This document shows positions 1 to 64,000 of a stretch of 64,000 nucleotides of DNA, piece by piece (the first letter of the stretch is position 1; each line of letters opens with the position of its first letter). The translations under genes and the position numbers were made by a program. Source of the DNA: Telluria beijingensis (GTDB lineage Bacteria; Pseudomonadota; Gammaproteobacteria; Burkholderiales; Burkholderiaceae_D); assembly GCF_030770395.1 (NCBI RefSeq), contig NZ_CP132480.1:2668855-2732854 (forward strand). The letters are read 5' to 3'. The notes beneath the pieces were generated by a model. The model was not told the DNA's origin. It did not search any database and saw only the letters and a list, made by a program, of their open reading frames with translations.

Positions 1-477
1 CTGGCTCATGACCTGGTGCGCCAGGGTGGCCAGCACGAACTGCTCCTGCTCGCTCAAGCCCTGCGGCCGCGGCTTGTGGTCCAGCACGCACAAGGTGCCG
101 AGCGGGACGCCGTCGCGCGTCTTGAGCAGGGCGCCCGCATAGAAGCGCAGGCCCGATTCCCGCGTGACCAGCGGATTGCAGCGAAAGCGCGGATCCTCGC
201 GCGTATCGGGCACGATCATCTGCTGCTCCTCGAGCAGCGCGAAGCGGCAGATCGAATCGTCGAGCGGCATCTCGCGCGTGCCCAGTCCGATCTCGGACTT
301 GAACCACTGGCGTCCGCGCGCGATCAGGTTGACGGCGGCGATCGGCGCGGCCAGCAACTGGCCGACCAGGCGCACGACGTCGTCGAACGAGCGCTCGGGC
401 GGCGTGTCGAGGATGCCGTAGGAGTCGAGGACGGCGAGGCGCGCTTCTTCGTCGAGGGTGGCGGTACTGGACGTCAT
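1..477 (-). CDS. GAF-domain signalling protein, N-terminal part (truncated by window edge)
   Basis: Reading from an ATG at 477 toward position 1 gives 159 codons without a stop, so the 3' end lies outside the window. The first residues (MTSSTATLDEEARLAVLDSY) followed by an ILDTPPE motif are typical of the start of soluble GAF-domain sensors that precede histidine-kinase or GGDEF outputs. The rest is a GAF fold, with blocks such as VNLIARGRQWFKS, DSICRFAL and LGTLCVLD. No signal peptide or membrane segment is seen, so it is probably cytosolic. The output domain is not in the window, so kinase and diguanylate cyclase are both possible. A TATAAT box lies about 50 bases upstream of the start. Confidence 0.75.
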   Translation of the reverse strand, partial: MTSSTATLDEEARLAVLDSYGILDTPPERSFDDVVRLVGQLLAAPIAAVNLIARGRQWFKSEIGLGTREMPLDDSICRFALLEEQQMIVPDTREDPRFRCNPLVTRESGLRFYAGALLKTRDGVPLGTLCVLDHKPRPQGLSEQEQFVLATLAHQVMSQ

Positions 478-528
478 GGATGATGGGAGCTTCAAAACGG
501 GCCGGTCGAACATGCCGGCGGGCCGTCA

Positions 529-534
529 ATTATA
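529..534 (-). promoter_or_regulatory. Possible -10 box of the GAF-domain gene
   Basis: A perfect TATAAT on the minus strand lies about 50 bases before the ATG at 477, in the 123-base gap between two minus-strand genes. No good -35 hexamer is seen at the usual spacing, so this is only a candidate. Confidence 0.3.
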
Positions 535-600
535 GAAACAAAGCCCGGGATGCTGCCGCACGGAACGTCCAGTAAAGCTTGCCATGCGTCCTGGAATCGC

Positions 601-900
601 TCAGGCGCCGAAGCGCCTGGCCCCGACCGCGATCCAGACCACGACGCACAAGGCCGACAGCGGCGTCAGGAAGACCATGGGCACCAGCAGGCCGGGCTGC
701 TGTCCCACCGCCCAGGCGCATCCCAGGTTGACCAGCGCCGGTAGTAGCAGGCGCAGCGCCGCATACCGGTTCAGGCGCGCGGCCTGTTCCGGCGCCGCCG
801 GGTAGTGCACGAAATTGAGCAGCTTGCGCCGTGGCGCGCAGTACAGCACGGCGGCCAGGACCAGGAATACCGCGGCCAGCAGCAGGAAGGGATGGGTCAT
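601..900 (-). CDS. Small inner-membrane protein, function unknown
   Basis: The 99-residue product starts at an ATG at 900 and looks like an integral membrane protein. It has hydrophobic stretches at about residues 5-21, 48-68 and 73-93, separated by short basic segments. I do not recognise a family. It lies 18 bases downstream of another small membrane protein gene on the same strand, and a third follows the same pattern further upstream. The three may be cotranscribed. No catalytic motif is visible. Confidence 0.6.
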   Translation of the reverse strand: MTHPFLLLAAVFLVLAAVLYCAPRRKLLNFVHYPAAPEQAARLNRYAALRLLLPALVNLGCAWAVGQQPGLLVPMVFLTPLSALCVVVWIAVGARRFGA

Positions 901-918
901 GCGGCGACCAGCCTTTCT

Positions 919-1161
919 TCAGTGCCGCGCCAGCTGATAGCAGCCGGTGGCAATGATGGCGATGATGAACCAGATGCCGATATAGCCGGACCACATCATG
1001 AATTTGCCTTCGCGGCTGCCCTCGCGCGCCAGCTTCGAATAATACTGCCAGGCGCAGCCGGGCTCGTAGGCATTGCGCTTGCGGTGCCTGTAGTCGATGA
1101 CCTGGTTGCCGACGCCTGCAATTAGCAGGTACACGGCGCAGATGATCCTGAAAGTGTCCAT
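919..1161 (-). CDS. Small membrane protein, function unknown
   Basis: From the ATG at 1161 the product is 80 residues (MDTFRIICAVYLLIAG...). A TTG at 1173 would add four residues, but the ATG start is preferred. It has an N-terminal hydrophobic helix (about 4-19) and a C-terminal one (about 55-76). Between them is a polar region rich in Arg, Lys and Tyr. It lies between two other small membrane protein genes with tight spacing (16 bases after the upstream stop). No family is recognised, and no function is proposed. Confidence 0.55.
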   Translation of the reverse strand: MDTFRIICAVYLLIAGVGNQVIDYRHRKRNAYEPGCAWQYYSKLAREGSREGKFMMWSGYIGIWFIIAIIATGCYQLARH

Positions 1162-1177
1162 GATGGTAAACAAGCGC

Positions 1178-1717
1178 TCAGGCCAGGCCGGGACGCAGCC
1201 GCCGCCACAGCGCCCGCGTCGCCATGTGCACCAGCCGGGAGACCAGCGCGATCACGGCCCCGAACATCGTCGGCAAGACCGGACCGGCGACGAGGCTCAT
1301 GGCCAGCACGAAGCCCAGCAGGTATTCCGCATGCCATAAGCGCACCACCAGCGCCAGCGCCAGCAGGCCAAAGAAGAGATAGTCGACCAGCGGGCTGCCG
1401 GCCGCGAACAAGGCCGCCAGCAGGCCGCCGTAGGCCAGCGCGCACAGGAAACCGGTGAGCGGGGCCGGCTTGAGCGGCCGGCCTTCGCTGGCCGCCAACC
1501 GTGCGCGGCGCTCGACCCGGCCGACGGTCCACCAGGTGAGCAGCGGCACAAGGAGCAGGCCCCACCAGTTGGAGACGGCAGGCAGGTCGGGATTGGCCAG
1601 CAGGTGATGCGCCACCACGCCACCATTCAGGTGTTCGCGCGCCAGCAGGCCCAGATGGACGCACAGCGCAAGAAAGGTCAGTAACAGGCGGCGACGGCTG
1701 GTGGAGGCGGCGTGCAT
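1178..1717 (-). CDS. Polytopic membrane protein, function unknown
   Basis: This 179-residue product has about five hydrophobic segments (around 8-26, 47-63, 87-107, 112-127 and 134-158). The loops between them are Arg-rich, and the C-terminus ends in a basic tail. This is the profile of a small inner-membrane protein. I do not recognise a family. It is the first gene of a probable three-gene run of small membrane proteins on the minus strand. The 115-base gap upstream separates it from the ABC transporter/YjbQ operon. Confidence 0.6.
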   Translation of the reverse strand: MHAASTSRRRLLLTFLALCVHLGLLAREHLNGGVVAHHLLANPDLPAVSNWWGLLLVPLLTWWTVGRVERRARLAASEGRPLKPAPLTGFLCALAYGGLLAALFAAGSPLVDYLFFGLLALALVVRLWHAEYLLGFVLAMSLVAGPVLPTMFGAVIALVSRLVHMATRALWRRLRPGLA

Positions 1718-1832
1718 GAGGATCCCGGGCTGGAGGTTAGTGAAAGCACAAGCGCCTCACACTACCAGAAGTCGCGGCGCCGATCCATGCCGGGAGCGGA
1801 TTCCATGCTGCCGACATAAGGTGCATATATTC

Positions 1833-2249
1833 CTACCCGCCGAGCACCGTGACCACCACGCACCGCCGGTGCGGCGCGGTACGGTGCTCCCACAGGTAGA
1901 TACCCTGCCAGGTGCCGAGCAGCAGCCGCCCTCCTCCCACCGGGACCGTCAGAGCGCTGCCGGTGAGCATGGCGCGGCCGTGGGCCGACATGTCGTCCGG
2001 CCCTTCGGCGTCGTGGCGGTAGGCCGGATCGCCATCCGGCGCCAGGCGCCCGATGATGGTCTCCAGGTCGCGCCGCACGTCGCCGTCGGCGTTCTCGGTC
2101 AGCAGCAACGAGCAGCTGGTGTGCTGCACGAAGACGTGGGCCAGGCCGCATTGCAGGTGCGAGGCCGCGACCACGGCGGCGACGTCGCGCGTGATGTCGC
2201 GCGTGCCGCGGCCCAGGGTGGAGAACTCGAGGATGGATTGGTGCGCCAT
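1833..2249 (-). CDS. YjbQ/UPF0047 family protein
   Basis: The product is 138 residues from the ATG at 2249, matching the usual length of the YjbQ (UPF0047) family. Family hallmarks are visible: VFVQHTSCSLLLTENAD near residues 39-55, a histidine-containing HDAEGPDDMSAH block near 79-90, and GTWQGIYLWEHR near 112-123. Some members show weak thiamine-phosphate synthase activity, but the physiological role is unsettled. It starts 8 bases after the ABC ATPase gene, so it is probably read through from the transport operon, although no functional link to amino-acid import is known. The longer frame running upstream is a shadow over the ATPase gene. Confidence 0.85.
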   Translation of the reverse strand: MAHQSILEFSTLGRGTRDITRDVAAVVAASHLQCGLAHVFVQHTSCSLLLTENADGDVRRDLETIIGRLAPDGDPAYRHDAEGPDDMSAHGRAMLTGSALTVPVGGGRLLLGTWQGIYLWEHRTAPHRRCVVVTVLGG

Positions 2250-2257
2250 GCCGCCGC

Positions 2258-2986
2258 CTAGTCCCGGCGGCGATCGGCCAGGAATTGCCGCGCGCGCGGG
2301 TGGCGCGGGTTGGCGAAGAATTCCTGCGGCGTCGCCTTTTCCAGGATCTTCCCTTCGGCCATGAACCAGATCCGGTCGGCCACGTCGCGCGCGAATCCCA
2401 TCTCGTGGGTCACGCAGACCATGGTCATGCCCTCGCCCGCCAGGCCGCGCATCACCTGCAGCACTTCGCCCACCATCTCGGGGTCGAGCGCGCTGGTCGG
2501 CTCGTCGAACAGCATGATCGGCGGACGCATCGCGAGCGCGCGGGCGATCGCCACCCGCTGCTGCTGGCCGCCCGACAGCGCGCTCGGGTAGGCGTCGACC
2601 TTGTGCGCCAGGCCGACCCGCTCCAGCAGCTCCATGGCATGTTCGCGCGCCTCGGCCTTGGTCGCGCGTTTCAGCTTGACCGGCGCCAGCGTGCAGTTTT
2701 CCAGCACCGTCAGGTGCGGGAACAGGTTGAAGCTCTGGAACACGAAGCCGATGCCGGCGCGCAGCGCATTGACGTCCGCCCCCTTGGCGTGGATGTCGCG
2801 GCCGTCGATCTCGATGCGGCCGCCGTCGATCTCTTCGAGCCGGTTCAGGGTGCGGATCAGGGTCGACTTGCCGGAACCGGATGGCCCGCACACCACCAGC
2901 ACCTCGTTCTTTTCCACGCGTTCGCTGACGTCCACCAGCGCGTGGTAGTCGCCGTAGTACTTGTTGACTTTATCGAGGACGATCAT
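2258..2986 (-). CDS. Polar amino-acid ABC transporter, ATP-binding subunit
   Basis: The 242-residue product is a complete ABC ATPase of the GlnQ/GltL/HisP type. Visible motifs are Walker [10 protein letters not shown] (about 34-42), the Q-loop in [17 protein letters not shown], the signature LSGGQQQR, Walker [15 protein letters not shown] and the switch histidine in [11 protein letters not shown]. It should energise import through the two permeases encoded immediately upstream (13-base gap) with the periplasmic binding protein at the head of the operon. The order binding protein-permease-permease-ATPase matches gltIJKL/aatJQMP operons. The substrate, glutamate/aspartate or another polar amino acid, cannot be fixed from sequence alone. 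Confidence 0.93.
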
Positions 2987-2999
2987 CGTTGATTAGCTT

Positions 3000-3692
3000 T
3001 CATGACGCTTGCGCGCTGCGCCGCTGCAGGCGCCGCTCGAGCAGGAAGGCCAGGCGGGACAGGCCGAAACACAGGATGAAATAGGTCAGCGCCAGGATCA
3101 GGTACACCTCCACCGCCTGGGTGAACACCAGGGTATTGATCTGGGTGGCGATGAACGACACCTCGGACAGGCCGATGATGTAGCCGAGCGAGGTCGCCTT
3201 GATGGTCGAAACCAGCTGGTTGACGATCGACGGCAGGCCGTGGCGCAGGGTCTGCGGCAGCACCACGTGGCGCAGCGCGGCCCCGTAGCCCAGCCCCAGC
3301 GAACGGGCGCTTTCCAGCTGGCCCTTGGGCAGCGCGCGGATGCCGGCGGCCACGATCTCGGCCAGGTAGATGCTGTCGAACACCACCAGCACGATCAGCA
3401 TCGTGCTCGCCTGCGAGGTCTTGACGCCGGTGAGCGCCGGCAGGAAGAAGTAGACCCAGAACAGCACCAGCAGCAGCGGCACCGCGCGCACCACCTGCAC
3501 CAGCGCGGCCACCGGCAGGCTGATGGCGCGGTAAGGACTGACGCGCGCGATCCCCAGCAACAGGCCGAGCGGCAGCGCCAGCACCAGCGCGGCGCCGGAC
3601 AGCAGGACCGTGAGCGCCAGGCCGCCCAGAGGGCCTTCGGGGTATTGGCCGACCAGGAAGTACAGCCAGTAGGTGTCGATCAGTTCGAGCAT
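3000..3692 (-). CDS. Polar amino-acid ABC transporter permease (GltK/HisM type)
   Basis: This 230-residue inner-membrane permease belongs to the HisM/GltK family. It has several hydrophobic helices and the cytoplasmic EAA loop (QLESARSLGLGYGAALRHVV), which docks on the ATPase. It starts at an ATG at 3692, 18 bases after the other permease, and ends 13 bases before the ATPase gene, so the three are coupled in one operon. The two permeases probably form a heterodimeric pore. Confidence 0.92.
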   Translation of the reverse strand: MLELIDTYWLYFLVGQYPEGPLGGLALTVLLSGAALVLALPLGLLLGIARVSPYRAISLPVAALVQVVRAVPLLLVLFWVYFFLPALTGVKTSQASTMLIVLVVFDSIYLAEIVAAGIRALPKGQLESARSLGLGYGAALRHVVLPQTLRHGLPSIVNQLVSTIKATSLGYIIGLSEVSFIATQINTLVFTQAVEVYLILALTYFILCFGLSRLAFLLERRLQRRSAQAS

Positions 3693-3710
3693 CGCGGGTA
3701 TCCCTGGACG

Positions 3711-4403
3711 TCAGGCCGTGCGCACCGGATAGCGGCGCTGGAACAGGTGGGCGGCGGCCGAGATCAGGAGCGATACCGTCAGGTAGGCCAGCGTGGCGAA
3801 GGTGAACGCCTCCAGGCTGCGAAAGCTCGCCGTCTCCACGCGCGCGGCCTGGTACATCAGTTCGGCGGCGCCGATCACGGTGGCCACGCTGCTGTCTTTC
3901 CACAGGTTGACGGTCTGCGACAGGAGCGGCGGCACCGAGGCGCGCAGCGCCTGCGGCAGCAACACCAGGCGCACCGCGGCGACACGTCCCAGGCCGAGCG
4001 AACGGGCGGCCTCGAGCTGGGTGGCGGGCACCGCGCGGATGCCGCTGCGGATGTCCTCGGCCATGTGCACGCCGGCGTACAGGCTAAGTGCGATGACGGC
4101 GCACACCACTTCGGGATTGTTCGCGTACAGAACTTCGCGCAGGCTTTCAGGCAGCAGTTCGGGAAAGGCGAAGTACCAGAACAGCAGGTGGGCCAGCAGC
4201 GGCACGTTGCGGATCGCCTCGACCAGCGTCGCGCCGATGGCGCGCGGCAGCGCGAAGCTCGACGTGCGCATCACCGCCAGCAGCGCGCCGAAGGGCAGCG
4301 CGAAGGCGAAGCTGACGATCGTCAGCTGGATCGACAGCACGAGGCCCTGCACCAGCCAGTCATGGTACTGGCCGGACTGCAGGATGGTTGGATCGAAGAA
4401 CAA
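3711..4403 (-). CDS. Polar amino-acid ABC transporter permease (GltJ/HisQ type)
   Basis: This is the second permease, also 230 residues, with the EAA loop QLEAARSLGLGRVAAVRLVL and multiple membrane helices. The likely start is a TTG at 4403, nine bases after the binding-protein stop. No in-frame ATG occurs early enough to keep the first membrane helix, and no strong Shine-Dalgarno is visible, so translation may depend on coupling to the upstream gene. It pairs with the downstream permease to form the channel. Confidence 0.9.
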   Translation of the reverse strand: MFFDPTILQSGQYHDWLVQGLVLSIQLTIVSFAFALPFGALLAVMRTSSFALPRAIGATLVEAIRNVPLLAHLLFWYFAFPELLPESLREVLYANNPEVVCAVIALSLYAGVHMAEDIRSGIRAVPATQLEAARSLGLGRVAAVRLVLLPQALRASVPPLLSQTVNLWKDSSVATVIGAAELMYQAARVETASFRSLEAFTFATLAYLTVSLLISAAAHLFQRRYPVRTA

Positions 4404-4412
4404 GGTTCAGAC

Positions 4413-5243
4413 TCAGATCTGGTCGGTGTGGATCGTGAAGCTGCGTTTCGCGAAGTTGGTGCGGGTGCCGGGGCCATACCATTTATTGAACAGCCGTTCG
4501 GCGGCGCCGCTGCTTTCCAGCTCGCGCAGGGTCTGGTCGACCACCGCCTTCAAGCCCTTCTCGCCCTTGCGCAGGCCGAGCGCCATTGGCTCGTTGCCGA
4601 TCGACTGCGGCAGGATCGTGAAGCCCTTCGCGGCGGGGCCCAGCTTGCCGTAGTCGGACAGCAGCGAGGATTCGTCGTTGACGTAGGCGATGCCTTTACC
4701 CTGGCGCAGCGCCTGGAATGCCTGCTGGGTGTTCTCGAAGGTCACCACTTCGACCGTGGGGACGGCCTTGCGGATATTCGTTTCCTGGGTGCCGCCGCGC
4801 GCCGTCACCACCTTCTTGCCGGCCAGTTGCGGCAGGCTGGTGATGCCGCTGGCGGTACGCACCATGACCTTGGATCCGGTCACGAAATGGGTCAGCCCGA
4901 AGTCGATCTGCGACTCGCGTTCCTTGTTATGCGTGAGCGAGGCGGCCAGGATGTCGACGTGACCCTGCTGCAGCTCAGGAATGCGGGCCGCGACCGAGAT
5001 CTGCTTGAACACTGGCTTGACGCCCAGCTTCTTCGCGACCGCGTGCGCGATGTCGATCTCGTAGCCGACCAGCTGGCGCGTCTTGGGCTCGATGAAGCTG
5101 TTGGGTTCATCGGTGCCGAGCACGCCGAACACGATCTGTCCCTTCTTCCTGATGTCGGCCAGCTGGTCGGCATGGGCCAGGCCGGCGCCGGCGAAGGCGG
5201 CCAGGGCGAAAGTGCTGAGGATGAGGTGGCGGCGGTTGAACAT
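4413..5243 (-). CDS. Periplasmic amino-acid-binding protein (SBP_bac_3 family)
   Basis: From the ATG at 5243, with GGAG six bases upstream, the product is 276 residues. It has a cleavable signal peptide (about 1-25, ending AHA) and a family 3 solute-binding fold: GYEIDIAHAVAKKLG, the DILAASLTHNKERESQIDFG ligand-binding segment and KKVVTARGGTQE. It is the specificity component of the importer encoded downstream. A longer in-frame reading upstream to 6224 is antisense to the exonuclease III gene and is rejected. The AT-rich 189-base divergent gap to xthA should hold the operon promoter, but no confident hexamers were found. Confidence 0.92.
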   Translation of the reverse strand: MFNRRHLILSTFALAAFAGAGLAHADQLADIRKKGQIVFGVLGTDEPNSFIEPKTRQLVGYEIDIAHAVAKKLGVKPVFKQISVAARIPELQQGHVDILAASLTHNKERESQIDFGLTHFVTGSKVMVRTASGITSLPQLAGKKVVTARGGTQETNIRKAVPTVEVVTFENTQQAFQALRQGKGIAYVNDESSLLSDYGKLGPAAKGFTILPQSIGNEPMALGLRKGEKGLKAVVDQTLRELESSGAAERLFNKWYGPGTRTNFAKRSFTIHTDQI

Positions 5244-5432
5244 GCAGGCTCCGGCTACGATGGCGATTGCGCGAGTATAGAGCAAACGCTTATATCGAAA
5301 AACGACTAATTTACCATATGGAAATGCCGAAAAACTCATATAGGCAGGCAAACCGCCGCCCGCCAGCGCCATAGCCGTGCGCCTGTTCCTGCAAATTGTT
5401 GTCATAATGACTCGAACCCGATCGGAGAAGCC

Positions 5433-6218
5433 ATGCTCGTCGTAACCTACAATGTCAACAGCATCAATAGCCGGCTGGACGCCCTCGTCCAGTACCTCGG
5501 CGAGCGCGCGCCCGACGTCGTCTGCCTGCAGGAACTCAAGGCGCCGCAAGAGAAATTCCCCTTGCAGGCGATCCAGGACGCCGGCTACCACGCCATCTGG
5601 CATGGCCAGAAAAGCTGGAACGGCGTCGCGATCCTGACCCGCGAGCCCGCGCAGGAAGTGCAGCGCGGCCTGCCGGGCGACGAGAACGACGAACAAAGCC
5701 GCTACATCGAGGCGGTCTACAAGGGCATCCTGGTCGCCGGCCTGTATCTGCCGAACGGGAATCCGGCGCCCGGCCCCAAGTTCGACTACAAGCTGGCCTG
5801 GATGGAGCGCCTGCGCCTGCGCGGACTCGAACTGCTGGCGCAGGGCATACCGGCCGTGCTGGCGGGCGACTTCAACGTCATCCCCACCGCGCGCGACGTC
5901 TACAAGCCCGAACGCTGGGTCGACGACGCCCTGTTCCGCCCCGAGACCCGCGCCGCCTTCGAGCGCCTGATCGAACAGGGCTGGCTCGATTCGCTGCGCG
6001 CCGTGCATCCGGACGCGACGATCTACACGTTCTGGGATTACTTCCGCAACGCTTTCGGGCGCGACGCCGGCATCCGCATCGACCACCTGCTGCTCAGCCC
6101 CAGGCTGCAGCCGGCGCTGAAGGACGCCGGGGTCGACAAGTTCGTGCGAGCCCGCGAGAAGCCGAGCGACCATGCGCCGACCTGGGTCGAACTCGACCTG
6201 GCCCGGATCGCGCCCTGA
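5433..6218 (+). CDS. xthA: Exodeoxyribonuclease III
   Basis: This 261-residue Mg-dependent exonuclease/AP endonuclease acts in base excision repair. The motifs of the exo-endo-phosphatase fold are all present: TYNVNSINSR at the N-terminus, the metal-binding Glu in CLQELKAPQ (about 32-40), the NGVAIL block, AGDFNVIPT with the catalytic Asp/Asn pair, and the C-terminal SDHAP with the catalytic Asp-His. Length fits the family. The ATG at 5433 follows GGAGAA at good spacing. It is divergent from the ABC operon and stands alone. Confidence 0.95.
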   Translation: MLVVTYNVNSINSRLDALVQYLGERAPDVVCLQELKAPQEKFPLQAIQDAGYHAIWHGQKSWNGVAILTREPAQEVQRGLPGDENDEQSRYIEAVYKGILVAGLYLPNGNPAPGPKFDYKLAWMERLRLRGLELLAQGIPAVLAGDFNVIPTARDVYKPERWVDDALFRPETRAAFERLIEQGWLDSLRAVHPDATIYTFWDYFRNAFGRDAGIRIDHLLLSPRLQPALKDAGVDKFVRAREKPSDHAPTWVELDLARIAP

Positions 6219-6279
6219 ACCCATTTAACTGCGGCCGCGCACGACGCCGCGCCGCCACCCACCTCACAAGGAGCATTTC

Positions 6280-6855
6280 ATGAAACGACTACTCATCCTC
6301 GCCGCCGTCCTGGCCCTGCCACTGGGCGCCCAGGCCGTCTCGATGCCGGGCTTCTGCGCCAAGGGCATCGGCAGCGCCGAAGCCAAGGTCTGCGCCGCGC
6401 CAGGCTCGGCCGAATCCGAAGGCCTGGTGTTCGCCATGTACCGCGCGGCGCTGGAAAAGCTCGACGCCGGCGCCAGCAAGGAACTGCAGGAACAGCACAC
6501 CGCATGGTGGGAAGGCGTCAAGAAGTGCGCCGACGCGCCCAACCTGAATGCCTGCATCGACAATGCCTACGGCAGCCGCGCGCTGCAGCTGCAGTCGCGC
6601 TACAAGGTCGCCAAGACCACCGGCCCGGTCGCGTTCACCTGCGGCGACAAGGGCAAGTTCAGCGCCACCTTCCTCGAGACCACGCCGGCCTCGATGGTCA
6701 TCGAGCGCAACAAGCAGCACCTGCTGCTGCGTGGCGAGAGGATGGCCAGCGGCATCGCCTACCGCAATCGCGGCGAAGAGTTTCGCGAACACCAGGGCAA
6801 GGTCACCATCAAATGGGGCGCCGATATCAAGGAAGTGAGCTGCAAGAAGTCGTAA
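6280..6855 (+). CDS. Secreted LprI-like/MliC-like protein (possible lysozyme inhibitor)
   Basis: This 191-residue exported protein starts after AAGGAG and has a signal peptide (1-19, ending AQA). Residues about 25-110 resemble the LprI-type module, with spaced cysteines, HTAWWEGVKKC and a C-terminal Tyr/Arg/Leu pattern. Residues about 118-189 resemble the MliC lysozyme-inhibitor fold: FTCGDKGKFSATF at its start, an SGIAYRNRGEEFREHQGKV core and a closing cysteine near the end. Such proteins are thought to protect peptidoglycan from host or competitor lysozymes in the periplasm. The fusion is inferred from motif reading only. A strong terminator follows. Confidence 0.75.
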   Translation: MKRLLILAAVLALPLGAQAVSMPGFCAKGIGSAEAKVCAAPGSAESEGLVFAMYRAALEKLDAGASKELQEQHTAWWEGVKKCADAPNLNACIDNAYGSRALQLQSRYKVAKTTGPVAFTCGDKGKFSATFLETTPASMVIERNKQHLLLRGERMASGIAYRNRGEEFREHQGKVTIKWGADIKEVSCKKS

Positions 6856-6876
6856 GCCGCATGCCGGCTATGCCGC

Positions 6877-6918
6877 AACAGGCGAACATGCGCTAAGCTG
6901 TTCGCCTGTTTTTCTTTC
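6877..6918 (+). terminator. Rho-independent terminator after the LprI/MliC gene
   Basis: A perfect 12-base stem (6877-6888 with 6899-6910) with a 10-base loop is followed by a TTTCTTTC run. It lies 21 bases after the stop of the upstream gene, and its T-run ends only about 12 bases before the ATG of the LysE-family gene. Confidence 0.85.
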
Positions 6919-6929
6919 AGCTTTCCAGC

Positions 6930-7556
6930 ATGCTCTCGCCCGAACAACTCTTTGGCTTTCTCGCCGCCGCCGTCCTGATCACCCTGTCCCCGGGGCCCGA
7001 CAACCTGATGGTGCTCAGCACCGGCATCGCCAAGGGCCGCGCGCGCGGCATCGCCTTCGGGCTCGGGTGCGCCATGGGATGCCTGAGCCATACCCTGCTG
7101 GCGGTGATCGGCGTCAGCGCGCTGATCGCGGCCTCGCCGGCCGCCTTCACCGCGCTCAAGGTGGCGGGCGGCCTGTACCTGATCTGGATGGGATGGGGCG
7201 CGATCCGAAGCCGCGGTGGCGCCCGTGTCGATGCGGCAGGCGCGCCGGACGAACCGGCGCGCCGACTGTTCGTCAAGGGACTGGTGGCGGCCGCCATCAA
7301 TCCGAAGGTGGTGCTGTTCTTCCTGTCCTTCCTGCCGCAATTCGTCGTGGCCGCACGCGGCGACGCCAACCTGCAGATCGGCCTGCTGGGCATCGTGTTC
7401 ACCCTGCAGGCGGCCGTGATCTTCGGCGCGCTCGGCTATTTTTCGGGCACGATCGGCGGGTGGCTCAACCGCACCCCCACGGCCGGCATGTGGCTGGACC
7501 GGATCGCGGGAGCGGTGTTCATCGGCTTGGGCTTGCGCCTGATCGTGGCGCGCTGA
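6930..7556 (+). CDS. LysE/RhtB-family amino-acid exporter
   Basis: This 208-residue inner-membrane protein belongs to the LysE/RhtB superfamily. The N-terminal PEQLFGFLAAAVLITLSPGP region with PGPDNL is the family signature. A conserved INPKVVLFFLSFLPQFV block lies in the middle, and about six hydrophobic helices are visible. Members export amino acids or related metabolites by proton exchange; the substrate here is unknown. The start matches family N-termini, yet no Shine-Dalgarno is seen and a terminator hairpin sits directly upstream, so how it is transcribed is unclear. It converges on the GH31 gene with a 4-base gap. Confidence 0.9.
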   Translation: MLSPEQLFGFLAAAVLITLSPGPDNLMVLSTGIAKGRARGIAFGLGCAMGCLSHTLLAVIGVSALIAASPAAFTALKVAGGLYLIWMGWGAIRSRGGARVDAAGAPDEPARRLFVKGLVAAAINPKVVLFFLSFLPQFVVAARGDANLQIGLLGIVFTLQAAVIFGALGYFSGTIGGWLNRTPTAGMWLDRIAGAVFIGLGLRLIVAR

Positions 7557-7560
7557 CCCA

Positions 7561-9972
7561 TTACAGGGAGATCGCCACCTGCGCCGCCTGGCCCTTGCGC
7601 GCAGGGACCTGCACTTCGAGCAGGTGCTGCTGGGCGTTGAAGGTGAAGCTCGCCTTGCGCCCGTCGACGGTCACTGCGCGCGGCTTGGCCGTGACGTTGT
7701 GGACCTTGAGCGCGAAGGCGCGGGCCTGTGCCTGCATTGCCTTGCCGGTCTCGGTCCTGAAGCCGATCTCGAGCTGCTTGCCTGAGAATTTACTGTCGAA
7801 GCGCACGATCTCGTACTTGCCCTGCTCGTAGGCGCCCGCGGTCTCGCCATCGTCGTCATACAGCTTGCCGCTGGAGGCCGACACCGAAGCGTCATGGTAG
7901 TAATGCAGGTCGATCTCGCGCCCCGTGTAGTCGCGCGTGGTCTGCACCACCTTCGCCATCGGCACGAAGGCGCCGGCGCGCACGTACACCGGGATATTCG
8001 CTTCGACCGGCTTCACGGTCTCGAGGATGCCGCCCTTGTGCGCCTGGCCGGTATGGAAGTCGAACCACACGCTGCCGCTGTTCGGGAAATAGACCTCGGC
8101 GCGGGTGGCGCCCGGTTGCACGATCGGCGTCACCAGGAAGTCCGGGCCCCACAGGTAGGTGCTCGAACGCTCGGCCGGCTGGGCCGGGTCTAGCTCGACG
8201 AACATCAGGGGACGCATCAGCGGCATGCCGGTCTGCTCGTTGTCGAAGGCGATCGTGTAGTTATACGGCAGCATGGCATAGCGCAGCCACACCGCCTCGC
8301 GCGCCAGCACCTTGGTGCGCTCGGAGCGGAATACCGGTTCGGAGGCCACCGCCTCTTGCGCATGCGGACGGAAGATCGGCTGGAACACGCCATACTGCAG
8401 CCAGCGCACGTATAGCTCGTCGTCCAGCACTGCGCCGGCGAAGCCGCCCAGGTCGGAGTGCATGTATGCCAGGCCCTGCATGCCCATCTGCAGCGAGATC
8501 TCCATCTGCGATTGCAGGCCGCCCCAGCTGCGAGCGACATCGCCCGACCACGGGATCATGCCGAAGCGCTGCGAGCCCGAGTAACCGGCGCGCATCAGGA
8601 TGAAGGGACGCTCGGCCGGGAATTCCTGCTTGTAGCCTTCGAAGATCAGGCGCGCCCAGTCGTGGCCGTAGACGTTGTGGACCTGGTCGGCCGAGCCGGT
8701 GGCATGCTGCAGGCTTGACGGGTGCACTTCGGGCTCGCCCAGGTCGCCCCACCAGCCGGTGACGCCGCCCTTCTTGAGGTCGCGGTAGATGCTCCACCAC
8801 CAGTCGCGCCCTTCCGGCTTGTAGATGTCGATCAGGCCCGTGTTACCGAAGTAGAAGTCGTAGGTATAGGGCTTGCCCGCCTTGTCCGTGGCCAGCACCT
8901 TCTTCTCGACCGCCTCGTTCCAGCGATTCGAGGTAGTCAGCACGAAGGGCTCGGTGACCACCATGGTCTTGACACCCCTGGCCTTGAAGTCGGCCATCAT
9001 CTTTTCGGCGTTGGGGAAGGTGTCGCGGTCCCAGGCCAGGTTGCCCATCGTGCCCTGCACCGTCTTGCCGAACCAGTAGAGGTCGAGGATGACGGCGTCG
9101 AGCGGGATCTTCTCTTGCGCGAACTTGTCGACCACGGCGCGCGTCTCGGCCTCGGACTTGTAGCCGAAGCGGCTGGCGAAGTTGCCGAAGGCCCAGCGCG
9201 GCGGCAGCGGCTGGCGCCCGGTCAGGTCGGTATAGCCGGCCATCAGCTGGGCCCAGCTGTCGCCGGCCACGACCTGGTAGGTCTTGCGTCCGCCGATCAC
9301 CTCGTAGCGCAGGGTGCCGTCCTTGCGGCTGTCGAAATCGAGCCAGCCGATCTGCGGATTGTCGAAGTGGATCGCGTATTTTTTGGACGACAGCGCGACG
9401 GGTATCGTGTAGTTGAGCAGCTCGGAGCGTTCGGCATAGCCGTAATGCGCCTTGTTGTAGAGCTGGAAGCGGTGGCCGCGGCGGTTCATGCCGACCGCGC
9501 GCGCGCCGGCGCCGTACAGGGCCTCGCCGTCGTCGAGCGCGAATTCGATCGTGTCACGGCCATCGGCGCGCCCGAAGCCGCGCTTCTCGGCCACCAGCGG
9601 CTTGCCCTGATAGGCATAGCTGATGCGGAATGGCTTCTTCTCGACCGTGACGCTGATGCCGCCGTCGACGGCATAGGTGATGCGGCCGCCATCGTCCTTC
9701 AGGGTCGCCTGCACCTGCACTGGCGCCAGGATCACCGCATGCGAGGCCGGATCGAAGCGCTCGCCCTTGGGAATGAAGGTGGTCTCGACGATCGTGCTCG
9801 AATACGGCTTGATCAGGTAGCGGCCGTCGTTGGTCGCGATCTCGAGGGTGTTCTGGTTGCGCGTGACGCCGGCCAGCTGGCGCTCGGCGTTCTGGGCGAA
9901 GGCCAGCGGGCTGGCGGCGAGCGGGATGGCGGAAAGGCAGAGCGCCAGGCGGGCAATCGGTGCTTTGGTCAT
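7561..9972 (-). CDS. Secreted glycoside hydrolase family 31 enzyme (alpha-glucosidase/transglucosylase type)
   Basis: From the ATG at 9972 the product is 803 residues with a signal peptide (1-26, ending AFA). It contains the GH31 N-domain, (beta/alpha)8 barrel and C-terminal beta domains. The catalytic nucleophile is Asp410 in GWWGDLGEPEVHPSS. The acid/base is Asp478 in RFGMIPWSGD, after the RAGYSGSQR block. The WWGDLGEPEVHP form resembles the Cellvibrio Agd31B-like oligosaccharide 4-alpha-glucosyltransferases more than classical WIDMNEP maltases. I therefore favour alpha-1,4-glucan remodelling in the periplasm, with alpha-glucosidase as alternative. The reading frame's 18-residue upstream extension is unlikely. 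No transporter or SusCD pair lies beside it. Confidence 0.88.
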   Translation of the reverse strand: MTKAPIARLALCLSAIPLAASPLAFAQNAERQLAGVTRNQNTLEIATNDGRYLIKPYSSTIVETTFIPKGERFDPASHAVILAPVQVQATLKDDGGRITYAVDGGISVTVEKKPFRISYAYQGKPLVAEKRGFGRADGRDTIEFALDDGEALYGAGARAVGMNRRGHRFQLYNKAHYGYAERSELLNYTIPVALSSKKYAIHFDNPQIGWLDFDSRKDGTLRYEVIGGRKTYQVVAGDSWAQLMAGYTDLTGRQPLPPRWAFGNFASRFGYKSEAETRAVVDKFAQEKIPLDAVILDLYWFGKTVQGTMGNLAWDRDTFPNAEKMMADFKARGVKTMVVTEPFVLTTSNRWNEAVEKKVLATDKAGKPYTYDFYFGNTGLIDIYKPEGRDWWWSIYRDLKKGGVTGWWGDLGEPEVHPSSLQHATGSADQVHNVYGHDWARLIFEGYKQEFPAERPFILMRAGYSGSQRFGMIPWSGDVARSWGGLQSQMEISLQMGMQGLAYMHSDLGGFAGAVLDDELYVRWLQYGVFQPIFRPHAQEAVASEPVFRSERTKVLAREAVWLRYAMLPYNYTIAFDNEQTGMPLMRPLMFVELDPAQPAERSSTYLWGPDFLVTPIVQPGATRAEVYFPNSGSVWFDFHTGQAHKGGILETVKPVEANIPVYVRAGAFVPMAKVVQTTRDYTGREIDLHYYHDASVSASSGKLYDDDGETAGAYEQGKYEIVRFDSKFSGKQLEIGFRTETGKAMQAQARAFALKVHNVTAKPRAVTVDGRKASFTFNAQQHLLEVQVPARKGQAAQVAISL

Positions 9973-10054
9973 GTCGTCGTTATCGTTGTAGTGAACGGTG
10001 CAGGCGAGAGCATGACAGAATTCCACGCGCGCAGACAGTCTTGACGCAAACGAA

Positions 10055-10088
10055 ACGCCCCGCCCCGCCGAAGGCGGACGCGGGGCGT
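10055..10088 (-). terminator. GC-rich terminator downstream of the second Asp-box lipoprotein
   Basis: On the minus strand, ACGCCCCGC pairs with GCGGGGCGT around a GC-rich inner hairpin, followed by TTTCGTTTG. It lies 17 bases after the lipoprotein stop and separates that gene from the GH31 gene. Confidence 0.7.
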
Positions 10089-10105
10089 GAAGCCAACCTG
10101 AAGAA

Positions 10106-11326
10106 TCAGTTCGTGCCGAGCGTCAGCTGCATCAGGCGGCCCTGGCTGTCGGCGCGCACATTGGTCACCACGATAATGCGGCCGTCCGGATCCTGGGTGA
10201 TCGCCGAGACCGACGGCGTGCTGAACTCGTCGTCCTGCTTGCTGTCGTAGCCCGGCACCAGCTTGGAGATATCCTTCCACGAGGCGCCGCTATCCTCCGA
10301 CCAGGCCAGGTAGGGACGGCCGTGCATCTTGTCGAAGCCGCCGATCACGATGGTGCCCGGCTTGCCCTTGAGCGGCAGGAAGGCGCCGATGTAGGGATAG
10401 CCCTTGCCGCCCGAGAGCGGTTCGTGGATCACGAACTTGAAGCTGTTGCCGTTGTCCGTGCTGCGCAGCAGGCCGCCTTCGACGCCGACGAACACCATCT
10501 GCGTGTCCGGCACCGGCTCGATGAACTGGACGTTGCGGTTCTCCATTTCGGGCAGGGCCAGCGGCAGCTTGTCTTCGCTGGCCAGCGCGCCGCCGTCCTT
10601 GGTCAGGCGATAGGCTTCGACGAAGGCGAAGTCGAGCGGGCATTCGCCGCCGACCAGCACCCGGTCGCCCATCACGTGGAACTTGGTCGGATAGCACATC
10701 TGCGAATCCTTCGAGCCGCGGATCACCTGCCAGGTATTGCCCTTGTCCGCCGACGTCAGCAGGTTGTTGCCGGCGCCGGCATTGCTGTACAGGCGGTTGT
10801 TGGCCTGCTTGAGGTCCTGCATCGACAGCGTCTCGCAGAAGTACGGGTTGCAGGTGCGCAGGTCCTGGTCGCGCGGCGCGAAGCTGGCGGTATTGGGCGC
10901 CAGCGTGCAGGTCGAGTGGCCGTCGCTCGCCTCCGGCGTATCGGCCCACGGCTGCATCAGCCAGATGTCGCCGCCCACCAGCTTGAGTTTCGGCGAGCGC
11001 TGGATGAAGTCGCCGATCGGGCCCATGCCGCAGGCGCCCAGGCCCACCGGGGTCCAGCTCGAAGTGGCCGACAGCGGCAGCCTGGCGCTCAGCACGGCCG
11101 AGCCTTCGGTCGCGCTGTTGGCCAGCGACAGGTAGGCGTTGCCGCCGCTGAACACCACGCTGTCCATGACGCGGGTGGTGCTCGACAGCGTCTCGAGCTT
11201 GGTGGCGACCGGCGCCACCGCGGCCGGCGGCGGTGGCACCGTGTGATTGTCGCTCGAGCCGCCGCAGGCGGCCAGCAGCAGCGCGCAGGACGCGCCCATG
11301 GCGGTGAATTTGAGTTGTTGATGCAT
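10106..11326 (-). CDS. Asp-box (BNR-like) beta-propeller lipoprotein, copy 2
   Basis: The 406-residue product has a lipoprotein signal peptide with lipobox LLAACGG (Cys21), then a low-complexity Pro/Ala linker. The rest looks like a beta-propeller with Asp-box-like repeats: TSADKGNTWQVI, STDNGNSFKFVI and SEDSGASWKDI. These repeats occur in sialidases, sortilins and YCF48-like factors, but no sialidase active-site residues are recognised, so an enzymatic role is not claimed. Six or more cysteines (for example GACGM, STCTL, RTCNPYFCET, GGECPLD) suggest disulfides. It is a close paralogue of the next gene upstream, 36 bases away, and probably cotranscribed with it. Confidence 0.8.
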   Translation of the reverse strand: MHQQLKFTAMGASCALLLAACGGSSDNHTVPPPPAAVAPVATKLETLSSTTRVMDSVVFSGGNAYLSLANSATEGSAVLSARLPLSATSSWTPVGLGACGMGPIGDFIQRSPKLKLVGGDIWLMQPWADTPEASDGHSTCTLAPNTASFAPRDQDLRTCNPYFCETLSMQDLKQANNRLYSNAGAGNNLLTSADKGNTWQVIRGSKDSQMCYPTKFHVMGDRVLVGGECPLDFAFVEAYRLTKDGGALASEDKLPLALPEMENRNVQFIEPVPDTQMVFVGVEGGLLRSTDNGNSFKFVIHEPLSGGKGYPYIGAFLPLKGKPGTIVIGGFDKMHGRPYLAWSEDSGASWKDISKLVPGYDSKQDDEFSTPSVSAITQDPDGRIIVVTNVRADSQGRLMQLTLGTN

Positions 11327-11362
11327 GCGATGTCCCAGGTTGATGGATGGTCGACGGCTATG

Positions 11363-12580
11363 TCAGTTGCTGCCCAGGGTCAGCAGCATCAGCTTGCCCT
11401 GCCCTTCCCCGGTCTCGTTCATCGTCACCAGGATGCGGCCCTGCGGATCCTCGGCGATGGCCTTGATCATGACGGTGGCGTCCTTGGGCGGCGCCTTGCC
11501 GTGGTTCGGGGTCAGGTTGGAGATGTCGGTCCAGGTCGCGCCGCCATCCTTCGACCAGGCCAGGTAGGCCATCTGGGTCGCCTTGTCGAAGCCGCCGATC
11601 ACCATGGTGTCTGGCTTGCCCTTCACCGGCAGGAAGGCGGTGATGTAGGGGTAGGTCTTGCTGCCCGAGAGCGGCTGCTGGATCACGAACTTGAAGCTGG
11701 CGCCATCGTCTTCGCTGCGCAGCAGGCCGCCTTCGACGCCGATGAACACGCGCTTGGTGTCCGGCACCGATTCGATGAACTGGACGTTGCGGTTCTCCAG
11801 CGCCGGCAAGGTCAGGGGCAGCTTGGTGTCGCTGGCCAGCGCGCTGCCGTCGGCATTGAGCTGGTAGGCCTCGACGAACGCGAAATCGAGCGGGCACTCG
11901 CCGCCCACCAGCACCCGGTTGCCGGTCACGTGGAACTTGGTGGGGGTGCAGACCATCGAGGCCTTCTGGCCGCGGATCACGGTCCAGGTATTGCCGCCGT
12001 TGTTCGAGGTGAACAGGTTAAGGCCGGCGCCCGGGTTGCTGTACAGGCGCGAGCCGTGGCGCTTGATGTCCTGGATCGACAGGGTTTCGCAGAAGTTGCC
12101 GGTGCAGACGCGCAGGTCCTGGTCGCGCGCGGCGAACGTCCCGTTCGACCCCAGGGTGCAGGTCGAGTGTTCGTCCTTCGACTCGGGCAGGTCGGCCCAG
12201 TGCTGCATCAGCCACAGATCGTCGCCCACCACCTTCAGCTTCGGCGCGCGCACGATGAAGTTGCCCTGGGTGCCGACGGCGCATGCGCCCAGGCCGACCG
12301 GGGTCCAGGTCGAGGCGCGGGTGATCGGCAGCGGCGCCTTGAGCACGGCCGTCGGCTCGGTCTTGCTGTTCGAGAGCGACAGGTAGGCGTGGCCGCCCTG
12401 GTAGACCACGCTCTCCATGCCGCGCGCGGTGCTGGTGAAGATCTCGAGCGACGTTTGTACCGGCGGCGGCTGGACCACGACCGGCGGCTTCGGCGCGTCG
12501 TCGTCGTCCGATCCGCCGCAGCCGGCCAGCAGCAGCGCGCAGCCCATGGCCATGGCGGTGAATTTGATGTGGTGTTGCAT
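11363..12580 (-). CDS. Asp-box (BNR-like) beta-propeller lipoprotein, copy 1
   Basis: From the ATG at 12580 the product is 405 residues, with lipobox LLLAGCGG followed by an Asp/Pro-rich linker. Asp-box-like motifs (TSNNGGNTWTVI, SEDDGASFKFVI, SKDGGATWTDI) and conserved cysteines line up one for one with the downstream copy over the whole length. Blocks such as LVGGECPLDFAFVEAY and ENRNVQFIE are nearly identical. This is therefore a tandem duplication. Attachment to the outer-membrane inner face or cell surface is likely from the lipobox. Function is unknown; the frame's 18-residue extension upstream is not used because the lipobox would be too distant. Confidence 0.8.
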   Translation of the reverse strand: MQHHIKFTAMAMGCALLLAGCGGSDDDDAPKPPVVVQPPPVQTSLEIFTSTARGMESVVYQGGHAYLSLSNSKTEPTAVLKAPLPITRASTWTPVGLGACAVGTQGNFIVRAPKLKVVGDDLWLMQHWADLPESKDEHSTCTLGSNGTFAARDQDLRVCTGNFCETLSIQDIKRHGSRLYSNPGAGLNLFTSNNGGNTWTVIRGQKASMVCTPTKFHVTGNRVLVGGECPLDFAFVEAYQLNADGSALASDTKLPLTLPALENRNVQFIESVPDTKRVFIGVEGGLLRSEDDGASFKFVIQQPLSGSKTYPYITAFLPVKGKPDTMVIGGFDKATQMAYLAWSKDGGATWTDISNLTPNHGKAPPKDATVMIKAIAEDPQGRILVTMNETGEGQGKLMLLTLGSN

Positions 12581-12721
12581 GCGGGTCCCCTGTCTTGAAA
12601 GTATGGTCTTGTCAACCAGGGGAATTCTAGGCAAGCCGACAACGGCATGTTCGGGATTATTGTCGGCAGAATGTCACGAAACTGTAAGGACCGCCGTCAT
12701 CGCGGTGCACCTCAGCGCAGC

Positions 12722-13708
12722 TCAGCGCAAATACGGCACCACATTGCGCGCCACCCGCGCCGCTTCGGCCTCGTCGAGCGGCAGGCGTAAAAATGCGTCC
12801 CAGCCGGCGTTCGCTTCGAGCGCATGGCCCGGCGGCGCGTCGGAACCGTACAGCACCCGGTCCATGCCCAGCTGGCGCAGGCGCCGCACCAGGCGCCGCG
12901 CTTCGTCGGCCGGCAGGTCGGCCCGCACCACCGCCGCCACGTCGAACCACACCTGGCGCATGCGCGGATCCTGGCGCGCTGCGGCCTCGGCCAGCACCGC
13001 CAGCGCCTCGCGCGCCGGCGTGTCGCCGAAGCCGGGGCCGTTGCCGGCCAGGTGCGACACCTGCACCGGCACGTCGGGCGCGAACGGCAGCACCTGCTCC
13101 AGCAGCACGCGCGCCTGCTCGGCGCCATACGGGCGCTTGAGCGCGCGCGAGGCGCGCATGTCCAGCACGATCGCCATGCCATGCGCATTGGCGGCGCGGA
13201 ACACCCGGCGCAGGCGCTCGACGTGCTCAGGCTGGTCGAGCTGGACGTCGGAGGCGGCGAAATCGAGCTTGATGCCGCGCCCGAAGCCGGGACTGGTGGC
13301 GCAGCGTCCCAGTTCGCGCAGCGCGTAGTCCTTGAGCGGATTGAAGCTGCACAGCGCCACCAGGCGTTCGGGATGGCGTGCGGCCTGGGCCGCGACCCAG
13401 TCGTTCTCGGCGCGCACCCGCCCGTATTCATGGTCGACCTTGCGGCTCGGCGCGCCATAGGCATAGGCCGCCGACAGCACCGCCGCGCGCCCGATGCCGG
13501 CCGCGTCGAGCTGGGCGACCAATTCGTCGGCGTCGATCGGCGCCAGCGCCATCGAGGACGACATCCATGCCGCGGCGGCGGGACTGAACAGGTGCTGGTG
13601 ATGGTCGGCCGCCGGCGTGGGCCGCGCGCCGGGGCCGGCCGCGGCGGATGTCGCCATTGCCAGGGCGGCGCAGATGGTAACGCTGAAAGTGGCGCTGAAT
13701 CGCCTCAT
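12722..13708 (-). CDS. Exported amidohydrolase-family (TIM-barrel) protein
   Basis: This 328-residue protein has a signal peptide (1-24, ending AAA) and an amidohydrolase-2 barrel. The first metal-ligand motif is DHHQHLF (about 35-41). VSHLAGNGPG carries a downstream histidine, and YGSDAPPG near residue 285 the final aspartate. Members hydrolyse or decarboxylate cyclic and aromatic substrates. An exported version is less common and the substrate is unknown. It is divergent from the POT transporter gene, with a 141-base gap. Confidence 0.8.
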   Translation of the reverse strand: MRRFSATFSVTICAALAMATSAAAGPGARPTPAADHHQHLFSPAAAAWMSSSMALAPIDADELVAQLDAAGIGRAAVLSAAYAYGAPSRKVDHEYGRVRAENDWVAAQAARHPERLVALCSFNPLKDYALRELGRCATSPGFGRGIKLDFAASDVQLDQPEHVERLRRVFRAANAHGMAIVLDMRASRALKRPYGAEQARVLLEQVLPFAPDVPVQVSHLAGNGPGFGDTPAREALAVLAEAAARQDPRMRQVWFDVAAVVRADLPADEARRLVRRLRQLGMDRVLYGSDAPPGHALEANAGWDAFLRLPLDEAEAARVARNVVPYLR

Positions 13709-13849
13709 GCCTTGCCTCGCTGTCTGGAATCCCGGCCCATGTTAACGCAATGTCACCACCCGCTGTCAAGATTGCGGTTTTCATCCATCTGGCATAGGAT
13801 CGTCGGTTTTTGCGCCGGCCAGGGCCGGCGCCGTTGTCAAAGGATTCAC

Positions 13850-15355
13850 ATGCAACAGCCGCACATCGGGAACGCGCCCACGCAGACCCGCTCCTTCCTC
13901 ACCGTGGCCCTGATCGAACTGTGGGAACGCTTCGGCTACTACGGCATGCAGGCGCTGATCGTCTATTTCATGGTGCAGCGCCTGGGCTTCGACGATACCC
14001 GCGCCACCCTGGTATGGGGCGCGGCGGCGGCCCTGATCTACGTGGCCCCGGCCATCGGCGGCTGGATCGGCGACAAGGTGCTCGGCACCCGGCGCTGCAT
14101 GATCGTCGGCGCCATCGTGCTCTCGCTGGGCTACGCCATGATGGGCATCCCGACCACCAATACCTGGCTCACCTTCTCGGCGCTGGGCGTGATCGTGGTC
14201 GGCAACGGCCTGTTCAAGCCCAACACCGCCAACCTGGTGCGCAAGATCTACGAGGGCGACGACGCGAAGATCGACAGCGCCTTCACCATCTACTACATGG
14301 CGGTCAACGTCGGCTCGACCGTCTCGATGCTGGCCACGCCGGCGCTCAAGGACCACTTCAACGCCGCATCTGGCGGCGCGCTGGGCTGGCACGTCGCCTT
14401 CGGCGTGTGCAGCGTCGGGCTGTGGGTGGGCCTGCTCACGGTCGGCGTGCTGCGCCGCACCGTCGCCCATATCGGCTCGCCGCCGGACGCGCTGCCGCTG
14501 GACTGGGGCAAGCTGCTGATGGTGCTGGGCGGCGGCCTGGTGGCGGTGGTGGCCTCGGCCTTCATCCTCGAATACCAGTGGCTGGCGCGCCTGTTCGTCT
14601 ACGTCGCCGGCCTGGTGGTGCTGGGCATCTTCATCCACCTGATCCGCACCAGCCAGGCCAGCGAGCGCGCCGGCCTGGTGGCGGCCCTGGTGCTGACCCT
14701 GCAGACCGTGTTCTTCTTCATCTTCTACCAGCAGATGTCGACCTCGCTGTCGCTGTTCGCGCTCCGCAACGTCGACCTCGACTTCAGCCTGTTCGGCAGC
14801 CACCTGTTTATCTGGTCGCCGGCCCAGTTCCAGGCGCTCAACGCGATCTGGATCATGGTCCTTTCCCCGCTGCTGGCCTGGATCTACGCGCGCTCGAGCG
14901 GCGGCCGCTTCGACCTGTCGATCGCCGCCAAGTTCGCGCTCGGCTTCGCCGTGGTGGCGGCCGGCTTCTTTACCTATGGCCTGGCCGGCGCCTTCGCCGT
15001 GAATGGCCTGACCTCGTCGTGGATCATGATCGCCGGCTACGGCCTGTATTCGCTGGGCGAGCTGCTGGTGAGCGGCCTGGGACTGGCGATGATCGCGCGC
15101 TACGTGCCGGCCCGGATGGGCGGGTTCATGATGGGCGCCTATTTCGTGGCGGTCGGCATCTCGCAATACCTGGGCGGCCTGGTGGCAACCATGGCCAGCG
15201 TGCCGGAAGGGATGAGCGACCCGCTGCAGACGCTACCGATCTACACCAGCCTGTTCAACAAGCTGGGGCTGGCGGCGATTGCCTGCACCTTCATGGCGCT
15301 GGCGGCGTTGCCGCTGATGCGGCGCCTGACGGCGGCGCACCATGCGCACGCTTGA
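13850..15355 (+). CDS. Proton-dependent oligopeptide transporter (POT/PTR family)
   Basis: The 501-residue major-facilitator transporter carries the POT signature ELWERFGYYGMQALIVYFMV near residues 21-40, including the ExxERFxYY proton-coupling motif. A second conserved block, NPNTANLVRKIYEG-like (FKPNTANLV), lies near 122-130. About 14 hydrophobic helices are visible, as in DtpA-type di/tripeptide symporters. The ATG at 13850 follows AAGGA. A GC-rich palindrome (13812-13831) lies just upstream of the start, after a short T-run, and may affect expression. The downstream aminotransferase gene is close (56 bases), suggesting use of peptide-derived amino acids. Confidence 0.92.
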   Translation: MQQPHIGNAPTQTRSFLTVALIELWERFGYYGMQALIVYFMVQRLGFDDTRATLVWGAAAALIYVAPAIGGWIGDKVLGTRRCMIVGAIVLSLGYAMMGIPTTNTWLTFSALGVIVVGNGLFKPNTANLVRKIYEGDDAKIDSAFTIYYMAVNVGSTVSMLATPALKDHFNAASGGALGWHVAFGVCSVGLWVGLLTVGVLRRTVAHIGSPPDALPLDWGKLLMVLGGGLVAVVASAFILEYQWLARLFVYVAGLVVLGIFIHLIRTSQASERAGLVAALVLTLQTVFFFIFYQQMSTSLSLFALRNVDLDFSLFGSHLFIWSPAQFQALNAIWIMVLSPLLAWIYARSSGGRFDLSIAAKFALGFAVVAAGFFTYGLAGAFAVNGLTSSWIMIAGYGLYSLGELLVSGLGLAMIARYVPARMGGFMMGAYFVAVGISQYLGGLVATMASVPEGMSDPLQTLPIYTSLFNKLGLAAIACTFMALAALPLMRRLTAAHHAHA

Positions 15356-15411
15356 TCGCACCTGAAGCGCATGCGGTAAGATGGCGGAGTCCTTCCCTAC
15401 CATCTTCCAGC

Positions 15412-16608
15412 ATGTCCCTCATTTCAAATACCCATCTCCAGCTTGCACGGCGCGTGCACGCGATCGAACCGTTCCGCGTCATGGAGATGGTCAAGGCCGC
15501 CGCAGAACTGCGGCGCGCCGGCCACGACGTCATCAGCATGAGCGTCGGCGAGCCCGACTTCACCGCGCCCGACATCGTGGCCAGCGCCGCGATGGAAGCG
15601 ATCCGCGGCGGCGTCACCCAGTACACCGAATCGCTCGGGCTGCGCGAATTGCGCGAGGCCATATCGGGCCACTACGCCGCCGTGCAGGGTCTCGACATCG
15701 ACCCGCGCCGCATCGTGATCACCGCCGGCGCCTCGGCCGGCCTGCTGCTGGCCTGCGCCGCCCTGGTGTCGGAGGGAGACGAGGTGCTGATGCCCGACCC
15801 GTCCTATCCGTGCAACCGCCACTTCGTGGCCAGCTTCGGCGGCCAGCCGGTGCTGGTGCCGTCCTCGCACGAAGACCGCTACCAGCTTGGCGCGCACCAC
15901 GTGGCCGAGCGCTGGAATGCGCGCACCCGCGGGGTTCTGGTGGCTTCGCCGTCGAACCCGACCGGGACCTCGATGACGCCAGAACAGCTGCGCGACATGC
16001 TGGCGGCGGTGCGCGCGCGCGGCGGCTTCGCCATCGTCGACGAGATCTACCAGGGCCTGTCCTACGACCACCGGCCCGTGAGCGCGCTGGCGCTCGACCC
16101 GGATGCGATCACGGTCAACAGCTTCTCCAAGTATTTCAACATGACCGGCTGGCGCCTGGGCTGGCTGGTGGTGCCCGACAGCCTGGTGCCGACCTTCGAG
16201 AAGCTGGCCCAGAACCTGTTCATCTGCGCGCCGACCGTGGCCCAGCACGCGGCCCTGGCCTGCTTCCATCCCGAGGCGCTGGCCATCTTCGAAGAGCGCC
16301 GGCGCGAATTCCAGCGCCGCCGCGACTACCTGGTGCCGGCCCTGCGCGCGCTGGGCTTCGGCGTGCCGGTGATGCCGGACGGCGCCTTCTACGTGTATGC
16401 CGACATCGACCGGGTCGACCATGCGCTGCGCGCCGACAGCGCGGCGTTCAGCATGGCGGTGCTGAACGACGCCCACGTGGCGATCGTGCCGGGCGACGAT
16501 TTCGGCGTGGCGGCGCCGCAGCGCCATGTACGGTTTTCGTATGCGACGAAGTACGAGCGGATCGAAGAAGCGGTGGCGCGGCTGGGGCGTTTGTTCGGCC
16601 GCGCGTAA
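15412..16608 (+). CDS. Pyridoxal-phosphate aminotransferase, class I/II
   Basis: This 398-residue fold type I aminotransferase shows MSVGEPDFTAP near the N-terminus (substrate arm), TAGASAGLLLA, DPSYPCNR, SPSNPTGTSM, IVDEIYQGL (PLP-binding Asp and Tyr) and NSFSKYFNMTGWRLGW with the Schiff-base Lys. The C-terminal VRFSYATK holds the carboxylate-binding Arg. It is of the aspartate/aromatic aminotransferase group; the exact substrate cannot be read from sequence. It follows the POT transporter on the same strand and converges on the hybrid kinase gene 23 bases away. Confidence 0.9.
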   Translation: MSLISNTHLQLARRVHAIEPFRVMEMVKAAAELRRAGHDVISMSVGEPDFTAPDIVASAAMEAIRGGVTQYTESLGLRELREAISGHYAAVQGLDIDPRRIVITAGASAGLLLACAALVSEGDEVLMPDPSYPCNRHFVASFGGQPVLVPSSHEDRYQLGAHHVAERWNARTRGVLVASPSNPTGTSMTPEQLRDMLAAVRARGGFAIVDEIYQGLSYDHRPVSALALDPDAITVNSFSKYFNMTGWRLGWLVVPDSLVPTFEKLAQNLFICAPTVAQHAALACFHPEALAIFEERRREFQRRRDYLVPALRALGFGVPVMPDGAFYVYADIDRVDHALRADSAAFSMAVLNDAHVAIVPGDDFGVAAPQRHVRFSYATKYERIEEAVARLGRLFGRA

Positions 16609-16631
16609 CGCGGACGGCGGAGCCACCCAGG

Positions 16632-17936
16632 TCAGGCCGGGCCTGCCCCGGCCAATGCCTCGACCAGCACCCCAGGCGCCACCGGCTTGACGAGATAGCG
16701 GTCGAACCCGGCCACCAGCGCGCGTTCGCGGTCTTGCGGCTGGCCGTAGCCCGACAGCGCGATGGCCAGCGGCCGGGTGGCGCCGGGCGCGGCGCGCAGG
16801 CGCGTCATGAGCTCGAGGCCGTCGAGCCCGGGCAGGCCAATATCGCACACGATGACGTCGAAGCGCCCTTCCAGCGCCAGCCTGAGGCCGGCATGGCCGT
16901 CATCCGCGATCTCGACCTGGTGGCCCTCGATCTCGAGCAGCATGCGCAGCACGTCCGATGCGTCGCGGCTGTCCTCGACGATCAGGATGCGGCGCGCGGC
17001 GACGGCGGCGACCGGGGCCCCGGACGTGGTGGCGACCGGCGCCAGGGACTGCGAGCGCGGCAGGCGCACCGTGAAGCTGCTGCCCAGCCCCAGTCCCGGG
17101 CTGGCGGCGCCGACGCTGCCACCATGCATGGTCACGAGGTTGCGCACCACGTTCAGGCCGACGCCAAGGCCACCCTCGGAACGCGCCAGCGAACGCGGCC
17201 CCTGGGTGAACAGGTCGAAGGCGTTCGCGATCGTTTCCTGGGCCATGCCGGTGCCGTTGTCAGAAATGGTCACGGCGACGCCGTCGGCCATCGTCACTTC
17301 GATCCTGCCGCCGTCCTGGGTGTACTTCGAGGCATTGCTGAGCAGGTTGGTGAAGACCTGGGTCAGGCGCACCCGGTCGCCGTCGACCACCAGTTCGGGG
17401 CAGTCGGCGCCGGCCAGGTTGACGACCGCCAGCTCCTGGCCGCGTTCGCGCAGCCGCGGCGCCACCGTGTCGGCCGCGTGCTCGAGGATCTCGGCCAGCC
17501 GCAACGGTTCGACCGTCAGCGTGATCTTGCCGCTGCTCAGGCGCGCGGCGTCCAGCAGGTCGTCCAGCAGGCGCGCCATGTGGTCGACCTGGCGCTGGAT
17601 CACGCTGGTCAGGCGCACCAGCGGGCCGGTGACCAGCGGCGAGCGCTCGAGGAGGCTGGCCGAGACGCTGACCGGCACCAGGGGGTTGCGCAACTCGTGC
17701 GCCAGCATCGCCAGGAATTCGTTCTGGCGGCGATTGGTTTCCTCGGCGTCGTCGCGCGAGGTCTGGGCGTCGACGGCGGCCAGCACCAGGTGCTCGTTGG
17801 CTTCGCGCAGGCTGGCGGCCAGCAGGCTGCTGGACTCCAGATCGCGCCGCAGTTGCGCGTTTTCCTGTTCCAGCGCCGCGATGCGGCGCGCCAGGTCGCT
17901 GTCGCCGAGGCCCGGTGTCGCCGCCATGAGATTCAT
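16632..17936 (-). CDS. Soluble hybrid histidine kinase/receiver, partner of the KaiC-like ATPase
   Basis: This 434-residue protein lacks a signal peptide or membrane helix. It has an N-terminal coiled coil (about 13-70) and a HisKA domain with phosphoacceptor His80 in LAMLAHELRNPLVPVS. The HATPase domain has N-box NLLSNASKYT near 197-206 and G-boxes SDNGTGM and GGLGVGLNVV. A C-terminal receiver (about 315-430) has acceptor Asp365 in VIVCDIGLPG and the KP pair in RYLVKPVAP. There is no sensory domain other than the coiled coil, so its input probably comes from a protein partner. The ATG lies one base after the KaiC-like stop, implying tight translational coupling. No DNA-binding output exists in the operon. 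Confidence 0.9.
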   Translation of the reverse strand: MNLMAATPGLGDSDLARRIAALEQENAQLRRDLESSSLLAASLREANEHLVLAAVDAQTSRDDAEETNRRQNEFLAMLAHELRNPLVPVSVSASLLERSPLVTGPLVRLTSVIQRQVDHMARLLDDLLDAARLSSGKITLTVEPLRLAEILEHAADTVAPRLRERGQELAVVNLAGADCPELVVDGDRVRLTQVFTNLLSNASKYTQDGGRIEVTMADGVAVTISDNGTGMAQETIANAFDLFTQGPRSLARSEGGLGVGLNVVRNLVTMHGGSVGAASPGLGLGSSFTVRLPRSQSLAPVATTSGAPVAAVAARRILIVEDSRDASDVLRMLLEIEGHQVEIADDGHAGLRLALEGRFDVIVCDIGLPGLDGLELMTRLRAAPGATRPLAIALSGYGQPQDRERALVAGFDRYLVKPVAPGVLVEALAGAGPA

Positions 17937-17937
17937 T

Positions 17938-19404
17938 TCAGCGCGTCCCGCGCGCGGTGGGCAGGCCGTGCAGCACGCCCTCGTACTCGGTAGCGGCCGG
18001 GTGGATATGGATGCCGTCGTCGCCGATATGGAATTCGCGCAGGTCGGTGCTGTGGGCGCTGCCGCGCACCTTGACCACCGAGATGAAGCGGCGCAGCTGG
18101 CCGCCGCTCTCGCCGAAGCGCATCAGAACGATGGCGTCGGTGAGGTAGGCGACATCCGCCTGGCCGAACCTGAGCTGGGTGAAGTCGTCGTCCAGGCCCA
18201 TCGTCACCAGCACGCTGACGCCGCGCTTGGCCAGCGACGACAGCATCTGGAACACGGTGGCGCGCAGCTGGTTGCGGCCCTCCGGCGCCAGGTACAGCGC
18301 CAGCTCGGACAGCGAATCGACCACCACCCGGCGCGCCTGGGTGCGGTCGATCGCCTCGTTCATCTCGTCGAGCAGCTCGTCCATCGTGAGGTCGATCTTG
18401 CGGCTCTCGACCATCTGCACGTCGCCGTTGCGCACCAGTTCGGCCAGCTCGGCATTGCGCAGGCGCGACGCGCCTTTCTCGAACGAGACCGCCACCCCTT
18501 TCTCGCCCAGGCGCGCGCCCTCTTGCAGGAAGCGTGTGCCGAGGATGGTCTTGCCGCAGCCGCTGGGGCCCGACACCAGCAGCGAATGCCCTTGCGGCAG
18601 GCCGCCATGGAGCAGCTGGTCGAGGTCGGGCGTGCCGGTCGGGATGCGCGCGGCGTCGCGGTCGACCCGCGCGCCCTGGTGGTGGTCGGCCGCCAGCGGC
18701 GGCAGGATGCGCGGATAGACGCGGATGCCATCGTCGGTGATGCGGAAGGTGTGCGAGCCGCCCAGGTGGGCCTGGCCGCGCATCTTGACCACGCGCATCT
18801 TGCGCACGACGGAATTGTCTTCGTGGACCGGGGTCAGCGAGATCATGCCGTCGGCCACCGTCATGATCGGGCTGGCCTCGGCGTCGCCGTGCTGGTATTC
18901 GCCGATCAGGAACGTCGTGGCCTGCCAGCTCGTCATGCGGGTGCCGAGTTCCTGGATGAAGTGCTGCAGGTCGGCCACGCCCTCGTTGCCGGCGCGCGCG
19001 GTCTGCGCCACCGAGCGGAACGAATCGACGAACACCAGGCTCGGCGAAAAGTCTTCGACTTCCTTCATCAGGCGCGCCAGCACGCCGCTGAAGTCGCCCG
19101 AGCGCAGGTCTTCGGCCAGGTTCACATAGCGCACGCAGGTGCCGACCATGTCCATGTCGAAGAAGCTGTATTGCTGCTGGTAGCGCAGCATCTTCAGCGG
19201 CGGCTCGCCCAGCACGGTGAAGAACAGCGCGCGGCGCTCGTTGCTGGCCAGCGAAAACATGATCTGGTGGGCCAGCGTGGTCTTGCCGGATCCCGGCGGA
19301 CCGGCGATCAGGTTGAAGGAAAACTCGCTCAGCCCTCCTCCCAGGAGAACATCAAGCCCCTGCACGCCTGTGCTCAGCTTGCCAAGGGATACTTTATCGC
19401 TCAT
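17938..19404 (-). CDS. KaiC-like double-domain RecA-family ATPase
   Basis: This 488-residue protein has two KaiC domains. The first has Walker A GPPGSGKT (35-42) and Walker B VFVDS (124-128). The second has GPSGCGKT (279-286) and VVVDS (360-364). Each domain ends with the family strand pattern VVKMRG or VVKVRG followed by SHTF or REF. Cyanobacterial KaiC has 519 residues. Aligning LTDAIVLM with KaiC ITDTIILL puts Ala419 and Tyr420 where KaiC has phosphosites Ser431/Thr432. The paired Glu after the first beta strand is altered in both domains (LGE at 65-67, FEK at 308-310). Clock function is therefore not implied; a regulatory ATPase feeding the adjacent hybrid kinase is more likely. It overlaps the upstream small gene by one base (TAATG). 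Confidence 0.9.
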   Translation of the reverse strand: MSDKVSLGKLSTGVQGLDVLLGGGLSEFSFNLIAGPPGSGKTTLAHQIMFSLASNERRALFFTVLGEPPLKMLRYQQQYSFFDMDMVGTCVRYVNLAEDLRSGDFSGVLARLMKEVEDFSPSLVFVDSFRSVAQTARAGNEGVADLQHFIQELGTRMTSWQATTFLIGEYQHGDAEASPIMTVADGMISLTPVHEDNSVVRKMRVVKMRGQAHLGGSHTFRITDDGIRVYPRILPPLAADHHQGARVDRDAARIPTGTPDLDQLLHGGLPQGHSLLVSGPSGCGKTILGTRFLQEGARLGEKGVAVSFEKGASRLRNAELAELVRNGDVQMVESRKIDLTMDELLDEMNEAIDRTQARRVVVDSLSELALYLAPEGRNQLRATVFQMLSSLAKRGVSVLVTMGLDDDFTQLRFGQADVAYLTDAIVLMRFGESGGQLRRFISVVKVRGSAHSTDLREFHIGDDGIHIHPAATEYEGVLHGLPTARGTR

Positions 19405-19787
19405 TACTTGTGCTCCTGTGCATTCTTCTCTTCCCCGTCACGCGCGGCCGCGTCGAGCAGGCGTCGCGCAAGCGCGTGCCCGATCAGGGACGCCAGCAGC
19501 TCGGTGAACGTCTGGAGCAGGGCCGCATGCGCGGCTTGTGCGTGGTCGGGTGCCACGCTGGCGAGCATCTCGTCCAGCGCGGTGATTTGGGAGTCGCGGG
19601 TCTTGCACGGCGGCGTGTCGGCCAGCCATTTGTATTCGGGACCGACCAGACGGCAAGCTCGTCCGTACAGGGCGCAAAAGCCACTGTCGCCGATGAGCGG
19701 ACCCAACTGGTCAGCCAGGCGGCGCCAGGATTGGATGAGCCGGATATGCTCTTCAGAACGCCCTGGGCCGCCCTTACTCGTCATCAT
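19404..19787 (-). CDS. Small conserved-looking protein upstream of the KaiC-like gene
   Basis: From the ATG at 19787 the product is 127 residues; a TTG at 19805 would add six. It is predicted soluble and mostly helical, with blocks WRRLADQLGPLIGDSGFCALYGRA and, near the C-terminus, LLQTFTELLASLIGHALARRLL. I recall similar short proteins next to KaiC-like and kinase genes in other proteobacteria but know no function. Its stop overlaps the KaiC start by one base, so stoichiometric production with the ATPase is likely. It shows no obvious resemblance to KaiA or KaiB. A TATAAT box lies about 100 bases upstream. Confidence 0.75.
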   Translation of the reverse strand: MMTSKGGPGRSEEHIRLIQSWRRLADQLGPLIGDSGFCALYGRACRLVGPEYKWLADTPPCKTRDSQITALDEMLASVAPDHAQAAHAALLQTFTELLASLIGHALARRLLDAAARDGEEKNAQEHK

Positions 19788-19887
19788 GTCTGGGTTGAAT
19801 AACAATTGCTGCCGTGGTCATCATGAATGGTCCATGCACGCTGCGGTGCGGAATCGCCGGGCGCGTGCCAGGCGAAGATTGACGAAC

Positions 19888-19893
19888 ATTATA
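19888..19893 (-). promoter_or_regulatory. Possible -10 box of the KaiC-like operon
   Basis: A perfect TATAAT on the minus strand lies in the 279-base divergent gap between the KaiC-like operon and the DUF885 gene. No convincing -35 is seen at 16-18 bases, so it may need an activator or may be fortuitous. Confidence 0.35.
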
Positions 19894-20066
19894 TCTTGGC
19901 TTTCTACTATTCCTCGGCAACATGGCAATTAAATCTGTGGCAGACCACGTTCCGATAGCACGTCCATACCAGTATTTACGAAACAAAACATGCGTAGGCA
20001 TGCCCCGATTTCCCCGCTAAGATGTGTACCGCCGAGCAATCATGCTCTTTATTCAGCAGGGGAAGA

Positions 20067-21869
20067 ATGGAAAAGAAGAAGATGGGCGTAGTCATCTCGG
20101 CCGCCTTCGCGGTCATGGGCCTGGCGCTGGCGCCGATGGCGGCCACGGCGGCGGCGGCGCCCGCGGCGGCCAAGGCGGCGCCGGCCGCGAACGCGGCCGA
20201 CCAGCGTTTCAAGAAGATCTATACCAAGGAATGGAAGTGGCGCATCGCCGAGCGCCTGGCGCGCGACGACAGCGCCCCCAATGCGAATCCGGGCTATGCG
20301 CGGGTCGACGCCGCGGCCCAGGAAGCGCGCCGGGTCTACTGGGCCGGCATCCTCAAGGAGCTCGACGCGATCCAGCCGGCCGCGCTGTCGCCTGCCGAGC
20401 GTATCAACTTCGCCGTCTACCGGGCCCAGGTCGCGTCCCTGCACGATGCCCAGCGCTTCCGCGAATACGAGCAGCCGGTGAATGCCGACAGCGCATTCTG
20501 GTCCGACGTCGCCTATGCCGCGCGCCGCACCTTCAAGACGCCGGACGAATACCGCAACTACCTGCGCCTGCTGGAGGCCCTGCCCGCCTACTTCGACCAG
20601 GAGCTGGACAATATGCGCGCCGGCCTGGCGCGCGGCTTCACGCCGCCGAAGGTTACCCTGGCCGGGCGCGAAGGCACGCTGACCTCGGTCGCCGACGCGA
20701 AGACGCCGCAGGACGTGGTGTTCTTCAACCCGTTCAAGGACATGCCATCGACGATCCCCGCGGCCGAGCAGGAAGCGCTGCGCCGGCAGGCGGTGGCCAT
20801 CATCCAGGGCAAGGTGCAGCCGGCCTATGCCAAGGCCCTGGCCTACTTCCGCGACGAGTACGTGCCGAAGGCGCGCACCACGCTGGCGGCCCAGGACATG
20901 CCGGGCGGGAAGGAATACTACCAGTCGAAGATCGTCGAATTCACCACCACCGACATGACGGCCGAGCAGATCCACGCGATCGGCCTGGCCGAGATGGCGA
21001 AGATCCGCGCCGAGATGCACGACATCATGAAGCAGGTCGACTTCAAGGGCGACCTGCAGGCTTTCCTGCATTTTCTGCGTACCGATCCGCAGTTCTATGC
21101 CAGGACGCCGGAAGAGCTGCTCAAGAGCGCGGCCTGGACGTCCAAGAAGTTCGACGCCAAGGCCGACCAGTTCTTCGGCCACCTGCCGCGCCGCCGCTTC
21201 GCGATCATCCCGGTGCCGGCCGACCAGGCGCCGTTCTGGACCGCGGGGCGCGGCGGGCCGGGCACGTATTGGGTCAATACCTATAACCTGCCTGCGCGGC
21301 CGCTGTACAGTCTTCCCGCCCTGACGCTGCACGAGTCGGCGCCTGGGCACGCGTTCCAGATTCCGCTGGCGCAGGAGCAGAAAGGCGTACCGCCATTCCG
21401 CCGCGCCTACATCTCGGCCTATGGCGAAGGCTGGGCCCTGTACACCGAACGGCTCGGTACCGAGATGGACATCTACGAAACGCCGTACGAGGTCTTCGGG
21501 ATGCTGAGCTACCAGGCCTGGCGCGCCTCGCGCCTGGTGGTCGACACCGGCATCCACGCCAAGGGCTGGACCCGCGAGCAGGCCCAGGACTACCTGCTGC
21601 AGAACACCGCGCTGTCGAAGCACGAGGTGGAGACCGAAGTCGACCGCTACATCTCGTGGCCGGGCCAGGCGCTGTCGTACTACCTGGGCCAGATGGCGAT
21701 CCAGGAAGCGCGCGCACGCGCCGAGAAGGCGCTGGGATCGAAGTTCGACATCCGCCACTTCCATGACACGGTGCTGCAGGTGGGCTCGGTGCCGCTGCCG
21801 GTGCTGCAGCAGCGGATCGACCAGTTCATCGCCGATGGCGGACCGAGTCCGTATCCGAAAGAGAGCTGA
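20067..21869 (+). CDS. DUF885-family zinc-peptidase-like exported protein
   Basis: The ATG at 20067 follows GGGGAAG and gives 600 residues with an N-terminal signal-like segment (hydrophobic about 6-26, Ala-rich). The DUF885 family markers are visible: TYWVNTYNLPARPLYSLP, then HESAPGH (putative zinc ligands, HExxxxH type), then ISAYGEGWALYTERLG carrying a conserved Glu. These are typical of a thermolysin-like but uncharacterised peptidase family. It is probably periplasmic or surface-exposed. The 3' end is followed by a perfect hairpin and a REP-like element. Confidence 0.85.
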   Translation: MEKKKMGVVISAAFAVMGLALAPMAATAAAAPAAAKAAPAANAADQRFKKIYTKEWKWRIAERLARDDSAPNANPGYARVDAAAQEARRVYWAGILKELDAIQPAALSPAERINFAVYRAQVASLHDAQRFREYEQPVNADSAFWSDVAYAARRTFKTPDEYRNYLRLLEALPAYFDQELDNMRAGLARGFTPPKVTLAGREGTLTSVADAKTPQDVVFFNPFKDMPSTIPAAEQEALRRQAVAIIQGKVQPAYAKALAYFRDEYVPKARTTLAAQDMPGGKEYYQSKIVEFTTTDMTAEQIHAIGLAEMAKIRAEMHDIMKQVDFKGDLQAFLHFLRTDPQFYARTPEELLKSAAWTSKKFDAKADQFFGHLPRRRFAIIPVPADQAPFWTAGRGGPGTYWVNTYNLPARPLYSLPALTLHESAPGHAFQIPLAQEQKGVPPFRRAYISAYGEGWALYTERLGTEMDIYETPYEVFGMLSYQAWRASRLVVDTGIHAKGWTREQAQDYLLQNTALSKHEVETEVDRYISWPGQALSYYLGQMAIQEARARAEKALGSKFDIRHFHDTVLQVGSVPLPVLQQRIDQFIADGGPSPYPKES

Positions 21870-21880
21870 GGCCAGCACGT

Positions 21881-21903
21881 CGTTACCTCCACTGGAGGTA
21901 ACG
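21881..21903 (+). terminator. Hairpin after the DUF885 gene
   Basis: A perfect 10-base stem (21881-21890 with 21894-21903) has a 3-base loop and lies 11 bases after the stop codon. It lacks a T-run, so it may act as a weak terminator or as part of the adjacent REP-like element. Confidence 0.4.
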
Positions 21904-22005
21904 ACTTCCCGCGAAGGCGGGAACCCAAGTGCGCATGCGCGGCCGCGTCGATTGATGTAGTGACAGGCTGAGAAACTTGGGTCCCCGCCTCCGCGGGGAC
22001 GACGT
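21904..22005. repeat. REP-like palindromic element pair (BIME-like)
   Basis: Two inverted copies of a palindromic unit flank a 45-base spacer. The first has core TTCCCGCGAAGGCGGGAA (21906-21923) followed by CCCAAGT. The second begins ACTTGGG and has core CCCCGCCTCCGCGGGG (21983-21998), ending at GACGACGT. The same core recurs at 48162-48271. The element lies between the convergent ends of the DUF885 and outer-membrane protein genes. Confidence 0.75.
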
Positions 22006-22014
22006 GGCGCTGTT

Positions 22015-22512
22015 CTATTTTTCGAATAGCTTGAACTTCAGCTGGAACGATATCCCGCCGTACAAGCGGTCCTTGTAGTTCGGGATGATCCCGACGTTCA
22101 CGCCGACCCGCTTGTACTCGTAGGTCAGGGTCGGAATCGCGCCAGGGAACCAGCCGCCGTCGCGCGTCTTCGGATAGCCGTCGAAGGCGGCGATCGCCAG
22201 GCCGACCCGCACCGGGCCCACCGCATATGGCTGCCAGATCACGCCCGCATAGTTCGACCAGGCACGGTCGCTGTTGTAGAAGCGGCCCGCGGTGGCGGTC
22301 ATCGTGCCCTTGAAGCGGTACTCGAGGGCCAGTCCCTTGTTATTGTCGTTCAGGTCCTTGTCGCCGTCGAAGTGGGCGGTATAGAAGCCGGTGTCGATCC
22401 ACAGTTCGCTGGTCGGCGATGGGTCGATCCTGGTGAAGAAATCAGCGGCAGGGGCAAGCGGCGCGGCCAGGCAGGCGCCGATGAAGACCAGGGAATGTAC
22501 GGCGCGGCTCAA
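22015..22512 (-). CDS. Outer-membrane beta-barrel-like protein
   Basis: This 165-residue product has a signal peptide (about 1-22, ending APA) and alternating aromatic/polar strands typical of a small, probably eight-stranded barrel: [56 protein letters not shown] and a C-terminal strand ending FKLFEK. The start is a TTG at 22512 that overlaps the def stop (TTGA). No ATG or GTG exists between an upstream in-frame stop and the signal peptide, and CGGAG lies seven bases before the TTG. I do not recognise the family with confidence. Confidence 0.7.
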
Positions 22513-23045
22513 TCGTCGGCTCCGGGATCAAGGTGGGGGAACATCACTTCGGTGAAGCCGAAGCGGGAAAAATCGCGGATCCGCATCGGGTACAGGATGC
22601 CCAGCAGGTGATCCACTTCATGCTGCACCACGCGCGCGTGGAAACCTTCGGCGTCGCGCACGATGCGCCGGCCGAACTGGTCGAAGCCTTCGTAATGCAG
22701 GCGCGTGTACCGCGGCACGCTGCCGCGCAGGCCAGGCACCGACAGGCAGCCTTCGAAGCCCTCTTCCATCTCCTGCGATATGGGCGTGAGCACCGGATTG
22801 ATCAGCACTGTCTCGGGCACCGGCGGCGCGTCGGGATAGCGCTGGTTGCTGCCGAAGCCGAAGATCACCAGTTGCAGGTCGACGCCGATCTGCGGCGCGG
22901 CCAGGCCGGCGCCGTTGGCGGCGTGCATGGTCTCGAACATGTCGGCGACCAGCGCGTGCAGTTCCGGCGTATCGAATTGCGTGACCGGCTGGGCCACGCG
23001 CAGCAGGCGCGGGTCGCCCATCCTGAGTATCTCGCGCACCGTCAT
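22509..23045 (-). CDS. def: Peptide deformylase
   Basis: The 178-residue metalloenzyme removes the formyl group from nascent N-terminal methionine. All three family motifs are present: [10 protein letters not shown] (46-55), EGCLS with metal ligand Cys100, and QHEVDHLLG with His142, Glu143 and His146. Its ATG overlaps the galU stop by four bases (ATGA), so it is the second gene of a galU-def-barrel operon. It is not in the usual def-fmt pair, so it may be a second deformylase of the genome. Confidence 0.94.
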
Positions 23046-23932
23046 GCCCCCCTCCCCTCGAGCAGGCCGGCCAGCGACGCACGGAAGCCCGCGGCCGTCT
23101 CGGGGTGCTTGAGGCCGATGGCGGCGGTGGCCTGCAGGTAGCCCAGCTTGGAGCCGCAGTCGTAGCGCTGGCCGGCATAGCGGTAAGCCAGCACGCGCTC
23201 GGCCTGCATCAGGGCGGCGATGCCGTCGGTGAGCTGGATCTCGCCGCCGGCGCCCTTGCCCAGCGTCTCGAGGTAGCCGAAGATCGACGGCGACAGCACA
23301 TAGCGGCCGACCACGGCCAGCGTCGACGGCGCGTCCGCCGGCTGCGGCTTCTCGACGATGCCGGACACCAGTTCCAGGCCCTCGCGATAGGCCGAGCTGC
23401 TGACGATGCCGTACTGGCGGGTGTGCTCGCGCGGCACATCCTGCACCGCCAGGATGCTGCTGCGCTCGTAGGCGTAGACGTCGGTCATCTGGGCCAGCAC
23501 CGGCTTGTGGCCGTCGGCCGTGTCCATGAAGTCGTCCGCCAGCAGCACCGCGAACGGCTCGTCGCCCACCACCGGGCGCGCGCACAGCACCGCATGGCCC
23601 AGGCCCAGCGGCGACGACTGGCGGATATAGATGCAGTTGACGTTCTTCGGGATCACGCCGCGCACGGTGTCGAGCAGCGCGTGCTTGCCCGCCGCCTCGA
23701 GCTCGGACTCGAGTTCGTAGGCCTTGTCGAAATGGTCTTCGATGGCGCGCTTGTTGCGGCCCGTGATGAAGATCAGTTCGGTGACGCCGGCGGCCACCGC
23801 CTCTTCGACCGCGTACTGGATCAGGGGCTTGTCGACGATCGGCAGCATCTCTTTCGGCTGCGCCTTGGTCGCGGGCAGGAAACGGCTGCCCAGGCCGGCG
23901 ACGGGGAAAACAGCTTTGCGAATGGGGTTCAT
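23042..23932 (-). CDS. galU: UTP-glucose-1-phosphate uridylyltransferase
   Basis: The 296-residue enzyme makes UDP-glucose for polysaccharide, LPS and trehalose synthesis. The nucleotidyltransferase signature [18 protein letters not shown] lies at residues 7-24, followed by [30 protein letters not shown] holds the metal-binding Asp, and EKP and [11 protein letters not shown] complete the family pattern. The ATG at 23932 is chosen; the longer frame upstream is antisense or out of context with ligA. It is separated from ligA by 20 bases on the same strand and may be read through from smc-zipA-ligA. Confidence 0.95.
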
Positions 23933-23952
23933 GTGTTCACGCGGTGACGGTG

Positions 23953-26304
<2,352 letters not shown>

Positions 26305-27573
26305 TCAGCTGAACAGGCGCAGCGCGCGGGTGGAGCCGGCCGGAATGTCGGCGGCGTCCATCTCCTGGTAGAACTCGAGCACCTGGCCCTTGATCTCGTC
26401 GAGCGCCGCGTCCACCAGCGGCTGGTCGCCGTCGTCGACGATGGTCGCGTCCAGGCGCTGGGTCAGGCCGCGCGCGGTATCGACCATGCGGCCGAAGCCG
26501 TCGCGTTCCGGCGCCACGCACGGCACGTCCAGCAGCAGGGTCAGGCGCGAAGTGGTGTCGGCGCCCAGGGTGACGTTGGTCGACAGCGTGAACAGCAGCG
26601 CGCCATTGCCTTCCTTGTCGGGCATCGCGAAGCGGCCGTCCGGTCGCACGTCGAAGCCGGCGTTTTCGAGCGCGCCGATCAGGGTCGACATCGCCCACGG
26701 CGCGCCATTGGCCGCCAGGTTCACGCCCAGCTGGGCGTCGTGGCCGGCCACGAAACGGTGCAAGGTGCGCGCCTCGCTCATCACCTCGATCATGTCCGGC
26801 ACGTCCGGCTCGGCTTGAATCTCGTCGGCCACCGCGCGCAGGCGGGTGACCAGCTCGGAATATTCGAGTTCGTTCAGCGCCGTGGTGCGGGTCGCCATCT
26901 GGACGCCGGCCTGCAGCTTGGTGTACACGCCGCCGTGCACGATCGGTTCCCAGTCGCCGCTGACGGCGAAACCGATATAGTGGATCGGCTTGTTGCCGAC
27001 GCGGCGCAGCTTCTGCAGCGCCGGCAGGATCTTGTCGCCGCGTAGCGGGGTCTCGAGCGACAGCGGGATCAGGCAGTCGATCAGCGGATCGACCAGGCAT
27101 TCGGCCAGTTCGGCCGGCGGCATGCCGGGACGGGTGCCGGGCAGCGAGGCGGCCAGTTCGTCCTGGGCAGCGCTGGCGCCGGTGGCTCGGTAGGACGTGG
27201 TCGGGGCGCCGGCGGCGGCGACGATCGGCGCCGCCGCACTGGCGGTGGCGACCGGCGCCTGGGCCGGCGCGGCGGGCGGCGCGTCCAGTTGCGGCTCGGG
27301 CTTGACGTCGGCGGGCACGAAGGCGTCAGCATCCAGTACCGGCTCCTTCATGACCACCGGCGCCTGTTGTTCCAGGCCGGTGTCGAGCACCGGCTCGTGG
27401 CGGTCGGCGCCGGGCGCCTGCTCGCCGTCGCGCATCAGGACGTCGTCATGGTCGGAGGCGAAGGCGCGTTCCACGCTCTTGCGCGCCTTGTACTCCTGCC
27501 ATTTGTTATAGGTGATGACGCCGACGACGAATACGCCGCCGGCTGCGATCAGGCTCATTTGGAAATCGGTCAT
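26305..27573 (-). CDS. zipA: ZipA-like cell-division protein
   Basis: The 422-residue protein starts with one membrane helix (about 5-23) and a short basic segment. A Pro/Ala-rich linker of about 130 residues follows. The C-terminal domain (about 280-420) is ZipA-like: GNGALLFTLSTNVTLG, RLTLLLDVPCV and a terminal helix. ZipA tethers FtsZ to the membrane. The position between smc and ligA is the conserved arrangement of this group, which supports the call despite weak overall motif content. Confidence 0.85.
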   Translation of the reverse strand: MTDFQMSLIAAGGVFVVGVITYNKWQEYKARKSVERAFASDHDDVLMRDGEQAPGADRHEPVLDTGLEQQAPVVMKEPVLDADAFVPADVKPEPQLDAPPAAPAQAPVATASAAAPIVAAAGAPTTSYRATGASAAQDELAASLPGTRPGMPPAELAECLVDPLIDCLIPLSLETPLRGDKILPALQKLRRVGNKPIHYIGFAVSGDWEPIVHGGVYTKLQAGVQMATRTTALNELEYSELVTRLRAVADEIQAEPDVPDMIEVMSEARTLHRFVAGHDAQLGVNLAANGAPWAMSTLIGALENAGFDVRPDGRFAMPDKEGNGALLFTLSTNVTLGADTTSRLTLLLDVPCVAPERDGFGRMVDTARGLTQRLDATIVDDGDQPLVDAALDEIKGQVLEFYQEMDAADIPAGSTRALRLFS

Positions 27574-27748
27574 GCTGCATTTGCCTCGATAGCGTCATTC
27601 GCGCCCGACGCCGGTCCTGGCGCGCCGCGAACGGTGATTCAGTAAAAAGCCCCCTGGTGGAGGGCGCCGTGGCCTGCGCCCGCGCCCTGCACGAAAAGGC
27701 ATGCAATCATACCAACTACACGCGCCGGACGCCACGAACTTGGGCCGC

Positions 27749-30700
27749 TCAGGCCGCGGCCAGGTCGGCCGCCGACTCCATGTCCACCGCCACGATGCGC
27801 GATACACCCTGCTCCTGCATGGTCACCCCGATCAGCTGGCTGGCCATCTCCATCGCGATCTTGTTATGCGAGATGAACAGGAACTGGGTGTGTTCGGACA
27901 TGCGCTTGACCATGCGGCAGAAGCGCTCGGTGTTGGCGTCGTCCAGCGGCGCGTCGACCTCGTCCAGCAGGCAGAACGGGGCCGGGTTCAGGCGGAACAT
28001 CGAGAACACCAGCGCGGTCGCGGTCAGCGCCTTCTCGCCGCCCGACAGCAGGTGGATGGTGGCGTTCTTCTTGCCCGGCGGCTGGGCCATGACCTGCACG
28101 CCGGCGTCCAGGATCTCGTCGCCGGTCATCACCAGCTTGGCGTTGCCGCCGCCGAACAGGATCGGGAACAGTTCCGAGAAATGGCCGTTGACGCGATCGA
28201 AGGTGTCTTGCAGCAGGTCGCGGGTCTCGCGGTCGATGCGGCCGATGGCGTCTTCGAGCGTGGTGATGGCCTCGTTCAGGTCGGCGTTCTGCGAATCCAG
28301 GAAGCGCTTGCGCTCGGTGGCCTGGGCCAGTTCGTCGACCGCGGCCAGGTTGACCGCGCCCAGGCCGCTGATGGCATTCGTCAGCCGCGTCACCTCGCCC
28401 TGCAGGTACTGCGGCTTCAGGTCCGGGTCGAGTTTTTCGGACAGCGCCGCCTCGTCGGCGCCGGTGGCGGCCAGCGCCTCGGCGAACTGCTCCTGGTTCA
28501 GGCGCGCGGCCTGCTCCTTCAGCTGCATCTCGGTGATGCGGTCGCGCTGCGGCTGCAGGCTGCGCTCGGACCCCATGCGCGCTTCTTCCGCCGCGCGCAG
28601 CTGCTGGGCGACCTGGTCCAACTCGTGGCGGGCGTCGGACAGGGCCACCTCTTGCGTCGTGCGGCGTTCGAGCAGTTCCTGCAGGCCTTCGTGGGCGGTG
28701 CCGCTTTCCAGCGCCTGCAGCTCCAGGCGCGCCTGGGCCAGGCTGGCGCCGACCTGCTCGGCCTGGGTGGCGGCAGTCGCCATCGTGCGGCGCAGCTCGT
28801 CGATGCGGCTGCGCTGGGCGCGTTCGGCGAACTGCGCTTCCTGAGCGCCGCGTTCCAGTTCGCGCAGGTGGTCGCGCGCGCGCGACAGGGCCTGTTCCTG
28901 CTCCAGGAACGCGGTCTGGCCGTCCTCGTGGGCTTCCTGCATCTCGGCCAGTTCCAGGTCGAGCTGCTCGAATTCCTGTTCGCTCTCCGCCTGCGCCTGG
29001 CGCTGCTCGGCTTCCTGGGCCGCGATCTCGGACAGGTCGGCCGCGATCTGGCCGCTTCTCTGGTTGAAGCGGGCCTCGATCTCGCTCTGCTTGAGGACCT
29101 CGATCTGCAGCGCATGCGCCTCGCGCTGCAGGGTCGCCACCCTGGACCGCGCATCCTGCAGCCGGCGCGCGAGTTCGGTGACGGCGGCGTCGGCGCGGGT
29201 GGCGCGGCCGCGCGCCTCGTCGGCCAGCAAGGCCTGGGCCTTGAGCTGCTTCGCCGTATTCTCGATCTCGTGCTGGCGCGCCAGCATGCCGTCCTGCTCG
29301 GCGTCCGGCGCATGGAAACGTACGCTGGAGCGGGTCACCAGGTGGCCGTCGCGGGTCACGAAGCTCGCGCCATGCGGCAGGCGCGCGCGCTCGGCGAAGG
29401 CCTGGGCCGCGTCAGGGGCGACGTAGACGCCGTGCAGCCAGTCTTCGAGCACGCCGCGGATGCCGGCGTCGTTCACGCGCAGCAGGCTGGAAAACGGCTT
29501 CAGGCCTTCCGCCGGCGCCGGGTGGCTGCCGGCTTGCGGCGCGTACAGCGCCAGCCGGGCCGGCGGCGCGTCGGCCATGAATGCCTTGGCCCAGTCGATG
29601 TTCGACACTTCCAGCGCGCCGGAACGCTCGCGCAGCACGGCCTCCAGCGCGGTCTCCCAGCCCTCTTCGACGTCGAGCTTTTGCCACAGCCGCGGCAGGC
29701 CCGCCAGCTCGTGCTTTTCCAGCCATGGCTGGACCTTGCCCTGGGTTTGCACCCGGTCCTGCATCTGGCGCAGCGCATTCAGGCGCGCTTCCAGCTGGGC
29801 GTTGGTGGCGCTTTCGCGCTGCACCTGCGCGTGCGCTTCCTTGCGTTCGGTCTCGACGGCTTCCTGCCGGCCGCTCGCCTCGTCGAGCAGCATGGTCTGC
29901 TCTTCCAGCGTCTGCTGGCTTTCTTCCAGCTGCAGGCGCAGGTTGTCGAGCGTCGCGCTGTCGGGCAGGTTCAGGCCATTGCGTTCCTGCTGCAGGCGTT
30001 CGCGGCGCGCCGCCAGGTTGGCCAGGATGCCGCCGGCATTGCGGCCGTGGGCCGAGGCCAGTTCGATGCGCTGCTGGACCTGCATGATGCGGGCGCGCGA
30101 GGCCGTCTGGCGTTCCTGGTTCGCCCGCCAGCTCGATTCGAATTCGGGTAGGCGCTCGTGGTGGACCTCGACCGCGATCTGGGCGCCTTCGGCGCGCGCG
30201 GCCAGCTCCTCCAGCTGCATCTCCGCTTCTTCCTGCCCTTCGCGCTGCTCCTGTTCCTGCGCCCGCCATTGGTCGCGCTGGGCAGCCAGGGCCGCGATCT
30301 GGTTCTGCAGGCGGGTGCGCGACTCGACCACGAACTTGATCTGCGCTTCCAGGCTGCCGATTTCGGAATTGATCTGGTACAGCGCGCCCTGGGCCGTGTG
30401 CAGGCGGTCGCCGGCGGCGAAGTGGGCCTGGCGCAGGTGTTCGAGGTCGACTTCGACGCTGCGCAGCTTCGCGGTCTGGGCCTCGAGGCTGGTCTGGGCT
30501 TCTTCCATCTCGCGGAAGAACTTGACCTGCTCGGCCTTCGCCTCGTTCTTGCGCATCAGCCACAGCAGCTTCTGCTTTTCTTCCTGGTCGGCCTGCAGTT
30601 GGCGGAAGCGGTTCGCCACCGCGGCCTGGGCTTCGAGTTTTTCGAGGTTGGCGTTCAGTTCGCGCAGGATGTCCTCGACCCGCAACAGGTTCTCGCGCGT

Positions 30701-31258
30701 GTCGGACAGGCGGTTCTCGGTCTCGCGCCGGCGCTCCTTGTACTTGGAGACGCCGGCCGCTTCTTCGAGGAAGACGCGCAGTTCTTCGGGGCGCGATTCG
30801 ATGATGCGGGCGATCATGCCCTGGCCGATGATGGCGTAGGCGCGCGGGCCCAGGCCGGTGCCGAGGAAGATGTCCTGGATGTCGCGCCGGCGCACCGGCT
30901 GGCCGTTGATGTAATAGGTGGAGGTGCCGTCGCGCGTGAGCGTGCGCTTGACCGCGATCTCGGCGTACTGGCCCCACTGGCCGGCGGCCTTGCCGGCGCT
31001 GTTGTCGAACACCAGCTCCACCGAGGCGCGGCCGGCGGGTTTGCGGTGGGTAGAGCCGTTGAAGATCACGTCCTGCATCGACTCGCCGCGCAGCTCGGAC
31101 GCCTTCGACTCGCCCAGCACCCAGCGCACGGCGTCGATGATGTTCGACTTGCCGCAGCCGTTGGGGCCGACCACGCCGACCAGCTGGCCCGGCACCTGGA
31201 AATTGGTGGGATCGACGAACGATTTAAATCCCGACAATTTGATGGAAGAGAGGCGCAC
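27749..31258 (-). CDS. smc: Chromosome partition protein Smc
   Basis: This 1169-residue SMC ATPase uses a GTG start (MRLSSIKLSGFKSF). Walker A GPNGCGKSN lies at 31-39. Long coiled coils (about 170-500 and 650-1010) flank a hinge near 510-640. The C-terminal head has signature LLSGGEKALTATAL and Walker B FCLLDEVDAPLDD. It condenses and segregates the chromosome with ScpA/ScpB, which are not encoded here. It heads the smc-zipA-ligA run, with a 175-base gap before zipA. Confidence 0.96.
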   Translation of the reverse strand: MRLSSIKLSGFKSFVDPTNFQVPGQLVGVVGPNGCGKSNIIDAVRWVLGESKASELRGESMQDVIFNGSTHRKPAGRASVELVFDNSAGKAAGQWGQYAEIAVKRTLTRDGTSTYYINGQPVRRRDIQDIFLGTGLGPRAYAIIGQGMIARIIESRPEELRVFLEEAAGVSKYKERRRETENRLSDTRENLLRVEDILRELNANLEKLEAQAAVANRFRQLQADQEEKQKLLWLMRKNEAKAEQVKFFREMEEAQTSLEAQTAKLRSVEVDLEHLRQAHFAAGDRLHTAQGALYQINSEIGSLEAQIKFVVESRTRLQNQIAALAAQRDQWRAQEQEQREGQEEAEMQLEELAARAEGAQIAVEVHHERLPEFESSWRANQERQTASRARIMQVQQRIELASAHGRNAGGILANLAARRERLQQERNGLNLPDSATLDNLRLQLEESQQTLEEQTMLLDEASGRQEAVETERKEAHAQVQRESATNAQLEARLNALRQMQDRVQTQGKVQPWLEKHELAGLPRLWQKLDVEEGWETALEAVLRERSGALEVSNIDWAKAFMADAPPARLALYAPQAGSHPAPAEGLKPFSSLLRVNDAGIRGVLEDWLHGVYVAPDAAQAFAERARLPHGASFVTRDGHLVTRSSVRFHAPDAEQDGMLARQHEIENTAKQLKAQALLADEARGRATRADAAVTELARRLQDARSRVATLQREAHALQIEVLKQSEIEARFNQRSGQIAADLSEIAAQEAEQRQAQAESEQEFEQLDLELAEMQEAHEDGQTAFLEQEQALSRARDHLRELERGAQEAQFAERAQRSRIDELRRTMATAATQAEQVGASLAQARLELQALESGTAHEGLQELLERRTTQEVALSDARHELDQVAQQLRAAEEARMGSERSLQPQRDRITEMQLKEQAARLNQEQFAEALAATGADEAALSEKLDPDLKPQYLQGEVTRLTNAISGLGAVNLAAVDELAQATERKRFLDSQNADLNEAITTLEDAIGRIDRETRDLLQDTFDRVNGHFSELFPILFGGGNAKLVMTGDEILDAGVQVMAQPPGKKNATIHLLSGGEKALTATALVFSMFRLNPAPFCLLDEVDAPLDDANTERFCRMVKRMSEHTQFLFISHNKIAMEMASQLIGVTMQEQGVSRIVAVDMESAADLAAA

Positions 31259-31337
31259 GTGCGTCGACTATCGCTGTAGAGGTAAAGCGCCCATCATACC
31301 ATTGCCGGCGCGGGCCGGACATGGCCCGGCGCCCAGG

Positions 31338-33653
31338 TCACGCCGTGCGGACGGGCGCGGCGGCCGGCGCCGCGTCGTTGACCGCGCCCGGCCCCACCGC
31401 CGCGCTCAGGATGCGGCCGACCACGCCCTCGGCCGCCACCACGCGCATCGCGCCTTCCCGTAGCAGCTCGCCCAGGCGCGCGGCCGGCAGCGAAAAGGCT
31501 TCCTGGCGGCCGGCGCCCGAGAAGATGAACAGGGTGCGCAGCGGACTGACCCAGGCCAGGCGCACCTTGCGCACGATTTCTCCCTCGAGCAGCTCGAGCC
31601 GCATGCCGCGCTCCAGGCTGGCCAGGCTGGCCGCCGCCGGGTCGCGCGCCGCGGCCTGCTCTTCTTCGTCCTGGAGCCGGGCTTGTTCCTGTTCGCGCGC
31701 CACGCGCCGCAGCGCGTCCTGCTGCGCCGCCTCGAGCGCCAGTTCGAGCTGGCGCTCTGGCGACAGTTCGATCGGCGCGCGCACGATCGACGCGTGGCAC
31801 TCGGCCAGCTCGGCGAAGAACTGCAATCGCTCGGCATCCTGCCAGCGGGTCGCATCGAGCCAGTTGTTGAGGCTTGCCAGCAGTGCCGGCAGGCGCGCGA
31901 TCAGGGCCTTGCGCTGTTCCTGGGTCTGTTTTGGCTTGACGCTCCAGATCAGGTCTTCCATGGTGCGGGTGGCATTGTCGATCGCGCCCGGGCGGCTGTC
32001 CTCGATCGTGTAGGCCAGCGCCAGCGCGGCGGTCCAGCGTCCTTCCAAAAAGCCCGACACGGCCGGCATCACCTGCTCGCCCGCCAGGCGCAGGGCGATC
32101 GCGCGCTGGGCCGAGCGCTCGGCGGCGGCGCGCTTTTCGCGCCGGGTGGCGTCGAGGATCGGCGCTTCCAATCCGGCCTGCTCGGCGCTGTCGCGGGCGG
32201 CCAGGCCGGCTTCCAGCTCGGCCAGGGCGGCGCCGAATTCCGGCTGGTCCTGGTCGCGCACCCGCTCGACGCTGCTGCGCATGGCGCGGTAGACCGGATC
32301 GTCCTGGCCGAGCGGACGCTCCCAGCCGGCCTGCGACAGCAGGTCGAGCAGGCGCCGCGCCGGGTGCGCTTCCTGGTAGAAGAAGCTGCGGTCGCGCAGT
32401 GCGGTGCGCAGCACCGGCAATTGCAGGTGGCCGATCAGTTCGCGCGTCTCGGGCGTCACGCCGTCGTCTTCCAGCACGCTGCCGAAGACCCGCGACAGCA
32501 GGTCGAGCGTGGTGGCGTCGCCGCGCGACAGCGCGCCTTGCGGCAGGCTGGCGCGCAGGTGGGGCAGGTAGAACACGCCAGGCGCCGCGTCCGCGCCGGC
32601 GGCGCCGTGGCGGGCGAGCAGGTCGATCAGGGGCTGGGCTGCCGGCATCGACGCAGCGGCGCCGGCCGGCCCCTGGTAGGCGCCCGCGCCCGGGCCCGGA
32701 CCCGATCCTGGTCCTGCCCCTGGTCCTGGCCCCATCGCGCGCTGGACGAAGCCCGCGCCGGGCTGCGCGCCAGCCGCGGGCGCCGCCTGGCTATCCGCTT
32801 CGAACGGCGCCATCGGGAAACCGGACGCCGCGCTGGGACGCCAGCCGCCGCTACCCTGCGGCAGGTTCGGGATCTCGGGCACCGCCAGGGCCGGATCGAA
32901 CAGCTGGCGCAGGCCCTGGGCCAGCGCCGCTTCGCGCCGCGCGCGCTCGGCCTGGCGCGCGGCGCGGTCGTCGGTCTTGCTGAAGCGGGTATCGCCATCC
33001 GCCCCCTTGCGCGCCTTCAGCGCCTCGGTCAAGGCCTCGTACAACGGCCCCAGGTCGAACATCAGGCCGGGACGCAGCAGCGGCACCAGCAGGCCATGGG
33101 CCTCGGGATCGGGCTCGAACTGGCGCCAGGCCGCGTGCACGGCGGCCAGGAAGACGTCGGGGCGGAAGGGATTGTGGGTGGCGCGCACCAGGTCGCGCCC
33201 GAGCAGCAGGCCGAGGCGCACGCCGAGCGTGGCCAGGCCTTCGGAGTGCTGCAGGTCGAAGGGGCGGCTGACGGCGCCGAGCGCCATCTGCTGGTCGATC
33301 TGCTCCAGCGGCACCAGGCTGAGTTCGACCGGGCCGGCCGGGGCCGCGGCATCCAGCGGGACCAGGCTGGCGACCTGCTGGCGCAGGGCGGCCGCGATTT
33401 CGTCCGTGGCCAGGTGGGTGAAGGCGTAGGCGTTATCCTTGAGCAGATTGCCCGACTTGACGCGCCGCATGACGGCGGCGGGTTCGGGGCCGGCCGCGGT
33501 CAGGTCCAGCAGCGCGGACACCACGCGCCGCGCCATGTCCGCGAGGCCGGCCTCGGCATGGCGGCGCGCGATATCGACCAGCTCGGCCAGCGCCGCCTGC
33601 TGGGCGGCGGCGGCCTTGCGCGCGGCGGAAGTCTGGGCGGATGGGGTGGCCAT
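31338..33653 (-). CDS. DUF1631-family protein
   Basis: The 771-residue soluble protein matches the DUF1631 (thymidine phosphorylase-like annotated) family by its N-terminal helical region, the VMRRVKSGNLLKDNAYAF block, and DDGVTPETRELIGHLQLPVLRTAL near the middle. The C-terminal segment VRKVRLAWVSPLRTLFIFSGAGRQEAFSL is PilZ-like and may bind a nucleotide second messenger, though RxxxR is not clear. A Gly/Pro-rich linker (about 300-330) divides the two parts. It is upstream of smc on the same strand with a 79-base gap. Function is unknown. Confidence 0.8.
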   Translation of the reverse strand: MATPSAQTSAARKAAAAQQAALAELVDIARRHAEAGLADMARRVVSALLDLTAAGPEPAAVMRRVKSGNLLKDNAYAFTHLATDEIAAALRQQVASLVPLDAAAPAGPVELSLVPLEQIDQQMALGAVSRPFDLQHSEGLATLGVRLGLLLGRDLVRATHNPFRPDVFLAAVHAAWRQFEPDPEAHGLLVPLLRPGLMFDLGPLYEALTEALKARKGADGDTRFSKTDDRAARQAERARREAALAQGLRQLFDPALAVPEIPNLPQGSGGWRPSAASGFPMAPFEADSQAAPAAGAQPGAGFVQRAMGPGPGAGPGSGPGPGAGAYQGPAGAAASMPAAQPLIDLLARHGAAGADAAPGVFYLPHLRASLPQGALSRGDATTLDLLSRVFGSVLEDDGVTPETRELIGHLQLPVLRTALRDRSFFYQEAHPARRLLDLLSQAGWERPLGQDDPVYRAMRSSVERVRDQDQPEFGAALAELEAGLAARDSAEQAGLEAPILDATRREKRAAAERSAQRAIALRLAGEQVMPAVSGFLEGRWTAALALAYTIEDSRPGAIDNATRTMEDLIWSVKPKQTQEQRKALIARLPALLASLNNWLDATRWQDAERLQFFAELAECHASIVRAPIELSPERQLELALEAAQQDALRRVAREQEQARLQDEEEQAAARDPAAASLASLERGMRLELLEGEIVRKVRLAWVSPLRTLFIFSGAGRQEAFSLPAARLGELLREGAMRVVAAEGVVGRILSAAVGPGAVNDAAPAAAPVRTA

Positions 33654-33764
33654 GACGGTTCGGCGAAGTGAGGCAAGCCCCTATTCTGCCACATTCTTAC
33701 CCCGCAGCAATGACCCATCACACCAAAGCGCAATGCGAACAGGCGCGCGCCGGGGTTCGCGCGC

Positions 33765-34325
33765 TCAAATATTCCGCAGGATCGCCCCTTTCGGCGGCGC
33801 GAAGTCCTGCACCTCGTGGATCATCTTGGCGTTCTTGGCGTCGCGCGCCGTCAAGTGCAGGTCGCCATACTGGTGCACGCTCCACTGCTCGGGCGCCAGT
33901 TCGATCTCCTTGCGCAGGATGGCCTCGGTCCGCGCATCGTCCGCGCGCAACCCCTCGACGATGATATTCAAGGCATCCGGCCGCGACCCCGGCGACGCCG
34001 TCGCATGCGACTTATGGATCATGAACCGCGCCGTCTCGCTGGCATAGCGGCGCGACCCAGCAAGATAAAGCACCACAGCAATCGACGCGACCGCCCCGGC
34101 GTTATACATCACAAACTTGATCGGCGAACTGGCCATGAAGTTATACAGGCACAGTCCATCGCTGACATACCCGCCATTCGACTGCAAGAGCACGTGGGCA
34201 GTATCGATCCCATCCTCGGTCATCGCCGCCACCGCCTCGAACATCCGATGCACCATATCGCTATTGACATCGCCCGACAGCGTGAACCAGCCTTCTTTCT
34301 CCTGCAGAGTTTTTTCTTCGCTCAT
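33765..34325 (-). CDS. Orphan ClpP-like serine protease
   Basis: This 186-residue ClpP/crotonase-fold protein keeps a full putative catalytic triad: Ser81 in NAGAVASIAVV, His104 in ARFMIHKSHA and Asp155 in QYGDLHLTA. The N-terminal TLSGDV and the SNGGYVSDGLCLYNFM block match the ClpP oxyanion-strand region. It differs from housekeeping ClpP in having no propeptide-like N-terminus and no adjacent clpX or tig. It is probably a soluble protease of the ClpP-like side family; its unfoldase partner is unknown. Upstream lies an AT-rich region with repeats. Confidence 0.8.
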   Translation of the reverse strand: MSEEKTLQEKEGWFTLSGDVNSDMVHRMFEAVAAMTEDGIDTAHVLLQSNGGYVSDGLCLYNFMASSPIKFVMYNAGAVASIAVVLYLAGSRRYASETARFMIHKSHATASPGSRPDALNIIVEGLRADDARTEAILRKEIELAPEQWSVHQYGDLHLTARDAKNAKMIHEVQDFAPPKGAILRNI

Positions 34326-34431
34326 AGTTTGTTCCCGCCTACAAAATAAGTGGAACAAGTGTAGCAAATCACGACAGACACCCCCACCGCCCCATCCCAA
34401 TAGTGCGCAGCAATACCCCCAAGCAATTCAA

Positions 34432-34671
34432 CAATGAGGGTCAGAGTAGATTTGTTGGGCAATTCCCCAAAGTTGTCAAACAATTCGACTCCGACCCTAT
34501 TTAATTTGGGCTGGTATAGCGCTACCAAATTGATGAGTTCATTCCATGGGTCACACTATTTTCTAAATGCACGGCTTTCGTTGCCGCAGCCACCATAAAT
34601 TAAATAGGGTCAGTGTAGAATTAATGAGCAACTTCGAAAGTTGTCAAAGAATTTTACTCTGACCCTCATTG
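34432..34671. repeat. Inverted pair of about 76-base palindromic elements (possible MITE)
   Basis: Copy A (34432-34507) and copy B (34597-34671, opposite orientation) are about 75-80 percent alike by eye. Each starts CAATGAGGGTCAGAGTA and ends GACCCTATTTAATTT, so each is itself bounded by inverted GGGTCAG/CTGACCC-like ends with an inner palindrome around AAAGTTG/CAACTT. The 89 bases between them hold no recognised gene. This type of GGGTCAGAGT palindrome is often seen dispersed in Oxalobacteraceae genomes. The region is more AT-rich than its surroundings. The remaining 34326-34431 shows nothing recognisable. Confidence 0.75.
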
Positions 34672-34705
34672 TTGGGTTAGGGGGTGGGGGCAATGGCTTG
34701 TGTGG

Positions 34706-34734
34706 TTGACAGGGGTGGCGGGGTGGCATATCCT
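34706..34734 (+). promoter_or_regulatory. Sigma-70 promoter of the gcv operon
   Basis: TTGACA at 34706-34711 and TATCCT at 34729-34734 are separated by 17 bases. Transcription should start near 34741, immediately before the first glycine aptamer, which supports the assignment strongly. Confidence 0.8.
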
Positions 34735-34744
34735 CCGCAGTCTT

Positions 34745-34934
34745 GATCGGGAGAGCGCAGCGAACGCTGCCGCCGAAGGGGCACTTACCCATAAACTCTC
34801 AGGCAAAAGGACCGGTCAGGGAACGGCGGCGCATGGCGCGGCCGGATCAACTCTGGAGAGAGGCCGCGATGCGGCCCACCGAAGGGGCAAGCGGCGCCAG
34901 CCGCTATCTCTCAGGTACCAAGGACAGAGGGGGC
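34745..34934 (+). promoter_or_regulatory. Tandem glycine riboswitch (two aptamers)
   Basis: Two glycine aptamers lie in series. The first (about 34745-34821) contains GCCGAAGGGGCA and CTCTCAGGCAAAAGGAC. The second (about 34851-34933) contains CACCGAAGGGGCAA and CTCTCAGGTACCAAGGACAG. Both are the conserved cores of this class. A short hairpin (34942-34958, CACGGCGA/TCGCCGTG) follows and may be the expression platform ahead of the gcvT ribosome site GAGGA at about 34985. In known cases glycine turns on gcv expression. Confidence 0.93.
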
Positions 34935-34994
34935 GATGGTGCACGGCGATTCGCCGTGTTCCTCTATCTACCCTTTTATTGTCCTGAGGATTCC

Positions 34995-36113
34995 ATGACG
35001 CTCAAAGCGACCCCGCTCAATTCCGCTCACCGCGCACTCGGCGCCAAGATGGTCGATTTCGGCGGCTGGGACATGCCTGTCAATTACGGGTCGCAGATCG
35101 AGGAGCACAATGCCGTGCGTAGCGACGCCGGCATGTTCGATGTGTCCCATATGTGCGTCGTCGAGGTCAAGGGCGCCAATGCGCGTACTTTCCTGCGCGG
35201 ACTGCTCGCCAATAACGTCGACAAGCTGCAGGTACCGGGCAAGGCGCTGTACTCGTGCATGCTCAATCCGGAAGGCGGCGTCATCGATGACCTGATCGTC
35301 TATTTCCTGGCCGAGGACTGGTTCCGCATCGTCGTCAATGCCGGCACCGCCGACAAGGACGTGGCGTGGATGGAGCAGCAGAATGCCGCCACCGGCAACG
35401 GCTTGACGATTATCCAGCGGCGCGACGGCAATGAGCCGATCGCCCTCATCGCCGTGCAAGGACCGAACGCCCGCGCCAAGGTGTGGCAGGTGCTGCCGAC
35501 CACCCAGGCGGCGACCGAGAACATCAAGCCCTTCAATGCCGCCATCGTGCCTGATACCGCCTTCGGCGAAGCCATGGTCGCGCGTACCGGCTATACCGGC
35601 GAGGACGGCTTCGAGATCGGCGTGCCCGCCACCCAGGCCGAAGCGCTGTGGAATGCCCTGCTCGCCGCCGGCGTCAAGCCGGCCGGCCTCGGCGCGCGCG
35701 ATACGCTGCGCCTGGAAGCCGGCATGAACCTGTACGGCCAGGACATGGACGACAGCGTGAATCCGCTCGACGCCGGCCTGGCCTGGACCGTCGACCTCGT
35801 GTCCGAACGCGACTTCATCGGCAAGGCCGCCCTGCAGGCCAAGGGCCAGGGCGCGCAATTCGTCGGCCTGATCCTGCGCGAGAAAGGCGGCATCCTGCGC
35901 GCTCACCAGAAAGTGGTGGCCGCATCCGGCCTGGAAGGCGAGATCACCAGCGGCACCTTCAGCCCGAGCATGCAGCAGGCGATCGCCCTGGCGCGCGTGC
36001 CGATGGATGTCGCGGTCGGCGACACCGTGCACGTGATCATCCGCGACAAGCAACTGGCCGCCAGCGTCGTCAAGCTGCCGTTCGTGCGCAACGGCAAAGT
36101 GCTGGCCGCCTGA
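34995..36113 (+). CDS. gcvT: Glycine cleavage system T protein (aminomethyltransferase)
   Basis: The 372-residue T protein transfers the methylene group from the lipoyl-bound intermediate of GcvH to tetrahydrofolate and releases ammonia. Family features are [20 protein letters not shown] near the N-terminus, [11 protein letters not shown], the folate-binding [13 protein letters not shown] and [21 protein letters not shown]. The ATG at 34995 follows GAGGA. It is the first gene of gcvTHP, controlled by the glycine riboswitch upstream. Confidence 0.96.
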
Positions 36114-36172
36114 TCGCCACCCCGTAATAACAAACACCTATACTGATAACCCCACCATCCTCAGGAGTTTCC

Positions 36173-36553
36173 ATGAACATCCCTACCGACCTGAAATACA
36201 CCGAATCCCATGAATGGGTGCGCCGCGAAGAAGACGGCAGCCTGACCGTGGGCATCACCGAGTACGCGCAGGACGCGCTGGGCGACATCGTGTTCGTCGA
36301 ACTGCCGCAGGTCGGCAAGGCTTTCACCGCCGGCGACGACGCCGCCGTGGTGGAATCGGTCAAGGCCGCGAGCGACATCTACGCCCCGGTGTCGGGCACC
36401 GTCACCGCCGTCAACCAGCCAGTGGCCGACGCTCCTGACTCGATCAACCAGGATGCTTACGGCGCCTGGCTGTTCAAGCTGGCCCCGAGCGACGCCGCCG
36501 CCTACGACAAGCTGCTCGACGCCGACACCTACGGCAAGACCACCGACCACTGA
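36173..36553 (+). CDS. gcvH: Glycine cleavage system H protein
   Basis: The 126-residue lipoyl carrier shuttles the aminomethyl group between GcvP, GcvT and lipoamide dehydrogenase. The lipoylation site is Lys64 in [16 protein letters not shown]. The N-terminal [10 protein letters not shown] and the [12 protein letters not shown] segment are typical. The ATG follows AGGAG. It is the middle gene of gcvTHP, with a 59-base gap after gcvT. Confidence 0.97.
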
Positions 36554-36652
36554 TCGTCCCTGGTGCGCCGGGCCGGCACGATCCGGCGCACCTGCCCCCC
36601 CGGCCCCCGATTCTTCATCCAGCCAGCGATGGCGCCAGACTCTCTTCTCATC

Positions 36653-39535
<2,883 letters not shown>

Positions 39536-39548
39536 TCGCCGTGCCCCG

Positions 39549-40883
39549 TCACTTGCGGCTCGAGGCGAGCCGCAGGTGCGAGGCCTGATGGCGGCGGCGT
39601 TCCCGTGACGCCCCCCGGCGCTCGCGCGCCGGATCGTCGCCGCCATCGCTCCTGCCGGCATCGCCCTTGCCGGCATCCTGCACCGGCGCCGCAGCCGGCG
39701 CCTCCCCTTCTTCATCCAGCCTGAACCCCGCCACGGTGCGCGACAGCACCAGCGCCTGCATCTGCAGGATGCGCGCCGCGCTCGCGGCTTCCTCCACCAG
39801 CGTGCAGTTCTGGCGCGTCACCTGGTCCATCTGCACGATCGCCTGCCCCACGTCTTCCAGCTGCGAAGCCTGGCCCTCGCCGGCCTCGCCCGGCTTGAAG
39901 CCGGCCGCCAGTTCGCGCAGCGCGCTTTCGGTATGGGCCAGCGCGCTGGCGCGGAACACCGCGCGGCTGCCCAGGCTCAAGCTGCCGAGCTTGATGTCGC
40001 GCGAGGCGGCCCCGATCAGGCGCGCCGATTCGAGCACCACGCGCAAGGTGCCGTTCAGGTTGCGGATGCTGGCGTCGAGCTGGCGCGAGGTGTCGGCGAT
40101 CTCGTCGCCGCCGTAGTCGTGATCGACGCCCTGGCGCACCGTCAGGTCGCCGCTGGCCAGGCCGCTGGCGGCCAGTCCGATGGCGCGGATCTCGTCCAGC
40201 AGGATGCGCCGCACGGCGAAGGTGATCGCCAGCGACAGCCCGATCGCCAGCAGCAGCACGGCCGGCATCAGGACCGAGATCATCCGGAAGTCGGCCTTGG
40301 CGCTGCTTGACGCTTCGCGCGACAGCGCTTCTTCGAGGGCGCCCAGGTCGGCCAGGCGCTGCGCCACCAGCGCGAAGGCGCTTTCGGCCTTCTGCATGGC
40401 GTTGGCGCTGATCGAGCCGTCCAGCGGCGCCAGCTCGATCACCTCGCGCACCGCCTGGGCATAGCGCCGCTGCGCCAGCGCCGCCTGTTCGACATGGCGG
40501 TCCTCGGCCTCGGTCAGGGTATGCCGGGCCAGCGCCGCCAGGCCGGCGTCGATGCGCCCGTGCTGGGCCAGGATGTCCTGGCGCAGCGGTTCGGTGCGCG
40601 CCACCGGGAAGCTGCCGCCCATCCAGCTCAAGAGGCGGTAGATGTCGGCATGCGCCTTCTGCGACTGCGCCGCCAGGTTGCTGGCGGCGCGCATGCTGGC
40701 CGCGCGCTGGCCGACGATCGCTTCGAGCGAGGCGTTCTGGCGCGCCAGCGCGTAATAGGCGGCGCAGGACAGGAGCAGCAGCAATAGCAGGACCGTGCCC
40801 GGGGCGAGCAGCAGCTTGGGGCCGATGCGCAGGCGGGCCAGCATGGACAGTCCGGGAAGGCGATTGGCGGGCGGCGTGGTCAT
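39549..40883 (-). CDS. Methyl-accepting-chemotaxis-like protein lacking the signalling hairpin tip
   Basis: The 444-residue protein from the ATG at 40883 has a membrane helix (about 24-46), a periplasmic four-helix-type region (47-200), a second membrane helix (about 202-223) and a HAMP domain (about 224-276). The cytoplasmic part begins like a class 36H chemoreceptor (ASRDIKLGSLSLGSR...ALREL at 293-325). It then jumps at about residue 330 to the C-terminal return arm (VGQAIVQMDQVTRQNCTLVEEAASAA at 345-370). The conserved CheA/CheW-binding tip normally between them, with [20 protein letters not shown], is absent. The frame is intact. It is probably a non-canonical receptor or a decaying one. 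A perfect palindrome (39554-39574) lies in its last codons. Confidence 0.85.
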   Translation of the reverse strand: MTTPPANRLPGLSMLARLRIGPKLLLAPGTVLLLLLLLSCAAYYALARQNASLEAIVGQRAASMRAASNLAAQSQKAHADIYRLLSWMGGSFPVARTEPLRQDILAQHGRIDAGLAALARHTLTEAEDRHVEQAALAQRRYAQAVREVIELAPLDGSISANAMQKAESAFALVAQRLADLGALEEALSREASSSAKADFRMISVLMPAVLLLAIGLSLAITFAVRRILLDEIRAIGLAASGLASGDLTVRQGVDHDYGGDEIADTSRQLDASIRNLNGTLRVVLESARLIGAASRDIKLGSLSLGSRAVFRASALAHTESALRELAAGFKPGEAGEGQASQLEDVGQAIVQMDQVTRQNCTLVEEAASAARILQMQALVLSRTVAGFRLDEEGEAPAAAPVQDAGKGDAGRSDGGDDPARERRGASRERRRHQASHLRLASSRK

Positions 40884-41071
40884 GAATCTCCTCTCGTCAC
40901 AGGCAATATTTCCCAGTGCATATAGCAATGTACGCCCGCGTTCCCAGCCACACTTGTGGCGGCGCAAGACCCATGTTCATGCGCCCTGCGGCAACCACGA
41001 CTTGCCGCCATGCATGGTTTTGGGCAAGAATCCGTCTCATAAATACAAAACAATTTTACGGAAAACCTCAC

Positions 41072-44065
41072 ATGCCACTGCTTCATGCACGCCTGGCACG
41101 GTGCCTCATCGCGGCCATGCTGGCCCTGCCGCCATGCGCCGCGACCGGCGCCGCCGCGCCGCCCTGGACCGCCGACCTCCAGCACACCTCGTGGACGCGC
41201 GCGGACGGCGCCCCGTCCGCCGTGTATTCACTGACCCAGGGCAGCAATGGCCTGCTGTGGCTCGCCGCCACCGACGGCCTGTACAGCTTCGACGGCGTTC
41301 GCTTCGTGCGCCACGACAGCGTGTACGGCCACAAGCTGCGCTCGCAGCAGACGATGGCCGTATCGGCCCAAGGCGACACCCTCTGGGTCAGCTACCAGTT
41401 CGGCGACATCAGCCGCATCAGGCCCGACGGCGCGCATCACTACCTGGGCCAGGATTCGCCGCCCACCACGGTATTCCGCTTTGGCCGCGCGGGCGACGGC
41501 ACCATGTGGGCGATCAGCGGCACCGGCCTGCACTGGCTGGACGGCGAGCGCTGGCGCCAGGCCGGGCTGGCCGACGGACTCCCGCCAGGCCGGCCGCACG
41601 GCTTCCTCACGCTGGACGACGGCGGCTTACTGGTTTTCCTGCCCGACGGGATCTACCGCGGCCCGGCCGGCGCCCGCGCGGGCGGCCGCCGCTTCGCCCG
41701 GGTGCTCGACGAGCCGCAACTCGGCGCCGGCTTCCTGCGGCCGGACGGCAAGGTCCTGGTCAACGGCCGCGCATCCGGCATCGCACTGTACGACCCGGCC
41801 ACCGGGCAGATCACGCCATTCCGGATCCGCAATGGCGGCGCCCGGCTGCTCGGCTACGAAGGCGATGCGCGCGGCGGCGTCTGGGTGTCAAGCGGCGCGG
41901 CGGTGCAACTGCTCGATGCCGAGGGCAGGCTGGTGCGCCAGTTCGCCACCGCCGCCGGCTTCACCGACGGGGTCCTGAACGCCACGCTCCTCGACCGCGA
42001 AGGCAATATGTGGTTCACCACCGCGAACGGGGTGGACCGCATCCGCCAGGCCCGCCTGTCGAGCGTGGCGCTGCCGCCGGGCTTCGTGCCGGCGCTGAGC
42101 GTCACGCCAGGCGACGACGGCGCAGTCTGGATCGGCAATACCGACCGCGCCGGCACCTTCGATTTCCCCAGCTTCGTGCTGGCGCCGGACGGATCGCGGC
42201 GCACCAGCACCGTGCGCGACGTCAGCGCCAGCCACCGCGCCGCCGACGGCGCCCTCTGGTTCGGCAACGACGCCCACCTGTGGCGGGTAAAGGAAGGCGT
42301 CACCCGGCGCTGGCCGTTGCCGCCCGCACTGGCCGGACGCAGCGTCCAGGCATTGAGCACCGATGCCGAGGGCCGGCTGTGGGTATCGGTAATCGGGCAC
42401 GGGGTCCACACCTTCCACGACGGCGCCTGGAACCCAGGCGGCGGACACGCCGAACTGGCCGGCCCCACCGCGGTCACCATCGCCAGCGACCGCGCGGGGC
42501 GGATCTGGTTCGGCTACACCGACAACCATATCGCGGTGCTGGACGGCGCCGCCATCCGCCACTACGGGCCAGGGCAAGGGCTAGCGGTCGGCAATGCGCT
42601 GGCCATCGTCCCGGGCCGCGATCGGCTCTGGGTCGGCGGCGACGCCGGCCTGGCCTGGTTCGACGGCGCGCGCTTCATGAGCCTGGACGAGCGCGGCGGC
42701 CGTGGCCTGCGCGGCGTCTCTGGCATCGTCGAGCGCGCCGACGGCGAGCTGTGGCTGCACGATACCGGCGGCCTGGCCCGCATCGACGCCGGGCAGCTCG
42801 AGACCGCGCTGGATGCGCGCGCCACGCAGGTGGCGGTCGAGCGCTTCGACCATCTGGACGGCCACCGCGGCATGCCGGCCCAGATGCAGCCCCTGCCCTC
42901 GCTGGTGCAGGCCGGCGACGGCCGGCTGTGGTTCGCCACCTCGAGCATGGTCGGCCACGTCGATCCGGCCCGGATCGCGCGCAACCCGCGCGCGCCGACG
43001 GTGCTGCTGGGCGCCATCCGCAGCAATGCGGGCACCCATGCGCCGGCCGCCAGCCTGGCGCTGCCGCCGCGCACCGACCGGCTCGAGATCGACTTCACCG
43101 CCAGCGCGCTGTCGATGCCGGAGCGGGTGCGCTTCCGGTACCGGCTCACCGGCCAGGACGCGGCCTGGCGCGATGCGGGAGGCATGCGCCAGGCGGTGTA
43201 TACCAACCTGGACCCAGGCGACTACCGGTTCGAGGTCAGCGCCGCCAACGAGGATGGCGTCTGGAGCGCGCAGCCGGCCCGGGTCGCACTGCGCATCGAA
43301 CCGGCCTGGAACCAGACCCTGTGGTTCCGCCTGGCCTGCGTGCTGGCCGTGCTGGGCGCGGCCTGGCTGCTGCACCGCTGGCGCCTGGCGCGGCTGGCGG
43401 CGCGCATGAAGGAGCAGATGCGGGTGCGCACCCGCGAGCGCGAACGCATTGCGCGCACCCTGCACGACACCTTCCTGCAGAGCGTCCAGGCGCTGGTGCT
43501 GCGCATGCACATCCTCATGGGCCGGCTCCCGCCCGACACTGGGCTGCGGGCCGAGGTCGAGGACGTGCTGGCGCGCGCCGAGGACGTGATCGACGAAGGC
43601 CGCGAACGGGTGCGCCAGTTGCGGGTGCCGGGCGTGCGCCAGGGCTGCCTGGCGCAGGCGCTGTCCGACGCCGGCCTGGCGCTGGCGGCGGCGACTGGCG
43701 TGGACTACGTCGAGCGCCACCACGGCCGGCCGCGCCGCCTCGATCCCGAGATCGAGGACGAGCTGTTCACGATCGGCCGCGAAGCCCTGTCGAATGCCTT
43801 CCACCACGCGCGGGCGACCCAGGTCACGCTGCTGCTGGACTACCGCGCCGGCGAACTGCACCTGAGCGTGAGCGACGACGGCCGCGGCATCGCGCCCGAG
43901 ATCCTGGCCAGTGGCGCGCGCCAGGGGCACTGGGGCTTGCCGGGCATGCGCGAGCGGGCGCGCCTGGCCGGCGGCGCACTGGACATCGACAGTTCGCCCG
44001 CCGGCACAACCATCAGCGTATGCATCCCGGTAACATCCGCTTACCAAGGCATGCAACCCGCATGA
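41072..44065 (+). CDS. Large sensor histidine kinase with beta-propeller and Y_Y_Y domains
   Basis: The 997-residue protein starts at the ATG at 41072 with a signal peptide (about 1-27). Residues about 30-640 form repeated two-component-regulator propeller blades (for example GLLWLAATDGLYSFDG, GNMWFTTANGVDRI, GRLWVSVIGHGV). A Y_Y_Y immunoglobulin-like domain follows (about 660-745, containing VRFRYRLTGQDAAWRD). Next come one membrane helix (about 752-770) and a HisKA_3 dimerisation domain with His798 in ERIARTLHDTFLQ. The HATPase ends near DGRGIAPEI and GHWGLPGMRERA. It resembles hybrid sensors for polysaccharide sensing but lacks the fused response regulator. No regulator gene is adjacent. 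Confidence 0.9.
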   Translation: MPLLHARLARCLIAAMLALPPCAATGAAAPPWTADLQHTSWTRADGAPSAVYSLTQGSNGLLWLAATDGLYSFDGVRFVRHDSVYGHKLRSQQTMAVSAQGDTLWVSYQFGDISRIRPDGAHHYLGQDSPPTTVFRFGRAGDGTMWAISGTGLHWLDGERWRQAGLADGLPPGRPHGFLTLDDGGLLVFLPDGIYRGPAGARAGGRRFARVLDEPQLGAGFLRPDGKVLVNGRASGIALYDPATGQITPFRIRNGGARLLGYEGDARGGVWVSSGAAVQLLDAEGRLVRQFATAAGFTDGVLNATLLDREGNMWFTTANGVDRIRQARLSSVALPPGFVPALSVTPGDDGAVWIGNTDRAGTFDFPSFVLAPDGSRRTSTVRDVSASHRAADGALWFGNDAHLWRVKEGVTRRWPLPPALAGRSVQALSTDAEGRLWVSVIGHGVHTFHDGAWNPGGGHAELAGPTAVTIASDRAGRIWFGYTDNHIAVLDGAAIRHYGPGQGLAVGNALAIVPGRDRLWVGGDAGLAWFDGARFMSLDERGGRGLRGVSGIVERADGELWLHDTGGLARIDAGQLETALDARATQVAVERFDHLDGHRGMPAQMQPLPSLVQAGDGRLWFATSSMVGHVDPARIARNPRAPTVLLGAIRSNAGTHAPAASLALPPRTDRLEIDFTASALSMPERVRFRYRLTGQDAAWRDAGGMRQAVYTNLDPGDYRFEVSAANEDGVWSAQPARVALRIEPAWNQTLWFRLACVLAVLGAAWLLHRWRLARLAARMKEQMRVRTRERERIARTLHDTFLQSVQALVLRMHILMGRLPPDTGLRAEVEDVLARAEDVIDEGRERVRQLRVPGVRQGCLAQALSDAGLALAAATGVDYVERHHGRPRRLDPEIEDELFTIGREALSNAFHHARATQVTLLLDYRAGELHLSVSDDGRGIAPEILASGARQGHWGLPGMRERARLAGGALDIDSSPAGTTISVCIPVTSAYQGMQPA

Positions 44066-44120
44066 GCGGCGCGCGCTATATCGCGGTATGCTTGCACGAC
44101 CCACCGCACGAGGAATCCCG

Positions 44121-44753
44121 ATGACCCTGCGCACCGCAGTATTGACGCTCGCCTCCCTGGCCGCCGCTGGTGCCCAGGCCCAGTTGCTGCCCGAGCCGGG
44201 TCCCGGCCAGCCGGCCCAGCTCGAACGCAACAAGCCTGAACGGCCGGATCCCTTCGCCGGCAGCCACCAGCCCTATCCGCGCGTGTATGGCGGCGATGTG
44301 GCGGCCCAGCCGAACGACCACGTGTTCACCGGCATGCGGCGCGACCCGCGCCTGCTGGGCGGGGTCGAGGTAGCCCCCAACGTCGCCGTCGAGGGCGGCT
44401 ACCTCAACCTGCCGGACCGCGGCCTGCACAAGGTCGAAGCCGGCAAGCCGGCCGATGCGTCGATCGGCCTGGGCGAGAAAGGCTCGAGCAACCACCTCGC
44501 CCTCAAGTACGCGCTGCCAGAGAAAGACGGGCTGTCGGCCTACGGCAAGGCCGGCATCGCGTACACCGAGCAAAAGGGGAGCGGCCGCGTGGAAGCCGCC
44601 TCCGACACCGGCCTGTACACCGGCGCCGGGGCCAGGCTCAAGGTCGACAAGCGCACCTCCGTCAGCGGCGACTTCGTGCGCCACGGCGACGCCGCCAGCA
44701 AGTTCAAGGACGTGCGCGACGGTATCAAGGCCAACCTCAAGATGGGTTTCTGA
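44121..44753 (+). CDS. Outer-membrane beta-barrel protein, tandem copy 1
   Basis: This 210-residue exported protein has a signal peptide (1-20, ending AQA), a Pro-rich linker and a porin-like OmpA-type barrel. Family strands are visible: YPRVYGGDVAAQPNDHVFTGM, RLLGGVEVAPNVAVEGGYLNL, LALKYALPEKDGLSAYGKAGIAY, TGLYTGAGARLKVD and the terminal ANLKMGF ending in Phe. The ATG follows GAGGA. It is a paralogue of the gene that follows 10 bases later. Both sit downstream of the large sensor kinase, so they may be its targets, but this is inferred from position only. Confidence 0.75.
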   Translation: MTLRTAVLTLASLAAAGAQAQLLPEPGPGQPAQLERNKPERPDPFAGSHQPYPRVYGGDVAAQPNDHVFTGMRRDPRLLGGVEVAPNVAVEGGYLNLPDRGLHKVEAGKPADASIGLGEKGSSNHLALKYALPEKDGLSAYGKAGIAYTEQKGSGRVEAASDTGLYTGAGARLKVDKRTSVSGDFVRHGDAASKFKDVRDGIKANLKMGF

Positions 44754-44763
44754 GGCAGTCGTC

Positions 44764-45408
44764 ATGCACGCAAGCCGCTTCTGCCTGGCCGCCATCGCGT
44801 TCGCCGCCGCGCCGGTCCAGGCGCAACGCGTGGAGCCGGACACACCGGCGGCCCCGGTGGCGCTGGCCGACACCCGCCCGCGCAGCGTGTTCTCGGCGCC
44901 GCGCGAACCTCGCGTCGAGACCTACCCGCGCGTGTATGGCGGCAACCTGAACGCGAACCCGAACGACCGGCTGTTCGCCGGCATGTTCAAGACCGACCCG
45001 CGGCTGCTGATGGGCGTCGCGGTGGCGCCAGGCCTGTCGTTCGAAGCCGGCTACGTCAATGTGCTCGACCAGGGCTTCCGCCCCGTCAACGAACGTGATC
45101 CCGAGGACACCACCGGCGCGATCGGCCTGCGCGGCTTCAATACGCATGTCGCCGCCAGGATCACGCAGCCGCTGGGCGAGCGCGTGACGGCCTATGGCAA
45201 GCTGGGGGTGGCGCACAGCCAGAACCGGCGCGGGATGTACCGCGGCGTCGATACCGGCCTGTACACCGGGGTCGGCGCCCGCTACAAGGTCAGCGAACGA
45301 GTCTCCGTCGATGGCTCCTTCGAAAACCATGGCCACGCCGCCCGGCGCTTCCAGAGCGAGACCAATTCCAGCAGCAAGGTCAGGGCCAACCTGAACATGG
45401 GATTCTGA
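44764..45408 (+). CDS. Outer-membrane beta-barrel protein, tandem copy 2
   Basis: The 214-residue protein has a signal peptide (1-20, ending VQA). The barrel shares the upstream copy's pattern: YPRVYGGNLNANPNDRLFAGM, RLLMGVAVAPGLSFEAGYVNV, TAYGKLGVAHSQN, TGLYTGVGARYKV, and the terminal ANLNMGF with C-terminal Phe. The pair is a tandem duplication. Its ATG lies 10 bases after the stop of copy 1, so the two are cotranscribed. The function is unknown. Confidence 0.75.
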   Translation: MHASRFCLAAIAFAAAPVQAQRVEPDTPAAPVALADTRPRSVFSAPREPRVETYPRVYGGNLNANPNDRLFAGMFKTDPRLLMGVAVAPGLSFEAGYVNVLDQGFRPVNERDPEDTTGAIGLRGFNTHVAARITQPLGERVTAYGKLGVAHSQNRRGMYRGVDTGLYTGVGARYKVSERVSVDGSFENHGHAARRFQSETNSSSKVRANLNMGF

Positions 45409-45442
45409 CCGCATTGCCCGCCCGCGCGCTACACTGGCGCCC

Positions 45443-46381
45443 ATGAGATTCTCCGTTTTCCTGGCGCGCCATCGGCGCCTGCTGGGCATTGGCCTGCTGT
45501 CGCTGCTGCTGCACCTGGGCGCCCTCGCCTGGTTCGAGCTGCCCGCGCGGTACGCGGCCGACCCGCTCGACGCCGCGCCGCTCGCGGTGCGGCTCGCACG
45601 CGCCGAGGCCCGCGCGCCGGCGACGCCCGCCGCGCCTGTCCCGGCACGCAGCGCGCAGGCAGCCGCACCGGTATCCGAACCCGAACCGGCGCCCGAACCT
45701 GCCCCCCTGCCGGCACTCGCCCCGCTCCAGTCCAGCGCAGGCGGCGAGCTGCTGCCGGGCGCGATGCCCGGCCAGTTCCGCGTGTCTCCCGCGCCCGCGG
45801 CCCGCATCGACTACCGCACCGACGACGGCGGCGCCGCGCGCCTGGACTGGCGCACCGACGGCCGCAGCTACCGTATCGCGGTCGACGGCATCCTGGGAGA
45901 ACTCGAGAGTGAGGGCAGCCTGGACGACGGCGGCCTGGCGCCGCTGCGCGCCAGCGAGGGCCGCGCCACGACCGAATTCGACCGCGCGCGCGGCGTGATC
46001 GTCTCGCAGTCCGGCGCACGGCGCGCCCAGCTGGCGGGCGGCGCCCAGGACCGCGCCTCGCTGCTGCTGCAGCTGGCCGGCATCGGCCGCGCCAACCCCG
46101 ACCAGCTGCGCGGGGTGCTGGCGTTCTGGATCGGCGCCGCCGGCGGCGCGCGCCAGGAACGCTACGAAGTGATGGGGATGGAGACGGTCGACACCGGGAT
46201 CGGCGCGCTGGAGGCGCTGCATCTTGTGCAGCTGGCGCCCGAGGGCGAACCACGGCTGGAGCTGTGGCTGGCGCCCGGGCGGGACTGGCTGCCCGTGCGG
46301 CTGCGCCTGACCATGCCGGACGGCGCGGTGCGCACCCAGACCCTGGCGGCGCTCGAGGTCGAGGCGCCGCCGGGGCCGTGA
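45443..46381 (+). CDS. DUF3108-family membrane-anchored protein
   Basis: The 312-residue product has an N-terminal membrane helix (about 11-32), an Ala/Pro/Glu-rich linker (about 45-100) and a C-terminal domain (about 105-305) with DUF3108 features: RIDYRTDDGGAARLDWRTDGRSYRI, LRASEGRATTEFDRARG, ERYEVMGMETVDTGIGALEALHLV and a closing WLAPGRDWLPVRLRLTM. Members are periplasmic lipocalin-like proteins of unknown role. It is preceded by the outer-membrane pair and converges on prfC with a 13-base gap. Confidence 0.85.
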   Translation: MRFSVFLARHRRLLGIGLLSLLLHLGALAWFELPARYAADPLDAAPLAVRLARAEARAPATPAAPVPARSAQAAAPVSEPEPAPEPAPLPALAPLQSSAGGELLPGAMPGQFRVSPAPAARIDYRTDDGGAARLDWRTDGRSYRIAVDGILGELESEGSLDDGGLAPLRASEGRATTEFDRARGVIVSQSGARRAQLAGGAQDRASLLLQLAGIGRANPDQLRGVLAFWIGAAGGARQERYEVMGMETVDTGIGALEALHLVQLAPEGEPRLELWLAPGRDWLPVRLRLTMPDGAVRTQTLAALEVEAPPGP

Positions 46382-46394
46382 TGCGGCGGAAACG

Positions 46395-48047
46395 TCAGGC
46401 CAGCTTGGCCGCGTGCTCGCGGGTCGCGTGGAACACCAGCTTGGGCCAGCGCTCCTGGGTCAGGCGCAGGTTGACGCCGGACGTTGCCAGGAAGGCCATA
46501 TTGCCGGCCGCGTCATACGCGACCTGGTGGCCCAGCTGGTTCTCGAAGTCGGCCAGCGATTTCTTGTCCTCGCTCGAGATCCAGCGCGCGCTGCTGATGC
46601 TGCTGCTTTCGAACACCGCGTCCACGCCATACTCGTTGAGCAGGCGGCTGGCCACGACCTCGAACTGCAGCACGCCGACCGCGCCCAGGATCAGGTCCGA
46701 GCCCAGCACCGGCTTGAAGACCTGCACCGCGCCCTCCTCGCCCAGCTGCTGCAAGCCTTTGTGCAACTGCTTGACCTTGAGCGGATTGCGGATCCGCACC
46801 GTGCGGAACAGGTCGGGGGCGAAGTACGGGATGCCGGTGAAGGTCAGCATCTCGCCTTCCGAGAAGCTGTCGCCGATCTGCATATTGCCGTGGTTCGGCA
46901 AGCCGATGATGTCGCCGGCATAGGCTTCCTCGACCTGCTCGCGGCTCGAAGCCATGAAGGTCACGACCGACGACAATTTGACCTCGCGGCCCAGGCGCAG
47001 GTGCTTGACCTTCATGCCCTTCTCGAAGCGTCCCGAACACACGCGCAGGAAAGCGATGCGGTCGCGGTGGGCCGGGTCCATATTGGCCTGGATCTTGAAC
47101 ACGAAGCCCGAAAACTTCGGTTCGGTCGGCTCGACCGCGCGCACGGTGGCGTCGCGTTCGCGCGGCGCCGGGGCCCAGTCGACCAGGGCCGACAGGATCT
47201 CGCGCACGCCGAAGTTGTTGATCGCGGAGCCGAAGAACACCGGCGTCTGCACGCCCGACAGGAAGCGCTCGAGGTCGAACACATGCGAGGCGCCGTGCAC
47301 CAGCTCCACTTCCATCTTCAGTTGCTCGATCTCGAGCGGGAACATCTCGGCCAGCTTCGGGTTGTCGATGCCCTTGACGATCTCGAAGGCGCCGTCGGCC
47401 TTTTCTTCGCCGGCCTTGAACAGCATGATCTCGTCCTTCAGCAGGTGGTACACGCCGCGGAAGTTCTTGCCCATGCCGATCGGCCAGGTCACCGGCGCGC
47501 ACTCGATCTTGAGCACCGATTCGACTTCGTCCAGCAGTTCGAGCGGATCGCGGGTCTCGCGGTCCATCTTGTTCATGAAGGTGACGATCGGGGTGTCGCG
47601 CATGCGGCAGACGTCGAGCAGCTTGATGGTCTGTTCCTCGACGCCCTTGGCGGCGTCGATCACCATCAGGGCCGAGTCGACCGCGGTCAGCACGCGGTAG
47701 GTGTCTTCCGAGAAGTCCTGGTGGCCCGGGGTGTCGAGCAGGTTGATCACGTGCTCGCGGAACTCGAACTGCATCACCGAGGACGCGACCGAGATGCCGC
47801 GCTGCTTTTCGATGTCCATCCAGTCGGACGTCGCGTGGCGGCCGCTCTTGCGGCCCTTGACGGTACCGGCCAGCTGGATCGCGCCCGAGAACAGCAGCAG
47901 CTTCTCGGTCAGCGTGGTCTTACCAGCGTCGGGGTGGGAAATGATGCCGAAGGTACGGCGGCGCGCGACTTCGCGCGCGGTCGCGCCGGCCTGGCGGGGG
48001 GCGGCGACGTCAATGTCGTCGCTGGGGATGTCGGTGTCGTTGGCCAT
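46395..48047 (-). CDS. prfC: Peptide chain release factor 3
   Basis: The 550-residue GTPase from the ATG at 48047 recycles RF1 and RF2 after termination. Its GTP-binding motifs are visible: [14 protein letters not shown] (P-loop), [14 protein letters not shown] and FMNKMDRE. The [24 protein letters not shown] switch block and the elongation-factor-like C-terminal domain fit RF3 of normal length. The frame's upstream extension crosses a REP-like repeat and is rejected. It is separated from the pilY1 gene by a 283-base gap holding a perfect inverted repeat. Confidence 0.95.
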
Positions 48048-48161
48048 GATCGAGCCCTGTAGTCGGGCCGCGGGCGGCCCTTGTCGGAAAACCCTCGATT
48101 TTACCGTTTCCGGGGCGTGCCGTGTGAACAGAAAACGGCGTCCGGATACCGACTGCCCCGG

Positions 48162-48271
48162 CACGTCATTCCCGCGCAGGCGGGAATCCAAGGTTTGCAT
48201 GCTTTGCCGCTGACGTCCCATTGCATGGCGGCGGAAAGGACTTGGATTCCCGCCTGCGCGGGAATGACGTG
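48162..48271. repeat. Perfect 31-base inverted repeat, REP/BIME-like
   Basis: A 31-base unit at 48162-48192 (starts CACGTCATTCCCGCGCAGG) recurs exactly, in opposite orientation, at 48241-48271, with 48 bases between. Each unit has a palindromic core TTCCCGCGCAGGCGGGAA. The same core type is at 21904-22005. It lies between pilY1 and prfC and can form either small hairpins or one large cruciform. Confidence 0.85.
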
Positions 48272-48330
48272 CTGGCGACTGCCGGACTGGCGTGATGCAA
48301 GCCGACGACGCTACCTCGCAGCCAGCAAAC

Positions 48331-51300
48331 CTACTCGCGCACCCGGCGCCAGCCGGTGCGGCGCGCGTCCTGGGTCTTGGCCGGCTTCACCTCGGTGGTG
48401 ATGGTATTGCCCTTGGCGGTGGTGGTGATCAGCTTCAGCGCGCCCGAAGGCAGGCGCACGATGGTGATGCCGACCGCCGCCGCGTCGCCCGACAGCAGGC
48501 CGCCGGCGATGTCGCCCGCCACCGCTTCGCCGGTGCACACGTCCAGGAAGTAGGCGTAGCTGATGCCGCCCACCGCGCAGGCGGTCGACGACTGCGGCAG
48601 GTTGGTCACCACGGTGAGCGTGCCGGCCACGATCTTCGGATCCAGGTTGACCCGCTCGCCCGGGTTCTTGTCGAAGTCGACGAACCAGCCGCGCTGGCGG
48701 CCCAGGTCGGCGATCGTGCCGTCGATCGTGAACTGGTTCGAGCGCGGCACGTCCGGGGCCTTGTCGTCATACGGCCGCGTCTCGGTCAGGGTGCGCTTGG
48801 CATAGGTCTCGTCCTTGCGCCAGGTGCCGGCGTCGTAGGCGGCGTCGTCGTCCCTGAGCACGTAGGCGCTCTGCATCTTGGTGTTCTGGATGTCGGGCAG
48901 GTCGAGCATGCGCCCGGTGCCGAAGGACACCACGCGCGTGGTCGGCGACGCGCCCTCGCCCTTGTCCACCGAATTGACCTGGCACATGGCGACGTCGGGT
49001 CGGGTGGTGATCGGCTGGTTGGCGCCGGCATTGGCCATCAAGAGGCGCTTGACCTTGTCGCCGGTGAAGTCGAAGCGCCACATCTGGCCCTGGTTGTCGC
49101 CGCCATACACATAGGTCACCAGCGGATCGGTATTCGGGTTGGCCGTGATCGCCGTGATCTTGGCCAGGCCCGACGGCGTGGTGGTGTCGCCGCTACCGGT
49201 GGTGAGGAGGCCCCCATCCATCGCCTCGCTGGCGCCGAGGTTGGCGATCGCCTCGCCGGTGGCGACGTCGATCACGAACAGGTAGCCCTTGCCGCTGCCG
49301 GACTGGATATCGTCGGCGCCCGGGATATTGTTGTAGCCCGAGGTCAGGAACACCACCCAGCGCTCGGCGTCGCCGACCTTGATCGTGCCGAACTGCGGAT
49401 TGCCGAAGGTGAAGCCCATCTCGGGCTGGTGGTGCACGCCGCCGCACACGGCGCGGTCGGCGCAGATCTCCCACAGCGGCTTGGGATCCGCGGGATCGGT
49501 GACGTCCAGCGCGTAGTAGCCGCGCCCGCCGGCGTTCAGGCCGGCCACCAGCACCGAGCGCCATTCGCCGTTGATCTTGACGTCGGCCAGCTCGGGCGAG
49601 CCGTCGGTGCTGAACTGGTGGCTCGACGCGTAGTTGACGCTGGCCTGGCGGTGCAGCTTCTTCATGGTGATGCGCGGCATATAGGCCCACAACTCGCCGC
49701 CGTCGTCGGCGTCGAAGGCGTGCAGCATGCCGTCGTTGGCGGCGATGAAGACCACCGGGTCGCGGCTCGCGTTCTCAGTGCGGTAGGCGCGGTAGTCTTC
49801 GCTGCCGTAGGCCTTGCGCGGCTCGCGCAGGTAGGCCGGCTTGGACGAGGCGATGTCGCCCAGAATTTCCAGTTGGGCGCCATTGGTCCCGGTATCTTCG
49901 GGTCCGGTGGTGGTGTAGGCGCGCAGCAGGATGTTGTTGGCGTGCTGCTGCTGGCCGCGCAGCCAGCCGACGATGGTCGCGCCATTGTCGACCACGGCGC
50001 GCTGGGCGGCCGACATGCGCGCGCACTGCGGCAGCGCCGAGCATTTGTTCGAGAACCAGGCCTGGTCGGCGCCGAGCAGGTCGTAGCTGAATTCGGTGCG
50101 CCGGCCCGTCGTCGGATGACGGAACCAGATACTGCGGCTGTCGGAGTCGGCGCGCACCTTCTGGCCCAGGGTCCAGGATGTCTTCCAGTTGACGTCCTTG
50201 CTCACTTCGCCGGTGACGACGTCGATCACGCGCTTGCTCAGGTTGCCCGTCCACTTGACCGTGGTGAAGGTGGCCGAGAAGATGTCGCGGTCTTCCTGGG
50301 CCACGTTCGGGGTCGAGGTCGCGGCCGCGGCGGCGGCGCCGGTGGCGACCTGGATGTCGTTCAGCACCTGGTTCAGGCTGTCGACCACCTGCAGCGGGTC
50401 GGAGGCCGGGAAATACTTGCCGCCGCCATTGATCGCGGCGTGCCACAGGTCGTCCACGCGCGACTGCAGCGCGGTCGACAGGTCGGTGGTGCCGGTATTC
50501 GGGTCGGGCCAGACATAGGCGCCGTTCCCGTTCCACGGGCAGCCGGTCTTGACGCCGTTGATCAGGTTGTAGAAGTCGCCGCCGACCACCGGCTTGGTGT
50601 CGTAGTTGGGCTCATAGGTCATGATGCCGTCCACGCCCAGGCCCAGCGCGTAGGTGCGCATGTGCAGGTGGGTGTTGCCGGTGCCGGGCACCTGGCCGGT
50701 CTTCGAGATGTCGTCGATCTCGGGCCGCAGCGACACGGTGCCGGTGCTCGAGCCGCCGTTATACCAGTACAGGGCGACGTCGGCCAGCGAGGGCAGCGTC
50801 TGGGCGCGGGTGTCGAGGCAGCCCTTCTCTTGCGTGCAGAAGCGCGCCGGGTTGACCCGGTTGTCGTTGTTGGCCACGACCTCTTCGTACTCGGCCGGGG
50901 TCCAGCGGGTCGCTTCCTTGGTCTGGCGCTTGGGGCTGTCGCCGTTCCAGTAGCCGTCGGTGGTCACGAAGGTGAAGTTCTGCTGGCAGGCATACTCCAC
51001 CGTCTCGGAACCGACCGGCTGCTTGTAGGGCGACTGGTTGGCGAACATCTTGCCGATCGCGTGCAGGGCGAGGCGCACCGGGGTGCCGCCCGAACTGTTC
51101 ATCGCGTACAGGGCGTTGTACCAGTCGATCCGGGTCTGGCCCGTGAACGGCCGCGGGCGACTCATCGTGCCTTCGGCGGCGGCGTCCTGCAGGCCCACCA
51201 GGCCGACCTTGTAGGCTTCGCCCAGCGGCTGGAAGGCCAGGCCGACGGCGGTCTTCATCATCTGGTTGCGGGTCTTGTAGTAGCTGTACCAGTTGGCGAA

Positions 51301-53007
51301 GTTGGTCATCTCTTCGTCATAGGTGCAGGTATCGCCCTGGCAGTCGGTGCGCTGGGTCGACTTGGGATAGCTGTTGCGGCTCGAGACGATGTCGGTGCGG
51401 ATGAATACGCCGGTATCGAAGCCCGAGACAGAGGTCGGCGCGCCGTTCGACGTCGCCGGGGCGCCGCCCCAGCCCAGGCTGCCGGGATTGTCGATCCGGG
51501 TATAACTCAGGTTGGCGCCGGCCATGCTCACCGGCGCCACGATGCACACCATGGTGTTGGTGGCCGTCGCGCATTGCGGGGTGATGTTGTTCGGCCCAAC
51601 ATAGGCCTTGATCGTGCCATTGGTGCCGATCTCGCTCGCGATCGCCGACGCGACCTGGGCCGCGGTATTGTTCGAGCCGAAGCGCAGCGAGTCGATCAGG
51701 GTGGTGGTGCCGAGTTTCAGCCCATTCAGGCGGCTGCGGCCGCTGGTGCTGCTGCTGTTGGCGCTGCGGCCGGTGACCTGCAGCAGCGCGGTGGCGGCGG
51801 TGCCGGAACTCACCAGGATCTCGTCGCCGGTGCGCTCGCCCTCTTTCACCACCGTGCAGTTGTTCTTGTTGGTGACGTTGCGGCCGCAGCTGATCGGGAT
51901 CACGGCCAGCATGGCGTTCGATTCGAGCGTGATGCCGAAGTCCGAGCAGGCCCGCACCACGCCGCTGGCGCGGACCGCGCAGGCGGTGAATGGCCGCCCC
52001 AGGCCCGCCTTGTTGACGATCGATGCGGCCAGCGCGGTGGCCATGGCGGCGCGCTCGTCGGCGCTGTTGGTGCCGCCGGACGCGGTCACCGCGTCGCGCG
52101 CGATGTCCTGGGTCGCGGCCACGCCGACCGAGGTCACGCCGGTGATCGTCACCGCCGAATTGGAACCGGAGTCGTTGATGGTGATCGTGGTGTACCAGTT
52201 GGCCGAGCGGTTCGGGTCGCCGAAGCGCGGATATTTATAGTTGCCGACGTACTTGGCCTGGCAATCGGTCAGCGCCGTGCTGTTGCACCAGCGAACCGGC
52301 GCCGGCACCGGATAGCCGGTGGGCGCCGGGGCATTGACCGCCGTGCTCACGCAGGTCTTGAGGCTGGTATTGGTGCAGTATTCGGCGACGTTGATCGTAT
52401 AGTAATAGGGATTGCCGCTGACCTGCTCGGGATCGTCGTAGGCCAGGCTCGGATAGGTGTAGCCGATGAGGTTGCGGCGGCACTCGCCGTCGTCGTTGCA
52501 CCAGGCCAGGTCGGGATAGCCGGTGACCAGGTTGGTCTTGGTCTCGCTGGCGTTGCGCATATTGCGCTTGTCGACGCCGAAGCCGTCGCTGGCGACGTCG
52601 GTCCAGTTGCTGGTCTCGCGCGCGGTCTGGCTCGGGTACGAGGTCTGGTCGGCCTTCACCGGCGGCTGGTAGCGCACCTGCGGGTCGTAGTACTGGCGGT
52701 TGAACAGTGGCGCCGCATACGGCGCGTCGCCGATCACGCAGCCGCGCAGGCCGCGCGCCAGGGTCGTGCTGGCGCGGCAGGTGGTGTTGTCGTCGACGTA
52801 GTCGGGTGTATGGTTCCAGGCCATCGAGCCCGAATCGTCGTACAGCAGCATCAGGTTCGGCTTGACGGTGCCGCTGCCGGTAATGCTCATCAGCGGCAGC
52901 GAGGCCAGGCCGGTCGGTCCGGCCGCGGCCGGGAGCGAGGCCAGTCCCATGGCAAGCGCCAGGGCCAGCGCGGTAAGGGAAGAGAAATTCATGCGCAATC
53001 CAATCAT
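48331..53007 (-). CDS. pilY1: Type IV pilus tip/adhesin protein PilY1-like
   Basis: The 1558-residue product is PilY1-like. Its ATG is at 53007, with a second at 52992. A signal peptide (about 1-29) precedes a von Willebrand A-like domain with the MIDAS motif DDSGSM (57-62). A Cys-rich middle region (disulfide-prone) extends to about 1000. The C-terminal PilC/PilY propeller (about 1050-1540) holds calcium-binding-like sequence [13 protein letters not shown]. PilY1 sits at the pilus tip, counteracts retraction, and mediates adhesion and surface sensing. It is the last gene of the minor-pilin operon, 10 bases after pilX. Confidence 0.93.
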
Positions 53008-53017
53008 GGGACAGGTC

Positions 53018-53611
53018 TCAGGCGCCGATCAGCACGGCCAGCTGGTTGATCACGTTGCCGCCGCGCGCGCCATCGATGCGGGCCGTGATCACGTAGTGGA
53101 TCTGGGGCGAGCTGGCATAGGCCGGCGCGTCGGAGGCCAGGCTCTCGCCGATCGCCACCTTGTTGCCGAGCTTGACGGTGTTGGCCGAGGTCAGCATGCA
53201 GTCCTGGTTCGGGCTGCTGAAGCTTCCCGTAGCGCGGCACATGCGATGGATCACGTAGCGGATCTTGTTGCCGTCCGCATCCTCGACTTCCACGCTGTCG
53301 TCCCAGAATTCCTTGTCGTTCGGCGTGAGCGTGGTGTCGAGATTGGCGTGGTAGCCGGCGGCCGAATCGTTATCGTTCAGGCTCGCCTTGCTGGCGGACG
53401 CCGTCTCGCTCAACCACTGGAAGCCGGTATGCAGTCCGAAGTCGACCGCCCGGCTCAGGGTGGCGTCATAGGCCAGGTTCGATGCCGCCAGCGTGGCCGA
53501 ATTGCTCGATCGGAGCAGGTAGATGCTGGTCACCAGCATCACCAGCATCATGATCAGCATGACCGGCAGGGCCGCGCCGGCCTGGCGTGCGGATGTCGAT
53601 GGAACACTCAT
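53018..53611 (-). CDS. pilX: Type IV pilus minor pilin PilX-like
   Basis: The 197-residue membrane protein from the ATG at 53611 overlaps the pilW stop by four bases (ATGA). Its N-terminal QAGAALPVMLIMMLVMLVTSIYLL segment (about 10-33) is the PilX_N type: it lacks a canonical Gly-Phe prepilin cleavage site with Glu5, as is usual for PilX/GspK-like members. A pair of cysteines in MCRATGSFSSPNQDCML suggests a disulfide. It probably joins PilV, PilW and FimT in the tip complex with PilY1. Confidence 0.88.
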   Translation of the reverse strand: MSVPSTSARQAGAALPVMLIMMLVMLVTSIYLLRSSNSATLAASNLAYDATLSRAVDFGLHTGFQWLSETASASKASLNDNDSAAGYHANLDTTLTPNDKEFWDDSVEVEDADGNKIRYVIHRMCRATGSFSSPNQDCMLTSANTVKLGNKVAIGESLASDAPAYASSPQIHYVITARIDGARGGNVINQLAVLIGA

Positions 53612-54786
53612 GCGGTAGGCCTCCAGCCCATATTGCGCAGCGGGACGATGGTCTCGAAGGCGCGGTAGCGGTAGCAGCGCCAGTCGACGCTGTCGCCTTC
53701 GACGGCCAGGTCGAGCGTCACTTCGCTCGCCTCGACGCCATGCGGCTGCTCGCTGCCGAATACCTTCATCGCCTCGGGCTGGGCGGTGCACGCGGCCCCG
53801 GCCGCGGCGCGCTCGGGCGTCTTCGCGCGCGCCACCACGGCGATGCGCAGCGCGGCCAGGCGCTGGTAGTCGCCGGGGCCGCCCGTCACGCCGTCGCCGT
53901 CGGCATCGATCATCTCGGCCGACCATTCCCCCACCTGCATGCCCTGTTCGGGTTCGAAATCGGCCTCGGTGCGGGTATCGAAACCGTATTGCGCCTTGAG
54001 CGAGACGATGTTGTCGGCCACCGCGTGCGCCGCGCCGCCATCGCCGCCCAGGTTGGTGGCGCGCAGGCGCAGCACGCCGTCCTGTACCGACCAGGTGTGG
54101 AACGACAGGCTGGATTCGCGTCCCAGGTTGAACACGCGGCTGGCGCTGCCCTCGAAGTTGCGGCCCAGCGCGCCGGTATTGAAGCGGTAAGCGGTGCTGC
54201 CGATCGCGACCGACGGCTCGTCGGCGCTTGGGTCCGACAGACCCGCGACCTGCGCCAGCGCGCACTTGCCTTCGCCATTCTCGGGCGCCACGACGATCAC
54301 GTCGCCGAGCGCGAACCCATAGGGCGCGCGATCGACCGCAAGCTGGGTGCCGCCGATGTAGTTGCCCTCCAGGCGCATGGTGCCGGTGCCGCCCGGCGCG
54401 CTGCCGGCGTACATGGTCAGGCGGTCCGGCTTGCCATCGACGCCGGGCTCGATCACGGCGCTCGCCAGCGGCGTCACGTCGACGCCGCCGCGCTTCGTCG
54501 TGGCCAGCTGGTAGCCCTTGCTGTCCTTGAAGATGGTGTCGCAGCCGCTCAGGATCGGATCGTTCAGGCCAAAACCGGCCTGCTCGGCGTCGGCGCTGAT
54601 CGAGAACATCGCCATCATCCCGTTCTGCATCGAGTCCGAGCCGCCCAGCGCGCCGCGCTTGGTATTTTCGGAGTCCGTCATGATCCGGGTGGCGAACATC
54701 ACCGCCAGCAGGCCGATGACGATGCTGACCATCAGTTCGACCAGGGAGAAGCCGGCCACGCGCTTATTTGCAAGCATCCTGTTCAT
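53608..54786 (-). CDS. pilW: Type IV pilus minor pilin PilW-like
   Basis: The 392-residue prepilin from the ATG at 54786 has the leader MNRMLANKRVAG followed by FSLVELMVSIVIGLLAV, i.e. cleavage after Gly12 and Glu at +5. The large C-terminal globular domain shows DSMQNGMMAMFSIS, an APENGEGKCALAQV-like segment and Asp-rich loops (IDADGDGVTGG) that may bind calcium. The gene overlaps pilV and pilX by four bases each. It is a minor pilin of the tip complex. Confidence 0.9.
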   Translation of the reverse strand: MNRMLANKRVAGFSLVELMVSIVIGLLAVMFATRIMTDSENTKRGALGGSDSMQNGMMAMFSISADAEQAGFGLNDPILSGCDTIFKDSKGYQLATTKRGGVDVTPLASAVIEPGVDGKPDRLTMYAGSAPGGTGTMRLEGNYIGGTQLAVDRAPYGFALGDVIVVAPENGEGKCALAQVAGLSDPSADEPSVAIGSTAYRFNTGALGRNFEGSASRVFNLGRESSLSFHTWSVQDGVLRLRATNLGGDGGAAHAVADNIVSLKAQYGFDTRTEADFEPEQGMQVGEWSAEMIDADGDGVTGGPGDYQRLAALRIAVVARAKTPERAAAGAACTAQPEAMKVFGSEQPHGVEASEVTLDLAVEGDSVDWRCYRYRAFETIVPLRNMGWRPTA

Positions 54787-55232
54787 CCCGACCTCGTCAG
54801 ATAGGTCACGACACGGTGGGTGTTCGGCAGGCCTTGTTCGCCGCGGCTCCACTGGATTGCGATCACGACGGCGGTGCGTTCGGCATCCTCGGCCGGCGTG
54901 ACCGTGATCTCCACCGCGGCATTCGGCAGGTTTCCGGACAGCGCGTCGTGCCAGGCTTCGAGCCGCTCGCCGGGCTGGCCGTTCTTCGCCAGCGCATACT
55001 CGTCCAGGTGGTCGAGGTCGGTGCTCATCACGCCGATCAATTCGTTGGCGGCGATGGTCGCTTCGGCGCGCATCGCGGCTTCGGACAGGGCGGCCTGGGA
55101 GTTGACCTGCAGCGCCAGCGTGCCGACTAGGCCGATCCCCAGCAGGATCACCGCGATCAGGGCCTCGAGCAGGGCCACGCCGCGCTGGGCCTGGCGCACG
55201 GGAGCAAAACGGGGGGAAAAGCGGCGGTTCAT
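54783..55232 (-). CDS. pilV: Type IV pilus minor pilin PilV-like
   Basis: The 149-residue prepilin from the ATG at 55232 overlaps the upstream stop by one base (TGATG). Its leader ends RQAQRG and continues VALLEALIAVILLGIGLVG, giving cleavage after Gly and Glu at +5; Val replaces the usual Phe at +1. The conserved LQVNSQAALSEAAMRAEATIAANELI stretch is typical of PilV. It is part of the tip complex and ends in a four-base overlap with pilW. Confidence 0.9.
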   Translation of the reverse strand: MNRRFSPRFAPVRQAQRGVALLEALIAVILLGIGLVGTLALQVNSQAALSEAAMRAEATIAANELIGVMSTDLDHLDEYALAKNGQPGERLEAWHDALSGNLPNAAVEITVTPAEDAERTAVVIAIQWSRGEQGLPNTHRVVTYLTRSG

Positions 55233-55849
55233 CACGGGCACCTGCGCGCATCGTGGTCGTCGACGTCGGGACGGCAGGTCACCACCGCGCCGGCCAGGGT
55301 CAGCACCACGGCGGACGGCGTGAAGCCATCCTCGGCGTCGCCGCTGCCCGGGCCCAGGTCGAAGCGCATCAGCGCCGGCTTCGCGCCGTCGACCCAACCC
55401 AGCTCGGTGAAATACACCGACCTGGCGTCGCCATCGGGCGTGACGCCCAGGGCCGAGGCGCGCGGCAGGCTGGCCGCACTGCGAAATACCGAGGGCGTCG
55501 CGACGTCGCCTTCGGACGGGCCGACGGCCGGTTCGTCCACGGTCGACCAGCGCTCGCTGTCGGCGCCGCAGCGGTCGTCGGCGACCGGGAAGCAGACATC
55601 GACCTGCCAGTCCAGCTGGCCGCTCTGGTCGTTTTCGGTGAACACCAGCCGGCTGCGGCTATTGTTGGCCAGGGCCTGGGCGCGCGCCAGGCGGAAGCCT
55701 TCGGCATAGAACTGGGAAGCGCCGGTCGCGCTGGTGGCGCCCAGCCAGCCGCGCATGCTGGGAATGCCAACCGCCAGCAGGATGCCGAGGATCGCCACCA
55801 CCACCATGGCTTCGAGGGCCGTGAAGCCCTGCTCGCGCGCGGCGGTCAC
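55232..55849 (-). CDS. fimT: FimT/FimU-like minor pilin (GspH domain)
   Basis: The most likely start is a GTG at 55849, which overlaps the pilE stop (GTGA) as elsewhere in this operon. This gives 205 residues with an eight-residue leader ending QG and mature sequence FTALEAMVVVAILGILLAVG, with Glu at +5. A longer reading from 55885 is less likely because it overlaps pilE by 40 bases. The GspH-type globular domain contains FYAEGFRLARAQALANNSRSRLVF. Cysteines pair in VCFPVADDRCG and near the C-terminus. It is assigned by position and domain. Confidence 0.85.
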   Translation of the reverse strand: MTAAREQGFTALEAMVVVAILGILLAVGIPSMRGWLGATSATGASQFYAEGFRLARAQALANNSRSRLVFTENDQSGQLDWQVDVCFPVADDRCGADSERWSTVDEPAVGPSEGDVATPSVFRSAASLPRASALGVTPDGDARSVYFTELGWVDGAKPALMRFDLGPGSGDAEDGFTPSAVVLTLAGAVVTCRPDVDDHDARRCP

Positions 55850-56277
55850 TGGGTGCACGCGCCCTCCGCGCGGTCGACCCAGCACTCGTCGCTGGTGGTC
55901 CAGCCGTCCGGTGCTTCCACCGTGACCCGGTTGCCGGCCTGGTCGATGCTGTAGACGAAGCCGGCGGCGGCGTTCTTGCCGGTGGCGAGCATGGTATAGG
56001 CCGAGGCACTGACATCTTCCAGGGTATAGTCGAAGTTCTGGCCGTTGTCCGGCATCTGGCTCGCGCCTTCCTTGTCGAAGTCGACATAGGTCCGGTTATT
56101 GCTCCAGAACTGCTCCAGCTTGACCTGCGTGGACGCCAGCACGCCGTGCGCCTCGGCCAGGCGGGTGCGCAGCACATAGCTGTTATAGGATGGCACGGCG
56201 ATCGCGCTGAGGATGCCGATGATCGCCACCACGAGCATGAGCTCGACGAGCGTGAAACCGGACTGGCGCTGCTGCAT
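55846..56277 (-). CDS. pilE: Type IV pilin PilE-like
   Basis: The 143-residue prepilin from the ATG at 56277 follows AGGAGA. Its short leader MQQRQSG precedes FTLVELMLVVAIIGILSAIA, a perfect type IV pilin N-terminus with Glu at +5. Two cysteines near the C-terminus (DECWVDRAEGACTQ) form the D-loop disulfide. It may be a minor or accessory pilin, since in many genomes the pilE of this operon resembles minor pilins. It heads the operon, whereas in others it is usually placed last. Confidence 0.88.
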   Translation of the reverse strand: MQQRQSGFTLVELMLVVAIIGILSAIAVPSYNSYVLRTRLAEAHGVLASTQVKLEQFWSNNRTYVDFDKEGASQMPDNGQNFDYTLEDVSASAYTMLATGKNAAAGFVYSIDQAGNRVTVEAPDGWTTSDECWVDRAEGACTQ

Positions 56278-56372
56278 GGGATTCTCCTGGGGCTGCCTCG
56301 CGGCCGAATGCCGACGAGAATGTTGCCATGAGGAATGATATCCCGGTAACCTGTCATTTCCCTGAGGAAAAG

Positions 56373-56389
56373 CTGACAAAGTCCTGACA
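56373..56389 (-). promoter_or_regulatory. Possible response-regulator direct repeat upstream of pilE
   Basis: On the minus strand two TGTCAG hexamers lie 11 bases apart, a spacing typical of OmpR-family response-regulator sites, about 100 bases before pilE. A diverged third copy in inverted orientation is near 56353. The two-component genes next door would be the natural regulator, but this is speculative. Confidence 0.3.
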
Positions 56390-56406
56390 GCGACGCAAAT
56401 ACGACG

Positions 56407-57735
56407 CTAACCGGCGCCCTGTCTTGCCAGGTCGGCAGCAAAACGCACGGTAACCCGGGTACCGCCGCCCTCGGCATCGTCCAGCAGGACCGTCGCGCCA
56501 TGCGCCAGCGCGATATCGCGCACGATCGCCAGGCCAAGGCCGCTGCCCGTGGTCTTGTCGTCCAGCCGCACGAAGCGCTCGAACACGGCGGCCCGCCGCG
56601 CCGTCGGGATGCCGGGGCCGGAATCCTCGACCGTGAACAGCACGACGTCGGCTTCGCGCGCGCAGGCCACCGTCACCCTGCCGCCGGCCGGCGTGTAGCG
56701 CAGGGCATTGTCGACCAGGTTGTCGACCAGGTCACGCAACTGGAACGCGTCGCCGGAGAGCGGGGCCGGGGCCAGCTCGAAGCCCAGGTCGATATCCTTC
56801 GCCGCCGCCCGCTCGACCCAGTACTGGATCGTTTCCTGCACCAGCTGCGCCAGGTCGAGCGCGGCGTGCTGCTCGCCGGGCCGCCCTTCGCGGGCGCGCG
56901 CCAGCGCCAGCAGCTGGTTGACTTGCCGGATCATGCGTTCGTTGGCCAGTTCCATCATGCCGAGCGAGCGCACGGTGTCGGCATCCAGGGCGTGGCGCGC
57001 GCGCAGCCATTCCAGCTGCAGCTGCATGCCGGCCAGCGGCGTGCGCAGCTGGTGCGCCATATCGGCTAGGAAGTCGCGCTGTGCGCGCGCGCCGGCTTCG
57101 ACCTTGTCCAGCAATTCATTGAAGCCGGTGACCACCGGCGCGATCTCGTAGGGCACCTCGGCCAGAGGGATAGCCGCCAGGTCGCCCGGTCCGCGCGCGG
57201 CCAGTTCGGCGCGGATGCGCGCCAGCGGCCGCAAGCCGTTGCCGACCGACAGCCAGACCACGCCGACCAGGGTCAAGGTCACCAGGGAGACCAGCACCAC
57301 CAGCGAGCGCACGATGGCCGAACGCACCTCGAGCCGCTGGCGCAGGGTGCGCGCCACGCCCAGCTGGTGCATGCCGTCGGGCGTGGCGACGGCCAGCGCG
57401 ACCACCCGCACCGGCTCGCCATCGACCTCGGCGTCATAAGGTGCGCCACCCGGGCGCAGGGCGGGAAAGGTGCGCGCGCCGGCCAGGTGGCGGCCAGCGG
57501 CGTCGCGCACCACGAACCAGCTACGGTCGGCATCCTGGGCCGCCGGCGGCAGCTGCGGCGCGATACCGGTGCCCAGGCGTTGCGCCAGGCCGTTGGCGGT
57601 CTCGAGCAGGCCGCCATCGAAGGCGACTTGCGCCGGCGTCCAGGCCAAGCCGGCCACCAGCGCGGCCAGCACCAGGTTCACCAACAGGATCGGGCCCAGC
57701 AGCCACTTCAGGAGGCGCAGCCGGATGCTGTTCAT
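56407..57735 (-). CDS. Sensor histidine kinase, TctE/QseC-like
   Basis: The 442-residue kinase from the ATG at 57735 overlaps its response regulator by four bases (ATGA). It has membrane helices at about 10-31 and 145-165 with a periplasmic TctE-N-type sensor between, a HAMP-like linker, HisKA with His228 in DMAHQLRTPLAG, and HATPase boxes NLVDNALRYTPAGG, EDSGPGIP and GSGLGLAIV. It is of the TctE/QseC class, which senses tricarboxylates or other signals. The ligand is unknown. It lies 129 bases upstream of pilE. Confidence 0.92.
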   Translation of the reverse strand: MNSIRLRLLKWLLGPILLVNLVLAALVAGLAWTPAQVAFDGGLLETANGLAQRLGTGIAPQLPPAAQDADRSWFVVRDAAGRHLAGARTFPALRPGGAPYDAEVDGEPVRVVALAVATPDGMHQLGVARTLRQRLEVRSAIVRSLVVLVSLVTLTLVGVVWLSVGNGLRPLARIRAELAARGPGDLAAIPLAEVPYEIAPVVTGFNELLDKVEAGARAQRDFLADMAHQLRTPLAGMQLQLEWLRARHALDADTVRSLGMMELANERMIRQVNQLLALARAREGRPGEQHAALDLAQLVQETIQYWVERAAAKDIDLGFELAPAPLSGDAFQLRDLVDNLVDNALRYTPAGGRVTVACAREADVVLFTVEDSGPGIPTARRAAVFERFVRLDDKTTGSGLGLAIVRDIALAHGATVLLDDAEGGGTRVTVRFAADLARQGAG

Positions 57736-58403
57736 GCGGCCGCTTCGAGCAGGTAGCCGAAGCCGCGGATGGTGCGGATCGCCACGCCCGAGCCGTCCAG
57801 CTTCAGGCGCAGGCGCGAGACATAGACCTCGACCGCGTTCTGGGTCACGTCCTCGCCCCAGGGCAGGATGGCGTCGATGATCTGCTGCTTGGAGACCACC
57901 CGCCCGGCATGCTGCAGCAGGTATTCGAGCACGCCCCACTCCCGTACCGACAGCTCGATCGGCTGGCCGGCGACGCGCGCGCGGCGAGTGGCCCGGTCCA
58001 GGCTCAGTCCGGCGAGTGAAACGGTGCTGGATGGGGGCGCATGGCGACGCGCCAAGGCCCGGATACGGGCCACCAGTTCGGCAGTGGCGAAGGGCTTGAC
58101 CAGGTAGTCGTCGGCGCCGATCTCCAGGCCGCGGACCCGGTCTTCGACGGCGTCGCGCGCCGTCAGCAGCAGCACCGGTGTGGCCGCGCCGCGCGCGCGC
58201 AGGCGGCGCACCACCTCGAAGCCGTCGATGCCGGGCAGGCCGATGTCGAGCACCGCGACCTCGACCCCGGGCGCTTGCAAGGAGGCGTCGGCGGCCAGCC
58301 CGTCGCCGACCTGGGTAACCGTCATATCTTGCGCCTGCAAGGCGCGCAGCAGGCCGTCGGCCAGCACCGCATCGTCTTCCACCAGCAATACCCGCAGCCC
58401 CAT
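57732..58403 (-). CDS. OmpR-family response regulator, TctD/QseB-like
   Basis: The 223-residue regulator has a receiver domain (1-120) with Asp10, Asp11, acceptor Asp53 in VAVLDIGLPGIDG and Lys in YLVKPFA. The C-terminal winged-helix (about 128-220) contains LSVREWGVLEYLLQHAGRVVSKQQI and AVEVYVSRLRLKL. It forms a two-component pair with the adjacent kinase. Its position upstream of the pilus operon on the same strand makes a role in pilus control plausible. Confidence 0.93.
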   Translation of the reverse strand: MGLRVLLVEDDAVLADGLLRALQAQDMTVTQVGDGLAADASLQAPGVEVAVLDIGLPGIDGFEVVRRLRARGAATPVLLLTARDAVEDRVRGLEIGADDYLVKPFATAELVARIRALARRHAPPSSTVSLAGLSLDRATRRARVAGQPIELSVREWGVLEYLLQHAGRVVSKQQIIDAILPWGEDVTQNAVEVYVSRLRLKLDGSGVAIRTIRGFGYLLEAAA

Positions 58404-58692
58404 ATTCCTTCTCTCGCCCTGTCGTCATGAACCGCGCCCCGGGGGCGCGCCGGCGAATTATGCGGCATTTCGAGGTTCTTTAACGAAACTTTGGGCCGGA
58501 AGGTGCGCCAACGCACGGTGAGCCCTAGTAGGACTGGGCTGACACGACATCATGCTTGGAACCTACATGGGGGCGGATACTCGTCTTATGTGCGGCAACA
58601 GACGGTAGCCTTAAAGTACACCCATCGCGATGAGGTAAGAAAGACAACCTCCAGATCGCCCCCGACGCACGATAGACATAAGAGGACATAAG

Positions 58693-59496
58693 ATGAACAA
58701 CACTCAGTTTGGTGGTCTCACCCAGAAAGCCAAGAACCAGGTTCCTGCCACGAGTGAGGCAATGAAGTCCGCGTCGAAACCGGTCGTGAGCTATAGCGGC
58801 ACCCAGCAGAACGAATTGCTGGCCGCGCTGCCGCGCACCGACCTGGAAGACATGTTCGACCACCTCGAACTGGTGCCAATGCCGTTCGGTAAAGAGTTGT
58901 TCGAGTATGGCAGCAAACTGGAATACGTGTATTTTCCGACGACCGCAATCGTGTCGCTGCTGTACGTGATGGAAGATGGCGCCACCACCGAGATCGCGGT
59001 GGTCGGCCACGAAGGCGCGGTCGGCGTGTCGCTGTTCATGGGCGAGCGCGCCACCTGCAGCGCTGTGGTCCAGAGCGCCGGCTACGGCTACCGCCTCAAG
59101 ACCCAGTACCTGCGCGACGCCTTCAACCGCGGCGGCGCCCTTCCCCAGCTCCTGATGCGCTACACCAATGCACTGTTCGCCCAGATGGCCCAGAACGCCG
59201 TCGGCGGCCGCCACAGCTCGATCGAACAGAAGCTGTGCCGCTGGCTGCTCGACCGCCTGGACCGTTCGGCCAGCAACGAGCTGAAAGTGACGCAGGAACT
59301 GATCTCGATCATGCTGGGCGTGCGCCGTGAGAGCATCACCGCCGCCGCCGGCAAGCTGCAGGACGAAGGCCTGATCCAGTACCGCCGCGGCAATATCACG
59401 GTGCTGGACCGCGCCGGCCTGGAAGAATATGCCGGCGAGTGCTACAAGGTCGCCAAGTCGGAATACGACCGCCTGCTCATGGATGTGGCGCGTTGA
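58693..59496 (+). CDS. Crp/Fnr-family transcriptional regulator
   Basis: The 267-residue protein starts after AGAGGA and has an unusual 35-residue N-terminal extension. A cyclic-nucleotide-binding fold follows (about 40-165, containing LEYVYFPTTAIVSLLYVMEDG and EIAVVGHEGAVGVSLFMGE). The residues expected to bind cAMP are not evident. A Crp-type helix-turn-helix is at about 200-245 (LKVTQELISIMLGVRRESITAAAGKL). No Fnr cysteine cluster is present. Its 3' end overlaps the CHASE3 kinase gene by 20 bases, tail to tail. The 289-base upstream gap holds no recognised gene. Confidence 0.9.
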   Translation: MNNTQFGGLTQKAKNQVPATSEAMKSASKPVVSYSGTQQNELLAALPRTDLEDMFDHLELVPMPFGKELFEYGSKLEYVYFPTTAIVSLLYVMEDGATTEIAVVGHEGAVGVSLFMGERATCSAVVQSAGYGYRLKTQYLRDAFNRGGALPQLLMRYTNALFAQMAQNAVGGRHSSIEQKLCRWLLDRLDRSASNELKVTQELISIMLGVRRESITAAAGKLQDEGLIQYRRGNITVLDRAGLEEYAGECYKVAKSEYDRLLMDVAR

Positions 59497-60994
59497 GATG
59501 ACGCCGCGCCTCGGTCCCTCCCGCGAGTGGACCGGGCGCTTCCAGCAGCACCGCGCCGGGATCGGCGCACCCGACCAGCGGCGCCTTCGGCGCCGTTTCT
59601 TCGTTACCGCCCGGTGCGGTGGCCGGAATCTGGGCCCGCACGCAGGTACCAATCCCATTCACGCCCCGCTCCACCACCAGTGTCCCGCCCAGCAGCAAGG
59701 CGCGCTCGCGCATGCCCAGCAAGCCGTGCGATTTCGACCTGGCCATGGCGTCGTCCGGGATGCCGATGCCGTCGTCGGTGATTTCCAGGCCCCAGCCGTC
59801 GGGCTCGCGCGTCAGGTTGACGATGACATTGCGCGCCTTGGCATACTTGGCGATATTGTTCAGCGCTTCCTGCGTGATACGGAACAGCGCGATCGCCTGC
59901 ATCGGGCCGGCGGCATCGGATTCGGCATCGATCAGCGCATCGCAGTCGAGGCCGGTCACCCGGGCATAGTCGGCGCAATAGCTCTGCAAGGCGGCCGACA
60001 AGCCCATATTGTCAAGCAGGCTCGGACGCAGGTTTTCGATGATGCGGCGCTTCAGCTGCACGGTATCGACCAGGGTGCGCCGCGCGCGGCCCAGCCTGGC
60101 TGCCAGCTCGGGGTGCGAAGCGCGCAGGTGTTCGCTGACCGTGGTCAAGTCCATGCCGATTGCCGTCAGGTTAGCGCCCATCTCGTCGTGAAGCTCGCGC
60201 GCCAGGCGCGATTTTTCTTCTTCCTGCACCCGGATCAGGTGGCGCGACAGCACCGACAGCTGGGCGGTGCGCTCGGCCACGATTTCTTCCAGCCCATCGT
60301 TGGTAAGCTGCAAGGCGCGTTCGGCCAGCAGGCGCGAACGGAAGGCGCGCTTGATCAATTTATAAAACAACAGCAACACGATGATGGCGGCGGCATTGAT
60401 GCCGACGCCGAACAGCGCCGCATGGCGGTATTGTTGATAGAACGCAGCGGTACGGGTGGTCAGCAATTCGTTCTGCTCGCGCGTCATGATCACGACCTGC
60501 AGGCGGATCTCGTCCATCTGCGCGCGGTCGTCGGGCGAAGCGGCGATCGCCACGATATCCTGCAAGCCGCCCTGGCGGTAGACTTCGAGCGACTGGTGCA
60601 ACAGGCCGAGTTTCTTTTCGACCAAGGCGCGCAGTTGCTGCAGGTTCGTGGTCTGGGACGGACTGTCATCCAGCAACGCCCCGAGCGCCTGCAATTGCTT
60701 GTCGATCTGCTGCGGGGCGCCACGCAAGGGGCCCAGGTAGACTTCATCGCCCGACAGGAAATAGCCGCGCAGGCTACTCTCGGCATCGGTGACCAGCAGG
60801 TTCAGGTATTGCAGCTCGTCCGAGACTTGCGCCGTCTGCGCCTGCAGGGTATTTGCCGCGCGCAAGTCGTCGAGATTGCGCACCAGGAACACGCCATTGA
60901 CGACCAGCAGCACTACGCAGATCAGGCACAGCAGGGTCTTGTGGAGGGGGAGACTGCGGATCGATCGGTCATCCGCAGCGGTAGAAAAGTACAT
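59477..60994 (-). CDS. CHASE3-domain NarX-type histidine kinase
   Basis: The 505-residue kinase has an N-terminal membrane helix (about 20-38), a CHASE3 extracytoplasmic domain (about 40-190, with DAESSLRGYFLSGDEVYLGP), a second helix (about 193-213) and a coiled coil. HisKA_3 carries His269 in KSRLARELHDEMGANL, and HATPase includes ITQEALNNIAKYAKA and GHGLLGMRERA-like motif HGLLGMRERA. The C-terminal tail of about 40 residues is low complexity. It probably phosphorylates the NarL-type regulator encoded upstream. Ligand unknown. Confidence 0.92.
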   Translation of the reverse strand: MYFSTAADDRSIRSLPLHKTLLCLICVVLLVVNGVFLVRNLDDLRAANTLQAQTAQVSDELQYLNLLVTDAESSLRGYFLSGDEVYLGPLRGAPQQIDKQLQALGALLDDSPSQTTNLQQLRALVEKKLGLLHQSLEVYRQGGLQDIVAIAASPDDRAQMDEIRLQVVIMTREQNELLTTRTAAFYQQYRHAALFGVGINAAAIIVLLLFYKLIKRAFRSRLLAERALQLTNDGLEEIVAERTAQLSVLSRHLIRVQEEEKSRLARELHDEMGANLTAIGMDLTTVSEHLRASHPELAARLGRARRTLVDTVQLKRRIIENLRPSLLDNMGLSAALQSYCADYARVTGLDCDALIDAESDAAGPMQAIALFRITQEALNNIAKYAKARNVIVNLTREPDGWGLEITDDGIGIPDDAMARSKSHGLLGMRERALLLGGTLVVERGVNGIGTCVRAQIPATAPGGNEETAPKAPLVGCADPGAVLLEAPGPLAGGTEARRHLNAPHP

Positions 60995-61128
60995 CCAGGC
61001 TTCCTTTCGCGCAAGGAATGTGGCCCTTCATTATAGGCGTATGGACGCCATGTTGCACTGCGAAATTCTTGGACGTAACTAATTGTTGCATTTTGAGGTG
61101 AGTAGCAACAACACTGATTGCAGATATG

Positions 61129-61152
61129 AAAACGCGCACATGCGGGCGCGTT
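61129..61152 (-). terminator. Terminator between the NarL-type regulator and its kinase
   Basis: On the minus strand a 7-base stem (AACGCGC with GCGCGTT, 8-base loop) is followed by TTTTC. It lies 34 bases after the regulator stop, inside the 192-base gap before the kinase gene. The kinase may thus have its own promoter or be partly attenuated. Confidence 0.6.
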
Positions 61153-61186
61153 GTCGGAATGATCTGGCCAAAAAATCAGCGCATGC

Positions 61187-61819
61187 TTAATCGAGCAGAT
61201 TGTTCTTCATGGCGTAATAGGTCAGATCGGAATTCGACTGCAAGCCCATTTTTTCCATGATGCGGGTGCGGTAGGTGGACACGGTCTTGATCGACAGCGA
61301 CAGCGCATTGCCGATATCCGACACGGTCGCGCCCTTGGCCAGGCGCAGGAAAACCTGGAATTCGCGGTCGGACAACTCGGTGTGCAGCGCCGTGTTGGGA
61401 TCGCGGTCGAAGCTCTGGGCCAGCAACTCGCCAACAGTCGACGACACATAACGGCGCCCCTGGTAGACGGTGCGCACGGCGGTCTTGAGCTCGTCCGCCT
61501 CGCATTCCTTGTTCAGGTAGCCGTTGGCGCCCATCTTGAACAGGTTGAGCGCGTACTGCTGCGCCGGGTAGCCGGACAGGATCAGCACCGGCAGATTGGG
61601 CTGGCCCTGGCGGATGGTGCGCAGGATGTCGATGCCGCTCTGGTCGGGCATGGCGATATCGAGCAGCAACACGTCGCAAATCTCGCGGCGCGCGATATCG
61701 AGGGCCTCGCGGCCGGTGGCGCCTTCGGCGACGACTTCGAAATCGCCCGACGACGAGAAAATCTGCTTGAATCCTGCTCTAACTATCTGGTGATCGTCAC
61801 AAATGGCAACGCGTATCAT
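61187..61819 (-). CDS. NarL/FixJ-family response regulator
   Basis: The 210-residue regulator has a receiver (1-120) with Asp8, Asp9, acceptor Asp54 in VLLLDIAMPDQSG and Lys104. The C-terminal LuxR-type helix-turn-helix (about 146-205) contains LSDREFQVFLRLAKGATVSDIGNAL and the recognition helix KTVSTYRTRIMEKMG. It is UvrY/GacA-like in organisation. It should be the cognate partner of the CHASE3 kinase downstream, although a terminator separates the two genes. Confidence 0.93.
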   Translation of the reverse strand: MIRVAICDDHQIVRAGFKQIFSSSGDFEVVAEGATGREALDIARREICDVLLLDIAMPDQSGIDILRTIRQGQPNLPVLILSGYPAQQYALNLFKMGANGYLNKECEADELKTAVRTVYQGRRYVSSTVGELLAQSFDRDPNTALHTELSDREFQVFLRLAKGATVSDIGNALSLSIKTVSTYRTRIMEKMGLQSNSDLTYYAMKNNLLD

Positions 61820-61909
61820 TGTCTTCCCTTAAATTTTCCTTGCGCAGGAAAGTGCCGGGTCTGAGTTGCCCGGTTTACATGCGTTAGATTCGGCATATGC
61901 GCGAGTGAC

Positions 61910-61937
61910 ATTTTAACACTCCGGGGCCCGCATTCAA
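61910..61937 (-). promoter_or_regulatory. Promoter of the NarL-type regulator
   Basis: TTGAAT (61932-61937) and TAAAAT (61910-61915) on the minus strand are separated by 16 bases, about 90 bases before the ATG at 61819. They lie in the 269-base gap before the merR gene, where nothing else was recognised. Confidence 0.55.
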
Positions 61938-62088
61938 CAGGGTACACGAATGCATGAGTCATCGATGCCGTCGACTGAACCGGAGACGACCCGCCAAGGG
62001 ATGGGAGCGAGGTTCGGTGCATGGCACTAGTTCTGGACGGACCCAACGGCGAAGGACAGTCAGCGGTGGCACGACCCCGGCGCAGGCA

Positions 62089-62493
62089 CTAGGCCGGCCG
62101 CGACCCGTTCTTGAGCAGGTCGAGGATGTCGAGCAGATCGGCGCGCAATTTATCGCCGTCGATCGCGGGTGGGCTATCGGGCAGGTCTGGCTCGCCATGC
62201 TCGAGCGCCGCGCTGGCGCGGCTGTCGAGGCGGTTGCGTGCGCCGCTGATCGTGAAGCCCTGCTCGTACAGCAGCTCACGGATGCGCCGGATCAGCAGCA
62301 CTTCGTGGTGCTGGTAGTATCGGCGGTTTCCACGACGTTTGACCGGTTTAAGCTGCGTAAATTCCTGCTCCCAGTAACGCAGGACGTGCGGTTTGACCCC
62401 GCACAATTCACTGACTTCGCCGATCGTGAAATAACGCTTGGCCGGAATCGGCGGCAGCACGTTCGGTTCGATCTTGTTCAGTCGGTCATTCAT
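62089..62493 (-). CDS. MerR-family transcriptional regulator
   Basis: The 134-residue protein has the N-terminal MerR helix-turn-helix (about 20-88): YFTIGEVSELCGVKPHVLRYWEQEF, then RRYYQHHEVLLIRRIRELLYEQGFTI. A short coiled C-terminal segment follows without metal-binding cysteines. It is the conserved MerR-like gene that follows ihfA in beta- and gammaproteobacteria. Its targets are unknown. It starts 16 bases after the ihfA stop. Confidence 0.93.
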   Translation of the reverse strand: MNDRLNKIEPNVLPPIPAKRYFTIGEVSELCGVKPHVLRYWEQEFTQLKPVKRRGNRRYYQHHEVLLIRRIRELLYEQGFTISGARNRLDSRASAALEHGEPDLPDSPPAIDGDKLRADLLDILDLLKNGSRPA

Positions 62494-62509
62494 CGTCTAT
62501 CGGGTGTCC

Positions 62510-62917
62510 TCAGGCTGCACGCGCCAGGGAACCCGTGGGCGAACCGCCGGGCAGGGTCTCTTCGACCATTCCCTTGAGTTTCTGGCTGGCGTGGAAGGTC
62601 ACGACGCGGCGCGCCGTGATGGGGATTTCTTCCCCCGTTTTCGGATTGCGGCCCGGCCGTTGCGGCTTGTCGCGCAACTGGAAGTTGCCGAAGCCGGACA
62701 GCTTGACCGCCTCGCCGCGTTCGAGCGCATTGCGGATTTCGTCGAAAAAGGTTTCGACCATGTCCTTGGCTTCGCGCTTGTTCAGGCCGACCTGCTCGAA
62801 CAGCAGCTCGGCCAGCTCGGCCTTGGTCAAGGTCGGCAATGACTGTTCAGCTTCCTTGCGTACCCGCGCCACCTGCATGGCGCGATCCAGGTCGGCGGCC
62901 AGCGCCTCCTGGAACAC
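62510..62917 (-). CDS. ihfA: Integration host factor subunit alpha
   Basis: IHF-alpha binds and bends DNA as a heterodimer with IHF-beta. The HU/IHF core is clear: [38 protein letters not shown] and the DNA-intercalating arm [14 protein letters not shown]. The start is uncertain. The GTG at 62917 gives 135 residues and an ATG at 62878 gives 122; both are longer at the N-terminus than E. coli IhfA. The frame stays open upstream to an ATT at 62944 that follows AAGGCAGGG. The downstream merR gene is 16 bases away. Confidence 0.92.
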
Positions 62918-62980
62918 GGCGGAATCAACGTCGTTGTGGTTAATTTTGAAGCCCTGCCTTCAATGTTTCAGAAAATGGAC

Positions 62981-63006
62981 GGCGAACAAGTTTACACTTG
63001 TTCGCC
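62981..63006 (-). terminator. Hairpin between pheT and ihfA
   Basis: A perfect 10-base stem (62981-62990 with 62997-63006) and 6-base loop lie seven bases after the pheT stop. They are followed on the minus strand by GTCCATTTTC, so termination may be partial, allowing pheT-ihfA read-through. Confidence 0.5.
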
Positions 63007-63012
63007 CGGTCA

Positions 63013-64000
63013 TCATGCGCGCAGGCGCGCGCCCAGTTTTGTCGATGCCGATTCGGCGACCGCTGCCATGATGGCATCGACCGCATCGTCCTGCAGCGTC
63101 GATTGAGTATCTTGCAAGCTAAAGCGGAAAGCAAGACTTTTTTCATCCGTCTCCAGGCCCTTGCCGCGATATTCATCAAACAAAACAACGGCTTGCACGA
63201 TCTTGCCTGCCGGATTTGCGGCTATTTCGGCCTGGAAGGCATCGAGTACCGACTGGGCTGGAACGTCCTGTTTCACCACCAGCGCCAGGTCGCGCGTGGC
63301 GCCCGGGAACTTCGAAATCTCGGCGTAGCGCGGCATGACGCGCTGGCGCAAGGCCTCGGCATCGACCTCGAACAATACCGGTGCTTGCGGCAGATCATAC
63401 TTTTGCAGCCAGCGCGGGTGCAGTTCGCCGACCAGGCCGATCTGCTTGCCGTCCAGCTCGACGGTAGCGCAGCGTCCCGGGTGCAGCGCCGGGTGTTCGG
63501 CTTTCGTAAAACGCAGCTGGCGCGGGGCGAACAGCGCTTCCAGGTCGGCCTTGACGTCGAAGAAGTCCACTGCGCGGGTCGGCTGGCCCCATTGCTCATC
63601 CAGCGCCGGGCCATAGGCGATCGCGGCCACGCGCTTCGGTTGCTCGTAGCCGGCCACGGCCAGCGGGCCATCCTGCACTGCGGCGTTGCGCATGAACACG
63701 GCGCCCACTTCGAAGACGCGCACGCGGCCCGCCTTGCGGTTCAGGTTATAGCGCACATTGGCGACCAGGCTGCCGATCAGCGAGGAACGCATGACGCTCA
63801 ACTGGCTGGCGATCGGGTTCTGCAGGCGGATCGGTTCGGCGTTGCCGGCGAAATCCTGTTCCCAGGCGCTTTCGACGAAGCTCATATTGACCACTTCCTG
63901 GTAACCCAGGTCCGCCAGCTGGTGGCGGATCGCGAACAGCGAGCGGGTATCTTCCGGTTCGATCAGCATGGCGCTCGGGGCCACCGGCGGGTTGGCCGGG
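63013..64000 (-). CDS. pheT: Phenylalanine-tRNA ligase beta subunit, C-terminal part (truncated by window edge)
   Basis: The frame reaches the window end without a start in the expected place, so only about the last 329 residues are present. They show the B5/B8 core region (IRHQLADLGYQEVVNMSFV, NPIASQLSVMRSSLIGSLV, VRVFEVGAVF) and the C-terminal anticodon-binding FDX-ACB domain (KFPGATRDLALVVKQDVPAQSV, VVLFDEYRGKG, LAFRFSLQD). PheT forms the alpha2beta2 synthetase with PheS. The pheT-ihfA-merR order is conserved in related bacteria. Confidence 0.95.
   Translation of the reverse strand, partial: PANPPVAPSAMLIEPEDTRSLFAIRHQLADLGYQEVVNMSFVESAWEQDFAGNAEPIRLQNPIASQLSVMRSSLIGSLVANVRYNLNRKAGRVRVFEVGAVFMRNAAVQDGPLAVAGYEQPKRVAAIAYGPALDEQWGQPTRAVDFFDVKADLEALFAPRQLRFTKAEHPALHPGRCATVELDGKQIGLVGELHPRWLQKYDLPQAPVLFEVDAEALRQRVMPRYAEISKFPGATRDLALVVKQDVPAQSVLDAFQAEIAANPAGKIVQAVVLFDEYRGKGLETDEKSLAFRFSLQDTQSTLQDDAVDAIMAAVAESASTKLGARLRA

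Follow-up and report, generated by a model that had tools for sequence, protein, structure and literature searches.

A KaiC-like ATPase and a small helical protein form a candidate input module for histidine kinases and GGDEF enzymes

Introduction

The 2011 genome paper of Ramlibacter tataouinensis described kaiC genes of proteobacteria that neighbour kinase genes without kaiB, and one such pair was found by RT-PCR to be cotranscribed (PMC3164672). A third kaiC group in that description combines poorly conserved phosphosites with a location close to kinases or GGDEF/EAL proteins (PMC3164672). In archaea, KaiC-like ATPases have been described as signalling hubs (Makarova 2017, as reported in PMC5847659). 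Cyclic-di-GMP shifts the clock of Synechococcus elongatus and, according to the assays reported, does so other than by direct action on the Kai proteins (PMC13001216).

Here we describe a three-gene operon of the soil bacterium Telluria beijingensis, located in a window of 64,000 nucleotides (contig NZ_CP132480.1, positions 2,668,855 to 2,732,854). As in the Ramlibacter contexts, a KaiC homologue adjoins a histidine kinase, without kaiB (PMC3164672). The operon agrees with the second of those contexts, in which kaiC is followed by a kinase gene in a genome without kaiB, and, judged from the description, with the third, in which phosphosites are poor and signalling genes are nearby (PMC3164672). 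The second-group kinase of Ramlibacter (Nt_HK) has a KaiB/SasA-like N-terminal domain (PMC3164672), whereas Pfam finds no KaiB domain in the N-terminal ~70 residues of the window kinase. The kaiC section of the Ramlibacter paper makes no mention of the small protein or of the shared helix described below (PMC3164672), and we found no description of either in the open-access literature, coverage of which is partial. A two-domain KaiC ATPase with a histidine kinase as its proposed reader also recalls the cyanobacterial KaiABC-SasA clock, but KaiA, KaiB, the phosphosites and a KaiB-like kinase domain are all lacking, and a small helical partner is constantly present. As in the archaeal hubs, a member of the KaiC family stands beside two-component and other signalling parts; the families there are archaeal (PMC5847659).

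Results and Discussion

The three genes lie on the minus strand and are read in the order small protein, two-domain KaiC-like ATPase, hybrid histidine kinase. The small protein gene (19404..19787) encodes 127 aa plus a stop and has no Pfam family. The ATPase gene (17938..19404) encodes 488 aa. The kinase gene (16632..17936) encodes a soluble protein of 434 aa that consists of a helix, HisKA (phospho-His at H80), HATPase_c and a receiver (D365). Base 19404 is common to the TAA of the small gene and the ATG of the ATPase gene (TAATG), and a single base, 17937, separates the TGA of the ATPase gene from the ATG of the kinase gene, so the layout given in the initial annotation is correct. The genes around the operon presumably include DUF885, def and galU, among others.

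That annotation had described a soluble KaiC-like signalling operon without KaiA or KaiB, and our analysis supports this. The host genome is a single contig of 6.0 Mb. Neither KaiB (PF07689), for which it had suggested a search elsewhere in the genome, nor KaiA (PF07688) has a match in these 6.0 Mb, and both models match the S. elongatus control. It had also noted the lack of a DNA-binding output; indeed, Pfam finds no DNA-binding domain in any of the three proteins.

The ATPase belongs to the KaiC family, with two PF06745 (KaiC) stretches at 240 bits in Pfam. Every one of the 115 aligned rows keeps the Walker A Lys and the Walker B Asp of both domains (the Walker A lysines of the window protein are K41 and K285), and nucleotide binding looks to have been kept. 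In each catalytic Glu pair, one of the two positions is occupied by another residue (Gly66 and Lys310). The first Glu position of the CI pair, mapped by eye, is Gly in all 115 rows, and the second of the CII pair, mapped from the alignment to a KaiC chain, is Lys, Gln or Arg in 114 of 115. At the KaiC phosphosite positions the window ATPase has Ala419-Tyr420. Across the rows, Ser is found at position 431 in 19 of 115; position 432 holds Phe or Tyr in 109 rows, Ser or Thr in none. We take the mapped residues to have catalytic and phosphorylation roles in KaiC. The alignment to the 518-residue KaiC chain stops at its residue 491, which corresponds to residue 484 of 488 in the window ATPase; hence, most of the KaiC tail is missing. 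The autophosphorylation cycle appears to have been lost, and since the KaiC phosphosites are absent, a phosphorylation clock is unlikely for this protein.

The initial annotation had suggested an ATP-state or time-dependent relay, and the replacement of the autophosphorylation residues leaves time dependence without support. In an hourglass or clock, the ATPase would time by autophosphorylation and the kinase would read it as SasA reads KaiC. KaiC homology does span both ATPase domains, and kaiC-kinase gene pairs without kaiB have been proposed as hourglasses, but the same paper doubts timing where KaiC lacks two phosphosites (PMC3164672). With Ala-Tyr in the window protein, Ser/Thr never present at position 432 and Ser present at 431 in a minority of rows, the Ser431/Thr432-type CII phosphosites of a KaiABC clock are missing, as are KaiA and KaiB themselves. 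We consider timing of this kind very improbable.

The small protein and the ATPase are the constant part of the operon. The initial annotation had treated all three genes as a unit; this stood for the first two, and the kinase is one of several interchangeable candidate outputs. Within the genus, an ATPase orthologue (identity at least 63%, at least 460 residues) is present in 35 of 37 genomes, the host included, and a survey of co-conservation, as had been proposed, found all three genes together in 30/30 orthologue loci, window included. The gene order of the whole neighbourhood is conserved across the genus, so adjacency within the genus is weak evidence; that from other sites and taxa is stronger. 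We defined the ATPase subfamily by at least 44% identity over nearly the full length, other KaiCs reaching at most 34% (five candidates scored per genome). It occurs in 17 of 300 genomes of the order, four of them in the window's genus, itself included. The nearest named relatives of the window ATPase in the set are from Massilia aurea.

The small gene lies directly upstream of the ATPase gene in all 20 loci examined with a profile (14 outside the genus and 6 genus loci at other sites), split in L121 and partial in L089. The same is true for 98 of 100 loci, the other two being one partial and one cut by a contig end, and for 79 of the best 80 of 586 confirmed relatives in named genomes, the exception (L164) being contig-cut. 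In three of these 80 (L171, L181 and L185) the small gene is broken or partial. About half of the best 80 are Oxalobacteraceae; the set also includes Polaromonas, Thiobacillus, Gallionella, Nitrotoga, Nitrosospira, Methylotenera and Caballeronia, and, among the gammaproteobacteria, Methylobacter and Crenothrix. Loci L119 and L173 are one contig; both are included in the 100-locus count and in the count of same-strand enzymes below, and L119 is left out of the tree. Furthermore, all 41 small-protein matches listed for a set of 61 genomes adjoin an ATPase match. The initial annotation had named rare adjacency as evidence against its proposal, and for the small protein and the ATPase adjacency is the rule.

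The partner enzyme varies. Beside the small protein and the ATPase we found a hybrid kinase downstream, as in the window, a kinase upstream, a kinase together with a GGDEF-EAL enzyme, a GGDEF-EAL enzyme alone, or a GGDEF-kinase fusion. Sulfuriferula and Thiobacillus are examples of relatives in which the partner is a GGDEF-EAL enzyme. The partner in L129 is a GAF-PAS kinase, and one clade has a HisKA_3-type kinase as neighbour (Pfam shown for L068). On a FastTree tree in which 34 of 97 inner branches are weak, partner type changes at least 21 times, and 8 changes of the kinase label are forced by well-supported branches. It could be argued that the genes are neighbours by descent only, with no functional link, since the trio sits in a gene order conserved across the genus. 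However, the small protein and ATPase recur at other sites, in other families and in other orders, and most partners keep a common motif despite the changes of partner type. We regard descent alone as an extremely improbable explanation.

This motif is a helix of ~28 residues (approximately L[RQ][EQ]ANxxLVxAxxxA) that precedes the catalytic domains of kinases and cyclases alike. In the window kinase it comprises residues 43-70 (LREANEHLVLAAVDAQTSRDDAEETNRR; 17727..17810, minus strand), with Asn47 located 33 residues before His80. The kinase has the HisKA His, HATPase_c and receiver Asp of a hybrid histidine kinase; Pfam places HisKA at 71-136, HATPase_c at 186-295 and Response_reg at 317-428. 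The helix is the sole feature of the ~70 residues that precede HisKA. Mean conservation in 30 genus orthologues is 34% for positions 1-40 and 92% for positions 43-52. The initial annotation had seen a coiled coil as the only input of the kinase and had looked to the ATPase or the small protein for its signal. The first point holds. The helix turns out to be a specific mark of enzymes encoded next to members of this ATPase subfamily, which is what a signal from either of those two proteins would predict.

A motif-bearing partner is present in 89 of 100 loci. The remaining 11 have none on the strand of the ATPase; three of these are cut by contig ends, and the HisKA_3-type clade is among them. 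At E<1, the motif profile matches only kinase or GGDEF ORFs and one truncated kinase among 13,316 ORFs (1.19 Mb). It matches 89 of the 98 enzymes encoded on the same strand as a KaiC and at most 1 kb from it, some of the nine others being beside other KaiC types, and 12 of 45 other enzyme ORFs, all on the strand of the ATPase and no more than 2 kb away. Some of these counts are partly circular because the profile was built from the same loci (58 of 82 distinct segments kept, 25 used in the alignment). Profiles built from one enzyme class and searched against the other reduce this circularity. With kinases alone as its source, the profile detects the motif in 21 of 35 GGDEF-only ORFs; with GGDEF enzymes alone, it does so in 66 of 103 kinase ORFs (E<0.01 in both directions). 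The only additional ORF detected among the 13,316 is a truncated kinase. In extra upstream kinase copies the motif is degraded (L133, L134, L163).

The tie between helix and ATPase subfamily is near-exclusive at the scale of genomes. The host genome contains a single match to the motif, that of the window kinase (5.8e-13; next best 0.63). Of 300 genomes of the order, 16 have the motif (E<1e-4) and 17 have the ATPase subfamily; 14 genomes belong to both sets (p = 2e-19). The motif occurs without the ATPase in G612, whose contig stops next to the gene, and in G586; the ATPase occurs without the motif in G266, G703 and G555. Four further genomes of the 300 have weaker motif matches, up to 0.1. 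A search with the motif alone in a class sample of 369 genomes gave six matches outside the order (E<=0.001). A KaiC is adjacent in all six and the small gene is present in five; the sixth genome has only a fragment of KaiC, without the small gene.

The position of the helix relative to the catalytic domain is fixed. The motif Asn precedes the phospho-His by 33 residues in 60 cases and by 47 residues in 15, spacings that lie two heptads apart. Six more kinases, counted by eye, divide equally between 33 (one with Ala for His) and 47, and a single spacing of 66 (L088) is from the first of two tandem copies. In GGDEF enzymes, the motif Asn precedes the GGDEF start by 31 residues in 24/24 cases. 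Within one kinase lineage, fixed spacing may in part reflect common descent. The enzymes also retain their catalytic residues: the phospho-His in 76/76 non-fused motif kinases, the GGDEF motif in 26/26 motif-bearing GGDEF proteins, and an EAL-like motif in all 21 non-fused motif-bearing GGDEF proteins except L120. In GGDEF-kinase fusions, of which there are five, the phospho-His is lost in four. Three of the five have two copies of the motif at E<1, so placed that each catalytic part is preceded by one; in the remaining two, the second copy is weaker and was seen by eye.

Coiled-coil linkers are frequent before HisKA and GGDEF domains. Could the helix be simply an internal signalling or dimerisation helix inherited with the enzymes, with the ATPase and small protein acting elsewhere, e.g. 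on the receiver or kinase core? The commonness of such linkers (PMC9587094) and the fixed spacing would both fit. However, the host genome has 126 HATPase_c matches and the motif occurs at one of them. Moreover, it is common to kinases and GGDEF enzymes, whose catalytic domains are not homologous, and is found in only 2 of the 283 genomes that lack the ATPase subfamily (E<1e-4). We consider a purely internal helix doubtful, although less so than the other alternatives.

How might these proteins act together? We think it probable, if far from certain, that the small protein and ATPase constitute a soluble input module that acts via the helix, an idea for which the comparative evidence is good. 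The ATPase, which is probably hexameric as other KaiCs are, would change state with bound ATP or ADP or with another ligand. Using the small protein as an adaptor, it would engage the ~28-residue helix before the kinase core. This helix would continue as a coiled coil into HisKA, so that engagement would shift its register and switch the kinase. The receiver would then hand phosphate on, perhaps via an HPt protein elsewhere in the genome, where there are 14 HPt matches, none tied to the operon. In related bacteria the same helix is on GGDEF-EAL or GGDEF-kinase fusion partners, and the output there would thus be cyclic-di-GMP. Several parts of this scheme are inferred: that the proteins bind physically, which of the two recognises the helix, what ligand is sensed, that the ATPase is a hexamer, and in which direction the switch works. 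In most phytochrome-regulated cyclases, linker lengths that differ by multiples of seven mark functional coiled coils (PMC9587094). PadC diguanylate cyclases of this type resemble our enzymes in having a helix before GGDEF, lengths in multiples of seven and register switching, but their sensor is fused, whereas the window kinase shows no fused sensor and we propose separate proteins in that role (PMC9587094).

Phosphate could instead flow in reverse, with the kinase modifying the ATPase or small protein and output coming from the ATPase. Pfam identifies no output domain in the kinase itself, and the initial annotation had raised this alternative. However, Pfam finds no conserved receiver or HPt domain in either the ATPase or the small protein, the partner in some relatives is a GGDEF-EAL enzyme, incapable of phosphate transfer, and the phospho-His is lost in four of the five fusions. 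Hence, we find reverse flow hardly credible.

A broader reading, which we put forward tentatively, is that a clock-less KaiC ATPase and its helical adaptor are a widespread plug-in module of beta- and gammaproteobacteria that reads ATP state and controls unrelated enzymes, histidine kinases and GGDEF-EAL enzymes, because each carries the same docking helix in fixed register. If true, this module would couple a KaiC machine with phosphorelay as well as with cyclic-di-GMP signalling. For the role of KaiC homologues without KaiB and phosphosites, the shared helix is a concrete handle. It points to likely output enzymes and residues, and it led blind to KaiC neighbours in 6/6 genomes outside the order. 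Should binding be shown, the role of KaiC would extend beyond the clock to that of a general allosteric driver for two signalling currencies, and the label "circadian clock protein KaiC" would be misleading for this ATPase subfamily.

The small protein, which matches no Pfam family, is predicted to be all-helical (helices 12-48, 53-56, 64-77, 80-102 and 104-117), with disordered termini. Matches to its predicted fold contain, among those listed, no KaiA or KaiB chain, a comparison that excludes nothing. Its gene is under purifying selection, with dN/dS of 0.085-0.16 in the seven relatives compared; for the same relatives, dN/dS is 0.10-0.38 for the ATPase and 0.27-0.51 for the kinase. Of the best 80 stretches, 75 were kept once near-copies were removed, and 73 of these (without the fragments L171 and L185) were aligned with the window protein. 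The alignment has a conserved C-terminal QE[HQ]K. In the predicted structure these residues are disordered, and they overlie CAGGAG (19413..19418, minus strand), the likely ribosome-binding site of the ATPase gene, which lies within the end of the small gene; hence, the stretch is probably conserved as RNA rather than as peptide. Most of the relatives listed have a similar purine-rich stretch 5ʹ of the ATG of the ATPase gene.

A second KaiC in the Telluria beijingensis genome

The genome that contains the window encodes another KaiC (29% identity), at ~4.0746 Mb, and this gene is followed by one for a hybrid kinase (locus L064, positions 6582–9771). The kinase has a long N-terminal region and lacks the motif, the ~28-residue helix found in front of the catalytic domains of partner enzymes. 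The phosphosite pair of the second KaiC is Ser-Tyr, and in this respect the protein resembles the second group described in the Ramlibacter tataouinensis genome paper (PMC3164672).

Variation among related loci

In L065, genes for a separate KaiC, two KaiB proteins and one PAS kinase (4076–8391) lie a short distance upstream of the cluster encoding the small protein, the ATPase and the GGDEF-kinase fusion. The fusions of L065 and L124–L126 have Ala or Glu in place of the phospho-His; despite this loss, both GGDEF and the helix motif are retained.

In two other loci, L194 (842–3010) and L207 (1100–3057), a GGDEF-EAL gene is directly preceded by a second small gene in the same cluster, which hints at a possible pairing of the small protein with the enzyme. 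The small gene itself is apparently split by ~2.4 kb of other DNA in L121 (4180–7107).

Loci L071–L074, three of which are the same places as L132–L134, carry an additional kinase copy 5ʹ of the small gene, and in L133 and L134 this upstream copy has lost the motif. In the clade without the motif, a PEP-CTERM protein gene is located 3ʹ of the ATPase gene in L068 (6665–7363) and L070 (5522–6310).

Another gene cluster in the window

By eye, positions 48331–56277 of the window (minus strand) contain a series of genes with prepilin-like starts, together with a gene for a 1554-aa protein; judged in the same way, the run resembles a type IV pilus minor-pilin cluster.
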